From Gracilaria domingensis (lineage: Eukaryota > Rhodophyta > Florideophyceae > Gracilariales > Gracilariaceae): 64,000 bases of DNA. The translations under genes and the position numbers were made by a program. Within the stretch, counting starts at the first letter, position 1. Each line of letters opens with the position of its first letter. Positions 1 to 64,000 of this stretch are shown here, in pieces. The notes under the pieces were generated by a model. The model worked only from the letters and a program-made list of their open reading frames with translations, was not told where the DNA came from and made no database searches. The stretch is from positions 1-64,000 of the forward strand of contig VCMS01000296.1 of NCBI GenBank assembly GCA_022539475.1, given 5' to 3'.

Positions 1-1260
1 CCGATAAAGTCTTCAACAACTCTAAGCAAACATCATTTACCGCCTATCCTCTTCAGCTCATATTCCCAACTTCTCCGACGAGCTACGCCGTAAGTGCATC
101 CGTGATGACCTCACAGTAGTGGCATACTTCCCTACCACACTGATCGGTTCCGTATCTGAGCAGACGCAATGCCATTCGTTTCTAGCAAGTCTCTACGCGA
201 GTCAGGATGCAAATCCTTCAAGAATCTCTTCGTCAAGTCCTGGAGCCCATTCTAAATCTCACGCAGAAAGTTTTCAGTTCATCGGCGAAGACAAACTAAG
301 TCGAGTGTGCCATCCTCTACAAGTTGTCGTGCGGATACTTTTGAGGCTAAAAACATTCTGTTAACTCTTCACGGGACCAAAACGGGAGCTCCTGTCATAG
401 ATTCGAGGCCCCTCCCTCATCTTTATGAAGTAGTATTCTTACTTCAATCACTGACCCTCTCAAGACCAAACCAAAAGCGTTAGAGATACATACTCAGTTA
501 TCTAGAATATGCAAAGAAGACGAGGCAGGAAGAAGTATATGTCTTGCGAGGGAGAGTATATCTCAGGCGGTACTCTCAAGCGTTCTGATTACATATCTCT
601 TATTCCGTCGTTCATCGAAACCCCCTGACGGTAGGATTGATCCAGAGTTTGTTTCTATGCAGTCTGTTGGAACAAGGAGAGCTCTCTTCGAACAGTTACG
701 CAACTTGCATCCAGACAAATTGAAGCTGATTAATACTCCAGAAATCGAAAACCTCTAGTCAGAGACGCTACTCACTGCAATAGAATCATCCACGTCACGT
801 TTATTTCGAACGATACTACTCAATCAGCAACTTTACAAACGCAAATCTATCCCAATGCAATGCAACTTTTTTGCCAAAGTTTACATATAGATTGTCCACG
901 TCGAAGAAAGGCAGGTCACTGAATGGAACCTTCACAAAGGCAGATCTCCTTTGAATGATGGAGGCCAAAGCATACAAAAACCTTGACATGGTTTTTTTCG
1001 TAAAGGAATTCTTTGAAATCTGATAGGGAGCGCAGGACAGGGCTTCAATCAAAACAGTTTTCTCTCAGTACTCGGGCGTCGCTTGACTAGTTATAGGTGC
1101 AATCGTGGCGCATGATGTAATGAAAACTCTATTTCGTCCCTTCGGTGGCAGATTGAAGCCTTTAACGCTCCTCGACAAAGTCGTGGGCAGGAATTCATAG
1201 CTCTAGACCTGGGAGTCTGAGGTTCTATCTCGACTCTCAACAGAAGAAAAACTAACACCA
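1..1260 (+). mobile_element. Decayed Plavaka-type transposase, old copy
   Basis: This is the middle part of the transposase gene found almost whole at 57029-60214. The window opens inside it, near the first catalytic Asp (YTDKSS in the good copy). AYFPTTLI, LSRVCHPL and the region around the FEPLH motif can still be followed in broken frames. Similarity is clear but low, with many indels, while the other copies in the window look nearly identical to each other. This fragment is therefore much older than the MTase-SET and ParB copies to its right. The match fades near 1.2 kb. Confidence 0.8.
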
Positions 1261-2249
1261 TTGGCAGCCTTTTACGGCATCACCGCAACACGTCGATTAA
1301 TGTCTTCTCTTGTATTGTTGGTGACAGGCTTTGTTAACGGAAGGTGAAGCGATACGATTTCAAAATTGGAACGATAATCATGTGCTACCAGCTCAAGCAC
1401 ACAGGGCTGAACGGTTTTCATGCCTACCATCTGTTTTGCTCTCTGCGACGACTCTCGTCGCCATTCTGTTTCATAGAGTTTTATACTGAATGAATTTAGC
1501 ATATAAGAGCTGCTACAAACCCCGTTCTCTAAACCTCTGAAAATCATGTAGTAGTTAGCCTATCAGGACTCCATTTAGTTATTTATGGTGTTTCGCAGAG
1601 AGCTCGCTCTATTACCCCTATAAATCCGGTATTATATGGTCGTTGGAGGCCTTCATCGCTGTTTGTCAGACCGTCACAACGAACAAATTAGATTCAGATA
1701 TATAAATTGAACGCTAGAGCGGAAGCGCTCATGCTATTAGATAATACCTTATCTTCATCCTCGGTAGAATTTGTATCTTCACGGGAAAAAGGTGGTGGCG
1801 AGTATTTAAGTAGCTACATACTGTCGTCACTCTGTTTTTTTATGCATCTCATCCCTGCGCATTACCACTTTTGTGCGTGAGGGTGTTGGCGCGCTTCGGT
1901 GGTACATCTCTTCGCCACTTTGATCAGTTTAAATAGTGTAGTGTGTCAGACACTACACAAATTGTAACAAGGTCGCGTATTATGTTACTGGTTGAGCATC
2001 AATTGGATGAAAAAACTAGTTGATTTATCTCTAAAAGATCTGTACTGAGCTCGCAACAAAATCGTTGCAAGGAATGCAACCGATTGTGTTTTGGGAGGTA
2101 TCAAAACGCTACAGAATGGCCTCAAAAAGTTCCTTCTAGCGAAGGGTTTTGGTGGACGTAGATTTATGCGAACAATGGTAGCGCTCTCCATTCATGCGTT
2201 TTGAAGCGCTCCTAATACTCAAGATATACTCTAATTAATGTACAGCTTT
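1261..2249. other. Unassigned, probably decayed element DNA
   Basis: Only short chance reading frames are present. The segment may be the rest of the decayed transposon, since it lies between a transposase relic and a control-region relic, but I could not follow the good copy past about 1.2 kb. No RNA gene or repeat was recognised. Confidence 0.4.
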
Positions 2250-2985
2250 TTGCCATCCCGCCAATCCACGTAGACAGCGGTGCCAACGTGTTCGCGCGCG
2301 GGTGCATGGTAATGAGTGCAAGAAGTGTTGAGGAAGGGGTTTTGGGAGGTCTCGGCATAGTGCTAAAATGTGACCAGAACGTGCCCGTCGGCGTGGGAGG
2401 GATCGGTTGTGTTAGGGTGGCTACCCTAACACAACCGCAGCCCCCCGTCCGCGGGCACGTTTTGGCCGGTTTTTTAAAAAATGTGCTTTTTTATGCCCTC
2501 GGGCGGGGGGGTCCGTTCGTGTTAGGGTACCTACCCTAACACGAACGGACCCCCCCGCCCGCGGACACGTTTTGGCCGGTTTTTTAAAAAATGTGCTTTT
2601 TTATGCCCTCGGGCGGGCGGGTCCGTTCGTGTTAGGGTACCTACCCTAACACGAACGGACCCCCCCGCCGCGGACACGTTTTGGCCGGTTTTTTAAAAAA
2701 TGTGCTTTTTTATGCCCTCGGGCGGGCGGGTCCGTTCGTGTTAGGGTACCTACCCTAACACGAACGGACCCCCCCGCCCGCGGGCACGTTTTGGCCGATT
2801 TTTTCAAAAATGTGCGATTTCATGCCCGCGGGCTCGTTTTCGCCTCATTCCGGTAGCGTCCACAGACCTCCCAAAACACACACCGCACGCATATCCAGCC
2901 AAAACGTAACGTGCCCGCGGGCAGCGTGGTTGAGTTGTGTTAGGGTAGCGACCCCAACACAACTTGATCTCGCGCGCTGCCAATA
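2250..2985. repeat. Relic of the element control region with palindromes
   Basis: The left edge resembles, in reverse, the stretch at 23510-23560 (CACGT, GACAGCGG and GCCAACGT blocks), followed by TTTTGGGAGGTCT and GTGCCCG blocks. Palindromes built on GTGTTAGGGTA / TACCCTAACAC are centred near 2420, 2530, 2640, 2750 and (weaker) 2950. In the intact element such palindromes occur only between the MTase-SET and ParB-dioxygenase genes, so this is a control region that has lost both genes. Confidence 0.8.
2455..2810. repeat. Tandem array of ~110-bp units, each with a palindrome
   Basis: Three near-identical units repeat every 109-110 bases, with palindromes at 2511-2550, 2621-2660 and 2730-2769. 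Each unit holds an A/T-rich block (TTTTTTAAAAAATGTGC), a C/G-rich block and a perfect dyad of about 40 bases centred on GGTACC. The unit arms read CGTTCGTG here but CGGTCGTG in the intact control regions; both arms changed together, so the dyad is kept. Confidence 0.85.
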
Positions 2986-3599
2986 CGACAGAATGACATT
3001 ACGACATGTCTGATGACACCCGTCTCCAACAACACATCGCCAGCAAACCTCCGCGCCGCCCACGGAGCGCGCGGCGCCATTACTGCAAGCGGTGCGTCGT
3101 TCAACGACGTTTGCGTGCCAGCTCATCCTGGATGGCCCATGCGTGCAAGACTTGGCTGCTGTGAGCGCGTCATCATGCTACGTGAATCAGCACCAGTTTA
3201 TGTGCACCGTGCGTGACCAAGCGCCCTTCGCTATCATGGAGTGGAGACCGGAAACCTCACGATTCGGGCGCCGCGCACAGTGCGAGGAGTAGCGCGGCGG
3301 CGACCGCGCTTGTGTGCAGCGCGCGCGTCATGGCGACGAGCTCATTCCGCGCGGCGGCGATGCGTTCTATTACCGCGCTCAAAGGCGCGGTAGCGGAGCT
3401 GGTTCGCTTTGGAGGCGCGAAGTAGTGACGAAGGCGCGCCTTTTGGTGACGAGGCTGAGCCACCGCGCGCCTCGTGGCGGCTGAGAGCGAGGCGCGCGCA
3501 GAAATTGCGCGGACGTGGCCCGTAGTAGAAGGTGACAAAGTGAGATCAGACTCAAGCAACAACTGCGGCGAAAACGGCGAAGCTCGTTTACGCGCTCAA

Positions 3600-5130
3600 T
3601 ATGGTGTATTAACTCATGCAACAGCTGCACGCGCATCGCTCGCCCTTGGCGCACGCACGCCCGGCTGCGAAGTGCGCGCCCCTCGCCGCGATACGCATCA
3701 GGCAGCGCTGCGCGTTGCGCGGCCGCTGTTTCGTGCTCGTCAGCACATGGCGCCAAACTCGGCGAGCACGCCGCCGGCCACGAACGCGAGCGCGACGGCA
3801 AACGGCGGCGATGAGAAACGAGCGCTGCGGCTCGCACATCGCCACAACCATCACGGCGGCCTTGTCGGCGCGCGCAGTGCGGGTGTGCACGTCGGCGCCG
3901 ATGACGCGCGTGATGGCGGCCTACGAAGGCTGCGCGCCCACCAGCAGCACCTCGAAGCCCTTGATCAGAAGCGTCACGGCAGAGAGCACGTCAGTGAGCA
4001 TCTTGTACAGCAACATGCTTAGCGTGTCAACGTCTGCGATGAGTTCCACCGGCATGAGGTTGAACAGCAACGGCAGCTTGAAGATGGCCACGCTGCTCAC
4101 TGTGGGCGCGTCGTTGTCGCGCTGCAGCGCGCTCGCGCACAGCAGCAGGGCCAGCCGCATTGGCGTATAATCGCGCGCCGACGGCGACAGCGGCTCACTG
4201 CCGAGCGCCGCACTGCCTGGCAGTGCCACGAACGCCCGCGCTGGAACGAAGCTGGATGCTGTCCAGTTGCGGCGCTCTGCCACACTCGTCGCCACCAGCG
4301 TCGCAGCATCATAGGCGGCGCGCGCAGCCACGGGTCCAGTTAGGCGCTCACGAACGTGCGCACGCGTGGCGGCATGCCGAGGCCCGGGTTGGCATTGGTG
4401 GCGGCAGTCGCCACGTACCAGGCGCCGCCGCGCTTGGCGAACAACGCCGAGTCGCGCACGCAGTGCTGCCCGTCCAGCGCGGTCGCCGCGAGAAAGAGAC
4501 GCCCGGCGCGGTGACGTGGCAGTGCCGACAGCACGGCCAGCAGCGGCGGCAACGTCGCTGCACTTGGCCTGACGAAGCGCGGCACGGCGCGAGCCAGCGC
4601 GTCGGAGAAGTCGGCGACGCTGCCACACAACCCGCCCGCGTGCAGTTGGCGCGCGGCGGAAGCCGTTAGCGCGTCGGAGACTAAACTAGGGTCGGGCACA
4701 GCCCAGACGCGCACCGTAACGTAGCGCCGCTGCACGCCGTGCCAAGTCCAGGGGGTTGGCGGCGCGCTGATCACACGTGGGCATGGCAGCGCGCTCGTCT
4801 ACCAGCAGCGCCGATCGCAGCCGCGCCTCCAGAGGCGGCAGCTGGGCCAGCAACGCCACTACCGAGCGCGCCAGCGCGCGTGCAGCCAAAACCGGCGCCT
4901 CTGGCAGCCCCAGCAGCGTGACGTTTACCGGCACCACCGCCGGCCACGGCCGGCGCCGCCGAGGCTTCTGGCAGCGAGTCGGGCGTGGCCGGCTGGGCTC
5001 ACGCGCGTTTGCAGTACAGCTGCAGCGCTACAGGGAGGGCAAGGACCCGGAGAGGGAACGCGGTACGGCGCGCTCATGGCACGTGAGTTGGCCATGGCGG
5101 CGGCAGCAGCGGAGTGAGACGCATAGCATG
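3600..5130 (-). pseudogene. Broken GC-rich gene, product unknown
   Basis: On the minus strand, protein-like sequence passes between frames. A possible start with a hydrophobic leader (MRLTPLLPPPWP, near 5.1 kb) is followed by VNVTLLGLPEAPVLAARALARSVVALL (split here as VNVTLLGLPEAPVL and AARALARSVVALL), then ALFAKRGGAWYVATAA, then FKLPLLFNLMPVELIADV near 4.05 kb. The alternation of hydrophobic and polar residues and the natural-looking segments suggest a decayed gene of several hundred codons with several frameshifts. I recognise no family. The leader suggests a secreted or membrane protein, but that is inference. The overlapping plus-strand frames look like shadows. Confidence 0.35.
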
Positions 5131-5261
5131 CCCGTTGGCGGTGCGCGCCGGGCGGCGCCGCGCGCGCGCATGGTGCCCCGTTTGAGCGCTCTGCGGCGGC
5201 ACGGGGCTTTGCTGCCGGCGTCGCGTCATGCGATCCGCGTCCAGGATTGTACGTCCATCTT

Positions 5262-5920
<659 letters not shown>

Positions 5921-6078
5921 TTAAGCGAGCGCGGGAAATTGATAAAGTGTGTCGTGAAAATGTTTACAAAAAAGAAATGAGCTGCAGGCGCACTGCAGCC
6001 ACGATGCAGTCATATGCGATCAGCTCATCGCCAATAGTCAGCTGGAGGAAGCCTCGCGAGACGCCTCCGCGGCATGCG

Positions 6079-6545
6079 GCCGTTTTGGGGCGAGGCGGGT
6101 GCACGAGATTGGGGACGGTTCTCACACGTACCTCTACAGGATAACTTTCCGGGAGACGGAGAGGGAGGATACGAACGCGTGATGGGCGAGATATAGGTGA
6201 AGAGTGGGGACGGTGCGGAATGGGAAGGAATGGTGGGATAATTGAGGTGAGATGCGTTGCGATTTGCATCGCAACTCGGGGAAAAATGGAAATGCAAACT
6301 AGCACAAGCGCAGATTAGAGAGAGGGTCGCGGAAAAGAGTGGATGGGGCGGTGCGGCGAAATAGAACCTTTACGAAAACTAGGAGACCCAAGAATTAGAC
6401 TGCACGAGATGGAATTTAATATTCCAAAATTTCTTAATTTTTTGAGTGCCAGCCACTGCCTCCCCCTCGCGCGCCCCAAAAAGCCCAAAAACTAGCTTAG
6501 TTTCCAAAGCGAACAGACTATATTCCACTTTGCAGAACACAGACG
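6079..6545. repeat. 467-bp dispersed repeat, copy 1
   Basis: It matches 22504-22970 over its whole 467 bases at very roughly 80-85% by eye, in the same orientation. Both copies start at GCCGTTTTGGGGCGAGG and end at GAACACAGACG. Here the right end abuts, base to base, the coding sequence of the coiled-coil gene, so this border is where that gene was cut. It contains no convincing gene. The end motif resembles the outer end of the big element (see findings). Confidence 0.8.
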
Positions 6546-7633
6546 CTATCTCCCTCCTGTTTCAGTGCCCCTCTTAGCCCTTCAATGACTATATCCTTCT
6601 CTTCAAGCCTCTTTTTCAAAGCCGTACTCTGCTCTTGGGCGACCTTCACTAGAATTCCCCGAACCATCAAGTCCTCTTGTAGCGTCTTAACCTTTTCTTT
6701 CAAGCAATTCAGTTCATTTAAAAGATCACGTCTGTTCATTGAGGTTGATTTCACACCAGTGTGGATATCTTCCGGTATTTCCCTAGCCTCTTCGGCGACA
6801 GGCCCCGGTAATGCCGCAGGATTCGGTGTTATTTCGTTATCGAAACTATCCTCATGTGCCATAGCCTTAGACACGAGAGGCTGCAGGCATTCTGTGTCCA
6901 CCCTTGGCACGGCTCCGAGCTCCAACTCCCGTGTCTGTCCTCCTCCATGGCATGGTATATCAGATGAATTGGGCCTCGTACGAGCTACAACGGCCCCCGT
7001 TCTGGAAAGAGGGGAAGGTCGAGGAGTAACTTGTCTATCAGTTGTCTCTCGATTTCTTATTGTCTTTCTCCCTTGTCCGGACCCATTGCGAGGCATAATA
7101 CGATTCATAGCGGCCCCAGTTCTAGAAGACAGGGATGGACGTGACGATCTTAATATACTAGGGCTCTCACGACTTTTCGTCATTGTCCCTTGTTGTCCAG
7201 ATCCATTGGGCGGCGTAACCCGCGCCCCAGTAGCTCCGGTCTTCGATATCGGCCGGGGACATGAAGGTTTTGGTGTCATACGAACCTCTTCAGTTCCAGT
7301 TGTCATGGCCTCCTGTCCTGACCCGCTGGGCCGAGTTATCTCATCTTCTTGAGGAGCAGAGACAGATGCACTATTTGCATTATCGGCAGTTGACGGCACG
7401 ACATCGTTCGCTGATCCACGAATTCTTGACGCAATCCCGGAAGACGCTCCGCTGCGAGATGGGCGAGAGAGTCCTGTAGAAGGACGCCCACTGACTCTCT
7501 CCTTCGTCGAGGACGACTTCCGTTTAGGAAGTGCGGTTCTTGTAGCCTGATTCGTATCATCCGATGCTCTTCTCTTCTTCTGTCCACTCTTGTTCGGCTG
7601 CGTACTATTTCGCTTTCTCGGCGTTATACCCAT
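6518..7633 (-). pseudogene. Coiled-coil element protein, C-terminus lost
   Basis: Same gene as 35919-38315. It starts at MGITPRKRN (ATG at 7633), runs through the Ser/Thr/Arg/Pro-rich first 290 residues and the coiled coil, and then leaves the homologous sequence at LKQEGD near 6546, where the 467-bp repeat begins. About 430 C-terminal residues are missing, and the frame ends at 6518 in unrelated sequence. It is about 95% or more like the full copy. The N-terminal low-complexity part and coiled coil could still be made, but the conserved C-terminal region is gone. Confidence 0.85.
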
Positions 7634-7670
7634 GTTGTGGAGATAAACAGGGTAATGAAACGAAATTGTT

Positions 7671-7699
7671 GGGGAGGGGGGGAGGGGGTGGGGGGGGTG
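7671..7699. repeat. G/C homopolymer tract before the coiled-coil gene
   Basis: An almost pure G tract on the plus strand (C tract on the gene's strand) lies about 38 bases upstream of the ATG at 7633. The same tract occurs before the copies starting at 35919 and 62599, with small length differences, as expected for a slippage-prone run. It could form a G-quadruplex on the plus strand. Confidence 0.85.
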
Positions 7700-7880
7700 C
7701 ATGGTTCAGATATTCCGGGAGACTTCGCAGTTCCTGCTTTTTAGGAATTTGAGGTGCCCAATGGGTCGCAAATATCGCCGTTACAGATGAAGAGCTCCAG
7801 TGTACATGTACAACAACGCGTATTGCAGGCAACTGCAATACTCACAAGCATATTTACTTTCTATTCGGTACTGAACTCAT

Positions 7881-10800
7881 CTATTGCTCCAATGTCAGAG
7901 CCCAGTCCCAGACGTACTGCTCTCCGTAGTTGAAATACAACTCTTCGCCCCTCTCAATATCTCTTACTGCTCTACAACGAAGTAGAGCATAGTTAGAAAG
8001 GTCTGACTTAAACTGTATCACGGACTTCGCTTCCACCACCTGCACATTGGCACTTCGAGTCCTGTTTGACCGGAGCTCTGATAAATCAGGATCCCCGGCA
8101 TGATATCCGACGTCGTTAATGTAGCCCCCGATACAAAAAGGCGCCGGGACAATGTAGACTTCGCTCTCCTTCCTATCCTGAGCCTGTCCTGGTCTGTTAC
8201 TCAGGTGCAGAAACTCCGAACCAGTCACAGTGACCATCATAGAAAACAACTTGTACCGCACTGGAGCTGCTCCGAGACAGCCACTTCCATACGTTAAGTG
8301 TCTTTCCTTCCGGTTCGTCAGATCCGTGTATACCAAAGTTCCATAGAAATGACAGATAGTTTCCCCAGCCAATATCTTATGTTCCGTGAACACCCCCATA
8401 CCACCACGGGGATGTCGAATCTTAGAAGATGCTACATGTAAGCGATAGCGATTGGCTTCAACAGTCAACAGCATATGCATATCCATAAGATTCAGAGCTC
8501 CTCGGTACTTCCCCTCCCAAAGATCTACAGTACGCTGTCCACACTTCTCGACAAAGTCCCAGTCCTTCCAGTATCTTCCTAGGAACTGAGTAATATGTCC
8601 AGGCATCACTTGGTACTGGGGGTAACCAAATGGAGCCTCCCATTCAAGCCGACCTCGGTCCCGATGTGGAACCCGTTCATAGGTCGTTGAAGCCGCATCC
8701 ACCACCTCCTGTTCAACCAGGATGTCATTCTTCCCCCCGCGAATAACTTCGGCCATAAGAGTCGTTAGATGGTGCTTCGCATGGCTGAAGCATGGCCTAT
8801 TCTTCTCGCACCCCAAGAACGTCCTATGCTTTGTCAGCGATAGGCACGCCATACCCGTAGAAAAAGTTCCCGCGAACATGTCCATGACAAGATCACCCGG
8901 TCTTGTGAAGCGACATATCAACTCCTTCATCAACTACCTGGACTTCTGCTCCGGTCTTATGTACTGCCCACCTGGTACTGAACTACCTGGCTCATGTACC
9001 TTCCATGTCAACCACTCCCCCGCTCTCGGTTATGGAACCCGGTCAATTACATTCCTGTTAGCCGGGAAAGTAGAAGGAATGAAATTGTTCTCCTCAAATG
9101 GAGTAAGACTGGCTTCCTCCGATGGTCGCAATCCACGCTTCACCCCATGAACGGCGTACTCCGTTACGGGCTGTATCCCAAACTTCCGTAGATTCCCTCC
9201 AACATTACTGCGATCCCGGATGAACACCAGTGGATTTGCATCCACTTTAAACGAAGGCATGAGTTCTGGTTTACCTTCGCTTCCAGCTTCATCTTTCGTA
9301 CTCGCCGTTTCCGAAAGTATCCTGTGCCACACATGAAACTGTGCCATGGCACAGAATATAATGAAGTGCCCACCTGACCGAAGCGCGGAACTTATTAAGT
9401 CAGCCGTACGGATCATGTCTTCCTCACTGAAGACATCGTGACCACTATTCCGTTTGTTCCTCTTCCTTCGAGTGTTAAAGGGAGGGTCTGTTAGGACAAG
9501 CTGTGCCTCACCCCATAAAATCTCACTCTGATTCACAAACGTTTCGTGTGTGTGCCTCAAGTCCGTCATGTCACAGTTGTACGCTACAAAGTGTGACTTT
9601 CTCATCCCCTTCCACACCTTGTCCATATTCATTCGAAGGAGACTGGATATCCCCTTCATGGGCGGCTCAATACCAGTCTTTTGGATGTTGTACCCGGCAA
9701 CCCGAGATTCATGCTCCGCAAGATTCACCGGCTTCTCGAACTCGTCGCTATCGGAGCTCACGAGGTTCATATACTCTCGACGAGGTGGGGATGGGGCAGA
9801 CTTGGTCGAAGAAGGTTCGGCATTACCGGAAGTTTTAGGGGTTTTCGTCAGTTCAATATCAGGTTTCGCGTGAATGCCGACATGGAACCCTGCCGCATGA
9901 CGCATATCCTGTATCGGTTTCCATAGCAACTCCGAAAACTTCTGAAATCGAGCAGGCAACTCACCGGAGTCAGAGCTAGATACGGTATCCATCCGTATCT
10001 CCGAAAACTCTATCCAGTTCCTCATCTGATCAGCCCGTAAGCTATAGAGGCTATCGTGGGTGCATATGGTTTCGAGGTCTGTCAAAAACTCCTTAGCCAG
10101 TATTCGCAGGTTTGTATCGCATTCATCACTCAAGGTCTCCACCGATCCACTAGTACTGCTCTGTGGCACATCCTTTGTGTTGAATCGAGTACTCTGGCTC
10201 GGCGGGGCATAACCGGACTCCCGTGTCTCTGGCGCTGTATACTTCAACGTCTGCATATTCATGTAAATGTATGGTTTCACCATGTGCTGAACGTTCGTGT
10301 ATCCAAGATGGGCCGCAAAACAACTCCATGCCCATACGACCTCACTGATAGCGAATCCCAGTCGATCACAGTTGTCTTTGGAGAACGACGTAAAAGTGGG
10401 TATGTACACAGATGGTGCATGGTTCACTTTTCGTTTCTTTTTCGGTTGTTTCTTCTTCATCATTCGGATGTTGTCGTTCTCTCCCATTATGTGGCCGAGG
10501 TATGATAAGTATATAACGACCTCAAATGGGTTCACAGCTGTTGGTGGGATGAACACTGTCGTCTTCAGAACCTGCTTTCTCCTGGTCATGAAATAACCAA
10601 CCAGGCATCGCACCGGTAGGTATATACCCATATCCATAGAGAGAAGGAAAAAATCGCGGAGACTCTGGTCCTCATCCCCGTCCTTCTTGTCAAGAAGCTT
10701 CGTTACAAGATATCGTTGTTCCACAGGTTTGTTATTCACAACACTCTTTCGCAGCTGTTGCAGTGTCAAGTTCTGCAGGTTCTTGGAGTTAGTGGCCTCC

Positions 10801-11018
10801 TCAAACATCTTCCTTGCCTCCGGAATATCCTTATAGTTCTCGGCGCAGAACTCTATTAACCCTCTAAACCCCACGTCCCGTGGCCGATCAGGGCCTCCAT
10901 CGCTGTTTTCCAAAGCATCGCGAAGAACGAAAAAAAGTCTGACATATGCATGGAACGCCGGAGGCGGAGCACTCATGTCGATAGGATGTATCTCCTCTCC
11001 AACATCGGTGGAATCCAT
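7881..11018 (-). pseudogene. DNA methyltransferase-SET fusion, left copy
   Basis: One frame of 1045 codons from ATG 11018 to the stop at 7881, with two in-frame stops, TAA near 9028 and TAG near 8936 (Lys and Glu in the right copy). Residues ~1-480 are unassigned but contain KKKQPKKKRKV, an exact SV40-type nuclear localisation signal. DPPF near residue 510 is the catalytic motif IV of amino-methyltransferases (N6-adenine or N4-cytosine). DMFAGTFSTG near residue 713 is the AdoMet motif I. The order IV then I is that of the beta class. Residues ~865-1040 form a SET domain (GMGVFTEHKILAGE, then GEELYFNYGEQYVWDW). It probably methylates DNA and chromatin proteins in the nucleus. It is divergent from the ParB-dioxygenase gene. 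Two stops make this copy likely dead. Confidence 0.85.
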
Positions 11019-11044
11019 CGCTTCAGCGCAAACAACGGAGGCGA

Positions 11045-11130
11045 GCCTTTAAATAGCGATTTACGCTGGGCACCCCCGCTTTCGGCAGCTCCTCCCAGCG
11101 CACTGCCAGTCTCGTCCGTGTCCGTGTCCG
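11045..11130 (-). promoter_or_regulatory. Shared promoter module facing MTase-SET
   Basis: Read on the minus strand, it runs GAGACTGGCAGTGCGCTGGG, GCCGAAAGCGGGGGTGCCC, AGCGTAA and ATTTAAAGGCT. The TTTAAA (11048-11053) lies about 30 bases before the ATG at 11018, which leaves room for only a very short leader. The same module faces the ParB-dioxygenase gene, so the two genes are probably co-expressed. The TATA-like role is inferred from position and repetition. Confidence 0.7.
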
Positions 11131-11225
11131 CTCGGAGCGATAGCGTCGCGTGTCGGAGCGATAGCGTCACGTGTCGGAGGATAGCGTCGCGTGTCGGAGC
11201 GATAGCGTCGCGTGTCGGCCGCGTC
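11131..11225. repeat. ~21-bp minisatellite upstream of MTase-SET
   Basis: Four to five tandem units of about 21 bases (GTGTCGGAGCGATAGCGTCGC) with small variations. The array is present on the MTase-SET side of both complete control regions (also 32331-32425) and missing on the ParB side. It may be an upstream binding array, or simply slippage. Confidence 0.85.
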
Positions 11226-11428
11226 GCGATTCGGAGCTATTGAAATGGTCCCGTATTGTGCTAAAAGTCGCGGATCAAGTGGGTGTGAAGCGCTAGTTTT
11301 CTCTAGTTTGATATATGTGCACGGCGTGTGCAGCGAAATCACTGCCGGAAGTGGCGGGAGGAGTGTTTTGGGAGGTCTCCGGAAGGCGCCGGAATGTAGC
11401 CAGAACGTGCCCGCGGGCGAGAGGGGTC

Positions 11429-12047
11429 GGTCGTGTTAGGGTAGGTACCCTAACACGACCGGAACCCCCCGCCCGCGGGCATAAAATCGCACATTTTTCA
11501 AAAAATCGTCCAAAACGTGCCCGCGGGCGTGGGGGTCCAGTCGTGTTAGGGTAGGTACCCTAACACGACCGACCCCCCCCCCCCCCGCCCGCGGGCACGT
11601 TTTGGACGATTTTTTGACACCCTCCGGAGATCTCCCAAAACACTCCTCCCGGCACTTCCTGTACCCACTGCGTCACCTCAGTGCACCATCCCGGAAATTA
11701 GGGAGTGTCTGGATGGTGGAGAAGACGAGATGGTCACCTCAGTGCACCATCTCGGAAATTAGGGAGTGTCTGGAGGGTGTAGATGACGGGATGGTGCACT
11801 AAGGTGACGCAGTGGGTACAGGAAGTGCCGGGAGGAGTGTTTTGGGAGGTCTCCGGAGGGTCCCAAAAAATCGTCCAAAACGTGCCCGCGGGCGGGGGGG
11901 GGTCGGTCGTGTTAGGGTACCCACCCTAACACGACTGGACCCCCCCGCCCGCGGGCACGTTTTGGGCGATTTTTTGAAAAATGTGCGATTTTATGCCCGC
12001 GGGCGGGGGGGTCCGGTCGTGTTAGGGTACCTACCCTAACACGACCG
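11429..12047. repeat. Four TTAGGG-type palindromes
   Basis: Palindromes at 11429-11460, 11541-11568, 11906-11935 and 12014-12047. Each has the dyad GTGTTAGGGTA ... TACCCTAACAC with a short centre (GG, CC or CCTA), extended by CGGTC/GACCG arms, and is embedded in GCCCGCGGGC and G/C runs. They are paired on either side of the spacer. TTAGGG recalls a telomere repeat, but the units are head to head and never in tandem runs. Confidence 0.9.
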
Positions 12048-12334
12048 ACCCCCCACGCCCGCGGGCACGTTCTGGCCACATTCCGGTGCCTTCCCGGGAC
12101 CTCTCAAAACACGCCCCCGCGCAGTGATTTCGCTACACCCGGCCGCCGGTACGTTGGCACCGCTGTCCACGTGTATTTGCGGGAGTAGGCTGTACATGGA
12201 AGTGAATGAGTGTACTCTTGACTACTATGCAAAGCATTTGAAGAGCATGATTTGAGAACGCGACCATTGCTCGCGTGAGTCATCATTGCGCGAACTCCAC
12301 CACTCTAAAGCGTACAATCAGTGTGCGAGCGGCC

Positions 12335-12425
12335 ACGGACAGGACACGGACGAGACTGGCAGTGCGCTGGGAGGAACTGCCGAAAGCGGGGGTGCCCAGC
12401 GTAAGTCGCCATTTAAAGGCTGGCC
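12335..12425 (+). promoter_or_regulatory. Shared promoter module facing ParB-dioxygenase
   Basis: Inverted copy of the module at 11045-11130. It contains GAGACTGGCAGTGCGCTGGG, the GCCGAAAGCGGGGGTGCCC block and ATTTAAAGGCT with TTTAAA at about 12413-12418. It lies about 76 bases before the ATG at 12494, giving room for a leader of about 45-50 bases. The same module precedes the other ParB copies at about 23725-23815 and 31140-31225. Confidence 0.7.
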
Positions 12426-12493
12426 TCCGTTCTTGTATCGTCCAGAGCGAGCGTATTGTTGATATACACCTTTCACTGCAATAGCTGTTCAAC

Positions 12494-15400
12494 ATGAAGC
12501 CAACTCGTGTTCGAAAGCGTACGCAAAGCGTGACTCCTCGCTCTCGGAGGAGCACTCGATCATTGCAAGGTGGAATGCGGGTTTCTCTGCAGATGGATAT
12601 TGAGAATGAAGGAAAGGTGATAGTCGGGGAAGCTTTGTTGCATGGAATTGAAAGTGTTCTACGCCGCGAGTTGAACCGGAAGCAATTGGACCCAGGTCTT
12701 GTGGTGGTTCATAATATTCTCATCAGTCGAAGCGGTCAGACGTTCTACCCTTACCGGGCGGAGGGCCTGGATCTTCCACAATATATCCAGGATCTCCGGA
12801 CGGCCGCTCCTTGGGATGAGAAAATGATGGAACCGGTGGCAGCCAGCATTCCGGCGTCGAAGCGAGGAACGGTGAGCGCTATGAGTGAGGTGATGACGCC
12901 GACAAACCGCACGGAGCCAATTCGAAGTTCATCAACACCGAGAGGTAGCGCATCAGTACCACCTCCGCGGGCAGGTCCGTCGTCTGTTACGAAGCGGTCT
13001 ATGGAGACGAGAGTATCCCCAGCTACGAAGCGGACAGGTCAAACAGAGTCTACCTCCGCTACGAAGCCCACTGCGTCGAAAAGGGCTTCTCCTGCGATTA
13101 ATCAGACCGTCGACACAAGGGGATCTTCTGCGTCGAAACAGACGGTTCAGCACGGGACGGCTGTGCAAGAGGAGGAAGATAAGATCATGAAAGGTCCCCT
13201 TCCAGACGCGGATGCGCAATCCGCGCAAGGAGCTGGTCCATCTGTACCCCAAACTGCACCAGAAACTGCGGAGCAGCAGGACGATGACGTTGTGTTTCTG
13301 TCCGCAAGAATGGCACGTTCAAGTGTTTCTGGCGAGCGGTCTGGAACACAAGGGACACCTACTCGGAGCAAGACGTACAGACGAATTCGTCAGAAGGTAC
13401 CAAAGGTGAACCTCAATTACTACCGGATGGTTGTTGTTACTGTTGACATCACTCTGGTGGACACTCCGCCCAATTTACTCCGTGGAGTAAGTAGACGCCA
13501 CGTTGAAGCCCTTGTGAAGAGTATGGAGGAGCGGGGGATATTGCAGTCGATGGGTTCTCCAGTGGTGGCCTTACAAGATGCTACTACGGGAGAGAGGGAT
13601 ACCGACAAGGGACGCCTAACGAAGAAGTGCTTCATTGTAGATGGTTTGCATCGTCTGAAAGCTATACAATATTTGGCAGCGACTGGTGCACCAAAGTGTA
13701 AGCGATTAGCCAAGTTTTGGCATTGCAATCTGCTGATACGAAGAGATGGGAGACCCATTGGGATGAAGGAATTGTTATGTGTTGCTTCGTACCTCAATGA
13801 GTCGACGAGTACCATGCGAAGGATGATGTTTGCAGACAAGATACACTCTATAGTTAGTGTGGTCGCCATTCTAATTGAAGATGTTGAGGGGGTGACGCCG
13901 GCAGACGTGGATCCTGCAGAAGTGACAGAAGTGTTGAAGGAGAGCCAACTGATTGGGACTGTGCAAGAGCGTCAGTACCTGAGATATGCCAATGTCGCCC
14001 TGCAACTCATGTCTCGTGAGGGAATGCTGGCCCATTTCGAGGATATGTGTGAGACTGTGAGTGACATAGGTCTCACACATCTGTCCCATACTCCGCTATA
14101 TGTTTTGGATGCCGAGGAGTTTTCCTTCATTCTTGATTGTCTTCAGATGTTTCTATTGAAGGGCAAGTCGACGAAGACAAAGCAATGGAAAAGCTTTGAG
14201 GAGGTTCGAGGTTTCTTTTATGATAGAGCAGTCTCTCTGTTCCGCGCGGCTAGAGCAGTGAGGAATGAACTGAACGAGGAAGAGTCCATGGAAGTGTTCC
14301 TGAAACGCGAAGTCAGTCTTTCTGCCCCATCGAATGAAGTTGACGTTGAAGACCCAGACAACAACGCAACTGTGTATCAGTTTCTTTTGGGACAAGTTGT
14401 GAACTTCAACACATTGCCGCGTGTTCGGAGCAGGACGAGCTCAATTAGAACTGCCACGACTTCCGTTCAGAATCGATTGCGGACGATGCTCAAGGTAATT
14501 CCGCCCCCCGCACCAGTGAAGCAGTCCGTGACGAAGAGGAGGACTCCCGCTGCTGCTGCTGCAACATCTGCCAGTGAAGAAGGGGAGCCGCGAAGAAGTG
14601 CACGAGAACGGGCGCAGGTGAGTTATAGGGAAATTGAGCACGGCCGAAATCGAGGTGCCATAGAAGTTCTGGATAGCTCTGAAGAAGAACAGCGGGCTCC
14701 GCCGAGGAAGAAACGGAGAAAGACTTTCACACAACAGATGAGATCTACTCTGAAAAGCATGACACCGGATGACCTGATGTCTCAACTAAATGAACATGTG
14801 CTGAGAGGAAGGTCGATGAAGGTTCAGTTCGTGGCATTGGGAGAGGGAGCGAATGCAGAGAACGCAGGCAGTTCTGCATTTGTGGATGACGATGAGCTTC
14901 TTTCTGTGACAGTTCTACGGGTTGTCACCGTCGAGAAAGATGCTGCGCCAGACGATCAGCAAGAGACAGGTGGGGGGTCATTTGATGACGAGTTACCTAC
15001 AGCTCTTCCGGAATATGAGGAGCACGGACTTGTTCGAGGTGACCCATATGATGGCCCACCGAACCCATCATGGTGCGGGTATGCCAGGCTGAGACCGCAG
15101 GAATGGCAAGGGAAGAACGTAATTGAGCACAAGGACCCCTGGCTCAGAGTCATTCACTTGCCGAAGGGACATAGGTCGGAGCTGCTAAGTGTCTCGAATC
15201 TCAGAGATGTACACCATCTTGTCTTTTGGCACGCTGCAAGGGCTGAACATCGCCTACGGGCGGAGACATTTGGTATGCAGTATCCCCGTACTCGACCGAC
15301 AGATATGGATGATGAAGAGGTGCTGTGGGTTGCTGCGAAGGAGCATGACGAATTTGGGCAAATGTTCTTCGCCCGAATGCAAGCTGAGCTAAGGCAGAAT

Positions 15401-16411
15401 GGATATTGCGTGCTTGATGGTTCTGCGACGGATAATGGTGTCCCTAAATGGGAGGAGTTGGAAGAAGTTCGGGAGTTCAGAGATGTGTCGGGGAAGTTGG
15501 TGGACTTCTTCGAGAATGAGTATGGAGCGATGCCGGATATACGGAAAGGAGAGGAACAGAAGTCGTTTGTTCAAATAATCAACGATGATAAAGGATGGAA
15601 GTACGGTAGCGATGGACCATTTGAGGGGAGAGTGATGTCGACACGTTGGGGTACGGTGGAGAAGCCGGAGGATAATGAGGAGCTCAGGTGGTTTATAAGG
15701 TCGCGTGCTTTACTTGATGTTCGAATGGGTACAATTGCTGCGGCTTTGGGACTATGGGACAATGAAAGGGAAGCTGTGAAGATGTACACTCCGAAAACTG
15801 GTGGTCGATTTCTGGGGACGACGAGAAAGTGCAAGCGCCAGACGCTGCACACCGACTTCAGTGGTCTGGTTACGAAGGAAACAATGAATACTGGCAACCC
15901 CGGATACTTTGTAATGGCCTATGGGAAAGAGGGCTTTCCTCTCTGGGTGAGCGCTGGAAGCCATCAACTGGTGGGGATGAACAACCAACAGTTGCGAGTG
16001 ATGTCGGAGGTGTATCCAGCGAAGAAGATAATCATCCCACCGTACTCTGTATTCGTGGGCCGTGGTGATGTGACACATGCTGGAGCAAGTGGGAAGGACA
16101 AGGTGGATAGGCCCGAGTCTATGGATTTGCTGGTTAGATACCACATGTACATGGTACCAGAGGGCTACGCACTACCTGATGCTGTTCATCGGGTGCGGGA
16201 TTTCCGACCCACGTTTGTCAATGGTGACGAGGAGGAGGAGGCGGAGGATGAACTGTTGTCCGATAAGGAGGGTGGGGCGGTTGACATGGACGAAGACCAA
16301 GTGGTCGTGGAGATTGGTGTGGAAGCGGACGCCGGTAGAACCGAAGTGCTCGAGAGTAGTAGTGATGACGATTTGCTAATAATGAGGCTGCGAGCGCCTC
16401 GAAGTGGATGA
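12494..16411 (+). CDS. ParB-like / 2OG-Fe(II) dioxygenase fusion, intact
   Basis: 1305 codons without interruption. Residues ~1-300 are basic and Ser/Thr/Pro-rich with KRT-type repeats, probably disordered. Residues ~305-420 are ParB-like: VDITLVDTPPNLLRGVS, a helix with MEERGILQSM, and VDGLHRLKA carrying the G-x-HR motif near residue 383. Residues ~690-750 include a basic cluster (PRKKRRK) that may be a nuclear signal. The C-terminal part is a double-stranded beta-helix dioxygenase with H1119-x-D1121, distal H1195 (GDVTHAG) and R1215 as the likely 2-oxoglutarate anchor. An acidic tail follows. Family knowledge: such enzymes oxidise methyl groups on nucleic acid or protein, and ParB domains bind DNA palindromes. 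Acting on marks made by the divergent MTase-SET is inference. Confidence 0.85.
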   Translation: MKPTRVRKRTQSVTPRSRRSTRSLQGGMRVSLQMDIENEGKVIVGEALLHGIESVLRRELNRKQLDPGLVVVHNILISRSGQTFYPYRAEGLDLPQYIQDLRTAAPWDEKMMEPVAASIPASKRGTVSAMSEVMTPTNRTEPIRSSSTPRGSASVPPPRAGPSSVTKRSMETRVSPATKRTGQTESTSATKPTASKRASPAINQTVDTRGSSASKQTVQHGTAVQEEEDKIMKGPLPDADAQSAQGAGPSVPQTAPETAEQQDDDVVFLSARMARSSVSGERSGTQGTPTRSKTYRRIRQKVPKVNLNYYRMVVVTVDITLVDTPPNLLRGVSRRHVEALVKSMEERGILQSMGSPVVALQDATTGERDTDKGRLTKKCFIVDGLHRLKAIQYLAATGAPKCKRLAKFWHCNLLIRRDGRPIGMKELLCVASYLNESTSTMRRMMFADKIHSIVSVVAILIEDVEGVTPADVDPAEVTEVLKESQLIGTVQERQYLRYANVALQLMSREGMLAHFEDMCETVSDIGLTHLSHTPLYVLDAEEFSFILDCLQMFLLKGKSTKTKQWKSFEEVRGFFYDRAVSLFRAARAVRNELNEEESMEVFLKREVSLSAPSNEVDVEDPDNNATVYQFLLGQVVNFNTLPRVRSRTSSIRTATTSVQNRLRTMLKVIPPPAPVKQSVTKRRTPAAAAATSASEEGEPRRSARERAQVSYREIEHGRNRGAIEVLDSSEEEQRAPPRKKRRKTFTQQMRSTLKSMTPDDLMSQLNEHVLRGRSMKVQFVALGEGANAENAGSSAFVDDDELLSVTVLRVVTVEKDAAPDDQQETGGGSFDDELPTALPEYEEHGLVRGDPYDGPPNPSWCGYARLRPQEWQGKNVIEHKDPWLRVIHLPKGHRSELLSVSNLRDVHHLVFWHAARAEHRLRAETFGMQYPRTRPTDMDDEEVLWVAAKEHDEFGQMFFARMQAELRQNGYCVLDGSATDNGVPKWEELEEVREFRDVSGKLVDFFENEYGAMPDIRKGEEQKSFVQIINDDKGWKYGSDGPFEGRVMSTRWGTVEKPEDNEELRWFIRSRALLDVRMGTIAAALGLWDNEREAVKMYTPKTGGRFLGTTRKCKRQTLHTDFSGLVTKETMNTGNPGYFVMAYGKEGFPLWVSAGSHQLVGMNNQQLRVMSEVYPAKKIIIPPYSVFVGRGDVTHAGASGKDKVDRPESMDLLVRYHMYMVPEGYALPDAVHRVRDFRPTFVNGDEEEEAEDELLSDKEGGAVDMDEDQVVVEIGVEADAGRTEVLESSSDDDLLIMRLRAPRSG

Positions 16412-16747
16412 GAATGAGATGATTAGTAAATTATGTGTGTCTTGCGAGTATTAAGAGTAGTATACTATTACAAGGCTATACATATGAACATAGAAAAGGT
16501 GCGGCAGGCTGGTAATTGAACAAATGTCAAACGTCTTTGGTCCAGTTGCGTCTAATTGCAACATGCCACATGCTCGGTATCGTTAACATCATTGGTGGCA
16601 CCAGTCAATTCGCAATTGAACATGTAGCGTCCTAACATTTCTGAAACTGCACTTAAGGTTGCTTTTAAGAGAAGTATGAAACTGAGAAGTCTATACAGTT
16701 CCTGTATATGCGGTACTTGTGGCAGTATAGTGACTGTATCAGGAAAA
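16412..16747. other. Gap after the element gene
   Basis: About 336 bases of moderately A/T-rich DNA between the dioxygenase stop and the first host-like gene. One end of the mobile element must lie here or within the gene tail, but no terminal inverted repeat matching the other end (CGTCTGT...) was seen. Confidence 0.4.
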
Positions 16748-17587
16748 ATGGCAGAGGAACAGAGAGACTTGGCGGAAATTTCACCAAATACCTTGTCTAA
16801 GTTCATATATGCCAATGGTTACGGTATATTAAGTTCCGTTGATGAAACGTTGAGAAGAGAAGGAGAGTCAATTTCAGAAGAAGTTGTGAAGTGTATGAAG
16901 TTCATTGACGAACGTGTTGGTTTCGGACTTGTCACAGGGGGTGATGTGGGCGACGTGGAGGGGAAAATGGAAGGACTCGGAGACTATACGTTTGGTGTCT
17001 CGGCGAATCATGGAGCTTTCCTGCGTTTCTCTGACGAGAGGGAAATTAAGGGTGCATTCAATGATCACACCCTTGACCACACTGTTGACGGACTACTGTT
17101 CCTGGCAAGGGATTTGAATAGGAGGCATGGTATTGTGAATGATGATGACAAGGGGTTCGTGGAGACCAGAAGTGATAGTGGCCTTCCCAATTTCGTGTAC
17201 AACAAACTGTGGCAGTGGAAAGAAGAAGTGGATTCTGCTATTGGGGACCTGTTGCAGAAGATGGATGCGTTTGTTATCTATCCCGGCGATAAAAGTTGCG
17301 AAATTGTGGACAAGCGATACACAAAAGGAAGCGGAGGAGAAAATCTTGTGGATAATGAACCGAGATTTATTGATACGGATGACGTCGTGACGTTCGGAAG
17401 TGCTTTGAGCGACGGGCCTTTGCATGAGGTAGGCGTGTACGGCGTTCACGTCAAAGAAGATTGTATCCCGCGTGGAGTACACAACCTGTTCGAAAGCGTG
17501 GAGGATGTACATTCGACAATTATGTTGGTGGCTCTGTTGTACGGCTACGAGGAAAAGCAGCAGGATAAAAACCACCATGATTCATAA
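16748..17587 (+). CDS. HAD-fold pseudophosphatase
   Basis: 279 residues from the ATG of MAEEQRDL (16748), chosen because the alignment with its neighbour begins here; an upstream ATG at 16676 adds 24 unmatched residues. It is collinear with the protein at 17647-18510 along its full length (for example YGYEE against YGYRK at the end). HAD enzymes form a phospho-Asp on the first Asp of a DxDGT motif. Here that residue is Ser (S30-V-D32-E-T), the Gly is Glu, and motif IV reads GSALSDGP instead of GNASNDGP. The catalytic nucleophile is lost, so this is probably a non-enzymatic paralogue, perhaps a regulator or partner of the other protein. The frame is open, which argues against simple decay. Confidence 0.75.
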   Translation: MAEEQRDLAEISPNTLSKFIYANGYGILSSVDETLRREGESISEEVVKCMKFIDERVGFGLVTGGDVGDVEGKMEGLGDYTFGVSANHGAFLRFSDEREIKGAFNDHTLDHTVDGLLFLARDLNRRHGIVNDDDKGFVETRSDSGLPNFVYNKLWQWKEEVDSAIGDLLQKMDAFVIYPGDKSCEIVDKRYTKGSGGENLVDNEPRFIDTDDVVTFGSALSDGPLHEVGVYGVHVKEDCIPRGVHNLFESVEDVHSTIMLVALLYGYEEKQQDKNHHDS

Positions 17588-17646
17588 AAGGGTATTGAGA
17601 TATATACGACACTTTTATTACTGAGAGCTCATATCCTAGCTAAGTA

Positions 17647-18510
17647 TTACAGGCATCGTAGCACTTGAAAAATTCCAAGAGCATTTCTAAACCATTGACA
17701 CTTGCATTTTCTGTACCCGTACAGTTCTGCCACCCTTCTGATGGTCTCATGCACGTCCTCCATCCCATCAACAAGATATGTTACCGCTGCTGGATGGTCT
17801 TCTCCCTTCACATGAACTGCCAGGGTTGCCATTGTATATAGAGGGCCATCATTGGAAGCATTCCCGAAAGCAACGATTAAATGTGTGTCGAACTGCGGGT
17901 CGTTTTCAACCAAGGCTAGCGCCCCACTATTTTTCGTGAAACGAATGTCCCCTATGTCACAGTTTTCATCTTGAGGGTACGCAACCAGGTTCGGAAAGGA
18001 TGTCAACACTTTTGAAATACCGGAGTTAGCTTCTGTTTTCCACTTCGACAGTCCATTGTACGTGAAGTTAGGGAGTCCACTGTCTTTTCTAGTGCTCACC
18101 ACTGCTTGTTGACGCTCTTCGTGAAGTCCGTGCGATTCATTTAAGGAGAGTGCAAGTCTCTCAAGTTCGGCTGCACATCTTTCGTAGCCTTCCCTGTCAA
18201 GGTCCTGATCAATTTCGGTACCATTGGATAATCTCACCCGTGCGCCTTGGTTTCCAGAGATGCCAAAAGTGTAGCCACCCAGGTGCTCCATGAAACTCTC
18301 GGCATCCTCTATATCTCGCCTAGTAGCAATTCCGAAACCAACGAGTGCGTTGATGTACTTCATGCATTTGACTGTTTCGGCAGGAATGTTCTCCCCAGCT
18401 CTTTTCAGAGTACCGTCAACATCACTAATCACGGCGTAGCCATTTTCGAATATTTCGTTAGCCAGCTGCTGAGGAGTTACTTCTTGGGCTCTAACTTCTG
18501 AGTTATACAT
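17647..18510 (-). CDS. HAD-superfamily sugar-phosphatase-like hydrolase
   Basis: 287 residues starting at MYNSEVRAQ. SDVDGTL (D30, D32) is HAD motif I, with the nucleophile and the acid/base Asp. A short segment later, GFGIATRRD matches the motif II region, and FGNASNDGPLY matches motif IV, the Mg-binding acidic loop. The order and the C-terminus (DGMEDVHETIRRVAELYGY) resemble trehalose-6-phosphate or mannosyl-phosphoglycerate phosphatase-type HADs (class IIB). The exact substrate cannot be told. It is convergent with its paralogue at 16748-17587, with only 59 bases between stops, which points to an inverted local duplication. Confidence 0.75.
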   Translation of the reverse strand: MYNSEVRAQEVTPQQLANEIFENGYAVISDVDGTLKRAGENIPAETVKCMKYINALVGFGIATRRDIEDAESFMEHLGGYTFGISGNQGARVRLSNGTEIDQDLDREGYERCAAELERLALSLNESHGLHEERQQAVVSTRKDSGLPNFTYNGLSKWKTEANSGISKVLTSFPNLVAYPQDENCDIGDIRFTKNSGALALVENDPQFDTHLIVAFGNASNDGPLYTMATLAVHVKGEDHPAAVTYLVDGMEDVHETIRRVAELYGYRKCKCQWFRNALGIFQVLRCL

Positions 18511-19137
18511 GTTTTGAAAGCTTTCGAAAGGGTTCGTTTTGCAAATGGGTGTGGGTATACGAATGAGAAGGATGTGATTGATGTTTACAAGGTGTTTCGT
18601 AGTATAAAAAGAGTCTAAGAACGACCATATACGGGTATTGTAGTACTGTTTTAAAACGTTACTAGGAGGAGAAGTTTTTGCATCGATTTGAAGTAAAGAA
18701 AGGATGATTTAGTCATAAATTATATGTACGGGTTCAAGTGGGTAAAGAAAACTGTAAATATCTTTAACATGAGCTTAGAAATCAAGAAGAGTAAAACAAC
18801 CTCCATTACGGGTTGAAACCCATAAAAGGTTTACCTTACTTTATACGGGTGCCCCAAGTAATGCAAACGCTTAGTTCTTCAGAAATATCACAATTTTTGT
18901 ACTTGTTTCGTTACTAGTATCGTGCACTTTAATGATATAGAATGACCATTTTCTATCTAGCCAAATCCTAGCGAAGTATTAGTGATAAGGGATGTAGGAT
19001 TTAAAGGGGCATATTTGAACCACAGAAGGACGAACAATATAAGTAATGTAATAGGAACAGGTCATTTCGATAAAGTAACTTTTATGTTTAACTATCTCTA
19101 AAAGGTTTACAACACCGAAAAGTCATGTGTTCTAACC
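18511..19137. other. Intergenic, A/T-rich
   Basis: No coding potential seen. It holds the upstream region of the HAD gene (leftward) and the 3' side of the reductase-like gene. A TATAAAA on the plus strand at about 18602 faces right with no gene downstream; an unannotated transcript is possible but unsupported. Confidence 0.45.
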
Positions 19138-20040
19138 TCAAAGCTCGGGGAATGGGGAGGGGGATAACTTTTCCTTAACAACGTTGACGTAGTTTGTATG
19201 AAAAGGAGCGGGGTCACCGACTACAATGTTTCTTTCTTGGCGGGAAAAGTCGTAGAAGTACGCGTTCCTAAACTGAAAGTCGGAGAAAGAAGTAGAGAAG
19301 CCAACGAGAGTTTTCCCATATGCAAGAAGTCGCCCAACGGTCTCTTCCAGGTTGAAAGTAGTACCTGTCTTAAGCGAAACTATCTTCAACAGCTCTTTCA
19401 TTATTGTGAGCACAACCGTACTGCACTCCGTAGCGACTACGTCCATAGGAATGAAACCTCTTGAGGCCCCGACGATGTTGAACGCTGATAGCCACACGAG
19501 CTTCTCATAATAGCTTACGAGAAATGTGTCTTCGTCGACAACCCCGCAAGTGAGACCCATAGACCTAAACCTGTCTGCAACGTTGGAGGCCCACTTTCCT
19601 GTTGCGACAGTGAGACCATCCGGACTTTGAGGAGTGACACCATCCTGCAGAGCTGCGTTTCTTTAGGGGACACCAACGTATAGGACAACTTTTGAACATT
19701 TGTCCACACTGAGCTTCGAAACCAATGGTACGATGTCTCCATTCTGGAAGAAAACGAGATTCTCTCTGAGCGAATAAGGGCAAGCCTGAATTACGGTCTC
19801 CAGGGTGTTCGTTCTTCCACAAACTAGTATCGGTACATCAGAAAGATGAGAGGTAGCAGCCATGCTGCAGAATTCGTGTGCGGAAATGACCGTATCTTCT
19901 TCGTTCGCCAGCATGGTACCTATACGCCCCCTTCCAACAATAACGGCCCGAGTCCTTCGGGCGGGAGATGAGGCCTGAGGGACGTCAGAGTATCTGGGTC
20001 TCGGAGGCAGAGTGGGAGGCATGTCGGACTGGGAGTTCAT
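19138..20040 (-). pseudogene. Ketopantoate reductase-like protein with one in-frame stop
   Basis: A single frame of 300 codons from ATG 20040 (MNSQSDMPP) to 19138, interrupted only by TAA at 19663-19665. AVIVGRGRIGTML is a Rossmann dinucleotide-binding loop. NLVFFQNG and VLYVGVP follow as in the ApbA/PanE family, and after the stop EKLVWLSAFNIVGA matches the C-terminal helical domain of that family. ApbA/PanE enzymes reduce 2-oxo acids with NADPH, but many algal members have unknown substrates. The sequence across the stop (RNAALQDGVTPQSPDGLTV) still reads well, so the lesion is recent, a sequencing error, or recoded. The start upstream at 20241 in the same frame has no family support. Confidence 0.7.
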
Positions 20041-20451
20041 TGCAAGTGTTCGAATGTTTTTGTGTGACGATAGAAATGGAAGATGGGGCGGAGAACTGCT
20101 GGGGTAAAGAGTGATACTTAAGTACAAACGGTTGGGAAGCGCAGAACGGGAACATGGTTCACTTTGTGAAAGTGAGCGAAATGTATGATATGTGATTGTA
20201 CTGAATGAATGATAGGGCTTGTATGAGACGACAAGCCACAAAGTGTGATGATGTTTTATGAAAAGTAGGTGGAAGAGTAGAAAGTGTACAATGAATGAAA
20301 CTGATTTCGAACCTGAGTTGTAAAGTAGTTGTAAAGTACGAGTTACGGGGAGCTTGAATACAGGATGAAAGGAGCCATTTTGGCTTCATAAATGACGTGA
20401 ACGGGTTCTATAGCTTCACTCGGATTGCCATAATCTTCTTTTTTATTGAGG
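20041..20451. other. Divergent intergenic region
   Basis: About 410 bases between the reductase-like gene (leftward) and the epimerase (rightward). It must hold both promoters. Apart from the epimerase TATA box nothing distinctive was seen. Confidence 0.5.
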
Positions 20452-20458
20452 TATAAAA
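20452..20458 (+). promoter_or_regulatory. TATA box of the epimerase gene
   Basis: TATAAAA preceded by GAGG and followed by CGGGGG. It lies 48 bases before the first ATG (20506), the right distance for a start site about 25-30 bases downstream and a short leader. Confidence 0.65.
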
Positions 20459-20505
20459 CGGGGGTGTGTCTGGGAAGGACGGGTTTGGCGTTACTGAAGT
20501 TATCG

Positions 20506-21219
20506 ATGTTCAGTATGGATTCTCGTTTAATTATAGCGCCATCAATTTTGGCTTCAGAGTTTGCTCGCCTTTCAGATGAAGCGAGTGCAATGGAAGAGGC
20601 TGTAGCGGAGTGGCTGCATGTAGATGTAATGGATGGTCATTTTGTGGCGAACCTTACTGTTGGACCGCCTGTTGTGAAAGCCTTGCGGAGGCATACGAAA
20701 TTGTTTTTGGACTGTCATCTGATGGTATCAGATCCTGGGCGCTGGATAAAAGACCTTGCAGAAGCAGGCGCAGACGGAGTCACATTTCATATCGAGAGTG
20801 TGGCTAAGGGACTAGAAAAGTGCGAGGTACCAACTGAGGAGGAGAACGTGGTGTTGAAGGAATTATGTAACCGAATTAAAAGGATGGGAATGCAGGTTGG
20901 AGTTGCGTTGCGCGCGAATACGTCTATAAAGGTCGTAGAAGCACTTATGAAGGAAGGAGTTGTAGACATGTTATTGTTGATGACGGTGGAGCCATGGTTT
21001 GGAGGACAGGCTTTTATGGAGGGTGTTCTTGATAAGGTGGGACATGCAAGGGAGTTGTACCCAAGAATAGGGATACAGGTGGATGGAGGTATTGGACTGA
21101 GTACTGTGAAAGGAGTAGTGAAGGCCGGTGCAAACATTTCAGTTGCAGGATCTGCCATCTTTGGCTCGAGTAACCCAGCTCATGTCATAGCTGGTTTTCG
21201 AAAGGTTGGTCATAGATAG
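20506..21219 (+). CDS. RPE: Ribulose-phosphate 3-epimerase
   Basis: 237 residues, with the start at MFSMDSRL (a second ATG at 20515). It interconverts ribulose-5-phosphate and xylulose-5-phosphate in the pentose phosphate and Calvin cycles. IAPSILASEF, HVDVMDGHFV, DCHLMVSDP, MTVEP-FGGQAFM and QVDGGIG are the family blocks. The metal-binding and catalytic residues (H and D of HVDVMDG, H of DCHLMV, D of VDGG) are all present. It is unusual that the VEPGFGGQ loop reads VEPWFGGQ and that the KPGTP block reads RANTS; both lie near the substrate or phosphate site. No transit peptide is seen, and it looks like the cytosolic eukaryotic type. It may be a paralogue with altered activity. Confidence 0.9.
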   Translation: MFSMDSRLIIAPSILASEFARLSDEASAMEEAVAEWLHVDVMDGHFVANLTVGPPVVKALRRHTKLFLDCHLMVSDPGRWIKDLAEAGADGVTFHIESVAKGLEKCEVPTEEENVVLKELCNRIKRMGMQVGVALRANTSIKVVEALMKEGVVDMLLLMTVEPWFGGQAFMEGVLDKVGHARELYPRIGIQVDGGIGLSTVKGVVKAGANISVAGSAIFGSSNPAHVIAGFRKVGHR

Positions 21220-21276
21220 TAGCTTAAAGTTATTGTTTATTACATTGTTACCTTTACGTGTTATCACGACTATATT

Positions 21277-21627
21277 CCCCGTCTCCATTGGAGATGTATT
21301 TCTCTTGTATCACAACCGGGAAAGGATGTGAGAGAACATTATTATATCCCCAGTGGAAGCTGAGGGGGAGGATGAACTACTCTACGTGCTATCATTGTTA
21401 CCCATCCGGTGTCGAGTGGTGACATATTCTTTTTTTGTCACGAACCACACAGGATGTGATGGAAGAAGAAGATGCCCCCAGTCGAGACAGAGGGTGAGCT
21501 ACTCTAAGTACAATCACTAGTCCCTAGCTTGCCTCCACTGGCAATATCTTCCTGTTTTGCTATAACCATCGAGTGAGGTTATGGTGGAAGAGAAAAATAT
21601 CGCCGCTCGAGGCGAGGTGGGTGGGGA
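21277..21627. repeat. Three tandem long hairpins, ~122-bp period
   Basis: Three imperfect inverted repeats lie in tandem at 21277-21367, 21400-21495 and 21521-21627. In each, a C-rich outer arm is followed by a pyrimidine-rich stretch ending in CAACC, GAACC or TAACC, a loop of about 6-9 bases, and a matching purine-rich arm starting GGATGTG or GGTTATGG. Arms are about 42-50 bases. Linkers between units are related (CTACTCTACGTGCTATCATT and CTACTCTAAGTACAATCAC), so the units arose by tandem duplication. The units differ in sequence while keeping their pairing. They could be hairpin RNAs or precursors of small RNAs, or cruciform DNA. Confidence 0.7.
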
Positions 21628-21794
21628 TTATGTGAGCGCGAAAGAAGAGACAGAGAGGTGGCGCTTAAATAGTGGAAGGTGCGGAGGTATACAGTAGATG
21701 TTTTGGCGGGAAATGGGATGAGGGAAACAGGGACAATCATGGTGCTGGATATAGCCTGGAGAAGGGGGTAGAATTGAAGGTGGAGGGGGTCGCA

Positions 21795-22502
21795 ATGGAG
21801 AGAAGGGGTGCGGTGCATCTGAGTCAGTTAGAGCTTGGAGACCAGATAGAGAGTGGGGGCGGAGAGGGTGACAGGGAGATGCGGTTTGTGGGGGAGATGA
21901 AGGCGAGGGTGGGGATGTTGGGGTTGGTGATGAAGGAGCAACTGGACGATGGAATTGTGGAGATTGTAACGGAAATGGGCGGTGTGGTGCTGAGTGGGGG
22001 TGGTAGTGGTGTTTCGGTTGAGGCGATTTCGAGCCTGCGGAATTCGTTGTCGGTATTGGGAGTGGAGATGAGAAATCATGTGTATGGGATAGTGGAGTGT
22101 GCGGGAAGGGAGGTTGGAGAGTTGCGGGAGGAGAATAGGGTTCTGAACGAGAGGTTGGACGTGCTGGAGAAGGAGGTGAAGGAGCTGTGCAAGAGGCAAA
22201 GATTGGTGGAAGAGGAGACGGTGAAAGGAGGTGTGGAGGGAAAGACGGAGAAGGGAAGTGTGGGAAGGGTGGCGGTGCAGAAGGGGTCTCCTGTGACACC
22301 GAAGACAAAGGGTGGTGGGGTTGGGGATGGGAAGAGCCGTCTGAAGAAGAGGCGTAAGGAGATGAAGAAGGTGGTGGAGGAGGTGCCGCGGGAGGGAGTG
22401 GGAGCTCCGGTGGTGACTGGGTTTAGGAGTGCGGCGGAGGTAGCGCGGACTGCGAAGGTGATTATGAGGGGACAGGAGGAGAGAAGGATGGGAGGGATTT
22501 GA
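21795..22502 (+). CDS. Coiled-coil protein, unknown function
   Basis: 235 residues from the first in-frame ATG (21795); the frame is open further upstream from 21672 without an ATG. It is very rich in Gly, Glu, Val and Arg. A heptad-like stretch (EENRVLNERLDVLEKEVKEL) predicts a coiled coil, and a basic cluster (RLKKRRKEMKK) follows. No family was recognised. It lies directly before the 467-bp repeat at 22504, so the two may belong to one element. The long antisense frames here, rich in Pro, Ser and His, are shadows of the purine bias. Confidence 0.45.
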   Translation: MERRGAVHLSQLELGDQIESGGGEGDREMRFVGEMKARVGMLGLVMKEQLDDGIVEIVTEMGGVVLSGGGSGVSVEAISSLRNSLSVLGVEMRNHVYGIVECAGREVGELREENRVLNERLDVLEKEVKELCKRQRLVEEETVKGGVEGKTEKGSVGRVAVQKGSPVTPKTKGGGVGDGKSRLKKRRKEMKKVVEEVPREGVGAPVVTGFRSAAEVARTAKVIMRGQEERRMGGI

Positions 22503-22503
22503 A

Positions 22504-22970
22504 GCCGTTTTGGGGCGAGGCGGGTATACGAGAAGGGGGAGGGTTGTCCACCTGACTTCTACAAAATGACGTTTGCGGAGACGGAGAGAGAGGATGGGAA
22601 CGCGTGATGGGCGAGAAATGGGTAAATAGCGGGGGTGGTGTGGACTGGGAAGTAGTGAGGGGATGATTGAGGTGGGATGAGTTGCGATTGGCATTGCAAC
22701 ATGGAAGAAAATGGAAACGCAAACTAGCACGAGTGCAGTTTTGAGAGAGGGTCGCGGAAAAGAGCGAATGGGGTGGTGCGGCTAAGTAGAACCTCTACAA
22801 AAACTAGGGGACCCAAGAACTAAAGTGCGCGAAATGGAACTTAATATTCCAAACTTTCTTAATTTTTTGAGTGCCAGCCTCTGCCACCCCCTCGCGGGCC
22901 CCAAATAGCCCCAAAACTAGCTTAGTTTCCAAAGCGAACAGACTATATTCCACTTTGCAGAACACAGACG
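22504..22970. repeat. 467-bp dispersed repeat, copy 2
   Basis: Same length, orientation and borders as 6079-6545. Here its left border starts 2 bases after the stop of the coiled-coil gene, and its right border is followed by unrelated sequence. Shared internal blocks include GAGTGCCAGCC, AACAGACTATATTCCACTTTG and GAACACAGACG. Confidence 0.8.
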
Positions 22971-23154
22971 TACAAAAGACTGCTATCGATGGCGCTCTAA
23001 AGTATTGCTGCGCCAGGGGCCGCCGCCGTGCCATCGGCAGTGCATCCAGTTTATCAGTCATCGTCGTGGAACACGGCGCAGAATGCATAGAGTCCCCCAC
23101 ATCATTGACACTCGACACCATCCTCTTCTCTAGGGTAGGTGTGGTGCGCGTGGA

Positions 23155-23880
23155 AATTAGGGCGTGTCCGGAGGGTGAAGAAGACGGGATGGTGCACTGA
23201 GGTGAAGCAGTGGGTACAGGAAGTGCCGGGGGGCGTGTTTTGGGAGGTCTCGGGAAGGCGCCAGAATGTGGCCAGAACGTGACCGCGGGCGAGGGGGGGT
23301 CGGTCGTGTTAGGTTAGGTACCCTAACACGACCGGCCTTTCTCGCCCGCGGGCATAAAATTTTCAAAACATCGCCCAAAACGTGCCCGCGGGCGGGGGGT
23401 CCAATCGTGTTAGGGTACCTACCCTAACACGACCGACCCCTCCGCCCGCGGGCATGTTCTGGCCACATTCTGGTGCCTTCCCGGGACCTCCCAAAACACG
23501 CCCCCCCGAAGTGATTTCGCTACACCCGGCCGCCGGTACGTTGGCGCCGCTGTCCACGTGTATTGGCGGGATTAGGCTGTACGTGAATGTGAATGAGTGT
23601 ACCCTTGACTACTTTCCCAAGCATTTGAAGAGCACGATTAGAGAGCGCGACCATTGCTCGCGTTAGTCATCGTTGCGCGTACTCCACGACTCTAAAACGT
23701 ACAATCAGCGTACGAGCGGCCACGGACAGGACACGGACGAGACTGGCAGTGCGCTGGGAGGAGCTGCCGAAAGCGGGAGTGCCCAGCGTAAGTCGCCATT
23801 TAAAGGCTGGCCTCCGTTCTTGTATCGTCCAGAGCGAGCGTATTGTTGATATACACCTTTCACTGCAATAGCTGTTCAAC
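23155..23880. promoter_or_regulatory. Half control region of ParB copy B
   Basis: It corresponds to the ParB side of the control region: the spacer half (GATGGTGCACTGAGGTGA, CAGTGGGTACAGGAAGTGC), two palindromes at 23301-23334 and 23405-23432, and the promoter module with ATTTAAAGG at about 23799. The MTase side is missing. This copy therefore broke near the centre of the nested palindrome. The stretch 22971-23154 before it is unassigned. Confidence 0.8.
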
Positions 23881-26800
23881 ATGAAGCCAACTCGTGTTCG
23901 AAAGCGTACGCAAAGCGTGACTCCTCGCTGTCGGAGGAGCACTCGATCATTGCAAGGTGGAATGCGGGTTTCTCTGCAGATGGATATTGAGAATGAAGGA
24001 AAGGTGATAGTCGGGGAAGCTTTGTTGCATGGAATTGAAAGTGTTCTACGCCGCGAGTTGAACCGGAAGCAATTGGACCCAGGTCTTGTGGTGGTTCATA
24101 ATATTCTCATCAGTCGAAGCGGTCAGACGTTCTACCCTTACAGTGCGGAGGGACTGGATCTTCTACATTACATCCAGGATCTCCAGACGGCCGCTCCTTG
24201 GGATGAGAAAATGATGGAACCGGTGGCAGTCAGCATTTCGGCGTCGAAGCGACGAACGATGAGCGCTATGAGTGAGGTGATGACGCCGACAAGCCGCACG
24301 GAGCCAATTCGAAGTTCATCAACACCGAGAGGTAGCGCATCAGTAGCACCTCCGCGAGCCAGTCCGTCGTCTGTTACGAAGCGAACTATGGAGACGAGAT
24401 CATCCCCAGCTACGAAGCGGACAGACCAAACAAAGTCTACCTCCGCTACGAAGCCCACTGCGTTGAAAAGGGCATCTCCTGCGATCAATCAGACCGTCGA
24501 CACAAGGGGATCTTCTGCGTCGAAACAGACGGTTCAACACGGGACGGCTGTGCAAGAAGAGGAAGATGAGATCATAAGAGGTCCCCTTCGAGACGCGGAT
24601 GCGCAATCCGCACAAGGAGCTGGTCCATCTGTACCGCAGACTGCACCACAAACTGCGGAGCAGCAGGACGATGACGTTGTGCTTCTGTCCGCAAGAATGG
24701 CACTTTCAAGTGTTTCTGGCGAGCCTTCTGGAACACAAGGGACACCTACTCGGAGCAAGACGTACAGACGAATTCGTCAGAAGGTCCCAAAGGGGACATC
24801 AATCACTACGAGATGGTTGTTGTTACTGTTGATATCACTCTCGTGGACGCTCCGCCCAATTTACTCCGTGGAGTAAGTAAACGCCACGTCGAAACCCTTG
24901 TGAAGAGTATGGAAGAGCGGGGGATATTGCAGTCGATGGGTTCCCTAGTGGTGGCCTTACAAGATGCTGCTACGGGAGAGTGGGATGCTGACAAGGGACG
25001 CCTAACGAAGAAGTGCTTCATTGTAGATGGTTTGCATCGTCTGAGAGCTATACAATATTTGGCAGCGACTGGTGCACCGAATTAGATTTATTAGCCAAGT
25101 TTTGGCGTTGCAATCTGCTGATACGAAGAGATGGGAGGCCCACTGGGATGAAGGAATAGTTATGTGTTGCTTCGTACCTCAATGAGTTGACGAGTATCAT
25201 TCGAAGGATGATGTTTGCAGACAAGATACACTCTATAGTTAGTGTGGTCGCCATTCTAATTGAAGATGTTGAGGGGGTGACGCCGGCAGACGTGGATCCT
25301 GCAGAAGTGACAGAAGTGTTGCAGGAGAGCCAACTGATTGGGACTGTGCAAGAGCGTCAGTATCTGAGATATGTCAATGTCGCCCTGCAACTCATGTCTC
25401 GTGAGGGAATGCTGGCCCATTTCGAGGATATATGTGAGACTGTGAGTGACATAGGTCTCACACATCTGTCCCATACTCCGCTATATGTTTTGGATGCCGA
25501 GGAGTTTTCCTTCATTCTTGATAGTCTTCAGATGTTTCTATTGAAGGGCAAATCGACGAAACGAAGACAAAGCAATGGAAAAGCTTTGAGGAGGTTCGAG
25601 GTTTCTTTTATGATAGAGCAGTGTCTTTGTTCCGCCCGGCTCGAGCAGTGAGGAATGAACTGAACGAGGAAGAGTCGATGGAAGTGTTCCTGAAACGCGA
25701 AATCAGTCTTTCTGCTCCATCGAATGAAGATGACATTGAAGACCCAGACAACAACGCAGCTGTGTATCAGTTTCTTTTGGGACAAGTTGTGAACTTCAAT
25801 ACATTGCGGCGTGTTCAGAGCAGGACGAACTCAATTAGAACTGCCACGACTTCCGTTTAGAATCGATTACGGACGATGCTCAAGGTAAATCCGCCCCCGC
25901 CCCACCAGTGAAGTAGTCCGTGACGAAGAGGAGGACTCCCGCTGCTGCTGCTGCATCATCTGCCAGTGAAGAAGGGGAGCCGCGAAGAAGTGCACGAGAA
26001 CGGGCGCAGGTGAGTTATAAGGAAATTGAGCACGGCCGAAATCGAGGTGCCATAGAAGTTCTGGATAGCTCTGAAGAGGAACAGCGGACTCCGCCGAGAA
26101 AGAAACAGAGAAAGACTTTCACACAACAGATGAGATCTACTCTGAACAGCATGACACCGGATGATCTGAAGTCTCAACTAAATGAACATGTGCTGAGAGG
26201 AAGGTCGATGAAGGTTCAGTTCGTGGCATTGGGAGAGGGAGCGAATGCAGAGAACGCAGGCAGTTCTGCATTTGGGAATGACGAAGAGCTTCTTGCTGTG
26301 ACAGTTCCACTGGTTGTCACCGTCGAGAAAGATGCTGCGCTATACGATCAGCAAGAGACAGGTGGGGGGTCATTTGATGACGAGTTACCTACAGCTCTCC
26401 TGGAATCTGAGGAGCACGGACTTGTTCGAGGTGACCCATATGATGGCCCACCGAACCCATCATGGTGCGGGTATGCCAGGCTGAGACCGCAGGAATGGCA
26501 AGGGAAGAACGTAATTGAGCACAAGGACCCCTGGCTCAGAGTCATTCACTTGCCGAAGGGACATAGGTCGGAGCTGCTAAGTGTCTCGAATCTCAGAGAT
26601 GTACACCATCTTGTCTTTTGGCACGCTGCAAGGGCTGAACATCGCCTACGGGCGGAGACATTTGGTATGCAGTATCCTCGTACTCGACCGACAGGTATGG
26701 ATGATGAAGAGGTGCTGTGGGTTGCTGCGAAGGAGCATGACGAATTTGGGCAAATGTTCTTCGCCCGAATGCAAGCTGAGCTAAGGCAGAATGGATATTG

Positions 26801-27625
26801 CGTGCTTGATGGTTTTGCGACGGATAATGGTGTCCCTAAATGGGAGGAGTTGGAAGAAGTTCGGGAGTTCGGAGATGTGTCGGGGAAGTTGGTGGACTTC
26901 TTCGAGAATGAGTATGGAGCGATGCCGGATATACGGAAAGGAGAGGAACAGAAGTCGTTTGTTCAAATAATCAACGATGATAAAGGATGGAAGGACGGTA
27001 GCGATGGACCATTTGAGGGGAGAGTGATGTCGACACGTTGGGGTACGGTGGAGAAGCCGGAGGATAATGAGGAGCTCAGGTGGGTTGTAAGGTCGCGTGC
27101 TTTACTTGATGTTCGAATGGGTACAATTGCTGCGGCTTTGGGACTATGGGACAATGAAAGGGAAGCTGTGAAGATGTACACTCCGAAAACCGGTGGTCGA
27201 TTTCTGGGGACGACGAGAAAGTGCAAGCGCCAGACGCTGCACACCGAGTTCAGTGGTATGGTTACGAAGGAAACAATGAATACTGGCAACCCCGGATACT
27301 TTGTAATGGCCTATGGGAAAGAGGGCTTTCCTCTCTGGGTGAGCGCTGGAAGCCATCAACTGGTGGGGATGAACAACCAACAGTTGCGAGTGATGTCGGA
27401 GGTGTATCCAGCGAAGAAGATAATCATCCCACCGTACTCTGTATTCGTGGGCCGTGGTGATGTGACACATGCTGGAGCAAGTGGGAAGGACAAGGTGGAT
27501 AGGCCCGAGTCTATGGATTTGCTGGTTAGATACCACATGTACATGGTACCAGAGGGCTACGCACTACCTGATGCTGTTCATCGGGTACGAGATTTCCGAC
27601 CCACGTTTGTCAATGGTGACGAGGA
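23881..27625 (+). pseudogene. ParB-dioxygenase fusion, copy B, broken
   Basis: It follows copy A (12494-16411) from MKPTRVRKR to FVNGDEE and then passes directly into the inverted copy C. A frameshift near 24.79 kb hits the start of the ParB domain. Stops are seen near 25.08 kb and 25.86 kb, and another frameshift lies near 25.56 kb. The dioxygenase part from 25920 on is open. Its first metal motif reads HTEF instead of HTDF. The acidic tail of copy A is missing because of the junction. The ParB region can no longer be read through. Confidence 0.9.
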
Positions 27626-30600
27626 AAGCCCTCTTTCCCAGAGGCCATTACAAAGTATCCGGGGTTGCCAGTATTCATTGTTTCCTTCGTAACCATACCA
27701 CTGAACTCGGTGTGCAGCGTCTGGCGCTTGCACTTTCTCGTCGTCCCCAGAAATCGACCACCAGTTTTCGGAGTGTACATCTTCACAGCTTCCCTTTCAT
27801 TGTCCCATAGTCCCAAAGCCGCAGCAATTGTACCCATTCGAACATCAAGTAAAGCACGCGACCTTACAAACCACCTGAGCTCCTCATTATCCTCCGGCTT
27901 CTCCACCGTACCCCAACGTGTCGACATCACTCTCCCCTCAAATGGTCCATCGCTACCGTCCTTCCATCCTTCATCATCGTTGATTATTTGAACAAACGAC
28001 TTCTGTTCCTCTCCTTTCCGTATATCCGGCATCGCTCCATACTCATTCTCGAAGAAGTCCACCAACTTCCCCGACACATCTCCGAACTCCCGAACTTCTT
28101 CCAACTCCTCCCATTTAGGGACACCATTATCCGTCGCAAAGCCATCAAGCACGCAATATCCATTCTGCCTTAGCTCAGCTTGCATTCGGGCGAAGAACAT
28201 TTGCCCAAATTCGTCATGCTCCTTCGCAGCAACCCACAGCACCTCTTCATCATCCATACCTGTCGGTCGAGTACGAGGATACTGCATACCAAATGTCTCC
28301 GCCCGTAGGCGATGTTCAGCCCTTGCAGCGTGCCAAAAGACAAGATGGTGTACATCTCTGAGATTCGAGACACTTAGCAGCTCCGACCTATGTCCCTTCG
28401 GCAAGTGAATGACTCTGAGCCAGGGGTCCTTGTGCTCAATTACGTTCTTCCCTTGCCATTCCTGCGGTCTCAGCCTGGCATACCCGCACCATGATGGGTT
28501 CGGTGGGCCATCATATGGGTCACCTCGAACAAGTCCGTGCTCTTCATATTCCGGAAGAGCTGTAGGTAACTCGTCATCAGATGACCCCCCACCTGTCTCT
28601 TGCTGATCGTCTGGCGCAGCATCTTTCTCGACGGTGACAACCCGTGGAACTGTCACAGAAAGAAGCTCATCGTCATCCACAAATGCAGAACTGCCTGCGT
28701 TCTCTGCATTCGCTCCCTCTCCCAATGCCACGAACTGAACCTTCATCGACCTTCCTCTCAGCACATGTTCATTTAGTTGAGACATCAGGTCATCCGGTGT
28801 CATGCTGTTCAGAGTAGATCTCATCTGTTGTGTGAAAGTCTTTCCCCGTTTTTTCCTCGGCGGAGCCCGCTGTTCTTCTTCAGAGCTATCCAGAACTTCT
28901 ATGGCACCTCGATTTCGGCCGTGCTCAATTTCCCTATAACTCACCTGCGCCCGTTCTCGTGCACTTCTTCGCGGCTCCCCTTCTTCACTGGCAGATGATG
29001 CAGCAGCAGCAGCGGGAGTCCTCCTCTTCGTCACGGACTGCTTCACTGGTGCGGGGGGCAGAATTACCTTGAGCATCGTCCGTAATCGATTCTGAACGGA
29101 AGTCGTGGCAGTTCTAATTGAGCTCGTCCTGCTCCGAACACGCGACAATGTGTTGAAGTTCACAACTTGTCCCAAAAGGAACTGATACACAGCTGCGTTG
29201 TTGTCTGGGTCTTCAACGTCATCTTCATTCGATGGAGCAGAAAGACTGACTTCTCGTTTCAGGAACACTTCCATGGACTCCTCCTCGTTCAGTTCATTCC
29301 TCACTGCTCTAGCCGCGCGGAACAGAGAGACTGCTCTATCATAAAAGAAACCTCGAACCTCCTCAAAGCTTTTCCATTGCTTTGTCTTCGTCGACTTGCC
29401 CTTCAATAGAAACATCTGAAGACAATCAAGAATGAAGGAAAACTCCTCGGCATCCAAAACATATAGCGGAGTATGGGACAGATGTGTGAGACCTATGTCA
29501 CTCACAGTCTCACATATATCCTCGAAATGGGCCAGCATTCCCTCACGAGACATGAGTTGCAGGGCGACATTGGCATATCTCAGGTACTGACGCTCTTGCA
29601 CAGTCCCAATCAGTTGGCTCTCCTTCAACACTTCTGTCACTTCTGCAGGATCCACGTCTGCCGGCGTCACCCCCTCAACATCTTCAATTAGAATGGCGAC
29701 CACACTAACTATAGAGTGTATCTTGTCTGCAAACATCATCCTTCGCATGGTACTCGTCCACTCATTGAGGTACGAGGCAACACATAACAATTCCTTCATC
29801 CCAATGGGCCTCCCATCTCTTCGTATCAGCAGATTGCAATGCCAAAACCTGGCTAATCGCTTCCAATTCGGTGCACCAGTCGCTGCCAAATATTGTACAG
29901 CTTTCAGACGATACAAACCATCTACAATGAAGCACTTCCTCGTTAGGCGTCCCTTGTCAGTATCCCTCTCTCCCGTAGTAGCATCTTGTAAGGCCACAAC
30001 TGGAGAACCCATCGACTGCAATATCCCCCGCTCCTCCATACTCTTCACAAGGGCTTCAACGTGGCGTCTACTTACTCCACGGAGTAAATTGGGCGGAGTG
30101 TCCACCAGAGTGATGTCAACAGTAACAACAACCATCCGGTAGTAATTGAGGTTCACCTTTGGTACCTTCTGACGAATTCGTCTGTACGTCTTGCTCCGAG
30201 TAGGTGTCCCTTGTGTTCCAGACCGCTCGCCAGAAACACTTGAACGTGCCATTCTTGCGGACAGAAACACAACGTCATCGTCCTGCTGCTCCGCAGTTTC
30301 TGGTGCAGTTTGGGGTACAGATGGACCAGCTCCTTGCGCGGATTGCGCATCCGCGTCTGGAAGGGGACCTTTCATGATCTTATCTTCCTCCTCTTGCACA
30401 GCCGTCCCGTGCTGAACCGTCTGTTTCGACGCAGAAGATCCCCTTGTGTCGACGGTCTGATTCATCGCAGGAGAAGCCCTTTTCGACGCAGTGGGCTTCG
30501 TAGCGGAGGTAGACTTTGTTTGACCTGTCCGCTTCGTAGCTGGAGATGCTCTCGTCTCCATAGACCGCTTCGTAACAGACGACGGACCTGCCCGCGGAGG

Positions 30601-31068
30601 TGGTACTGATGCGCTACCTCTCGGTGTTGATGAACTTCGAATTGGCTCCGTGCGGCTTGTCGGCGTCATCACCTCACTCATAGCGCTCACCGTTCCTCGC
30701 TTCGACGCCGGAATGCTGGCTGCCACCGGTTCCATCATTTTCTCATCCCAAGGAGCGGCCGTCCGGAGATCCTGGATATATTGTGGAAGATCCAGGCCCT
30801 CCGCCCGGTAAGGGTAGAACGTCTGACCGCTTCGACTGATGAGAATATTATGAACCACCACAAGACCTGGGTCCAATTGCTTCCCGTGCAACTCGCGGCG
30901 TAGAACACTTCCAATTCCATGCAACAACACTTCCCCGACTATCACCTTTCCTTCATCCTCAATATCCATCTGTAGAGAAACCCGCATTCCACCTTGCAAT
31001 AATCGAGTGCTCCGCCGAGTGCGAGGAGTCACGCTTTGCGTACGCTTTCGAACACGAGTTGGCTTCAT
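27610..31068 (-). CDS. ParB-dioxygenase fusion, copy C, C-terminus cut
   Basis: Open from MKPTRVRKR (ATG 31068) for about 1146 residues, nearly identical to copy A, until MASGKEGFP, where the tail-to-tail junction at about 27625 cuts it. ParB motif VDGLYRLKA has Tyr where copy A has His, so the G-x-HR motif reads G-x-YR here. The first metal motif is HTEF (Glu for Asp). The distal His, the 2OG-binding Arg and the acidic tail are lost, so the dioxygenase cannot fold normally. It is divergent from the MTase-SET at 32532. Confidence 0.85.
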   Translation of the reverse strand: MKPTRVRKRTQSVTPRTRRSTRLLQGGMRVSLQMDIEDEGKVIVGEVLLHGIGSVLRRELHGKQLDPGLVVVHNILISRSGQTFYPYRAEGLDLPQYIQDLRTAAPWDEKMMEPVAASIPASKRGTVSAMSEVMTPTSRTEPIRSSSTPRGSASVPPPRAGPSSVTKRSMETRASPATKRTGQTKSTSATKPTASKRASPAMNQTVDTRGSSASKQTVQHGTAVQEEEDKIMKGPLPDADAQSAQGAGPSVPQTAPETAEQQDDDVVFLSARMARSSVSGERSGTQGTPTRSKTYRRIRQKVPKVNLNYYRMVVVTVDITLVDTPPNLLRGVSRRHVEALVKSMEERGILQSMGSPVVALQDATTGERDTDKGRLTRKCFIVDGLYRLKAVQYLAATGAPNWKRLARFWHCNLLIRRDGRPIGMKELLCVASYLNEWTSTMRRMMFADKIHSIVSVVAILIEDVEGVTPADVDPAEVTEVLKESQLIGTVQERQYLRYANVALQLMSREGMLAHFEDICETVSDIGLTHLSHTPLYVLDAEEFSFILDCLQMFLLKGKSTKTKQWKSFEEVRGFFYDRAVSLFRAARAVRNELNEEESMEVFLKREVSLSAPSNEDDVEDPDNNAAVYQFLLGQVVNFNTLSRVRSRTSSIRTATTSVQNRLRTMLKVILPPAPVKQSVTKRRTPAAAAASSASEEGEPRRSARERAQVSYREIEHGRNRGAIEVLDSSEEEQRAPPRKKRGKTFTQQMRSTLNSMTPDDLMSQLNEHVLRGRSMKVQFVALGEGANAENAGSSAFVDDDELLSVTVPRVVTVEKDAAPDDQQETGGGSSDDELPTALPEYEEHGLVRGDPYDGPPNPSWCGYARLRPQEWQGKNVIEHKDPWLRVIHLPKGHRSELLSVSNLRDVHHLVFWHAARAEHRLRAETFGMQYPRTRPTGMDDEEVLWVAAKEHDEFGQMFFARMQAELRQNGYCVLDGFATDNGVPKWEELEEVREFGDVSGKLVDFFENEYGAMPDIRKGEEQKSFVQIINDDEGWKDGSDGPFEGRVMSTRWGTVEKPEDNEELRWFVRSRALLDVRMGTIAAALGLWDNEREAVKMYTPKTGGRFLGTTRKCKRQTLHTEFSGMVTKETMNTGNPGYFVMASGKEGFPRHH

Positions 31069-32531
31069 GTTGAACAGCTATTGCAGTGAAAGGTGTATAT
31101 CAACAATACGCTCGCTCTGGACGATACAACAACGGAGGCGAGCCTTTAAATGGCGACTTACGCTGGGCACCCCCGCTTTCGGCAGCTCCTCCCAGCGCAC
31201 TGCCAGTCTCGTCCGTGTCCTGTCCGTGGCCGCTCGCACACTGATTGTACGCTTTAGAGTCGTGGAGTTCGCGCAATGATGACTCACGCGAGCAATGGTC
31301 GCGTTCTCAATCATGCTCTTCAAATGCTTTGCATAGTAGTCAAGAGTACACTCATTCACTTCCATGTACAGCCTACTCCCGCAAATACACGTGGACAGCG
31401 GCGCCAACGTACCGGCGGCCGGGTGTAGCGAAATCACTGCGCGGCGGCGTGTTTTGCAAGGTCCCGGGAAGGCACCGGAATGTGGCCAGAACGTGCCCGC
31501 GGGCGGGGGGGGTCGGTCGTGTTAGGGTAGGTACCCTAACACGACCGGACCCCCCCGCCCGCGGGCATAAAATCGCACATTTTTCAAAAAATCGCCCAAA
31601 ACGTGCCCGCGGCCGGGGGGGGGGCCGGTCGTGTTAGGGTACCTACCCTAACACGACCGACCCCCCCCCCGCCGCGGGCACGTTCTGGCCACATTCTGGC
31701 ACCCTCCGGAGACCTCCCAAAACACTCCTCCCGGCACTTCCTGTACCCACTCGTCACCTTAGTGCACCATCCCGTCATCTTCACCCTCCAGACACTCCCT
31801 AATTTCCGGGATGGTGCACTGAGGTGACCATCCCGTCTTCTCCACCCTCCAGACACTCCCTAATTTCCGGGATGGTGCACTGAGGTGACGCAGTGGGTAC
31901 AGGAAGTGCCGGGAGGAGTGTTTTGGGAGGTCTCCGGAGGGTGTCAAAAAATCGTCCAAAACGTGCCCGCGGGCGGGGGGGTCGGTCTGTTAGGGTAGCT
32001 ACCCTAACACGACTGGACCCCCCCGCCCGCGGGCACGTTTTGGACGATTTTTTGAAAAATGTGCGATTTTATGCCCGCGGGCGGGGGGGTCCGGTCGTGT
32101 TAGGGTACTACCCTAACACGACCGACCCCCCCGCCCGCGGGCACGTTCTGGCACATTCCGGCGCCTTCCGGAGACCTCCCAAAACACTCCTCCCGGCACT
32201 TCCGGCAGTGATTTCGCTGCACACGCCGTGCACATATATCAAACTAGAGAAAACTAGCGCTTCACACCCACTTGATCCGCGACTTTTAGCACAATACGGG
32301 ACCGTTGCAATAGCTCCGAATCGCGACGTGGCCGACACGCGACGCTATCGCTCCGACAGCGACGCTATCGCTCCGACACGCGACGCTATCGCTCCGACAC
32401 GCGACGCTATCGCTCCGAGCGGACACGGACACGGACGAGACTGGCAGTGCGCTGGGAGGAGCTGCCGAAAGCGGGGGTGCCCAGCGTAAGTCGCCATTTA
32501 AAGGCTCGCCTCCGTTGTTTGCGCTGAAGCG
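31069..32531. promoter_or_regulatory. Divergent control region, right copy
   Basis: Mirror arrangement of 11019-12493. The promoter module for ParB lies at about 31140-31225 (minus strand). Palindromes are at 31514-31547, 31626-31659, 31984-32013 (weaker) and 32092-32124, with the spacer inverted repeat in between. The 21-bp minisatellite (four units, GACACGCGACGCTATCGCTCC) is at 32331-32425 and the promoter module for MTase-SET at about 32425-32510, with TTTAAA at 32497-32502, 30 bases before the ATG at 32532. Having two separate copies with the same plan shows the plan is a fixed part of the element. Confidence 0.85.
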
Positions 32532-35500
32532 ATGGATTCCACCGATGTTGGAGAGGAGATACATCCTATCGACATGAGTGCTCCGCCTCCGGCGTTCCAT
32601 GCATATGTCAGACTTTTCTTGGTTCTTCGCGATGCTTTGGCAAACAGCGATGGAGGCCCTGATCGGCCACGGGACGTGGGGTTTAGAGGGTTAATAGAGT
32701 TCTGCGCCGAGAACTATAAGGATATTCCGGAGGCAAGGAAGATGTTTGAGGAGGCCACTAACTCCAAGAACCTGCAGAACTTGACACTGCAACAGCTGCG
32801 AAAGAGTGTTGTGAATAACAAACCTGTGGAACAACGATATCTTGTAACGAAGCTTCTTGACAAGAAGGACGGGGATGAGGACCAGAGACTCCGCGATTTT
32901 TTCCTTCTCTCTATGGATATGGGTATATACCTACCGGTGCGATGCCTGGTTGGTTATTTCATGACCAGGAGAAAGCAGGTTCTGAAGACGACAGTGTTCA
33001 TCCCACCAACAGCTGTGAACCCATTTGAGGTCGTTATATACTTATCATACCTCGGCCACATAATGGGAGAGAACGACAACATCCGAATGATGAAGAAGAA
33101 ACAACCGAAAAAGAAACGAAAAGTGAACCATGCACCATCTGTGTACATACCCACTTTTACGTCGTTCTCCAAAGACAACTGTGATCGACTGGGATTCGCT
33201 ATCAGTGAGGTCGTATGGGCATGGAGTTGTTTTGCGGCTCATCTTGGATACACGAACGTTCAGCACATGGTGAAACCATACATTTACATGAATATGCAGA
33301 CGTTGAAGTATACAGCGCTAGAGACACGGGAGTCTGGTTATGCCCCGCCGAGCCAGAGTACTCGATTCAACACAAGGATGTGCCACAGAGCAGTACTAGT
33401 GGATCGGTGGAGACCTTGAGTGATGAATGCGATACAAACCTGCGAATACTGGCTAAGGAGTTTTTGACAGACCTCGAAACCATATGCACCCACGATAGCC
33501 TCTATAGCTTACGGGTTGATCAGATGAGGAACTGGATAGAGTTTTCGGAGATACGGATGGATACCGTATCTAGCTCTGACTCCGGTGAGTTGCCTGCTCG
33601 ATTTCAGAAGTTTTCGGAGTTGCTATGGAAACCGATACAGGATATGCGTCATGCGGCAGGGTTCCATGTCGGCATTCACGCGAAACCTGATATTGAACTG
33701 ACGAAAACCCCTAAAACTTCCGGTAATGCCGAACCTTCTTCGACCAAGTCTGCCCCACCCCCACCTCGTCGAGAGTATATGAACCTCGTGAGCTCCGATA
33801 GCGACGAGTTCGAGAAGCCGGTGAATCTTGCGGAGCATGAATCTCGGGTTGCCGGTTACAACATCCAAAAGACTGGTATTGAGCCGCCCATGAAGGGGAT
33901 ATCCAGTCTCCTTCGAATGAATATGGACAAGGTGTGGAAGGGGATGAGAAAGTCACACTTTGTAGCGTACAACTGTGACATGAAGGACCTGAGGCACACA
34001 CACGAAACGTTTGTGAATCAGAGTGAGATTTTATGGGGTGAGGCACAGCTTGTCCTAACAGACCCTCCCTTTAACACTCGAAGGAAGAGGAACAAACGGA
34101 ATAGTGGTCACGATGTCTTCAGTGAGGAAGACATGATCCGTACGGCTGACTTAATAAGTTCCGCGCTTCGGTCAGGTGGGCACTTCATTATATTCTGTGC
34201 CATGGCACAGTTTCATGTGTGGCACAGGATACTTTCGGAAACGGCGAGTACGAAAGATGAAGCTGGAAGCGAAGGTAAACCAGAACTCATGCCTTCGTTT
34301 AAAGTGGATGCGAATCCACTGGTGTTCATCCGGGATCGCAGTAATGTTGGAGGGAATCCACGGAAGTTTGGGATACAGCCCGTAACGGAGTACGCCGTTC
34401 ATGGGGTGAAGCGTGGATTGCGACCATCGGAGGAAGCCAGTCTTACTCCATTTGAGGAGAACAATTTCATTCCTTCCACTTTCCCGGCTAACAGGAATGT
34501 AATTGACCGGGTGCCCAAACCGAGAGCGGGGGAGTGGTTGACATGGAAGGTACATGAGCCAGGTAGTTCAGTACCAGGTGGGCAGTACATAAGACCGGAG
34601 CAGAAGTCGAGGGAGTTGATGAAGGAGTTGATATGTCGCTTCACAAGACCGGGTGATCTTGTCATGGACATGTTCGCGGGAACTTTTTCTACGGGTATGG
34701 CGTGCCTATCGCTGACAAAGCATAGGAAGTTCTTGGGGTGCGAGAAGAATAGGCCATGTTTCAGCCATGCGAAGCACCATCTAACGACTCTTATGGCCGA
34801 AGTTATTCGCGGGGGGAAGAATGACATCCTGGTTGAACAGGAGGTGGTGGATGCGGCTTCAACGACCTATGAACGGGTTCCACATCGGGACCGAGGTCGG
34901 CTTGAATGGGAGGCTCCATTTGGTTACCCCCAGTACCAAGTGATGCCTGGACATATTACTCAGTTCCTAGGAAGATACTGGAAGGACTGGGACTTTGTCG
35001 AGAAGTGTGGACAGCGTACTGTAGATCTTTGGGAGGGGAAGTACCGAGGAGCTCTGAATCTTATGGATATGCATATGCTGTTGACTGTTGAAGCCAATCG
35101 CTATCGCTTACATATAGCATCTTCTAAGATTCGACATCCCCGTGCTGGTATGGGGGTGTTCACGGAACATAAGATATTGGCTGGGGAAACTATCTGTCAT
35201 TTCTATGGAACTTTGGTATACACGGATCTGACGAACCGGAAGGAAAGACACTTAACGTATGGAAGTGGCTGTCTCGGAGCAACTCCAGTGCGGTACAAGT
35301 TGTTTTCTATGATGGTCACTGTGACTGGTACGGAGTTTCTGCACCTGAGGAACAGACCAGGACAGGCTCAGGATAGAAAGGAGAGCGAAGTCTACATTGT
35401 CCCGGCGCCTTTTTGTATCGGGGGCTACATTAACGACGCCGGATATCATGCCGGGGATCCCGATTTATCGGAGCCCCGGTCAAACAGGACTCGAAGTGCC

Positions 35501-35668
35501 AATGTGCAGGTGGTGGAAGCGAAGTCCGTGATACAGTTTAAGTCAGACCTTTCTAACTATGCTCTACTTCGTTGTAGAGCAGTAAGAGATATTGAGAGGG
35601 GCGAAGAGTTGTATTTCAACTACGGAGAGCAGTACGCCTGGGACTGGGCTCTGACATTGGAGCAATAG
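32532..35668 (+). pseudogene. DNA methyltransferase-SET fusion, right copy
   Basis: Same protein as 7881-11018. A one-base loss in an A run near 33.37 kb shifts the frame after residue ~280 (STRFNT), and the second frame is then open to the stop at 35668. All catalytic parts lie in the second frame: DPPF near 34.06 kb, DMFAGTFSTG near 34.67 kb, and the SET region near 35.13-35.66 kb. The positions that are stops in the left copy read Lys (PKPRAG) and Glu (KSRELMK) here. The NLS PKKKRKV is in the first frame. An ATG at 33215 in the second frame could give a shorter protein with the enzyme domains but without the NLS. Confidence 0.85.
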
Positions 35669-35918
35669 ATGAGTTCAGTACCAAATAGAATGTAAATATG
35701 CTTGTGAGTGTTGCAGCTGCCTGCAATACGCGTTGTTGTACATGTACACTGGAGCTCTTCATCTGTAACGGCGATATTTGCGACCCATTGGGCACCTCAA
35801 ATTCCTAAAAAGCAGGAACTGCGGAGTCTCCCGGAATATCTGAACCATGCACCCCCCCCCCCACCCCCTCCCCCCCTCCCCAACAATTTCGTTTCATTAC
35901 CCTGTTTATCTCCACAAC
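35669..35918. promoter_or_regulatory. Upstream region of the coiled-coil gene with C tract
   Basis: This 250-base gap between the MTase-SET stop and the next ATG holds a C-rich tract at 35852-35882 (broken only by single A and T bases), about 37 bases before the ATG. The tract is in the same place in all three copies. No TATA box is obvious. Confidence 0.6.
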
Positions 35919-38315
35919 ATGGGTATAACGCCGAGAAAGCGAAATAGTACGCAGCGGAACAAGAGTGGACAGAAGAAGAGAAGAGCATCGGATGATACGA
36001 ATCAGGCTACAAGCACCGCACTTCCTAAACGGAAGTCGTCCTCGACGAAGGAGAGAGTCAGTGGGCGTCCTTCTACAGGACTCTCTCGCCCATCTCGCAG
36101 CGGAGCGTCTTCCGGGATTGCGTCAAGAATTCGTGGATCAGCGAACGATGTCGTGCCCTCAACTGCCGATAATGCAAATCGTGCATCTGTCTCTGCTCCT
36201 CAAGAAGATGAGGTAACTCGGCCCAGCGGGTCAGGACAGGAGGGCATGACAACTGGAACCGAAGAGGTTCGTATGACACCAAAACCTTCATGTCCCCGGC
36301 CGATATCGAAGACCGGAGCTACTGGGGCGCGGGTTACGCCGCCCAGTGGATCTGGACAACAAGGGACAATGACGAGAAGTCGTGAGAGTCCTAGTATATT
36401 AAGATCGTCACGTCCATCCCTGTCTTCTAGAACTGGGGCCGCTATGAATCGTATCATGCCTCGCAATGGGTCCGGACAAGGGAGAAAGACAATAAGAAAT
36501 CGAGAGACAACTGATAGACGAGTTACTTTTCGACCTTCCCCTCTTTCCAGAACGGGGGCCGTTGCAGCTCGTACGAGGCCCAATTCATCTGATATACCAT
36601 GCCATGGAGGAGGACAGACACGGGAGTTGGAGCTCGGAGCCGTGCCAAGGGTGGACACAGAATGCCTGCAGCCTCTCGTGTCTAAGGCTATGGCACATGA
36701 AGATAGTTCCGATAACGAAATAACACCGAATACTGCGGCATTACCGGGGCCTGTCGCCGAAGAAGATAGGGAAATAACGGAAGATATCCACACTGGTGTG
36801 AATTCAAGCTCTATGAACAGACCTGATCTTTTAAATGAACTGAATTGCTTGAAAGAAAAGGTTAAGACGCTACAAGAGGACTTGATGGTTCGGGGAATTC
36901 TAGTGAAGGTCGCCCAAGAGCAGAGTACGGCTTTGAAAAAGAGGCTTGAAGAGAAGGATCTAATCATTGAAGGGCTAAGAGGGGCACTGAAACAGGAGGG
37001 AGATAGGAGTACACGTGCTGGTGAACCTGGGCAGACAGGTCGAAAGAAGCATAAAATTGAGGTGTGCGACGAGTTTCGAGGGGTTGCTCGAGCAGTGTAT
37101 CACAACATGCTGACGTGGACAAGCAGAGAAACAAGTGAGCTATGGCTCGAAGGTGAGTCGCTCACCCGAAATTGGGGTAACCGTGCCGAGAAGGTGGAAG
37201 ACGCAACTGAGAGTGGGGAAGGCCTTATTGAGCCGGAGGAAGGTGGTTCATACATGGTTCCTAAAAACCCCGTGGAGCTCTTGGGCAGTTTTGGCATGTT
37301 CACACCGTCGATAGAGGGGGGGCCAGATGCGTTGCTGAAGAAATTGGTTGAAAGCGAGTTGAAGGAGTTGAGCTGGGAAGGTATTAGAAAAGCACCTCTT
37401 ACCGACAGGTGTATACTGGAACTTTGTGCAGATATGTGCCTTAGGCAGAGAATGCGGCATACCATGAGTGACGTCGTGGGTGTTCGGAAGAGAAACACGA
37501 GGGATAAACTATTTCTGCTCCTGGGGTACGATCTGATTTGGAGAAGAACAAAGCCGGTAGAAGAGAATGCTGACGAACTCACAATGCAGCTGAAGGAAGC
37601 GCAGGAGAACATTCTGCGTCTTGACGAAAATGGTGTACCGAACACTTCATGGTGGAGAAAAGCCCCATTTGTTCGTCTAAAGTACTCCAATGCGGACAAT
37701 GTCGAGGATATGCCGACGGAAGATCAAGACTCGTTGTTCCAAAACCGTGTCGGGGTACAAGTACTGAAGGCGTTTATTGGGTATGATGTGGAAGACAAGG
37801 ATACGGGCACCTTTTTAGATGGCACAATACTGTTGCTCGCACGTTTGGACGCTTGGGTGTTGACAGTTGTCAGCCTTCTAAGTACGGATGTGTCAAGGGG
37901 TGGCCAGAGACAGAAACTGTTTACAAAGAGGTTTGCCCAACTGCTACCTCTGTGTTTAAAGAATGTTCTGGGGGATGTTAGGCAACGTGTCTTGAGGACG
38001 AATTCCAGCGATTTTCATAATTTTGGAACGACAACGGAAGATTGGACTAAGGTTCTTGGTAATGACATGAGAGAGGCTACATTTGGATATCGAATGCCGT
38101 CGAACGGAAGACTTTACCTCACTGTGAAAGAACAATTTTTTATTGACAGTGTGAGCCGAAGATTGGGGTCTATTACCGATTGTTTCGTTGGTGAATGCGA
38201 GGAAGGGGATATGGAGTTCAAGGAAATGGACATGAACGGTTTCGGAAGTAGCACAGGATCACAACAAAAGGCACCACAAGGTGAACATGTAGAGGATGGA
38301 GCCCTTAATGTTTAA
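35919..38315 (+). CDS. Coiled-coil element protein, intact
   Basis: 798 residues from MGITPRKRN; this ATG is preferred because the 62599 copy has no in-frame extension there and the upstream start sits in the C tract. Residues ~1-290 are basic, rich in Ser, Thr, Arg and Pro, with several SGSGQ/NGSGQ-type repeats. Residues ~298-365 are a strong coiled coil (LLNELNCLKEKVKTLQEDL). About 430 C-terminal residues look globular (VPKNPVELLGSFGMF, RLDAWVLTVVSLL), and I recognise no family. It follows MTase-SET in the same direction and overlaps the end of the transposase gene by 11 bases on the opposite strand. It may be a structural or DNA-binding partner of the element proteins. Confidence 0.8.
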   Translation: MGITPRKRNSTQRNKSGQKKRRASDDTNQATSTALPKRKSSSTKERVSGRPSTGLSRPSRSGASSGIASRIRGSANDVVPSTADNANRASVSAPQEDEVTRPSGSGQEGMTTGTEEVRMTPKPSCPRPISKTGATGARVTPPSGSGQQGTMTRSRESPSILRSSRPSLSSRTGAAMNRIMPRNGSGQGRKTIRNRETTDRRVTFRPSPLSRTGAVAARTRPNSSDIPCHGGGQTRELELGAVPRVDTECLQPLVSKAMAHEDSSDNEITPNTAALPGPVAEEDREITEDIHTGVNSSSMNRPDLLNELNCLKEKVKTLQEDLMVRGILVKVAQEQSTALKKRLEEKDLIIEGLRGALKQEGDRSTRAGEPGQTGRKKHKIEVCDEFRGVARAVYHNMLTWTSRETSELWLEGESLTRNWGNRAEKVEDATESGEGLIEPEEGGSYMVPKNPVELLGSFGMFTPSIEGGPDALLKKLVESELKELSWEGIRKAPLTDRCILELCADMCLRQRMRHTMSDVVGVRKRNTRDKLFLLLGYDLIWRRTKPVEENADELTMQLKEAQENILRLDENGVPNTSWWRKAPFVRLKYSNADNVEDMPTEDQDSLFQNRVGVQVLKAFIGYDVEDKDTGTFLDGTILLLARLDAWVLTVVSLLSTDVSRGGQRQKLFTKRFAQLLPLCLKNVLGDVRQRVLRTNSSDFHNFGTTTEDWTKVLGNDMREATFGYRMPSNGRLYLTVKEQFFIDSVSRRLGSITDCFVGECEEGDMEFKEMDMNGFGSSTGSQQKAPQGEHVEDGALNV

Positions 38316-41300
38316 GGCTGTACAAGATCAACGTGCTCAGTTGGTCCTTCATCTGAATCATGATAGAATGATTGATGTAGAATCGGTGTTGAAACCATTG
38401 AAGTGGAGGACAAAAAGGTGGAGCAGGGTAGTTTGATCGAACAACATGGACAGTTCCCTGTAGTGCAGAAGCCGGAACCATCCCGTACCAAGGAGTTAAC
38501 TCTACGATAGTCTCCGCTTTGGAATGACGAGGGAACGGAACAGTGTGGTTCTTTTCATCGTTTGTAGCCCACCGTAAAGATATGCATTTCAATATGTGGT
38601 CGATGTTTGTTGCGGGGGGTAAAACCTCGAAATACCGGACGAATGCCACCTCTGGTGCGGTAAATGCAGAATCAAGGAGAGATATTCGAATCAGAGCGAC
38701 TACCTGGGCAACCCAAGTCTCTGAATCTTCTCCGCTTACCAATACAGTGGAAAACTTTGGCTTTCTACTGGGACCAAATGCTGGAGAAGCGAAGACACGT
38801 TGGATGATGGGGTATTTGGGTCGTCCCAGCTTAAGTGCCTTAGAAGACGAATCGAAGTGTTCAAGAGTCGGAACGAAACCGCCTTTCACGAGGGCCGAAT
38901 TCACGAGAGTTATCCTTGTCTTTTCTGGGAAGTATGTAATAGAGTGCTCATCCAGTGTTTCTTTCACGAGACCGAGGAAAGGAGGAAGGGCCTGTTCACC
39001 AATCTGATCAAGAATCGACCTTGTGTCCGTACTTGAGAACATCTCTCTAACAGCAGTCCATGTTTTTGAACTGGACATACTTGAAACACAATGTTGAAGA
39101 GCTCGTAAAGTGAAAGAACGCCCTCTCATTGCAAACCGAGGAAGCTGTGTGGAAGTTCCTGGTAAACCTGGATTACGCTGGTAAGGAGTATTGCCATTCC
39201 ATTGCTTTCTAACATGTCCGTGCTCAATGGAGCGAATAGTCTCCTCCACAGCCGTTGCTGTTCTTCTGGACGTCTTTTTGTAGTGTCTCTTAAATAGCAG
39301 GTGTGCATGTTCGTATATGCCTGCGTCGTAGTACTTGATACTTCCCAGACGGCGAATATCGTCCACGAGATGATCGAGAAGATGAAACTTCAGAGTTCCC
39401 AGTCTGGAGGGATGAAAATCCGCCAGAGTCTTTGTTGCGGAACGCTTGAAGGCTTCAATCTCCGAACTAAGACACAGGAGACAGCTTTCAGTCCAATACG
39501 GGTCACGATTGTATCTGAATAAGGTCGAGAGCAAGTCCGAATACTGAGAGAAAACGGTTGTGATTGGGGCAACGTCCTGTTCTCCAGAGCATATGTCAAA
39601 GAATGCTCCTATGAAGGGAAAGACCATGTCAAGTGCTTTGTAGTTTTTCGCCTCCAGCATTCCACGGAGACCGTCTTTCGTGAAAATACCATTCAAAGAT
39701 TTGCCTTTCTCCTGCGTGGAGAAATCGATATGTAAACATTTGGCAGGAGAATCGCGTTCTATGGCAGCTAGAATTGCGTTTGCATGGTTGAGGAGTTGGG
39801 TGCGTATCGTTCGAAATGAACGCGATGCAGATGTTCCTATTGTGATGCACAGGGTGTCTGACTGCAGTCTCTCGATTGTGGCCGTTTTTATCAACTTTGA
39901 GATGCCGAGATGCAAGTTGTGTAATGGCTCGAATGAAAACAGACTGTATGGAGACAATCCCGGGATCATTCCAAGGCTTATGGAAATTTCAACGAACGAA
40001 GGAATGAGAGATATGGAATTTGAACGCATCAGAGTATCCGCTTGAGATATCCTCTCCCTCGCACGACGTGGACGTCTTTCCGCCTCCTCTTTTTGTGCAT
40101 GTTGCAAGATAGCTGTGTATGTCTTTCGGATGCTTTTCGTGTGCTTTTGAGAACGTCCGTTGAATGAGGTGGGAAGAGGACTGCATAAAGATGAGCGAGG
40201 GGCTTTGCATCTATGACACGGGCTTTCCGTTTTGGTCCCATGAAGAATGGACAGAATGTCCTTAGCTTCAGGAATATCCGCACAATAACTTGCAAGCAGA
40301 GGATGGCACACTCGACTTAGTTTGTCTTCGCCGATGAACTGAAAACCTTTCTGCGTGAGATTTAGAATGGGCTCCAGGACTTGACGAAGAGATTCTTGAA
40401 GGATTTGCATCCTGGACTCGCGTAGAGACTTGCTAGAAACGAATGGCATTGCGTCTGCTTCAGATGCGGAAACCTCGATCAGTGTGGTAGGGAAGTATGC
40501 CACTACTGTGAGGTCATCACGGATACACTTACGGCGAAGCTCGTCGGAGAAGTTGAGAAATATGAGGTGAAGAGGATAGGCGGTAACCGATGTTTGCTTT
40601 AGAGTTGTTGAAGACTTATCGGTGTATACCTGCAGAAGACCTACGAAAGATTCACTGTAACTTATTTCTTGGGAGTATCACAGTATTCTACTATCCAAAG
40701 AGCCCATGACCATTTCCTTAAGTTTTGAGGTGGCGTCTCTTGCGAGAGAGCCGGACATGGGGTGAGATACTTTCGTGGAGTGGGTCTGAGGTATAGGGTG
40801 GAAGAATGTGTTTTCGTTGTTAGCCAACTGGAGCTGTTTCACAAGTGTCTGAACGGGGTCTCTCGTGTAGAGGGTGGCGCTGAACTTACATCCTTCTGGC
40901 GAGACAGTTCTTCGATTGAAACCGTCCTTTGAGGCGTATCGTTCGAAAATGGCGTTCTTCAGTTCTGTACAGCGCTTGGAACTTGTTATGGTCTCGTTGA
41001 ATCGCTTTTGCGAGAATCGCGGGTCCCGAAGTAGCCCAATTAGCTCGTCCGCCACACGATGACAAAGGTCGGAAGCTACTGAAGCCAGACAAACCGTGAG
41101 ATAATCCATATGCAAATCACCAAGGGCCTCCTCAGAAGGCACTGGGCGGGAACTGCTTCCGTGTTCTCGCTCTAATGACGCGGGACCCGGGGAAGGAGAA
41201 ACACAATGCGAAGTGTCCGGAATGAGAGGGGCGCACGGAGTGGGGTCGACGATGTCCTCGGACACTGGAGGCTCGGGAAGGCGACAAGGGGCAGTGACCG

Positions 41301-41490
41301 TTTCGGAAGATGCAGGCGCGGACGCGGAAAGCTTGAGACGCTTGCTTCTCCGAATGGCCCGGCTATTGTCGTCTTCCAGCGCTGCTTTCAGACGAAACGG
41401 GCAATGGTTGACATGCTGTTGAAGAGATAAGACTCCTCGGCGAGTAACGAAGGGGCACCCACGCTTCTTATGTGTACAGTAGTAGACCAT
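38305..41490 (-). pseudogene. Plavaka-type DDE transposase, left arm
   Basis: 1061 codons from ATG 41490 (MVYYCTHKKRGC), interrupted once by TGA at 40678-40680 where the other copy has Trp. The N-terminus is a C2HC/C2H2-like zinc finger (C-x6-C ... H-x3-C). The first catalytic Asp is in YTDKSST (~residue 291), then AYFPTTL, the CHRC Cys pair, FEPLHNLHLG, and FHLLDHLVDDIRRLG followed by YEHAHLLFKRHYKK, which holds the catalytic Glu (~727). This is the layout of Plavaka transposases, which cut and paste DNA. The middle position, usually Asp before xxLH, is Glu here. It is convergent with the coiled-coil gene. Confidence 0.85.
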
Positions 41491-41855
41491 GGGAAGAAGA
41501 AATGAACGAGAAACGACGACAAAGACTGCAAGGGAAGGGCGTCCGAAGGGAGAAGGAGGTCGAGCGACAGTCAATATCGACGTGTTGCTCAGAACGGAGA
41601 ATATATTTTGAGTTTAAATCACGTGCTTTCGTTCAAAAAGGAACGTAGGTACACTTCGACCTCAACACAAGGGTGTACTTCTCGTATTATCTACCACTGG
41701 TTATAAACCTGTGGTTTCCCAACGTTGTACGCTGTACACTTGTCCAATCTCGCACAGAAAAATAAATCTCTTCCCTCCGCCGCCGCCCCCGCCCGTCCGA
41801 CGTCCGATCTTTTGTTACCGTCGTGATCCGTGCCATCCTCGCGTTCTACTCCGCT

Positions 41856-41919
41856 CCGTCGTACGTTTTTCCGCGCTCGCACTCGCTACGAAGTGCGAGG
41901 GCGGAAAAAAGTACGACGG
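41856..41919. repeat. Hairpin upstream of the transposase
   Basis: A stem of about 28 bases (GTCGTACGTTTTTCCGCGCT against GGGCGGAAAAAAGTACGAC, with a few mismatches) and a loop CGCTACGA. The same hairpin is at 56600-56663 in the other arm. It lies about 370 bases before the transposase ATG and may mark the subterminal region of the element. Confidence 0.75.
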
Positions 41920-42179
41920 ATTACGAAGTAGCGTGCTCAGAATGGATTCCATTAAGCGGACATGAAGCGTACCTCATTCTCTTTCTCCGCCCTCGTCGGA
42001 CGCCTCCATAAAGCGGACAGCATCCGTATCTCACGGATGTATTCCGTTCAGTCTTTCCGTGCAGTCTTTTCGTACGTGCTTCCATTTCCTTCTACGTATC
42101 TTTGTTCTAAACTAACCAATCCTCACCACGTCTCTTCGCGCTCTGCGACATGTAAACGGCAGGAAAAAGGCTTTGGGTT

Positions 42180-42702
42180 ACTTTTGCGAGTTACTAGGTC
42201 CCTCGACTTTTCTAGCGCAACGTTTCTGTTTTGGTTTATCAATGGTACGTTCTATCGCATTTCAACTGTATCCAACGGAGCATTGACTAACTTATGGATA
42301 CTTTCTGCTTGCGTATACAGGAAAACGACCAATTTCATTTCGTCTCTCAAGATCGATCTCTGGCTGTTCGGGATAGGCGATTCTGGTACTTGGTTGGGAC
42401 ATAGGCTGCTCTTTCGTTTATCGCATCTTGAGGTATGTTTGCTGCATGGGCATTCTTGGTGTCCTTTGTTGTGAGTTCTCGCTTCGACACCTTTCGCGCT
42501 TTACGATGATGGTGGGCTGGTAATCTAACCGATCCCTTTCCTTCTTCTTTTTCATTTTGCGAGTTACTAGGTCCCTCGACTTTTCTAGCGCAACGTTTCT
42601 GTTTTGCTTTATCAATGATACGTTCCATCGCATTTCAAATGTAACCAACGGATCATTGACTAACTTCTGGATACTTTCTGCTTGCGTATACAGGTAAATG
42701 AC
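42180..42702. repeat. Direct duplication of ~145 bp
   Basis: About 42185-42330 and 42552-42700 share ACTAGGTCCCTCGACTTTTC, GCGCAACGTTTCTGTTTTG and GGATACTTTCTGCTTGCG with about 10% difference. In gene orientation each unit begins just after CTGTATACGCAAGCAG, which looks like a 3' splice site, so these may be duplicated exons. The right arm carries the same pair. Confidence 0.75.
42347..42628 (-). CDS. Small basic protein, left arm
   Basis: 93 residues from an ATG (MERIIDKAKQKRCARK), very rich in Lys, Arg and His (PAHHHRKARKVSKREL). Its start lies in one unit of the 145-bp duplication. The right arm encodes the same protein at 55891-56172 with one change (Ile4 to Thr), but the arms are so alike that this is weak evidence of selection. 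It is on the transposase strand, about 0.86 kb upstream, and could be an accessory DNA-binding protein or an N-terminal exon. No family was recognised. Confidence 0.4.
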   Translation of the reverse strand: MERIIDKAKQKRCARKVEGPSNSQNEKEEGKGSVRLPAHHHRKARKVSKRELTTKDTKNAHAANIPQDAINERAAYVPTKYQNRLSRTARDRS

Positions 42703-42740
42703 TTTTGATGCGGACGTAGCTCACGAGTTGCAGGTGCAGG

Positions 42741-42891
42741 TTCCTCAAGTAGGGAACCATGCATCTGGGCATGGTTCCCTACATGAGGAACGGAGAGGAT
42801 GAGGCGCTTCGCGCCTCATCCTCTCGGAGTGCGTATTTGTTCTACCGATACAGCCGATGGTGGACGTGCAGTCTGCGGCATCTGCCGCAGA
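42741..42891. repeat. Three subterminal hairpins, left arm
   Basis: Hairpin A, 42741-42790: stem of ~24 bases with one mismatch, GTAGGGAACCATGC against GCATGGTTCCCTAC at its core. Hairpin B, 42793-42825: perfect 15-base stem GAGAGGATGAGGCGC, loop TTC. Hairpin C, 42872-42891: TCTGCGGCA and its inverse with a TC centre. All three recur at 55627-55780. Such arrays are typical binding or fold-back sites near CACTA-like element ends. Confidence 0.85.
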
Positions 42892-43322
42892 TTGCGCCTA
42901 CACCCGCTCGATCATGGGGATATGGTACATGTAATATAGCGAAGTAGTGGTTAGCAAAAGCGGTCGATAGAAGAATAGATACGAATAAAACGGTATGATT
43001 TCATAATGGGCATCATCTGTACTAGCACTAGTATTCCATGCGTTGCAGGGTATCATTCCGCAGAAGGTATCGTGTAATGTGCACCTTAATGGAAACTGAA
43101 CCTAGACTTCGCGAAATACAGTTCAGGTAGCCCTCGACTAAAGAACTAGCACGAGTGGAAAACCCACCAGTATTTACTGCACAGCGATTCTGGACGACCC
43201 AAGCAATTATCTGCAAATTTTGAAATAATTGATCTCGATATTTTTTCAAAAAATTTACTGGACGACCCTTGCCAATTTCTGGACGACCCTCGCCAAAAAC
43301 TAGCATCTGCAAGAGACAGACG

Positions 43323-43724
43323 ATCGTCTGGCCTTTTAGCAACCGGAGTACCAGTAACGGGCGGAGCTTCTGCTGTAGAAGCGGCCATGGGTCCCGACGT
43401 GACCGAAGACGTTCTCCGGGGTTCCGGGACTTGCTCGTTGACGGGTGACTCTCCTGGGAGAGCAGAAGAGCGGGAACGCGGGGGCCTAGACGGAGGAAAT
43501 CCAACGTTACGAGCGGATCCATTCCGATTGTTCGGATCAGGGGAAACCATTCCGATTCCACGGCGCGCCAACACAAGGTGAAGTCATACTACGAGATATT
43601 TCGAAACTTCCAAAGAGGAAACAACCAACTCAAAAACAGCTTTCACTGACCAACCTGTGTGTTCTCACAACTGATATTCCTTACAAAGACCAAGCCCAAC
43701 CCCGTTCTAGGTCGGGAGACCACT
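43323..43724 (-). mobile_element. Internal fragment of an LTR retrotransposon (fossil)
   Basis: Directly inside the LTR at 43725-44669, on the minus strand, a TGG-starting stretch two bases from the LTR fits a primer-binding site. A Pro/Ser/Arg-rich open frame (MLARRGIGM, from about 43574) follows where a gag gene would start. The fragment ends where the giant inverted duplication begins, so the big element or its rearrangement cut into it. Broken fossil; family within the LTR elements not determined. Confidence 0.45.
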
Positions 43725-44669
43725 TGTAGTGCAAAATCCCGGAACGGGAGAAACACTCAAGGCGTCCGAGTCCTTGCTCCCTCTGGGAGGTAGACTAAGG
43801 GGATGAGCTCTCCGTACACGGAAGATGGCGGGTGTAAGACCACCCGTGCTTCGGAATATGCCCCGGATGTTGAGGAGGAACAGGCTTGGTCAAGATCCAG
43901 AAACAGAGACCACAGTGGTGGGCGGCACCAGTGTGGAAACACTAGGCCAAAAAAGGGAAAAGGGGGAAAAACAAGAAGGAAACCCCCGACGGGCCGTGCG
44001 GAAAGCGGCAACAGACCCGGCGGCGGGAGACGATAACCTGTATTAAGCCCGCGCGGCAAAGGTCTCTATACAGAGTTGGTAGATCTACCACTTGTGGTTA
44101 AGCAGATATCTGCAAGTAGAAAGAGGTCCGAAGACGGAATAAGCCCGAGGGCAATAGCCACAACTAGTCAGAAGTGCCTGGATGATCCCGAGGGATGAAG
44201 CTAGTCCGTACTGTAGGCGGTGACTTTCCTGCGGGAGTTGCACATTTCGCGCTGGCGAAACTAGTTCAGAGCCGGACTCGGTTACCCTTTACTGAAGGTG
44301 GAGGTGACCGGGAGGGCACCTCTTACATCGTAACCGATAAATTAGTTAAACTAAAATCAATAATCTAATGCACACCTGGGCAGGTCCATACACGTGGTGT
44401 ACGTGACGACCCGCGGCAGCGGCCAGTAAAATATCCAAGAAATATTCCATACCATATGTGAACACACCCATTCATGCTCACGCGTACACGAGTCCAGCGA
44501 CACTCCTTGCCACGTCATGGGCGACCCCGTGGGGGTTCTATACCTCAATACTGCGGAAACATCCCATCCGTGTGCCAGTATTCATATATTCCGAATACCC
44601 GGAATCGCTCCTGCCAAGGAGGTTATGAGTACAATCCCCGCGTATCGGGCGAGAAAGTTTTGCTCTACA
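43725..44669 (-). repeat. LTR-like repeat, copy 1 (fossil)
   Basis: 945 bases, clearly related to 52219-53190 in the same orientation, at very roughly 75-80% by eye. Ends are short inverted repeats of TG...CA type (TGTAGTGCAAAAT and GTTTTGCTCTACA). Shared internal blocks include CTCAAGGCG, GTTACCCTTTACTGAAGG, GTAACCGATAAATTAGTTAA and GGTCCATACACGTGGTG. No target duplication was seen. Old copy. Confidence 0.65.
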
Positions 44670-46098
44670 ATCACCCGAAGTTGCTTCAAAACGTTGGTGT
44701 CTTGGACAAAGATTCAAAGCCTTAACCTTTGAAGCCTTTCGCGAACTGCACGGCGACGAAATGGGTTCAATTTAAGAATCTATCCAATGGAAGAAGTGCT
44801 CAACCCACAATTGGAACAAATCGGAATAGGATTTTGAGGCACGAAGAAGATGATTTACTTCGAACAGGAGTGAGTGGATTGGAGATCTAAAGAGCGCCGG
44901 TGGCGGACTTGATATTGAGCGATCGTTCCTGGCGATCTTCATGGCCCGCGATCTCCATCGCCGTCGCTGCGTTGCAGAATCTGCGTCGTTCTCCTCTTGC
45001 GATGCAGGTTTCTGCGCCGCCCCTAGTGGATTTAGCCTTCTTCGTCAGGCAACGCGTCGCAACCAGCCGCCCACCACCAGACAAAAACCTTCCTGGCCTC
45101 CACGGCGCAACGACGCCATCTCGTATACAGCTGATACATTGCCCGGCAACCGCCGCCCTTTCGGACCCACGCTGCTGGGCATCGAGGAATAAAAATAGGG
45201 CACTGGGCGCAAGAACTGAGATGCCCATAGTCACGGCCGCGTTGGTTTTTGGACGTTTTGCACACTTGTGTCCGTGAGCGCCGCGTTAGCGGACCGGGAG
45301 CGTCCGCGGGCTGGCGACGAAAGTTCCCACGAGCACGACCTGCCGCCTGCGCGCCGCCCGAGTTCCGCGCCGCTCTGCCACCGCTACCCCGCTGCCACAA
45401 TCTCCATGTTCAGTATTACCGATCCCGTCTCAGCCACCGCCTTTCCTATGCTCCTAGCGGTCGTGCGAACCTCCTAGCTATTGCGTCTTCATCAAGCCAG
45501 CATGTGAAACAAAACGGGGCTATGCCTTCCGCACCTACCGCTCCTGTACCGCCGGCTGCTACTGAATCGCTCACAGACACTGCCCCCGTCGACCCAGGAT
45601 AAAATTCGGGTGGTGTATGTACGCTTGATGTCTGATATATGGGTTCAGGTGCCTACTTTGTGCCATGTTTGGCTCAACGTCACATATAAGTCGTATCTGT
45701 GTCGTATTTGTGTTGTATGAGTGCCGGGTGCATGACTGATGGTGGCAGATGTAACGGAATAAAAATCGTATTTTTTAGATTGGCGCTGCGCCTGTTGTGT
45801 GCGAATGCCATCCTTAAACCAACCATTCGCACGCCGTAGATACGACACAAATACGGTTTACATCAGGTTTTCGTACATATCAGCCACATAGTAGACACTT
45901 AACCCTTTTGTGATGCCCAGATAGTCCATATACAACCCAAATGATTACCAGGGGGTCGCTGCCTCAACAGTGTACACACGCCTGCCATACGCTGGCGCGC
46001 ACTATCCCCGCCGTGGGTGCTGCTTGTGGCAGGCTTTTTGCAATGTGCAGCGTGCAGTGTGCCATCTTTAGTCAGCTCAAGAACCTTCCGGTGCTATG
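44670..46098. other. No gene recognised; MITE-like inverted segment
   Basis: 44880-45600 is GC-richer with chance frames on both strands. At about 45610-45890 there is a loosely self-complementary segment (CGTATTTGTGT against ACACAAATACG, ATATATCAG-type ends) that could be a short non-autonomous DNA element. Nothing else is supported. Confidence 0.35.
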
Positions 46099-48610
46099 TC
46101 ACTCTTCATTTTGATATCCGCCGCCTTGCAAATCGCCGCTTCCATAAATGCCCCTGTGGACAGTGGCGGAAACGTTCGGGCAGTCGCGTGCTGTGCGCCG
46201 CGTGACTTGCTGTTTATCGAGAATGGAAGCAGCGCTTCGGCTCTGGTCAAAACTTAGGTATTGGGCCTCGCGCTTGCGGCCTTCATTCTTATCCTGGAAC
46301 CGGTCATGCCGCTCTGCTCGCCATTTGTAGTCCCGATTCTCGTATACTGCAGGCACCACGTCTTAACTGAAGACATCACCGTGCCTGCGCAAGTTGCGTC
46401 TGTCATCGACTTTACGTCTTGCTTTCTCGGCATCATTTTTCCTGCACTCACACCGTTCGTTTCCGCTCTGTTTATTCCTCTTCTGACGTTCTAACTGTAC
46501 ACCTTCAACTCTCCTCTCTACTTTGTTGCGAGTGCAGAACAGAAATCCGTTTTCTTGCCATTCAGTCAACCCATACTTTTTTCTTACGTAGTCGCCTTCT
46601 TTTTTGCCTACAAAGTTTTTGGGCAGTACCAGGCTCGTATTTCTGACCGACTACTTTTGCAATGGGGTACAGCACGAAATGTATCCTTGACTGCTGACGC
46701 GAGTGTATGACACACGCAACGAAAGGAACCAACATAATTCGTCAATAAATCTACTGCTAGTGCAGTTGCACCTTCATTGTCGCTTGCTGCAGTAGAGACA
46801 TGGATTTCATCACTCCCAACGATAGGGTTCTGATCTAAAATCTCCTTCATTAAAGCTCACATCTGCTCTCCATTCTTGGAGGTGTCGCCGATGTTCAGCA
46901 CGGATATCGGAACATTTTTTAGTCCCCAATTTGTGGTACAAACACGCGTGCGGGAAAACAACAGCCGCGTCGCGGAAAACCACCGACAGGGTGTTCAAGC
47001 TCTGCTCCCTATAGGGGTAGGGACAGTGGTAGAACCCTCCGATAGGGCCAGTGCGATGCCGGTTGTGTAAATCCGGGAGGCCCCAATCTGGGCGCGCAGT
47101 CGGAGGTAAAGGGGAAGAATCGGCGTAGGTATCCGGATGTTCCAGCGTGCCACAGCGGGTGGAGATATCTAGACCAACGGTGTTTGGCAAAAAGGGGACA
47201 ATAGACGAGCCACACAGCGGTGCACTAACTGGCGAGATCGTGAAATATTCCCAGACAATGTGGGCCAAACCTGTATAACAGGGCAGAGTGATAAGAGGCG
47301 TATGACGGAAATAATAACAATAAAACAATAGAAAAGATGCCGTAACGACGGTCTAGGACTCCTCAGTGGTAGAGGTCAGATGACTAGCCCGGTGTTGCGG
47401 CGGTTTGCCCGGTTAGGGATGAAGACCGTTCGCAAGCGGCAAGAAAGTCAGAGTCAGAAGCATCCTTGAGGTTTACTTCCCGTACAGTGGCGGCAAGTGC
47501 CGCCACTTATATACGGCACTTGAAAATGTCAACTAAAATATCTAACTATCCGGCGCTGCCTTCCAGCACTCTACAAGTCTGAATCCGAGGCGGGTTTGCC
47601 ACGGCGTGCCCGGTATCGGGCCAACTCGCCACACGTGTGCAGAAACACTACCCTTCCTAGGCATACCCCAAAATAGGGCCATTAGTACATTAACCTCTCA
47701 TAACATGAGGTGTCGAAGCCGGTAAAGGATCAAAAAACTATGAAAAGCACTGAAGTGCGTCCCCACAGAGGGCGTTTTGCTCTACACAATTCGCATCGAT
47801 AAAGTGCAATGTCATTCTTAGAATCGGTGCGCCGAGGGCTGCACTCCAGGCATCTACAGTAAGGCTTCCAGGTTTTGCTTCATTCACAGAAGACTTTGGA
47901 ATGGAGCAGACCGCTTTGTAGGTAGTCAAAAGGTGACGTTCAATCGGTGTCTTACTAGAAAAAGTAAGCCGAACTCCACAGACATCTACAAAACCTTGCA
48001 TAAGAGGGGAACCTACTTTGGACAGCGGAGACTTTATGGAATATGCAAGTAGAAGTGATCCACCTGTTTGTAGATCTTTGGCAGCTATTTCATCGTTTGT
48101 TTCCGTCGCAGCTGCTGCTGAAGATGTCTGATTCCGAAAGAAGCAGCTCGCCGGTCTCTTTCTATTTTTTTCTCCCAAAGTTTCCGTTATAGTCGAGTGA
48201 TGTTTTCGATAGAATTCGCGGGAGCGCGGGAGACGTCCATTTGTTGCAATACATCGCGAACAGTTTTGTGTTTGTTACTGTAGTGATTAATAATGTTGGA
48301 CGCAGACATATTGCTGTTGACGGAACCGACGTGATCGCATACAGAACACAGAACATGAGAATGTAAATTTTGTTCCGCTCTTCCAAAGTTGCGCTGCATG
48401 AGTGCACCAAACCGGAGTTTTCGCATGGGAATTATTTTGAACGCTTGCTTTGCGTCTTCGTTTCTGGTTCTGCTTCTGCAAATACAGCAGATTTTGTGCG
48501 TGCTGGTGTAGCTGCACGTCTTGTTGCGCCTCTTCATGGACCTGATCTGGTAACTCTTGGTCAAGCGCGCTTGTAATATTGGCCTTTGTAAGTGCCTTCC
48601 ATTTCGTCAT
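46099..48610 (-). mobile_element. hAT-family DNA transposon, broken
   Basis: Minus strand. Near 48.33-48.25 kb a BED-type zinc finger (CSVCDHV, then ASNIINHYSNKHK). Near 47.85 kb LTVDAWSAALGAPILRMTLH, the hAT motif around the first catalytic Asp with the following TLHFID. Near 46.78 kb AASDNEGATALAVDLL with CVCHTLASAVK, the second catalytic Asp region and the C-x-C-H block. The two halves are separated by an unrelated insertion at about 46950-47730. Frameshifts and stops break the gene in several places, and the C-terminal dimerisation region is barely traceable below 46.6 kb. Old, inactive copy; terminal repeats not found. Confidence 0.75.
46950..47730. mobile_element. Unclassified insertion inside the hAT copy
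   Basis: This stretch has no hAT similarity and separates two parts of the hAT transposase. It contains a TATATA-type box (CTTATATACGGCAC) and a hairpin GTGGCGGCAAGTGCCGCCAC at about 47490-47510. No coding sequence was recognised. The exact borders are uncertain by tens of bases. Confidence 0.4.
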
Positions 48611-50094
48611 TTTCTAAAGTTTGGAACAAACAAAGAATGAAAATGGGCCGAAACAATGCTCGGAAAGAGAACAAAGTAGAGGTCTCTGTCGAATGCAGAT
48701 CTTTGCCGTCGTCGACTGTGAGCTGTTTCCTGAGTGTCCATGATTGAAATCAGGAAATGTTCAGTGGGGGATTGTTCTGAGTCTGATGAAAATCATCTCA
48801 CCGTGCATCGGATGCCCTGAGAGGACCAAACTGAAGGTCAACCGCTTTTCACTAATCTGACTAAACTACTTTGAGATTTCTGTAGTCAGTCAGTCATGAC
48901 TACCTCATATTATCCCCTAGTAAGTCAGTCAGAAGTACGGGCCTGGCCAGTACAGAGTTTTAATGGTGAGATGCTATCGTACAGAGTGGGCACTTCACTG
49001 TTTTTCTGAGGCAAATCTACTTGGCGCACGTCTTTCGTACTCTCACTAAGTGCTGTAGAGCAGTACCGTTCTTCTTAGAAATGTGGTTGTGGGGTGGGAG
49101 CAGTGTCGTTCCCATGGGACTCACTGAAGGGGTCCGGTCCGACCGTAAGGTAAAGCAGAACCTTATGGGAAAGTGCCTGTTCTGTGTCTCCGAACTACCC
49201 AAACATTAAAGGTCTACAAGACAGCAAAACGGGAGTGATCAATCACATTTCAATAAACTTAAGGCTCCAACTGCCGTAATGGCATTCGAATGGCTTCTGC
49301 GGAAAGGTATTTTTTAAGCAAGAGTTTTCTTTTTGAACCGACTCTTTAGTCACGCTTGAAGCAATTTCGAAAGAAAGATAATCCTTCATTCACTTGCTTC
49401 TTCGATGCAAACAATTTGCTACTGTTCCTGTTGCTTTTGGTATTCGAGCAGTGTTTCTACATATTGAATCTAAGCGAAACTACGTTTATAAGCCCTTAAG
49501 AGAACTTAAATTTTGATTTACGCTTATGATATAAGCAGAACCACATCGATCTCGTCTAGACTGATTTTTGTTTGGGATGGGACATGATGCATATTTTGGA
49601 TGCTTCGTGGAGCTAGATTACTTTTAAATCAAGCTGATGTTTCGCAGTTATTTGTACAGCACTTTTGCCTACCTCAAGAAGTAAAAATCGCCCATAGAGC
49701 TGTACCCAAGTAAAACAATAACAAATCATTCATCACATCGCTGTGTGTCAATGTTCAATTTTTTTGTGGCTGCTTCTCGGTTTAAAAGTATTTACGCAGT
49801 GCGTATTCATGTGCCCCAAAGCATTTCTGATTGAATTGCGAGCATGAACAGACAATCGCGGGGAATAAAGATGTCTGGGGCGACTATGCTTGTGGAAGAG
49901 ATACAAAAGTATGGTCAGCACATCTATGGATTGGAAAAGAACAACTGCGCAGTAAGGTCTTATTTGAAGCTTGTATTCTGCTTTGACATAACTATCAGCG
50001 CAAAATGCTCTCTACCTACATCGAAAAATATCAGATTGAAGCGGGATATTTAAAAGGGAGGCACAGATGTGCTTTCGCGTGTTATTTTAAAGAT
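48611..50094. other. A/T-rich, no gene recognised
   Basis: Nearly 1.5 kb without a supported gene. Frames are short. A 69-codon frame at 49844-50053 was considered and rejected. No RNA gene was seen. Confidence 0.45.
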
Positions 50095-51660
50095 TGTAAT
50101 TGGGCTTAAAATGAACTTTACTGGTAGACCAGAGCAAGTTCTATCCCTTCTATAATACTAATAAAAAGGCGGAGAGGACCGCATAATAATTTGGTAGCCA
50201 CTTAATTGGCCATGTAATAGTCTAAGCATAATAATTAAATCTATATAGAGAGAGATTGGTTGCTCTGATAGTCATAATAATATTTCATACTCATCTCTTT
50301 TCGGTCAAACCAAATATTTCACTCATTTCTCTTCTATAAATCTCATAAATTGTACAATATCATTCTTGGTGTCACATATGTATTGCAATTCATCCAGATA
50401 ATGAATTCCATTACAAAATCCATTCTAATATAAATATAGTAGTAAAGCAAACATAAAATCAAAATTCAGATACCCTAATCAAAAAGAATACAGTTGTTGG
50501 CCGACGATTTAGAGGGTTTTGGAGGTGGTAAACTACCATCAACAGTTTTTTTTAAAGGGTGATATAAGCATTTAGATGCTTAACAAGCCCAATGTCCAGT
50601 CTCATGGCATCGATGGCACTTCGAGGTCTTTTTCAATTTTTCAAATTTTTCTTTTGGTAACTGTCCTCGAACGTTAGAACTATAGTCTAAAGTGTTCTTA
50701 GATTTCTGTTCTATCATGTTATCTAAACTTCGAATGAGAGATGCAATGTCATCATAATGAACTAGACTAATAATATCCTTGGAAGAATAATCTTCCTTCT
50801 TACATTAGGTTCACTATTTCCTTTAGGTGCAACTGACGCTTAAATAGAGAGCCGATGCGTAGCAGATATTTTGGAGTTTCCAAATAAAATAAAAAGCAAA
50901 AATTCGTTCGGAAGACAAAATGCACCGCATGCGTCGTGAAATCTACACACAGCAGCTTGGAAGCGTTGCTCAAAAATATGACAGGCTTCACGGTGTTCTC
51001 TTCTTTTGCGTAGTAATTTGCGAAACCGTTCGTAAGTGTCCGTAATCCGTGATAGAGAATCCTGTTTATAAATACATTTAGCTAATGTAATTGCGCAATT
51101 TTTAGTCTTCTGATTTTCCACTTCTAGTTGTGATGCCAAGTCTCGGGGACGACCTTTTAGTTGGGATAATAAAACAATGCCTTCAATTTTGCTGGAATTT
51201 TGTTGTCGTTTGATGTATCCAATGCATCATGAAATTCTTTCAATAAAATAATGGATTCATAGTATAGCCGTTGATCGCCAATTCCATCTGTCCACGGTGG
51301 AGATTTGATATTCCAGCTGTATTTAGAACGTTGGGGCGGCGGCATACTTCGAATAAAATAAAACACATAAATAGAATACTGACATAAACGACCTTAGTGG
51401 TAGCGGCAAGATCGAATAGAGGGGCATCGAATCTTTCGATGAGGGCCAATAACTATAAAGATGATGGTTGTAATTGGGCTTGGATGAACTCTACTGGTAG
51501 ACCAGAACAAGTTCTATCCTTTTCATACTACTAATGAAAAGGCGGAGAGGACCGCATAATAATTTGGTAGCCACGGAATTGGCCATGTAATAGTCTAAGC
51601 ATAATAATTAAATATATATAGAGAGAGGTTGGTTGCTCTGATAGTCATAATAATATTTCA
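50095..51660 (-). mobile_element. Copia-like LTR element, internally reduced (fossil)
   Basis: Two direct repeats of about 193 bases, at 50095-50287 and 51469-51660, begin TG and end CA and are about 90% alike. Between them lies about 1.2 kb. On the minus strand this carries gag-like sequence (SPPWTDG near its start, NCAITLAKCIYK in the middle) and a CCHC zinc knuckle (CHRCHETGHWAC) near 50.6 kb. No protease, integrase or reverse transcriptase is present, so it is a short derivative of a Ty1/copia-type element. It is broken in several places and moderately old. Confidence 0.75.
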
Positions 51661-52218
51661 TAGTTATATCAAACTGGCCATTTTAACTGTCCACGAGTTT
51701 TTCAAGGGAGGCAATAATTTGGCGTTTTGTGCAGAGTATGTTCGTTAAGGCTTAATAAAACTGCATAGCACTCAAAGTCCACGAAAATCAATTTGCATCT
51801 CACCGTCGTTAGTGGAAAGCAGGAAAAACACACTAACTTTGAAAAGAACACTGAAGAATATATTTTATTTATTTGTTTCTAAAGCGAACAGTGATGAGTC
51901 AACTATGAGTTCAAAGATAGGAATGTGTGGACTTATTTTTCGTTTTGTGTGAAAATCGAAGGTTTGGTTTCGATGATGTTCACAAGGCGCATTGAAATTA
52001 AGAAAGACTCATTTGGCAGTCGAAAAGAGACAGATATCTATTTTGCAGTCGTGGTCGAATTTTGAAAGAGAGACAGGTTTCTGGTAATCCTAGCTGGTGC
52101 ATTGTTTATTCGTAAATGAATAATTCCGAAGGAAGGCCGAAGAGAGTGGGAAAGAAGTCAAAGTTTGCTTGTATAGAATGCGATGTGTTTCCTTGTCGTG
52201 TTGGGAGGAGACAGATTC
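51661..52218. other. A/T-rich, no gene recognised
   Basis: About 560 bases between two repeat elements; no coding, RNA or repeat signal was recognised. Confidence 0.4.
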
Positions 52219-53190
52219 TGTAGAGCAAAACCCCAGCGATGGGATCGTCTCTCAAGGCGTTCGAGTCCTTGCCCTCTAGAAGAGGTGAACTCAGTGGTGA
52301 GCCCTCCGAACACGGATAGTGCGGGTGTAAGACCGCCCGTTGTACGGGATATACCTACGGAGGTTGAGGGGTGAACGGGCCTGATCCAGGAATCCGGCGA
52401 GAAGTGACGGAATGGTTGAGGAGGAAGGTACCGTAGAGCGGTGTAAGCCCTAGGCAAAAGTGGGAAAAGGAAGGGAAAACCAAAGGAGAAACCCTCGGCG
52501 GGGCGTGCGACAAGCGGCAACAGACCCGGCGACGGGAGACGGGGGTTGTGTATTAAGCCCATGCGGCACAACTCTTTATAGAAACGGAAACGCTACCAAT
52601 TGTGGTGAAAGCAGTACAACTGCACAGTAAAAGAAACAGAAAGTCCGAAGACACGGAATAAATAAGCCCGAAGGCAAGGTCACAATGGTCAGTATTGCCT
52701 GAGTGATCCTGAGGGATGAATCCAATCCGTACCGTACGCGGTGACCCTCCTAAGGGAGTTGTAAACTTCGCGCATGCGAACTTGGTTCAGAGCCGAACTC
52801 GGTTACCCTTTACTGAAGGAGAAGGTGACCGGGAGGTCACCTCTTATATCGTAACCGATAAATTAGTTAAACTAAATTAAAGAATCTAGTGCACACCTAA
52901 GCAGGTCCATACACGTGGTGCACGTGACAACCGGCGGCAGCGGGCAGTAAAATATCCGATAATCATAACAAGACATGTGTGAACACACCCATTCCTACAC
53001 ACGCGTACACGCGACCAATACTCATCTGCGCCACGTCATAGCAGACCTTTCAGGGTGCCATACCTCAATACTGCCAAAACGTATCCCATCCGTGGGCCAA
53101 TACTCATACCTTCCGAGTACCGGGAATCATCCTTACCAGGGGTTTATGAAATCCTTCCCCGTGTACCGGGCGAGCACGTTTTGCTCTACA
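52219..53190 (-). repeat. LTR-like repeat, copy 2 (fossil)
   Basis: 972 bases bounded by a perfect 13-base inverted end, TGTAGAGCAAAAC and GTTTTGCTCTACA, of TG...CA type. Related to 43725-44669 in the same direction. The strand follows the orientation inferred for copy 1. The two copies are too different, and the internal evidence at copy 1 points the wrong way, for them to be the two ends of one element, so each is probably the remains of a separate insertion. Confidence 0.65.
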
Positions 53191-54600
53191 TATCCCCCTC
53201 CTTAGCGCAGGAAACATCCGGTTTGCAAGCGGAGACTCATCAGCGAGCGAGTATATAAGCGTGGTCCACCATGGACATATCCGAGATTCCGGTTCCTCGC
53301 CAGAACAAGACACACGCGCAAGCGCACTCAACTTCTCTGCACTCAGACGATTCAGTACTTGAAGTTTCCTCTGCGATCGACGATTCGATGAACCCTCACC
53401 AGGGCGACGAGCAGCATTCCCAAGCCGGGGCTCCGAAAGTTTTGTAGAGCAAACCCTCCTCAGGGATACCGTTTCGGTAGTGGCAATCATAACTTATAGA
53501 GACGCCCATCGATGGGGAACTCGAGGTTACGAGTAGCACGATGACGTGGATCTGGACCCAGAATGTGTACATGTGTACCACTATTTGGTTGTCTGGATGG
53601 AGTGAATCTTTTCATAATTTTTAGAAATACCACGTGGGTTTTGGTCCGCCACTGTCAGGACTGCCCGGGACGGGAGGTGCACATGAGGTGCTTAGATTGA
53701 TCTATTATTTAGATATTTTTGATAACCCTCTACAGGGCCTCTAATTCTACTACTTAGGTGATGGCTCACCGCCATCACCAACCTAGTAAAGGTAACCCGG
53801 TGTGCGGCTCTAGCTATTTCGCCTGCGCGACGAGTCCAACTCCTCGCGGAGCGAGTTACCGCAGCACGGTCTAGTTATCCCCCGGCTCCAACCAGGAGAG
53901 TGCACGCAGTGCATACTATCATTGGTCTTGTTTTCCTTTTGTTTTTCTTGTGACTCGTGGAGTGCACACATATTTGTTACCGACCCGTACTTTCTCTCCG
54001 CCCCAGTACTTGGGTTTGTTTCTGTTCTTTCTTTTGTTTTTACCATTGGTTTGGTTCATTACCGCATATTTCTATTTGGTTGTTCCACCTTTGGATCTCT
54101 ACATTTGGCTACAGATACCGTCATTGGTCAGCTACGATCTACACTACTGTGTCCGCCTTTTCTGGCCTTTTTCCCGTTCGGGCGTTCTTTCTCAACCCTG
54201 TGGTATAGCCTGAAGTCCTCGTGGATTTAAACCCACACCGGAGGATACGGGGTGCGCTGTCGCTGTGCGAACCTCTCTTGAGAGCGGGGATTCGAACTGC
54301 CTCGGTGGCTTTTCCCTTTCTGGGATTGCTCCACACGTTTCGGGTCCCGCAACTCCTGCGACAGGATATCTCGGCGGTTTCCTCTCCGCTCCTCTGCTTC
54401 AGAGTCAACATCACACGACTACACCGAACCCGGTCGACATTGCGGCGTGGAATTCCGCTCAGGCGTTGCCCTTGCTGGCGACTCCAGCTGGCTGGATAGC
54501 GCGTGAATCGCTCCTTGTTCAAGATCCCAGTACCGGAGGAAGCTGAGCCTATTCCAGAGCGCCCTGGTTTCACCCGACAGCGGTTCGCAAGATTGCGTTG
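53191..54600. other. Unassigned, possible element debris
   Basis: TATATAA (about 53252) is followed closely by an ATG in good context (CCACCATGG, 53271) opening a 58-codon frame rich in Ser, His, Asp and Gln that stops at 53447. Near 53443 a TGTAGAGCAAA start motif like that of the LTR repeats recurs, suggesting a third partial copy. The TATA lies too near to the ATG to serve it. The rest is without recognised genes. Confidence 0.35.
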
Positions 54601-55014
54601 ATGGATTCATACACCGAGAACGGTATGCTGCTTGGCGTTCTACACCGAGATATGGTGGATTCCTGGGATTGGAGACACCGCGTGGCAGTCGTACCTCACG
54701 TGTTGTCACGGAAACGGCGCGGCCGTGGATACGAAACGCTAGATGAAGCGCGCGCGGCTATGGCGCGATTTGCATACTTCCGAAAGGACCGAGCCTCGTT
54801 CCCCGAAAGGATTCCCGAGTCATACGGGTTCGACCTTTCCCGGTTCCGAACTTACGAAGAGATCAAGTATGGCGCGAACCTCGCGGACTTCCAAGCGGCG
54901 AAAAACTTCCCGGAGGCGATGCCGGCGGACATTCTCCTGTTCAACAGGCCTATCTCGCGAGCGGAGTTCCGATATCTACATCGCCCTTCGGGAGAGGGAA
55001 GCTTCTTCGACTGA
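54601..55014 (+). CDS. Unidentified ORF, 137 residues
   Basis: Starts at MDSYTENG (54601; a TTG-started frame begins one codon earlier). It has a natural-looking composition with GYETLDEARAAMARFAYF and GFDLSRFRTYEEIKYG, mostly helical. An earlier frame at 54265-54546 (TPNPVDIAAWNSAQALPLL) looks protein-like too and may belong to the same broken gene. No family was recognised. Its setting among LTR debris suggests an element gene rather than a host gene, but this is inference. Confidence 0.35.
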   Translation: MDSYTENGMLLGVLHRDMVDSWDWRHRVAVVPHVLSRKRRGRGYETLDEARAAMARFAYFRKDRASFPERIPESYGFDLSRFRTYEEIKYGANLADFQAAKNFPEAMPADILLFNRPISRAEFRYLHRPSGEGSFFD

Positions 55015-55626
55015 CTGCGAAAAGAACGCAAATGGCCATCCCGGTTCGGGTATCTGATTCTACACCAGAACATGGAGGTTGAACGTTTGCGTCCGGACGC
55101 ACTAGCGGATCGATTCGCTTCACTCCCATCGTGGTGGGCTCACTATGAGGTACCACGCGGTTGTTTCCCGGAATTGCCTCCGTGCATCACCTATGCGTCT
55201 GTCTCTTGCAGATGCTATTTTTTGGCGAGGGTCGTCCAGAAATTGGCAAGGGTCGTCCAGTAAATGTTTTGAAAAAATATCGAGATCAATTATTTCAAAA
55301 TTTGCAGATAATTGCTTGGGTCGTCCAGAATCGCTGTGCAGTAAATACTGGTGGGTTTTCCACTCGTGCTAGTTCTTTAGTCGAGGGCTACCTGAACTGT
55401 ATTTCGCGAAGTCTAGGTTCAGTTTCCATTAAGGTGCACATTACACGATACCTTCTGCGGAATGATACCCTGCAACGCATGGAATACTAGTGCTAGTACA
55501 GATGATGCCCATTATGAAATCATACCGTTTTCTTCGTATCTATTCTTCTATCGACCGCTTTTGCTAACCACTACTTCGCTATATTACATGTACCATTTCC
55601 CCATGATGGATCGGGTGTAGGCGCAA

Positions 55627-55780
55627 TCTGCGGCAGATGCCGCAGAGGGCACCTGCACCAAATTGCGGTAACGGTAGAACACATACGCACTCCGAGAGGA
55701 TGAGGCGCGAAGCGCCTCATCCTCTCCGTTCGTCATGTAGGGAACCATGCCCAGATGCATGGTTCCCTACTTGAGGAACC
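55627..55780. repeat. Three subterminal hairpins, right arm
   Basis: Counterparts of 42741-42891: TCTGCGGCAGATGCCGCAGA at 55627-55646, the perfect 15-base stem GAGAGGATGAGGCGC at 55694-55726, and GTAGGGAACCATGC at 55738-55770 with its flanking extension. The loops differ or are inverted relative to the left arm, while the stems are unchanged. Confidence 0.85.
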
Positions 55781-55890
55781 TGCACCTGCAACTCGTGAGC
55801 TACGTACGCATCAAAAGTCATTTACCTGTATACGCAAGCAGAAAGTATCCATAAGGTAGTCAATGATCCGTTGGTTACATTTGAAATGCG

Positions 55891-56172
55891 ATGGAACGTA
55901 CCATTGATAAAGCAAAACAGAAACGTTGCGCTAGAAAAGTCGAGGGACCTAGTAACTCGCAAAATGAAAAAGAAGAAGGAAAGGGATCGGTTAGATTACC
56001 AGCCCACCATCATCGTAAAGCGCGAAAGGTGTCGAAGCGAGAACTCACAACAAAGGACACCAAGAATGCCCATGCAGCAAACATACCTCAAGATGCGATA
56101 AACGAAAGAGCAGCCTATGTCCCAACCAAGTACCAGAATCGCCTATCCCGAACAGCCAGAGATCGATCTTGA
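55891..56172 (+). CDS. Small basic protein, right arm
   Basis: 93 residues, ATG at 55891, identical to the left-arm ORF (42347-42628) except Thr4 for Ile4. It lies about 0.86 kb upstream of the transposase on the same strand. See the left copy for what it might be. Confidence 0.4.
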   Translation: MERTIDKAKQKRCARKVEGPSNSQNEKEEGKGSVRLPAHHHRKARKVSKRELTTKDTKNAHAANIPQDAINERAAYVPTKYQNRLSRTARDRS

Positions 56173-57028
56173 GAGACGAAATGAAATTGGTCGTTTTCCT
56201 GTATACGCAAGCAGAAAGTATCCATAAGTTAGTCAATGCTCCGTTGGATACAGTTGAAATGCGATAGAACGTACCATTGATAAACCAAAACAGAAACGTT
56301 GCGCTAGAAAAGTCGAGGGACCTAGTAACTCGCAAAAGTAACCCAAAGCCTTTTTCCTGCCGTTTACATGTCGCAGAGCGCGAAGAGACGTGGTGAGGAT
56401 TGGTTAGTTTAGAACAAAGATACGTAGAAGGAAATGGAAGCACGTACGAAAAGACTGCACGGAAAGACTGAACGGAATACATCCGTGAGATACGGATGCT
56501 GTCCGCTTTATGGAGGCGTCCGACGAGGGCGGAGAAAGAGAATGAGGTACGCTTCATGTCCGCTTAATGGAATCCATTCTGAGCACGCTACTTCGTAATC
56601 CGTCGTACTTTTTTCCGCCCTCGCACTTCGTAGCGAGTGCGAGCGCGGAAAAACGTACGACGGAGCGGAGTAGAACGCGAGGATGGCACGGATCACGACG
56701 GTAACAAAAGATCGGACGTCGGACGGGCGGGGGCGGCGGCGGAGGGAAGAGATTTATTTTTCTGTGCGAGATTGGACAAGTGTACAGCGTACAACGTTGG
56801 GAAACCACAGGTTTATAACCAGTGGTAGATAATACGAGAAGTACACCCTTGTGTTGAGGTCGACGTGTACCTACGTTCCTTTTTGAACGAAAGCACGTGA
56901 TTTAAACTCAAAATATATTCTCCGTTCTGAGCAACACGTCGATATTGACTGTCGCTCGACCTCCTTCTCCCTTCGGACGCCCTTCCCTTGCAGTCTTTGT
57001 CGTCGTTTCTCGTTCATTTCTTCTTCCC

Positions 57029-60000
57029 ATGGTCTACTACTGTACACATAAGAAGCGTGGGTGCCCCTTCGTTACTCGCCGAGGAGTCTTATCTCTTCAA
57101 CAGCATGTCAGCCATTGCCCGTTTCGTCTGAAAGCAGCGCTGGAAGACGACAAGAGCCGGGCCATTCGGAGAAGCAAGCGTCTCAAGCTTTCCGCGCCCG
57201 CGCCCGCATCTTCCGAAACTGTCACTGCCCCTTGTCGCCTTCCCGAGCCTCCAGTGTCCGAGGACATCGTCGACCCCACTCCGTGCGCCCCTCCCATTCC
57301 GGACACTTCGCATTGTGTTTCTCCTTCCCCGGGTCCCGCGTCATTAGAGCGAGAACACGGAAGCAGTTCCCGTCCAGTGCCTTCTAAGGAGGCCCTTGGT
57401 GATTTGCATATGGATTATCTCACGGTTTGTCTGGCTTCAGTAGCTTCCAACCTTGGTCATCGTGAGGCGGACGAGCTAATTGGGCTACTTCGGGACCCGC
57501 GATTCTCGCAAAAGCGATTCAACGAGACCATAACAAGTTCCAAGCGCTGTACAGAACTGAAGAACACCATTTTCGAACGATACGCCTCAAAGGACGGTTT
57601 CAATCGCAGAACTGTCTCGCCAGAAGGATGTAAGTTCAGCGCCACCCTCTACACGAGAGACCCCGTTCAGACACTTGTGAAACAGCTCCAGTTGGCTAAC
57701 AACGAAAACACATTCTTCCACCCTATACCTCAGACCCACTCCACGAAAGTATCTCACCCCATGTCCGGCTCTCTCGCAAGAGACGCCACCTCAAAACTTA
57801 AGAAAATGGTCATGGGCTCTTTGGATAGTAGAATAGTGTGGTACTCCCAAGAAATAAGTTACAGTGAATCTTTCGTAGGTCTTCTGCAGGTATACACCGA
57901 TAAGTCTTCAACAACTCTAAAGCAAACATCGGTTACCGCCTATCCTCTTCACCTCATATTTCTCAACTTCTCCGACGAGCTTCGCCGTAAGTGTATCCGT
58001 GATGACCTCACAGTAGTGGCATACTTCCCTACCACACTGATCGAGGTTTCCGCATCTGAAGCAGACGCAATGCCATTCGTTTCTAGCAAGTCTCTACGCG
58101 AGTCCAGGATGCAAATCCTTCAAGAATCTCTTCGTCAAGTCCTGGAGCCCATTCTAAATCTCACGCAGAAAGGTTTTCAGTTCATCGGCGAAGACAAACT
58201 AAGTCGAGTGTGCCATCCTCTGCTTGCAAGTTATTGTGCGGATATTCCTGAGGCTAAGGACATTCTGTCCATTCTTCATGGGACCAAAACGGAAAGCCCG
58301 TGTCATAGATGCAAAGCCACTCGCTCATCTTTATGCAGTCCTATTCCCACCTCATTCAACGGACGTTCTCAAAAGCACACGAAAAGCATCCGAAAGACAT
58401 ACACAGCTATCTTGCAACATGCACAAAAAGACGAGGCGGAAAGACGTCCACGTCGTGCGAGGGAGAGGAGATCTCAAGCGGATAATCTGATGCGTTCAAA
58501 TTCCATATCTCTCATTCCTTCGTTCCTCGAAACTTCCGTAAGCCTTGGAATGATCCCGGGATTGTCTCCATACAGTCTGTTCTCATTCGAACCATTACAC
58601 AACTTGCATCCCGGCATCTCAAAGTTGATAAAAACGGCCACAATCGAGAGACTGCAGTCAGACACCCTGTGCACCACAATAGGAACATCTGCATCGCGTT
58701 CATTTCGAACGATACGCACCCAACTCCTCAACCATGCAAACGCAATTCTAGCTGCCATAGAACGCGATTCTTCTGCCAAAGGTTTACATATCGATTTCTC
58801 CACGCAGGAGAAAGGCAAATCTTTGAATGGTATCTTCACGAAAGACGGTCTCCGTGGAATGCTGGAGGCCAAAAACTACAAAGCACTTGACATGGTCTTT
58901 CCCTTCATAGGAGCATTCTTTGACATATGCTGTGGAGAACAGGACGTTGCCCCAATCACAACCGTTTTCTCTCAGTACTCGGACTTGCTCTCGACCTTAT
59001 TCAGATACAATCGTGACCCGTATTGGACTGAAAGCTCTGTCCTGTGTCTTAGTTCAGAGAGTGAAGCCTTCAAGCGTTCCGCAACAAAGACTCTGGCGGA
59101 TTTTCATCCCTCCAGACTGGGAACTCTGAAGTTTCATCTTCTCGATCATCTCGTGGACGATATTCGCCGTCTGGGAAGTATCAAGTACTACGACGCAGGC
59201 ATATAAGAACATGCACACCTGCTATTTAAGAGACACTACAAAAAGACGTCCAGAAGAACAGCAACGGCTGTGGAGGAGACTATTCGCTCCATTGAGCACG
59301 GACATGTTAGAAAGCAATGGAATGGCAATACTCCTTACCAGCGTAATCCAGGTTTACCAGGAACTTCCACACAGCTTCCTCGGTTTGCAATGAGAGGGCG
59401 TTCTTTCACTTTACGAGCTCTTCAACATTGTGTTTCAAGTATGTCCAGTTCAAAAACATGGACTGCTGTTAGAGAGATGTTCTCAAGTACGGACACAAGG
59501 TCGATTCTTGATCAGATTGGTGAACAGGCCCTTCCTCCTTTCCTCGGTCTCGTGAAAGAAACACTGGATGAGCACTCTATTACATACTTCCCAGAAAAGA
59601 CAAGGATAACTCTGGTGAATTCGGCCCTCGTGAAAGGCGGTTTCGTTCCGACTCTTGAACACTTCGATTCGTCTTCTAAGGCACTTAAGCTGGGACGACC
59701 CAAATACCCCATCATCCAACGTGTCTTCGCTTCTCCAGCATTTGGTCCCAGTAGAAAGCCAAAGTTTTCCACTGTATTGGTAAGCGGAGAAGATTCAGAG
59801 ACTTGGGTTGCCCAGGTAGTCGCTCTGATTCGAATATCTCTCCTTGATTCTGCATTTACCGCACCAGAGGTGGCATTCGTCCGGTATTTCGAGGTTTTAC
59901 CCCCCGCAACAAACATCGACCACATATTGAAATGCATATCTTTACGGTGGGCTACAAACGATGAAAAGAACCACACTGTTCCGTTCCCTCGTCATTCCAA

Positions 60001-60214
60001 AGCGGAGACTATCGTAGAGTTAACTCCTTGGTACGGGATGGTTCCGGCTTCTGCACTACAGGGAACTGTCCATGTTGTTCGATCAAACTACCCTGCTCCA
60101 CCTTTTTGTCCTCCACTTCAATGGTTTCAACACCGATTCTACATCAATCATTCTATCATGATTCAGATGAAGGACCAACTGAGCACGTTGATCTTGTACA
60201 GCCTTAAACATTAA
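57029..60214 (+). pseudogene. Plavaka-type DDE transposase, right arm
   Basis: 1061 codons from ATG 57029 (context CCCATGG). Zinc finger at residues ~3-31, catalytic Asp at 291 (YTDKSST), Glu-Pro-Leu-His at 521-524, final catalytic Glu at 727. One stop, TAA at 59204-59206, replaces the Tyr just before that Glu (the left copy reads GIYEHAH). The Trp codon that is a stop in the left copy is intact here. The two full copies thus carry different single lesions, which implies that their common source was intact and recent. It overlaps the end of the convergent coiled-coil gene by 11 bases. Confidence 0.88.
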
Positions 60215-62599
60215 GGGCTCCATCCTCTACATGTTCACCTTGTGGTGCCTTTTGTTGTGATCCTGTGCTACTTCCGAAACCGTTCATGTCCATTTCCTTG
60301 AACTCTATATCCCCTTCCTCGCATTCACCAACGAAACAATCGGTAATAGACCCCAATCTTCGGCTCACACTGTCAATAAAAAATTGTTCTTTCACAGTGA
60401 GGTAAAGTCTTCCGTTCGACGGCATTCGATATCCAAATGTAGCCTCTCTCATGTCATTACCAAGAACCTTAGTCCAATCTTCCGTTGTCGTTCCAAAATT
60501 ATGAAAATCGCTGGAATTCGTCCTCAAGACACGTTGCCTAACATCCCCCAGAACATTCTTTAAACACAGAGGTAGCAGTTGGGCAAACTTCTTTGTAAAC
60601 AGTTTCTGTCTCTGGCCACCCCTTGACACATCCGTACTTAGAAGGCTCACAACCGTCAACACCCAAGCGTCCAAACGTGCGAGCAACAGTATTGTGCCAT
60701 CTAAAAAGGTGCCCGTATCCTTGTCTTCCACATCATACCCAATAAACGCCTTCAGTACTTGTACCCCGACACGGTTTTGGAACAACGAGTCTTGATCTTC
60801 CGTCGGCATATCCTCGACATTGTCCGCATTGGAGTACTTTAGACGAACAAATGGGGCTTTTCTCCACCATGAAGTGTTCGGTACACCATTTTCGTCAAGA
60901 CGCAGAATGTTCTCCTGCGCTTCCTTCAGCTGCATTGTGAGTTCGTCAGCATTCTCTTCTACCGGCTTTGTTCTTCTCCAAATCAGATCGTACCCCAGGA
61001 GCAGAAATAGTTTATCCCTCGTGTTTCTCTTCCGAACACCCACGACGTCACTCATGGTATGCCGCATTCTCTGCCTAAGGCACATATCTGCACAAAGTTC
61101 CAGTATACACCTGTCGGTAAGAGGTGCTTTCTAATACCTTCCCAGCTCAACTCCTTCAACTCGCTTTCAACCAATTTCTTCAGCAACGCATCTGGCCCCC
61201 CCTCTATCGACGGTGTGAACATGCCAAAACTGCCCAAGAGCTCCACGGGGTTTTTAGGAACCATGTATGAACCACCTTCCTCCGGCTCAATAAGGCCTTC
61301 CCCACTCTCAGTTGCGTCTTCCACCTTCTCGGCACGGTTACCCCAATTTCGGGTGAGCGACTCACCTTCGAGCCATAGCTCACTTGTTTCTCTGCTTGTC
61401 CACGTCAGCATGTTGTGATACACTGCTCGAGCAACCCCTCGAAACTCGTCGCACACCTCAATTTTATGCTTCTTTCGACCTGTCTGCCCAGGTTCACCAG
61501 CACGTGTACTCCTATCTCCCTCCTGTTTCAGTGCCCCTCTTAGCCCTTCAATGACTAGATCCTTCTCTTCAAGCCTCTTTTTCAAAGCCGTACTCTGCTC
61601 TTGGGCGACCTTCACTAGAATTCCCCGAACCATCAAGTCCTCTTGTAGCGTCCTAACCTTTTCTTTCAAGCAATTCAGTTCATTTAAAAGATCAGGTCTG
61701 TTCATAGAGCTTGAATTCACACCAGTTTGGATATCTTCCGTTATTTCCCTATCTTCTTCGGCGACAGGCCCCGGTTATGCCGCAGTATTCGGTGTTATTT
61801 CGTTATCGGAACTATCTTCATGTGCCATAGCCTTAGACACGAGAGGCTGCAGGCATTCTGTGTCCACCCTTGGCACGGCTCCGAGCTCCAACTCCCGTGT
61901 CTGTCCTCCTCCATTGCATGGTATATCAGATGAATTGGGCCTCGTACGAGCTGCAACGGCCCCCGTTCTGGAAAGAGGGGAAGGTCGAAAAGTAACTCGT
62001 CTATCAGTTGTCTCTCGATTTCTTATTGTCTTTCTCCCTTGTCCGGACCCATTGCGAGGCATGATACGATTCATAGCGGCCCCAGTTCTAGAAGACAGGG
62101 ATGGAAGTGACGATCTTAATATACTAGGGCTCTCACGACTTCTCGTCATTGTCCCTTGTTGTCCAGATCCACTGGGCGGCGTAACCCGCGCCCCAGTAGC
62201 TCCGGTCTTCGATATCGGCCGGGGACATGAAGGTTTTGGTGTCATACGAACCTCTTCGGTTCCAGTTGTCATGCCCTCCTGTCCTGACCCGCTGGGCCGA
62301 GTTACCTCATCTTCTTGAGGAGCAGAGACAGATGCACGATTTGCATTATCGGTAGTTGACGGCACGACATCGTTCGCTGATCCACGAATTCTTGACGCAA
62401 TCCCGGAAGACGCTCCGCTACGAGATGGGCGAGAGAGTCCTGTAGAAGGACGCTCACTGACTCTCTCCTTCGTCGAGGACGACTTCCGTTTAGGAAGTGC
62501 GGTGCTTGTAGCCTGATTCGTATCATCCGATGCTCTTCTCTTCTTCTGTCCACTCTTGTTCCGCTGCGTACTATTTCGCTTTCTCGGCGTTATACCCAT
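60204..62599 (-). pseudogene. Coiled-coil element protein, right arm
   Basis: Mirror of 35919-38315, starting at MGITPRKRN (62599). One premature TAA follows EITPNTAA near 61.77 kb (Leu in the intact copy), and a one-base loss in an A run near 61.13 kb shifts the frame at GIRK. Otherwise nearly identical. The C tract upstream is present near 62.64-62.67 kb. Confidence 0.88.
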
Positions 62600-62847
62600 G
62601 TTGTGGAGATAAACAGGGTAATGAAACGAAATTGTTGGGGAGGGGGGGAGGGGGTGGGGGGGGGTGCATGGTTCAGATATTCCGGGAGACTCCGCAGTTC
62701 CTGCTTTTTAGGAATTTGAGGTGCCCAATGGGTCGCAAATATCGCCGTTACAGATGAAGAGCTCCAGTGCACATGTACAACAACGCGTATTGCAGGCAGC
62801 TGCAACACTCACAAGCATATTTACTTTCTCTTCGGTACTGAACTCAT

Positions 62848-64000
62848 CTATTGCTCCAATGTCAGAGCCCAATCCCAGGCGTACTGCTCTCCGTAGTTGA
62901 AATACAACTCTTCGCCCCTCTCAATATCTCTTACTGCTCTACAACGAAGTAGAGCATAGTTAAAAAGGTCTGACTTAAACTGTATCACGGACTTCGCTTC
63001 CACCACCTGCACATTGGCACTTCGAGTCCTGTTTGACCGGGGCTCCGATAAATCGGGATCCCCGGCATGATATCCGGCGTCGTTAATGTAGCCCCCGATA
63101 CAAAAAGGCGCCGGGACAATGTAGACTTCGCTCTCCTTTCTATCCTGAGCCTGTCCTGGTCTGTTCCTCAGGTGCAGAAACTCCGTACCAGTCACAGTGA
63201 CCATCATAGAAAACAACTTGTACCGCACTGGAGTTGCTCCGAGACAGCCACTTCCATACGTTAAGTGTCTTTCCTTCCGGTTCGTCAGATCCGTGTATAC
63301 CAAAGTTCCATAGAAATGACAGATAGTTTCCCCAGCCAATATCTTATGTTCCGTGAACACCCCCATACCAGCACGGGGATGTCGAATCTTAGAAGATGCT
63401 ATATGTAAGCGATAGCGATTGGCTTCAACAGTCAACAGCATATGCATATCCATAAGATTCAGAGCTCCTCGGTACTTCCCCTCCCAAAGATCTACAGTAC
63501 GCTGTCCACACTTCTCGACAAAGTCCCAGTCCTTCCAGTATCTTTCTAGGAACTGAGTAATATGTCCAGGCATCACTTGGTACTGGGGGTAACCAAATGG
63601 AGCCTCCCATTCAAGCCGACCTCGGTCCCGATGTGGAACCCGTTCATAGGTCGTTGAAGCCGCATCCACCACCTCCTGTTCAACCAGGATGTCATTCTTC
63701 CCCCCGCGAATAACTTCGGCCATAAGAGTCGTTAGATGGTGCTTTGCATGGCTGAAACATGGCCTATTCTTCTCGCACCCTAAGAACTTCCTATGCTTTG
63801 TCAGCGATAGGCACGCCATACCCGTAGAAAGAGTTCCCGCGAACATGTCCATGACAAGATCACCCGGTCTTGTGAAGCGACATATCAACTCCTTCATCAA
63901 CTCCCTCGACTTCTGCTCCGGTCTTATGTACTGCCCACCTGGTACTGAACTACCTGGCTCATGTACCTTCCATGTCAACCACTCCCCCGCTCTCGGTTTG
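62848..64000 (-). CDS. DNA methyltransferase-SET fusion, right arm, partial
   Basis: The C-terminal 383 codons of the MTase-SET protein, open to the window edge; the start lies outside. It contains AdoMet motif I (DMFAGTLSTG, Leu for Phe) and the complete SET domain ending GEELYFNYGEQYAWDW. No lesion is seen in this part. The DPPF motif would lie just beyond the window. Confidence 0.88.
   Translation of the reverse strand, partial: KPRAGEWLTWKVHEPGSSVPGGQYIRPEQKSRELMKELICRFTRPGDLVMDMFAGTLSTGMACLSLTKHRKFLGCEKNRPCFSHAKHHLTTLMAEVIRGGKNDILVEQEVVDAASTTYERVPHRDRGRLEWEAPFGYPQYQVMPGHITQFLERYWKDWDFVEKCGQRTVDLWEGKYRGALNLMDMHMLLTVEANRYRLHIASSKIRHPRAGMGVFTEHKILAGETICHFYGTLVYTDLTNRKERHLTYGSGCLGATPVRYKLFSMMVTVTGTEFLHLRNRPGQAQDRKESEVYIVPAPFCIGGYINDAGYHAGDPDLSEPRSNRTRSANVQVVEAKSVIQFKSDLFNYALLRCRAVRDIERGEELYFNYGEQYAWDWALTLEQ

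Follow-up and report, generated by a model that had tools for sequence, protein, structure and literature searches.

The stretch of DNA analysed here (the window, 64,000 nucleotides) holds several copies of what is, judged by its sequence, a Plavaka-class giant cut-and-paste DNA transposon with a complete form of ~22.9 kb (about 23,000 bases). Beside its transposase it carries a coiled-coil protein, a predicted DNA methyltransferase fused to a SET domain, a ParB-like protein with a probable dioxygenase part, and metabolic cargo. We tentatively propose, at slightly less than even chances, that the element controls itself through marks placed at its own palindromes. All genome-wide counts below refer to the 77.9-Mb red-algal assembly that contains the window.

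Extent and ends of the element

Three blocks, denoted copies A (6546-22970), C (27621-43322) and D (55196 to beyond 64000), share one gene order (ParB-dioxygenase, control region, methyltransferase-SET, coiled coil) and are 98-99% alike across stretches of up to 9.4 kb, far above chance. In copies C and D the coiled-coil gene and the transposase are arranged tail to tail. Both observations agree with a preliminary description of this DNA. The features are given below; no RNA genes were found within the window.

6546-7697, minus strand: copy A coiled-coil gene, interrupted at 6546 by a different element (left end 6545)
7881-11018, minus strand: copy A methyltransferase-SET gene, two stops
11019-12493, no strand: copy A control region, palindromes at 11433, 11543, 11909 and 12019
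12494-16411, plus strand: copy A ParB-dioxygenase gene, uninterrupted 1305-aa frame
16676-17587, plus strand: copy A HAD-like protein, altered motif I
17647-18510, minus strand: copy A HAD-IIB type hydrolase, DVDGT motif; copy also in L065
19138-20241, minus strand: copy A dehydrogenase-like gene with a GxGxxG motif and a single stop, open over 367 aa in L065, without a profile match
20446-21219, plus strand: copy A ribulose-phosphate 3-epimerase, full length
21672-22502, plus strand: copy A, a further coiled-coil-like protein, with 341 aa in its L065 counterpart
22951-22970, minus strand: copy A left terminal inverted repeat (CGTCTGTGTTCTGCAAAG reading inward), with the element ending at 22970
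23152-27625, plus strand: fragment B, comprising a control region and a ParB-dioxygenase gene, joined head to head to copy C
27621-31068, minus strand: copy C ParB-dioxygenase gene, broken off at 27621, without the second putative catalytic His and Arg
31069-32531, no strand: copy C control region between divergent genes, long palindromes
32532-35668, plus strand: copy C N4/N6 DNA methyltransferase-SET fusion (profile matches), frameshifted
35847-38315, plus strand: copy C coiled-coil protein, no Pfam match
38305-41574, minus strand: copy C Plavaka transposase, interrupted, ORFs 38305-40503 and 40678-41574
43303-43322, minus strand: right terminal inverted repeat of copy C, CGTCTGTCTCTTGCAGATGC, with the element ending at 43322
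55196-55215, plus strand: copy D right terminal inverted repeat
56945-60214, plus strand: copy D Plavaka transposase, ORFs 56945-59206 and 59270-60214
60204-62664, minus strand: copy D coiled-coil gene, several broken frames
62848-64000, minus strand: copy D methyltransferase-SET gene, continues past the window

The element had been delimited as 27610..43322. This block is the right two thirds of the ~22.9-kb transposon, and those coordinates are too short. While 43322 is the right end, 27610 is not an element boundary: copy C breaks at 27621, within the ParB-dioxygenase gene, and is joined there to fragment B. The true left end is found in copy A, at 22970, five genes further out (ribulose-phosphate epimerase, two HAD-like proteins, a dehydrogenase-like protein and a coiled-coil protein).

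The terminal inverted repeats are short, CGTCTGT...ACAGACG. Four right ends have one common terminus and flanks that are all different. At the left end, 40 of 646 candidate places were scored: the window itself and 39 more, all of which stop at most 7 bases from 22970. The end pattern CGTCTGT... gave 1,015 matches genome-wide, compared to 2 for the reversed control. The Plavaka domain PF18759, which defines the Plavaka transposons of the CMCT clade, was detected in copies C and D (E-values in the window 2.8e-10 and 7.1e-19) and at 123 places scored genome-wide, all above the cut-off. Together with the shared repeats, this bears out the earlier assignment to a Plavaka-type transposon with common ends. 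The termini match neither the PlavakaA nor the PlavakaB type, and may represent either a third terminal type inside the Plavaka class or a sister group.

Linkage and age of the gene set

The order ParB-dioxygenase, palindrome-rich control region, methyltransferase-SET, coiled coil and transposase was seen at many loci. The coiled-coil gene lies 182-195 bp downstream of the methyltransferase in at least 15 of 55 methyltransferase copies, the ParB gene is divergently upstream in at least 10 of the 55, and the transposase is convergently downstream in at least 18 of 55 coiled-coil copies. Wrong-side controls for each of the three linkages had 0/55 listed partners, which rules out a chance gene order. 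The genes are thus linked outside the window as well, and the same ends bound elements that have the extra genes and elements that do not, so that the transposase does not have ends of its own that exclude them.

A second Plavaka subfamily, with a 48% identical transposase (C12), also has the methyltransferase-SET and ParB genes. Its methyltransferases are convergent to the transposases, at a distance of 5.5-5.9 kb in 12 cases and of 8.0 kb in a further one. At C12, SET is in the same frame as the methyltransferase (42% identical), scoring 19.9 bits as a partial fragment below the PF00856 cut-off, and a ParB-gene match lies divergently upstream at the predicted place (E 1.9e-21, two-sequence search). 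Recurrence of the three genes with so divergent a transposase indicates that the set is old. The closest named proteins are those of Gracilaria domingensis, and relatives of the methyltransferase-SET protein include Chondrus and Pyropia proteins, placing the element in a red-algal rather than the fungal setting drawn on earlier. A viral origin was rejected after IMG/VR, scanned with alignments of both proteins, gave no confirmed relative.

The methyltransferase-SET protein

As previously described, methyltransferase and SET domain are parts of one protein: in the window, PF01555 (2.5e-15) and PF00856 (1.7e-7; 32.1 bits vs a cut-off of 22.4) match within a single reading frame. In copy C a frameshift between 33215 and 33419 interrupts the gene, and some other copies have one open frame of ~1,045-1,055 aa. 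The motif order DPP[YF] followed by the SAM-binding FxGT, by which beta-class N4C/N6A enzymes are recognised, is present and the motifs are invariant in distant relatives; PDB relatives detected by profile include DpnA, CcrM, MboIIA and RsrI. We therefore predict a beta-class amino-methyltransferase (N4C or N6A).

The SET part keeps the GxG, ND and NYG-type motifs. A histidine is expected in the NHxxPN motif of SET domains; this position is D in these proteins. If the element were chiefly a chromatin device, SET would methylate the element's histones, the methyltransferase part would mainly target it, and the ParB protein would nucleate the complex. The score above the Pfam cut-off and the retained motifs are consistent with such a role, as are the SET histone methyltransferases borne by other transposons, HarbingerS and MuDR, which the available text of PMC12730594 cites as SET genes and not as DNA methyltransferase fusions. 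However, given the replaced histidine and the patchy occurrence of SET among 12 methyltransferase-bearing relatives, we regard this explanation as highly unlikely. Precomputed Pfam annotation has no SET in four of the 12 (P0007, P0014, P0016 and P0017), and on direct scan SET was weak in P0007 (6.8e-4) and P0016 (0.1), while P0017 ends upstream of it.

The ParB-dioxygenase protein

The ParB assignment comes from a conserved DG-x-HR motif and weak matches to PHROG ParB models (6.9e-4, 0.0097, 0.017 and 0.28); Pfam, NCBIfam and PDB profiles gave no ParB match, and the structure model is low-confidence (pLDDT 58). For the dioxygenase part, the evidence is a conserved HxD...H...R pattern, with no match to Pfam, NCBIfam or PDB profiles, including no TET family profile. 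Both motifs are invariant in the three sequences compared, the window protein and two distant relatives. The break in copy C falls after HxD and before the second His and Arg, leaving this copy without a complete putative oxygenase site. In both annotated Gracilaria domingensis proteins, residues 1037-1222 are skipped, and with them all putative oxygenase residues; either the intron was predicted in error or the core is genuinely spliced out.

The dioxygenase could instead be a TET-type eraser as in fungi, removing 5-methylcytosine placed by the host, with the methyltransferase-SET gene as a side passenger; a shield against silencing had been suggested. The HxD...H...R pattern is compatible with this, and in Agaricomycetes TET/JBP genes ride Plavaka and other transposons and are thought, in the part of the account available, to counter silencing (PMC12730594). 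Against it, beyond the missing TET profile match, a search for C5-cytosine methyltransferases (PF00145), with intron genes searched exon by exon, gave 0 candidates in the assembly, which may be incomplete, and found the control in 10 of 14 genomes, all prokaryotes. This makes 5-methylcytosine erasure unlikely. A CpG-methylation scar was also absent: C-to-T singletons were not concentrated at CpG (0.094 per site vs 0.117 at CC and 0.066-0.068 at CT and CA). The TET-type reading is accordingly very improbable, and a self-directed, predicted N4C/N6A writer with a palindrome-aimed oxidiser fits better.

Copy number and deletion derivatives

The genome contains hundreds of copies, mostly shortened; 23 of 25 end pairs, read by eye among the first 100 end-pattern places, are shorter than 22 kb, and many gene copies are interrupted by stops. 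Plavaka transposons are characterised by target site duplications of 2-3 bp, and one of 2 bp was detected in 8 of 9 elements below 22 kb. For near-full-length elements (22.4-23 kb), matching 2-bp duplications were found in 0 of 8, which counts against our preferred reading as regards the complete form moving intact. The 20.1-kb element on contig C8, with the duplication AC, holds dioxygenase-core DNA at 98.5% and methyltransferase-core DNA at 99%, and we count it in favour of probable joint movement of these genes with the transposon.

A 10.3-kb derivative has lost the methyltransferase-SET and coiled-coil genes, the dioxygenase part and ~380 bases at the end of the transposase gene. Since it spread without them, the accessory genes are dispensable in cis for spread. 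The 10.3-kb class was rejected as the ancestral transposon; its breakpoints fall inside the HAD and ParB coding sequences, the control region and the transposase gene, marking it as a deletion product. Among copies, dN/dS was 0.98 for methyltransferase-SET (12 copies), 0.63 for the transposase, 0.74 for the coiled coil, 0.70 for ParB and 0.74 for the dioxygenase part (7 copies). There is little sign in these ratios of recent selection on methyltransferase-SET.

The near-neutral ratio, the stops and the predominance of short end pairs, one of which was followed through and lacks methyltransferase-SET and the dioxygenase part, would be expected if the accessory genes were selfish cargo or decaying passengers and only the ends and the transposase mattered. 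We consider this somewhat unlikely. Passengers would hardly have been kept in register as long as the methyltransferase-SET and ParB genes, found in the same orientation in the subfamily with 48% transposase identity, and distant relatives keep the methyltransferase and dioxygenase motifs unchanged.

A possible switch at the palindromes

The palindrome array sits in the divergent promoter between the ParB-dioxygenase and methyltransferase-SET genes. In copy C, palindromes around GTGTTAGGGTnnnnACCCTAACAC are at 31519-31542, 31631-31654 and 31987-32010. The palindrome had 1,343 matches genome-wide, compared to 0 in the control. By eye count, 11 of the 13 end pairs on contigs C2-C9, deletion derivatives included, contain at least one. 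For self-control through marks, the reading we prefer, the ParB-like domain would recognise the palindromes in the control region of the element that encodes it, much as ParB does parS. The methyltransferase, perhaps with SET, would mark element DNA or chromatin there, and the dioxygenase on the ParB protein would oxidise this mark or a neighbouring one. Writer and oxidiser might then jointly set the divergent promoter and the transposase on or off.

A stronger version, which we hold to be distinctly unlikely, is a complete self-encoded N4C/N6A switch in a host without a 5-methylcytosine methyltransferase, with ParB loading on the parS-like palindromes together with an oxidising eraser and the divergent methyltransferase-SET protein writing both DNA and histone marks. 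In this version a hypermodified base might even be supplied by the sugar-phosphate enzymes encoded in the left arm, and splicing could itself act as the switch, provided that the oxygenase core is an optional intron.

Relation to known transposons

Petroll et al. 2025 (Bostrychia) reportedly name a giant Plavaka lineage. The literature searched gave no paper joining Plavaka with Rhodophyta, nor the gene set of this element. The earlier statement that no such element is described was nevertheless too strong, given related giant red-algal transposons and ParB plus methyltransferase proteins, cited as known in the available part of PMC12477816, and the TET-carrying Plavaka elements of fungi (PMC12730594, also in part). 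The red-algal giant EnSpm/Plavaka transposons are likewise very large, with several accessory genes and ParB plus N4/N6 methyltransferase proteins (as cited in PMC12477816). In the Gracilaria element, ParB is joined to a probable dioxygenase and the methyltransferase to SET, in two divergent genes with metabolic cargo. Sola1-1_Ec32 of Ectocarpus is likewise a 21.5-kb transposon with a 1104-aa ParB plus N4C/N6A methyltransferase protein on the strand opposite the transposase, but, in the text available, it belongs to another transposase superfamily and has both domains in one protein rather than in two divergent ones (PMC12477816).

The fungal TET-carrying Plavaka elements (Kojima 2025, PMC12730594) are alike in that a dioxygenase gene, a probable one in the Gracilaria element, lies inside a Plavaka element. 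The 2-bp target site duplication of PlavakaA is matched by 8 of the 9 shorter Gracilaria elements and by 0 of the 8 near-full-length ones. They differ in their termini, TGT..ACA (PlavakaA) or CATCA..TGATG (PlavakaB) rather than CGTCTGT...ACAGACG, and in their TET genes, whereas the Gracilaria protein has no TET profile match. ParB is absent from the available part of that account, which mentions no transposon-borne DNA methyltransferase. In the giant Plavaka repeats of Amoebidium, the transposase likewise has further genes next to it, in up to 50 kb of intron-poor repeats, and many of these encode tyrosine recombinases, unlike the Gracilaria element (PMC11244446).

If the proposed mechanism holds, a eukaryote would have a natural pair of writer and eraser for amino-methylated DNA, borne by a transposon with hundreds of copies, in a genome that yielded no 5-methylcytosine writer of the usual kind. 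That methyltransferase-SET and ParB are kept across Plavaka subfamilies with 48% identical transposases argues for old working parts, not chance cargo. The element would also bear on the growth of red-algal genomes via giant transposons.

Ends, length and target duplications

The window (contig C296:1-64000 of the 77.9-Mb, 680-contig assembly) holds element copies A (6546-22970), C (27621-43322) and D (55196 to beyond 64000) and a fragment, B (23152-27625). Copies C and D and two other copies share one terminus, CGTCTGTCTCTTGCAGATGC when read inward, next to unrelated flanks; with up to three mismatches allowed, it occurs within the window at 43322 and 55196 only. The left terminus lies at 22970 in copy A and reads inward CGTCTGTGTTCTGCAAAG. 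Scoring covered 40 left-end places out of 646 candidates: one was the window itself, and the remaining 39 stopped within 7 bases of 22970. A degenerate pattern spanning both ends gave 518 and 497 genome matches compared to 2 in a reversed control. The copies therefore have the common ends expected from the preliminary description. For the first 100 places listed, 25 end pairs could be matched by eye, spanning ~6.4 to 22.9 kb; 23 of these fell short of 22 kb, and lengths clustered around 10.3 kb. The left-end places, the end-pattern listing and further sampling together yielded eight pairs of 22.4-23 kb. A 148-bp direct repeat near the right end (42182-42329 and 42555-42702, spacing 373 bases), which has a mirrored counterpart in copy D (55817 and 56190), is a possible cause of the length differences.

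Target duplications were sampled in sets of ten, three and seven pairs, with the left flank of the C315 element fetched separately and three of the last seven (C108, C71, C164), whose right ends fell outside the fetched stretch, left uncounted. The same two bases were present on both sides of 8 of 9 elements shorter than 22 kb. A matching 2-bp duplication was seen in none of the eight elements of 22.4-23 kb (C91, C137, C23, C5, C89, C34, C139 and C315), which are near full length by size, their gene content having been seen in part. For those on C5 and C34 one base of the two agrees, and the C315 right end has one base changed. Our guess is that the flanks of long elements were exchanged through recombination between long copies. 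A 20.1-kb element at C8:278212-298361 is flanked by duplicated AC and contains dioxygenase-core (98.5%) and MTase-core (99%) DNA, as detected with two 200-base probes, which places both genes in one bounded unit. At another locus (C359:104568-104598), the left-terminus flank is a near-perfect ~28-base inverted duplication from the 3´ end of the coiled-coil gene, resembling the outcome of hairpin resolution.

Gene content and linkage across the genome

Read from the left terminus onward (first as in copy A, then as in copy C), the gene order is:

coiled coil 2
20446-21219, ribulose-phosphate 3-epimerase (PF00834, 1.5e-61; best PDB match 1h1y)
dehydrogenase-like protein (GxGxxG; weak PDB match only, no match in a Pfam search)
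HAD-IIB hydrolase, adjoining the next
16676-17587, degenerate HAD-like protein
ParB-dioxygenase, a ParB-like part fused to a putative dioxygenase
control region, with palindromes, between divergent genes
MTase-SET, an amino-methyltransferase fused to SET
coiled coil 1
transposase

The degenerate HAD-like protein has SVDET in place of DVDGT and is perhaps a pseudo-enzyme partner of the intact-looking HAD gene beside it on the other strand. About 460 bases of the first part of the epimerase gene are absent from the fetched stretches of C5 and two 10.3-kb elements, and many of the at least 150 genome matches to the epimerase profile span its second half only, so the full-length gene is seemingly a minority form. 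Many of these matches look like element copies.

The order extends beyond the window, as had been predicted. All linkage counts are lower bounds, based on at least 55 MTase (1,006 candidates), 55 coiled-coil (907) and 36 ParB (1,399) copies, with two short second rows (C146 and C34) omitted, and on 168 pooled transposase places, some present twice (120 of 123 from a first listing and 48 of 60 from a second, the other 12 being already in the first). The coiled-coil gene was downstream of the MTase in at least 15 of 55 MTase copies and ParB divergently upstream in at least 10 of 55; the transposase was convergent behind the coiled-coil gene in at least 18 of 55 coiled-coil copies. Orientation was as in the window in every linked case, and three wrong-side controls each gave 0 of 55. 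At nine loci chosen for having MTase and coiled-coil genes, ParB DNA was on the expected side in all nine and transposase DNA on the other side in eight, the exception being C359, where another element cuts in. Six other high-scoring transposase copies were followed; five run on into the coiled-coil gene and one ends with the transposase.

A second Plavaka subfamily carries a related arrangement. Using 129 of the 150 MTase places listed (21 short partial matches at the end were left out), we found that 31 have a listed transposase no more than 9 kb downstream, convergent in all, and that three have one upstream. By profile span, 13 of these 31 MTases fall into another class, most of them near transposases scoring higher on the Plavaka model than that of the window. 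In the one compared, on C12, the transposase is 48% identical to the window element's, and a SET domain 42% identical over 155 columns continues the MTase frame. A 1-kb piece taken from where the ParB gene was expected matched the ParB part at E 1.9e-21 in a two-sequence search; its IDGAHR motif lies outside the reading frame of the match, indicating a frameshift or intron.

Window 1-6545 is a different Plavaka-type element (left end 6545) inserted into the copy A coiled-coil gene. Its transposase DNA is ~77-80% like the window element's, GC reaches 70% at 3-6 kb, and ~3 kb is 96% like a 6.4-kb element on C6. At 27333-27625, the ParB-dioxygenase fragments of B and C meet head to head with a 287-base spacer and a 5-base overlap, an arrangement suggestive of fold-back or end joining. 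A 187-bp direct repeat (50111-50297 and 51484-51670) lies in the AT-rich stretch (35-37% GC) between copies C and D.

The two fusion proteins

The DNA methyltransferase-SET fusion was borne out: the MTase matches PF01555 with DPP[FY] before FxGT, motifs whose D, P, P and F, G, T do not vary across 13 sequences, and SET is above cut-off in the window protein. Relatives are found in Chondrus crispus and Pyropia yezoensis.

The ParB-dioxygenase fusion held in part. The window protein matches two Gracilaria domingensis proteins, one at 89% identity over 79% of its own length and the other at 92% over 78%. Taken with the MTase-SET relatives, this makes the source a red alga at or near G. domingensis rather than a fungus. 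The ParB part of the window protein matched four PHROG ParB models (6.9e-4 to 0.28), with invariant D-G-x-H-R, and had no Pfam match; the putative dioxygenase had no profile match in any search, and H1119-x-D1121, H1195 and R1215 are unchanged between the window protein and two relatives of 29-32% identity. Two annotated G. domingensis proteins align to residue 1036 and resume at 1223, leaving out all putative oxygenase residues. GT and AG lie near both borders of the skipped residues 1037-1222 (window 14393-16411 region), and real splicing there is a possibility. Because copy A keeps an open frame across this stretch and two protein relatives (P0003 and P0004) conserve it, we favor coding sequence with a wrongly predicted intron. 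The dioxygenase assignment is the weakest step of the explanation.

Palindromes and a possible self-marking mechanism

Palindrome cores with up to two mismatches numbered 14 in the window and none in 100 shuffles, and exact cores 1,343 genome-wide compared to 0 in the control. In the window, perfect or near-perfect arms build palindromes of 30-74 bases, and four stretches, all from copy C, folded into long hairpins (z -10.6 to -15.4). Cores such as 31519-31542 have TTAGGG and CCCTAA back to back; TTAGGG is the telomere repeat of many eukaryotes. Since a ParB-type protein is encoded beside it, the array may represent a parS-like site.

The preliminary description paired a writer with a possible eraser or oxidiser under one control region. 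The most economical reading is a self-directed amino-methyl writer, with an oxidiser that ParB would bring to the same DNA. Erasure of 5mC as in fungi is not favored, because a profile search (control positive for 10 of 14, prokaryotes) found no C5 methyltransferase in the assembly and C-to-T singletons showed no CpG excess, being most frequent before C (0.117 per site, compared to 0.094 before G; coding stretches, 12 copies). With the oxygenase residues skipped in the annotated proteins, we place self-marking overall (ParB at palindromes, MTase as writer, and an oxidiser) slightly below the even chance given to it before. The complete N4C/N6A switch, with ParB on a parS-like array and an oxidising eraser set against the MTase-SET writer, appears improbable, a shade more so than before. 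That the accessory genes are passengers is unlikely, if a little less so given the same omission.

Change among copies was near-neutral for MTase-SET (dN/dS 0.98, compared to 0.63 for the transposase), implying that most sampled copies are dead or that selection on the gene is weak, which counts against self-marking. Two 10.3-kb elements have common breakpoints within HAD and ParB. The one followed further has lost MTase-SET, the coiled-coil gene and ~380 bases at the end of the transposase gene; it retains four palindromes and the remainder of the transposase. As these derivatives spread after deletion, the missing genes are dispensable in cis. Palindromes were retained in 11 of 13 end pairs on C2-C9, counted by eye.

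Relation to known elements

The abstract of Petroll et al. reportedly names giant Plavaka transposons. No paper with this gene set was found in the literature searched, which covered that 2025 study as cited elsewhere. The preliminary statement that no such element is described nevertheless goes too far: an Ectocarpus paper (PMC12477816) credits giant EnSpm elements of red algae to Petroll et al. and also cites ParB + MTase proteins from red algae. TET-carrying Plavaka elements are described in fungi, with termini that differ from those here (Kojima 2025, PMC12730594). A giant Plavaka-class transposon, old and abundant, with an unusual pair of epigenetic fusion genes is real. The self-marking mechanism, if demonstrated, would lift it beyond a variant of known giant transposons.
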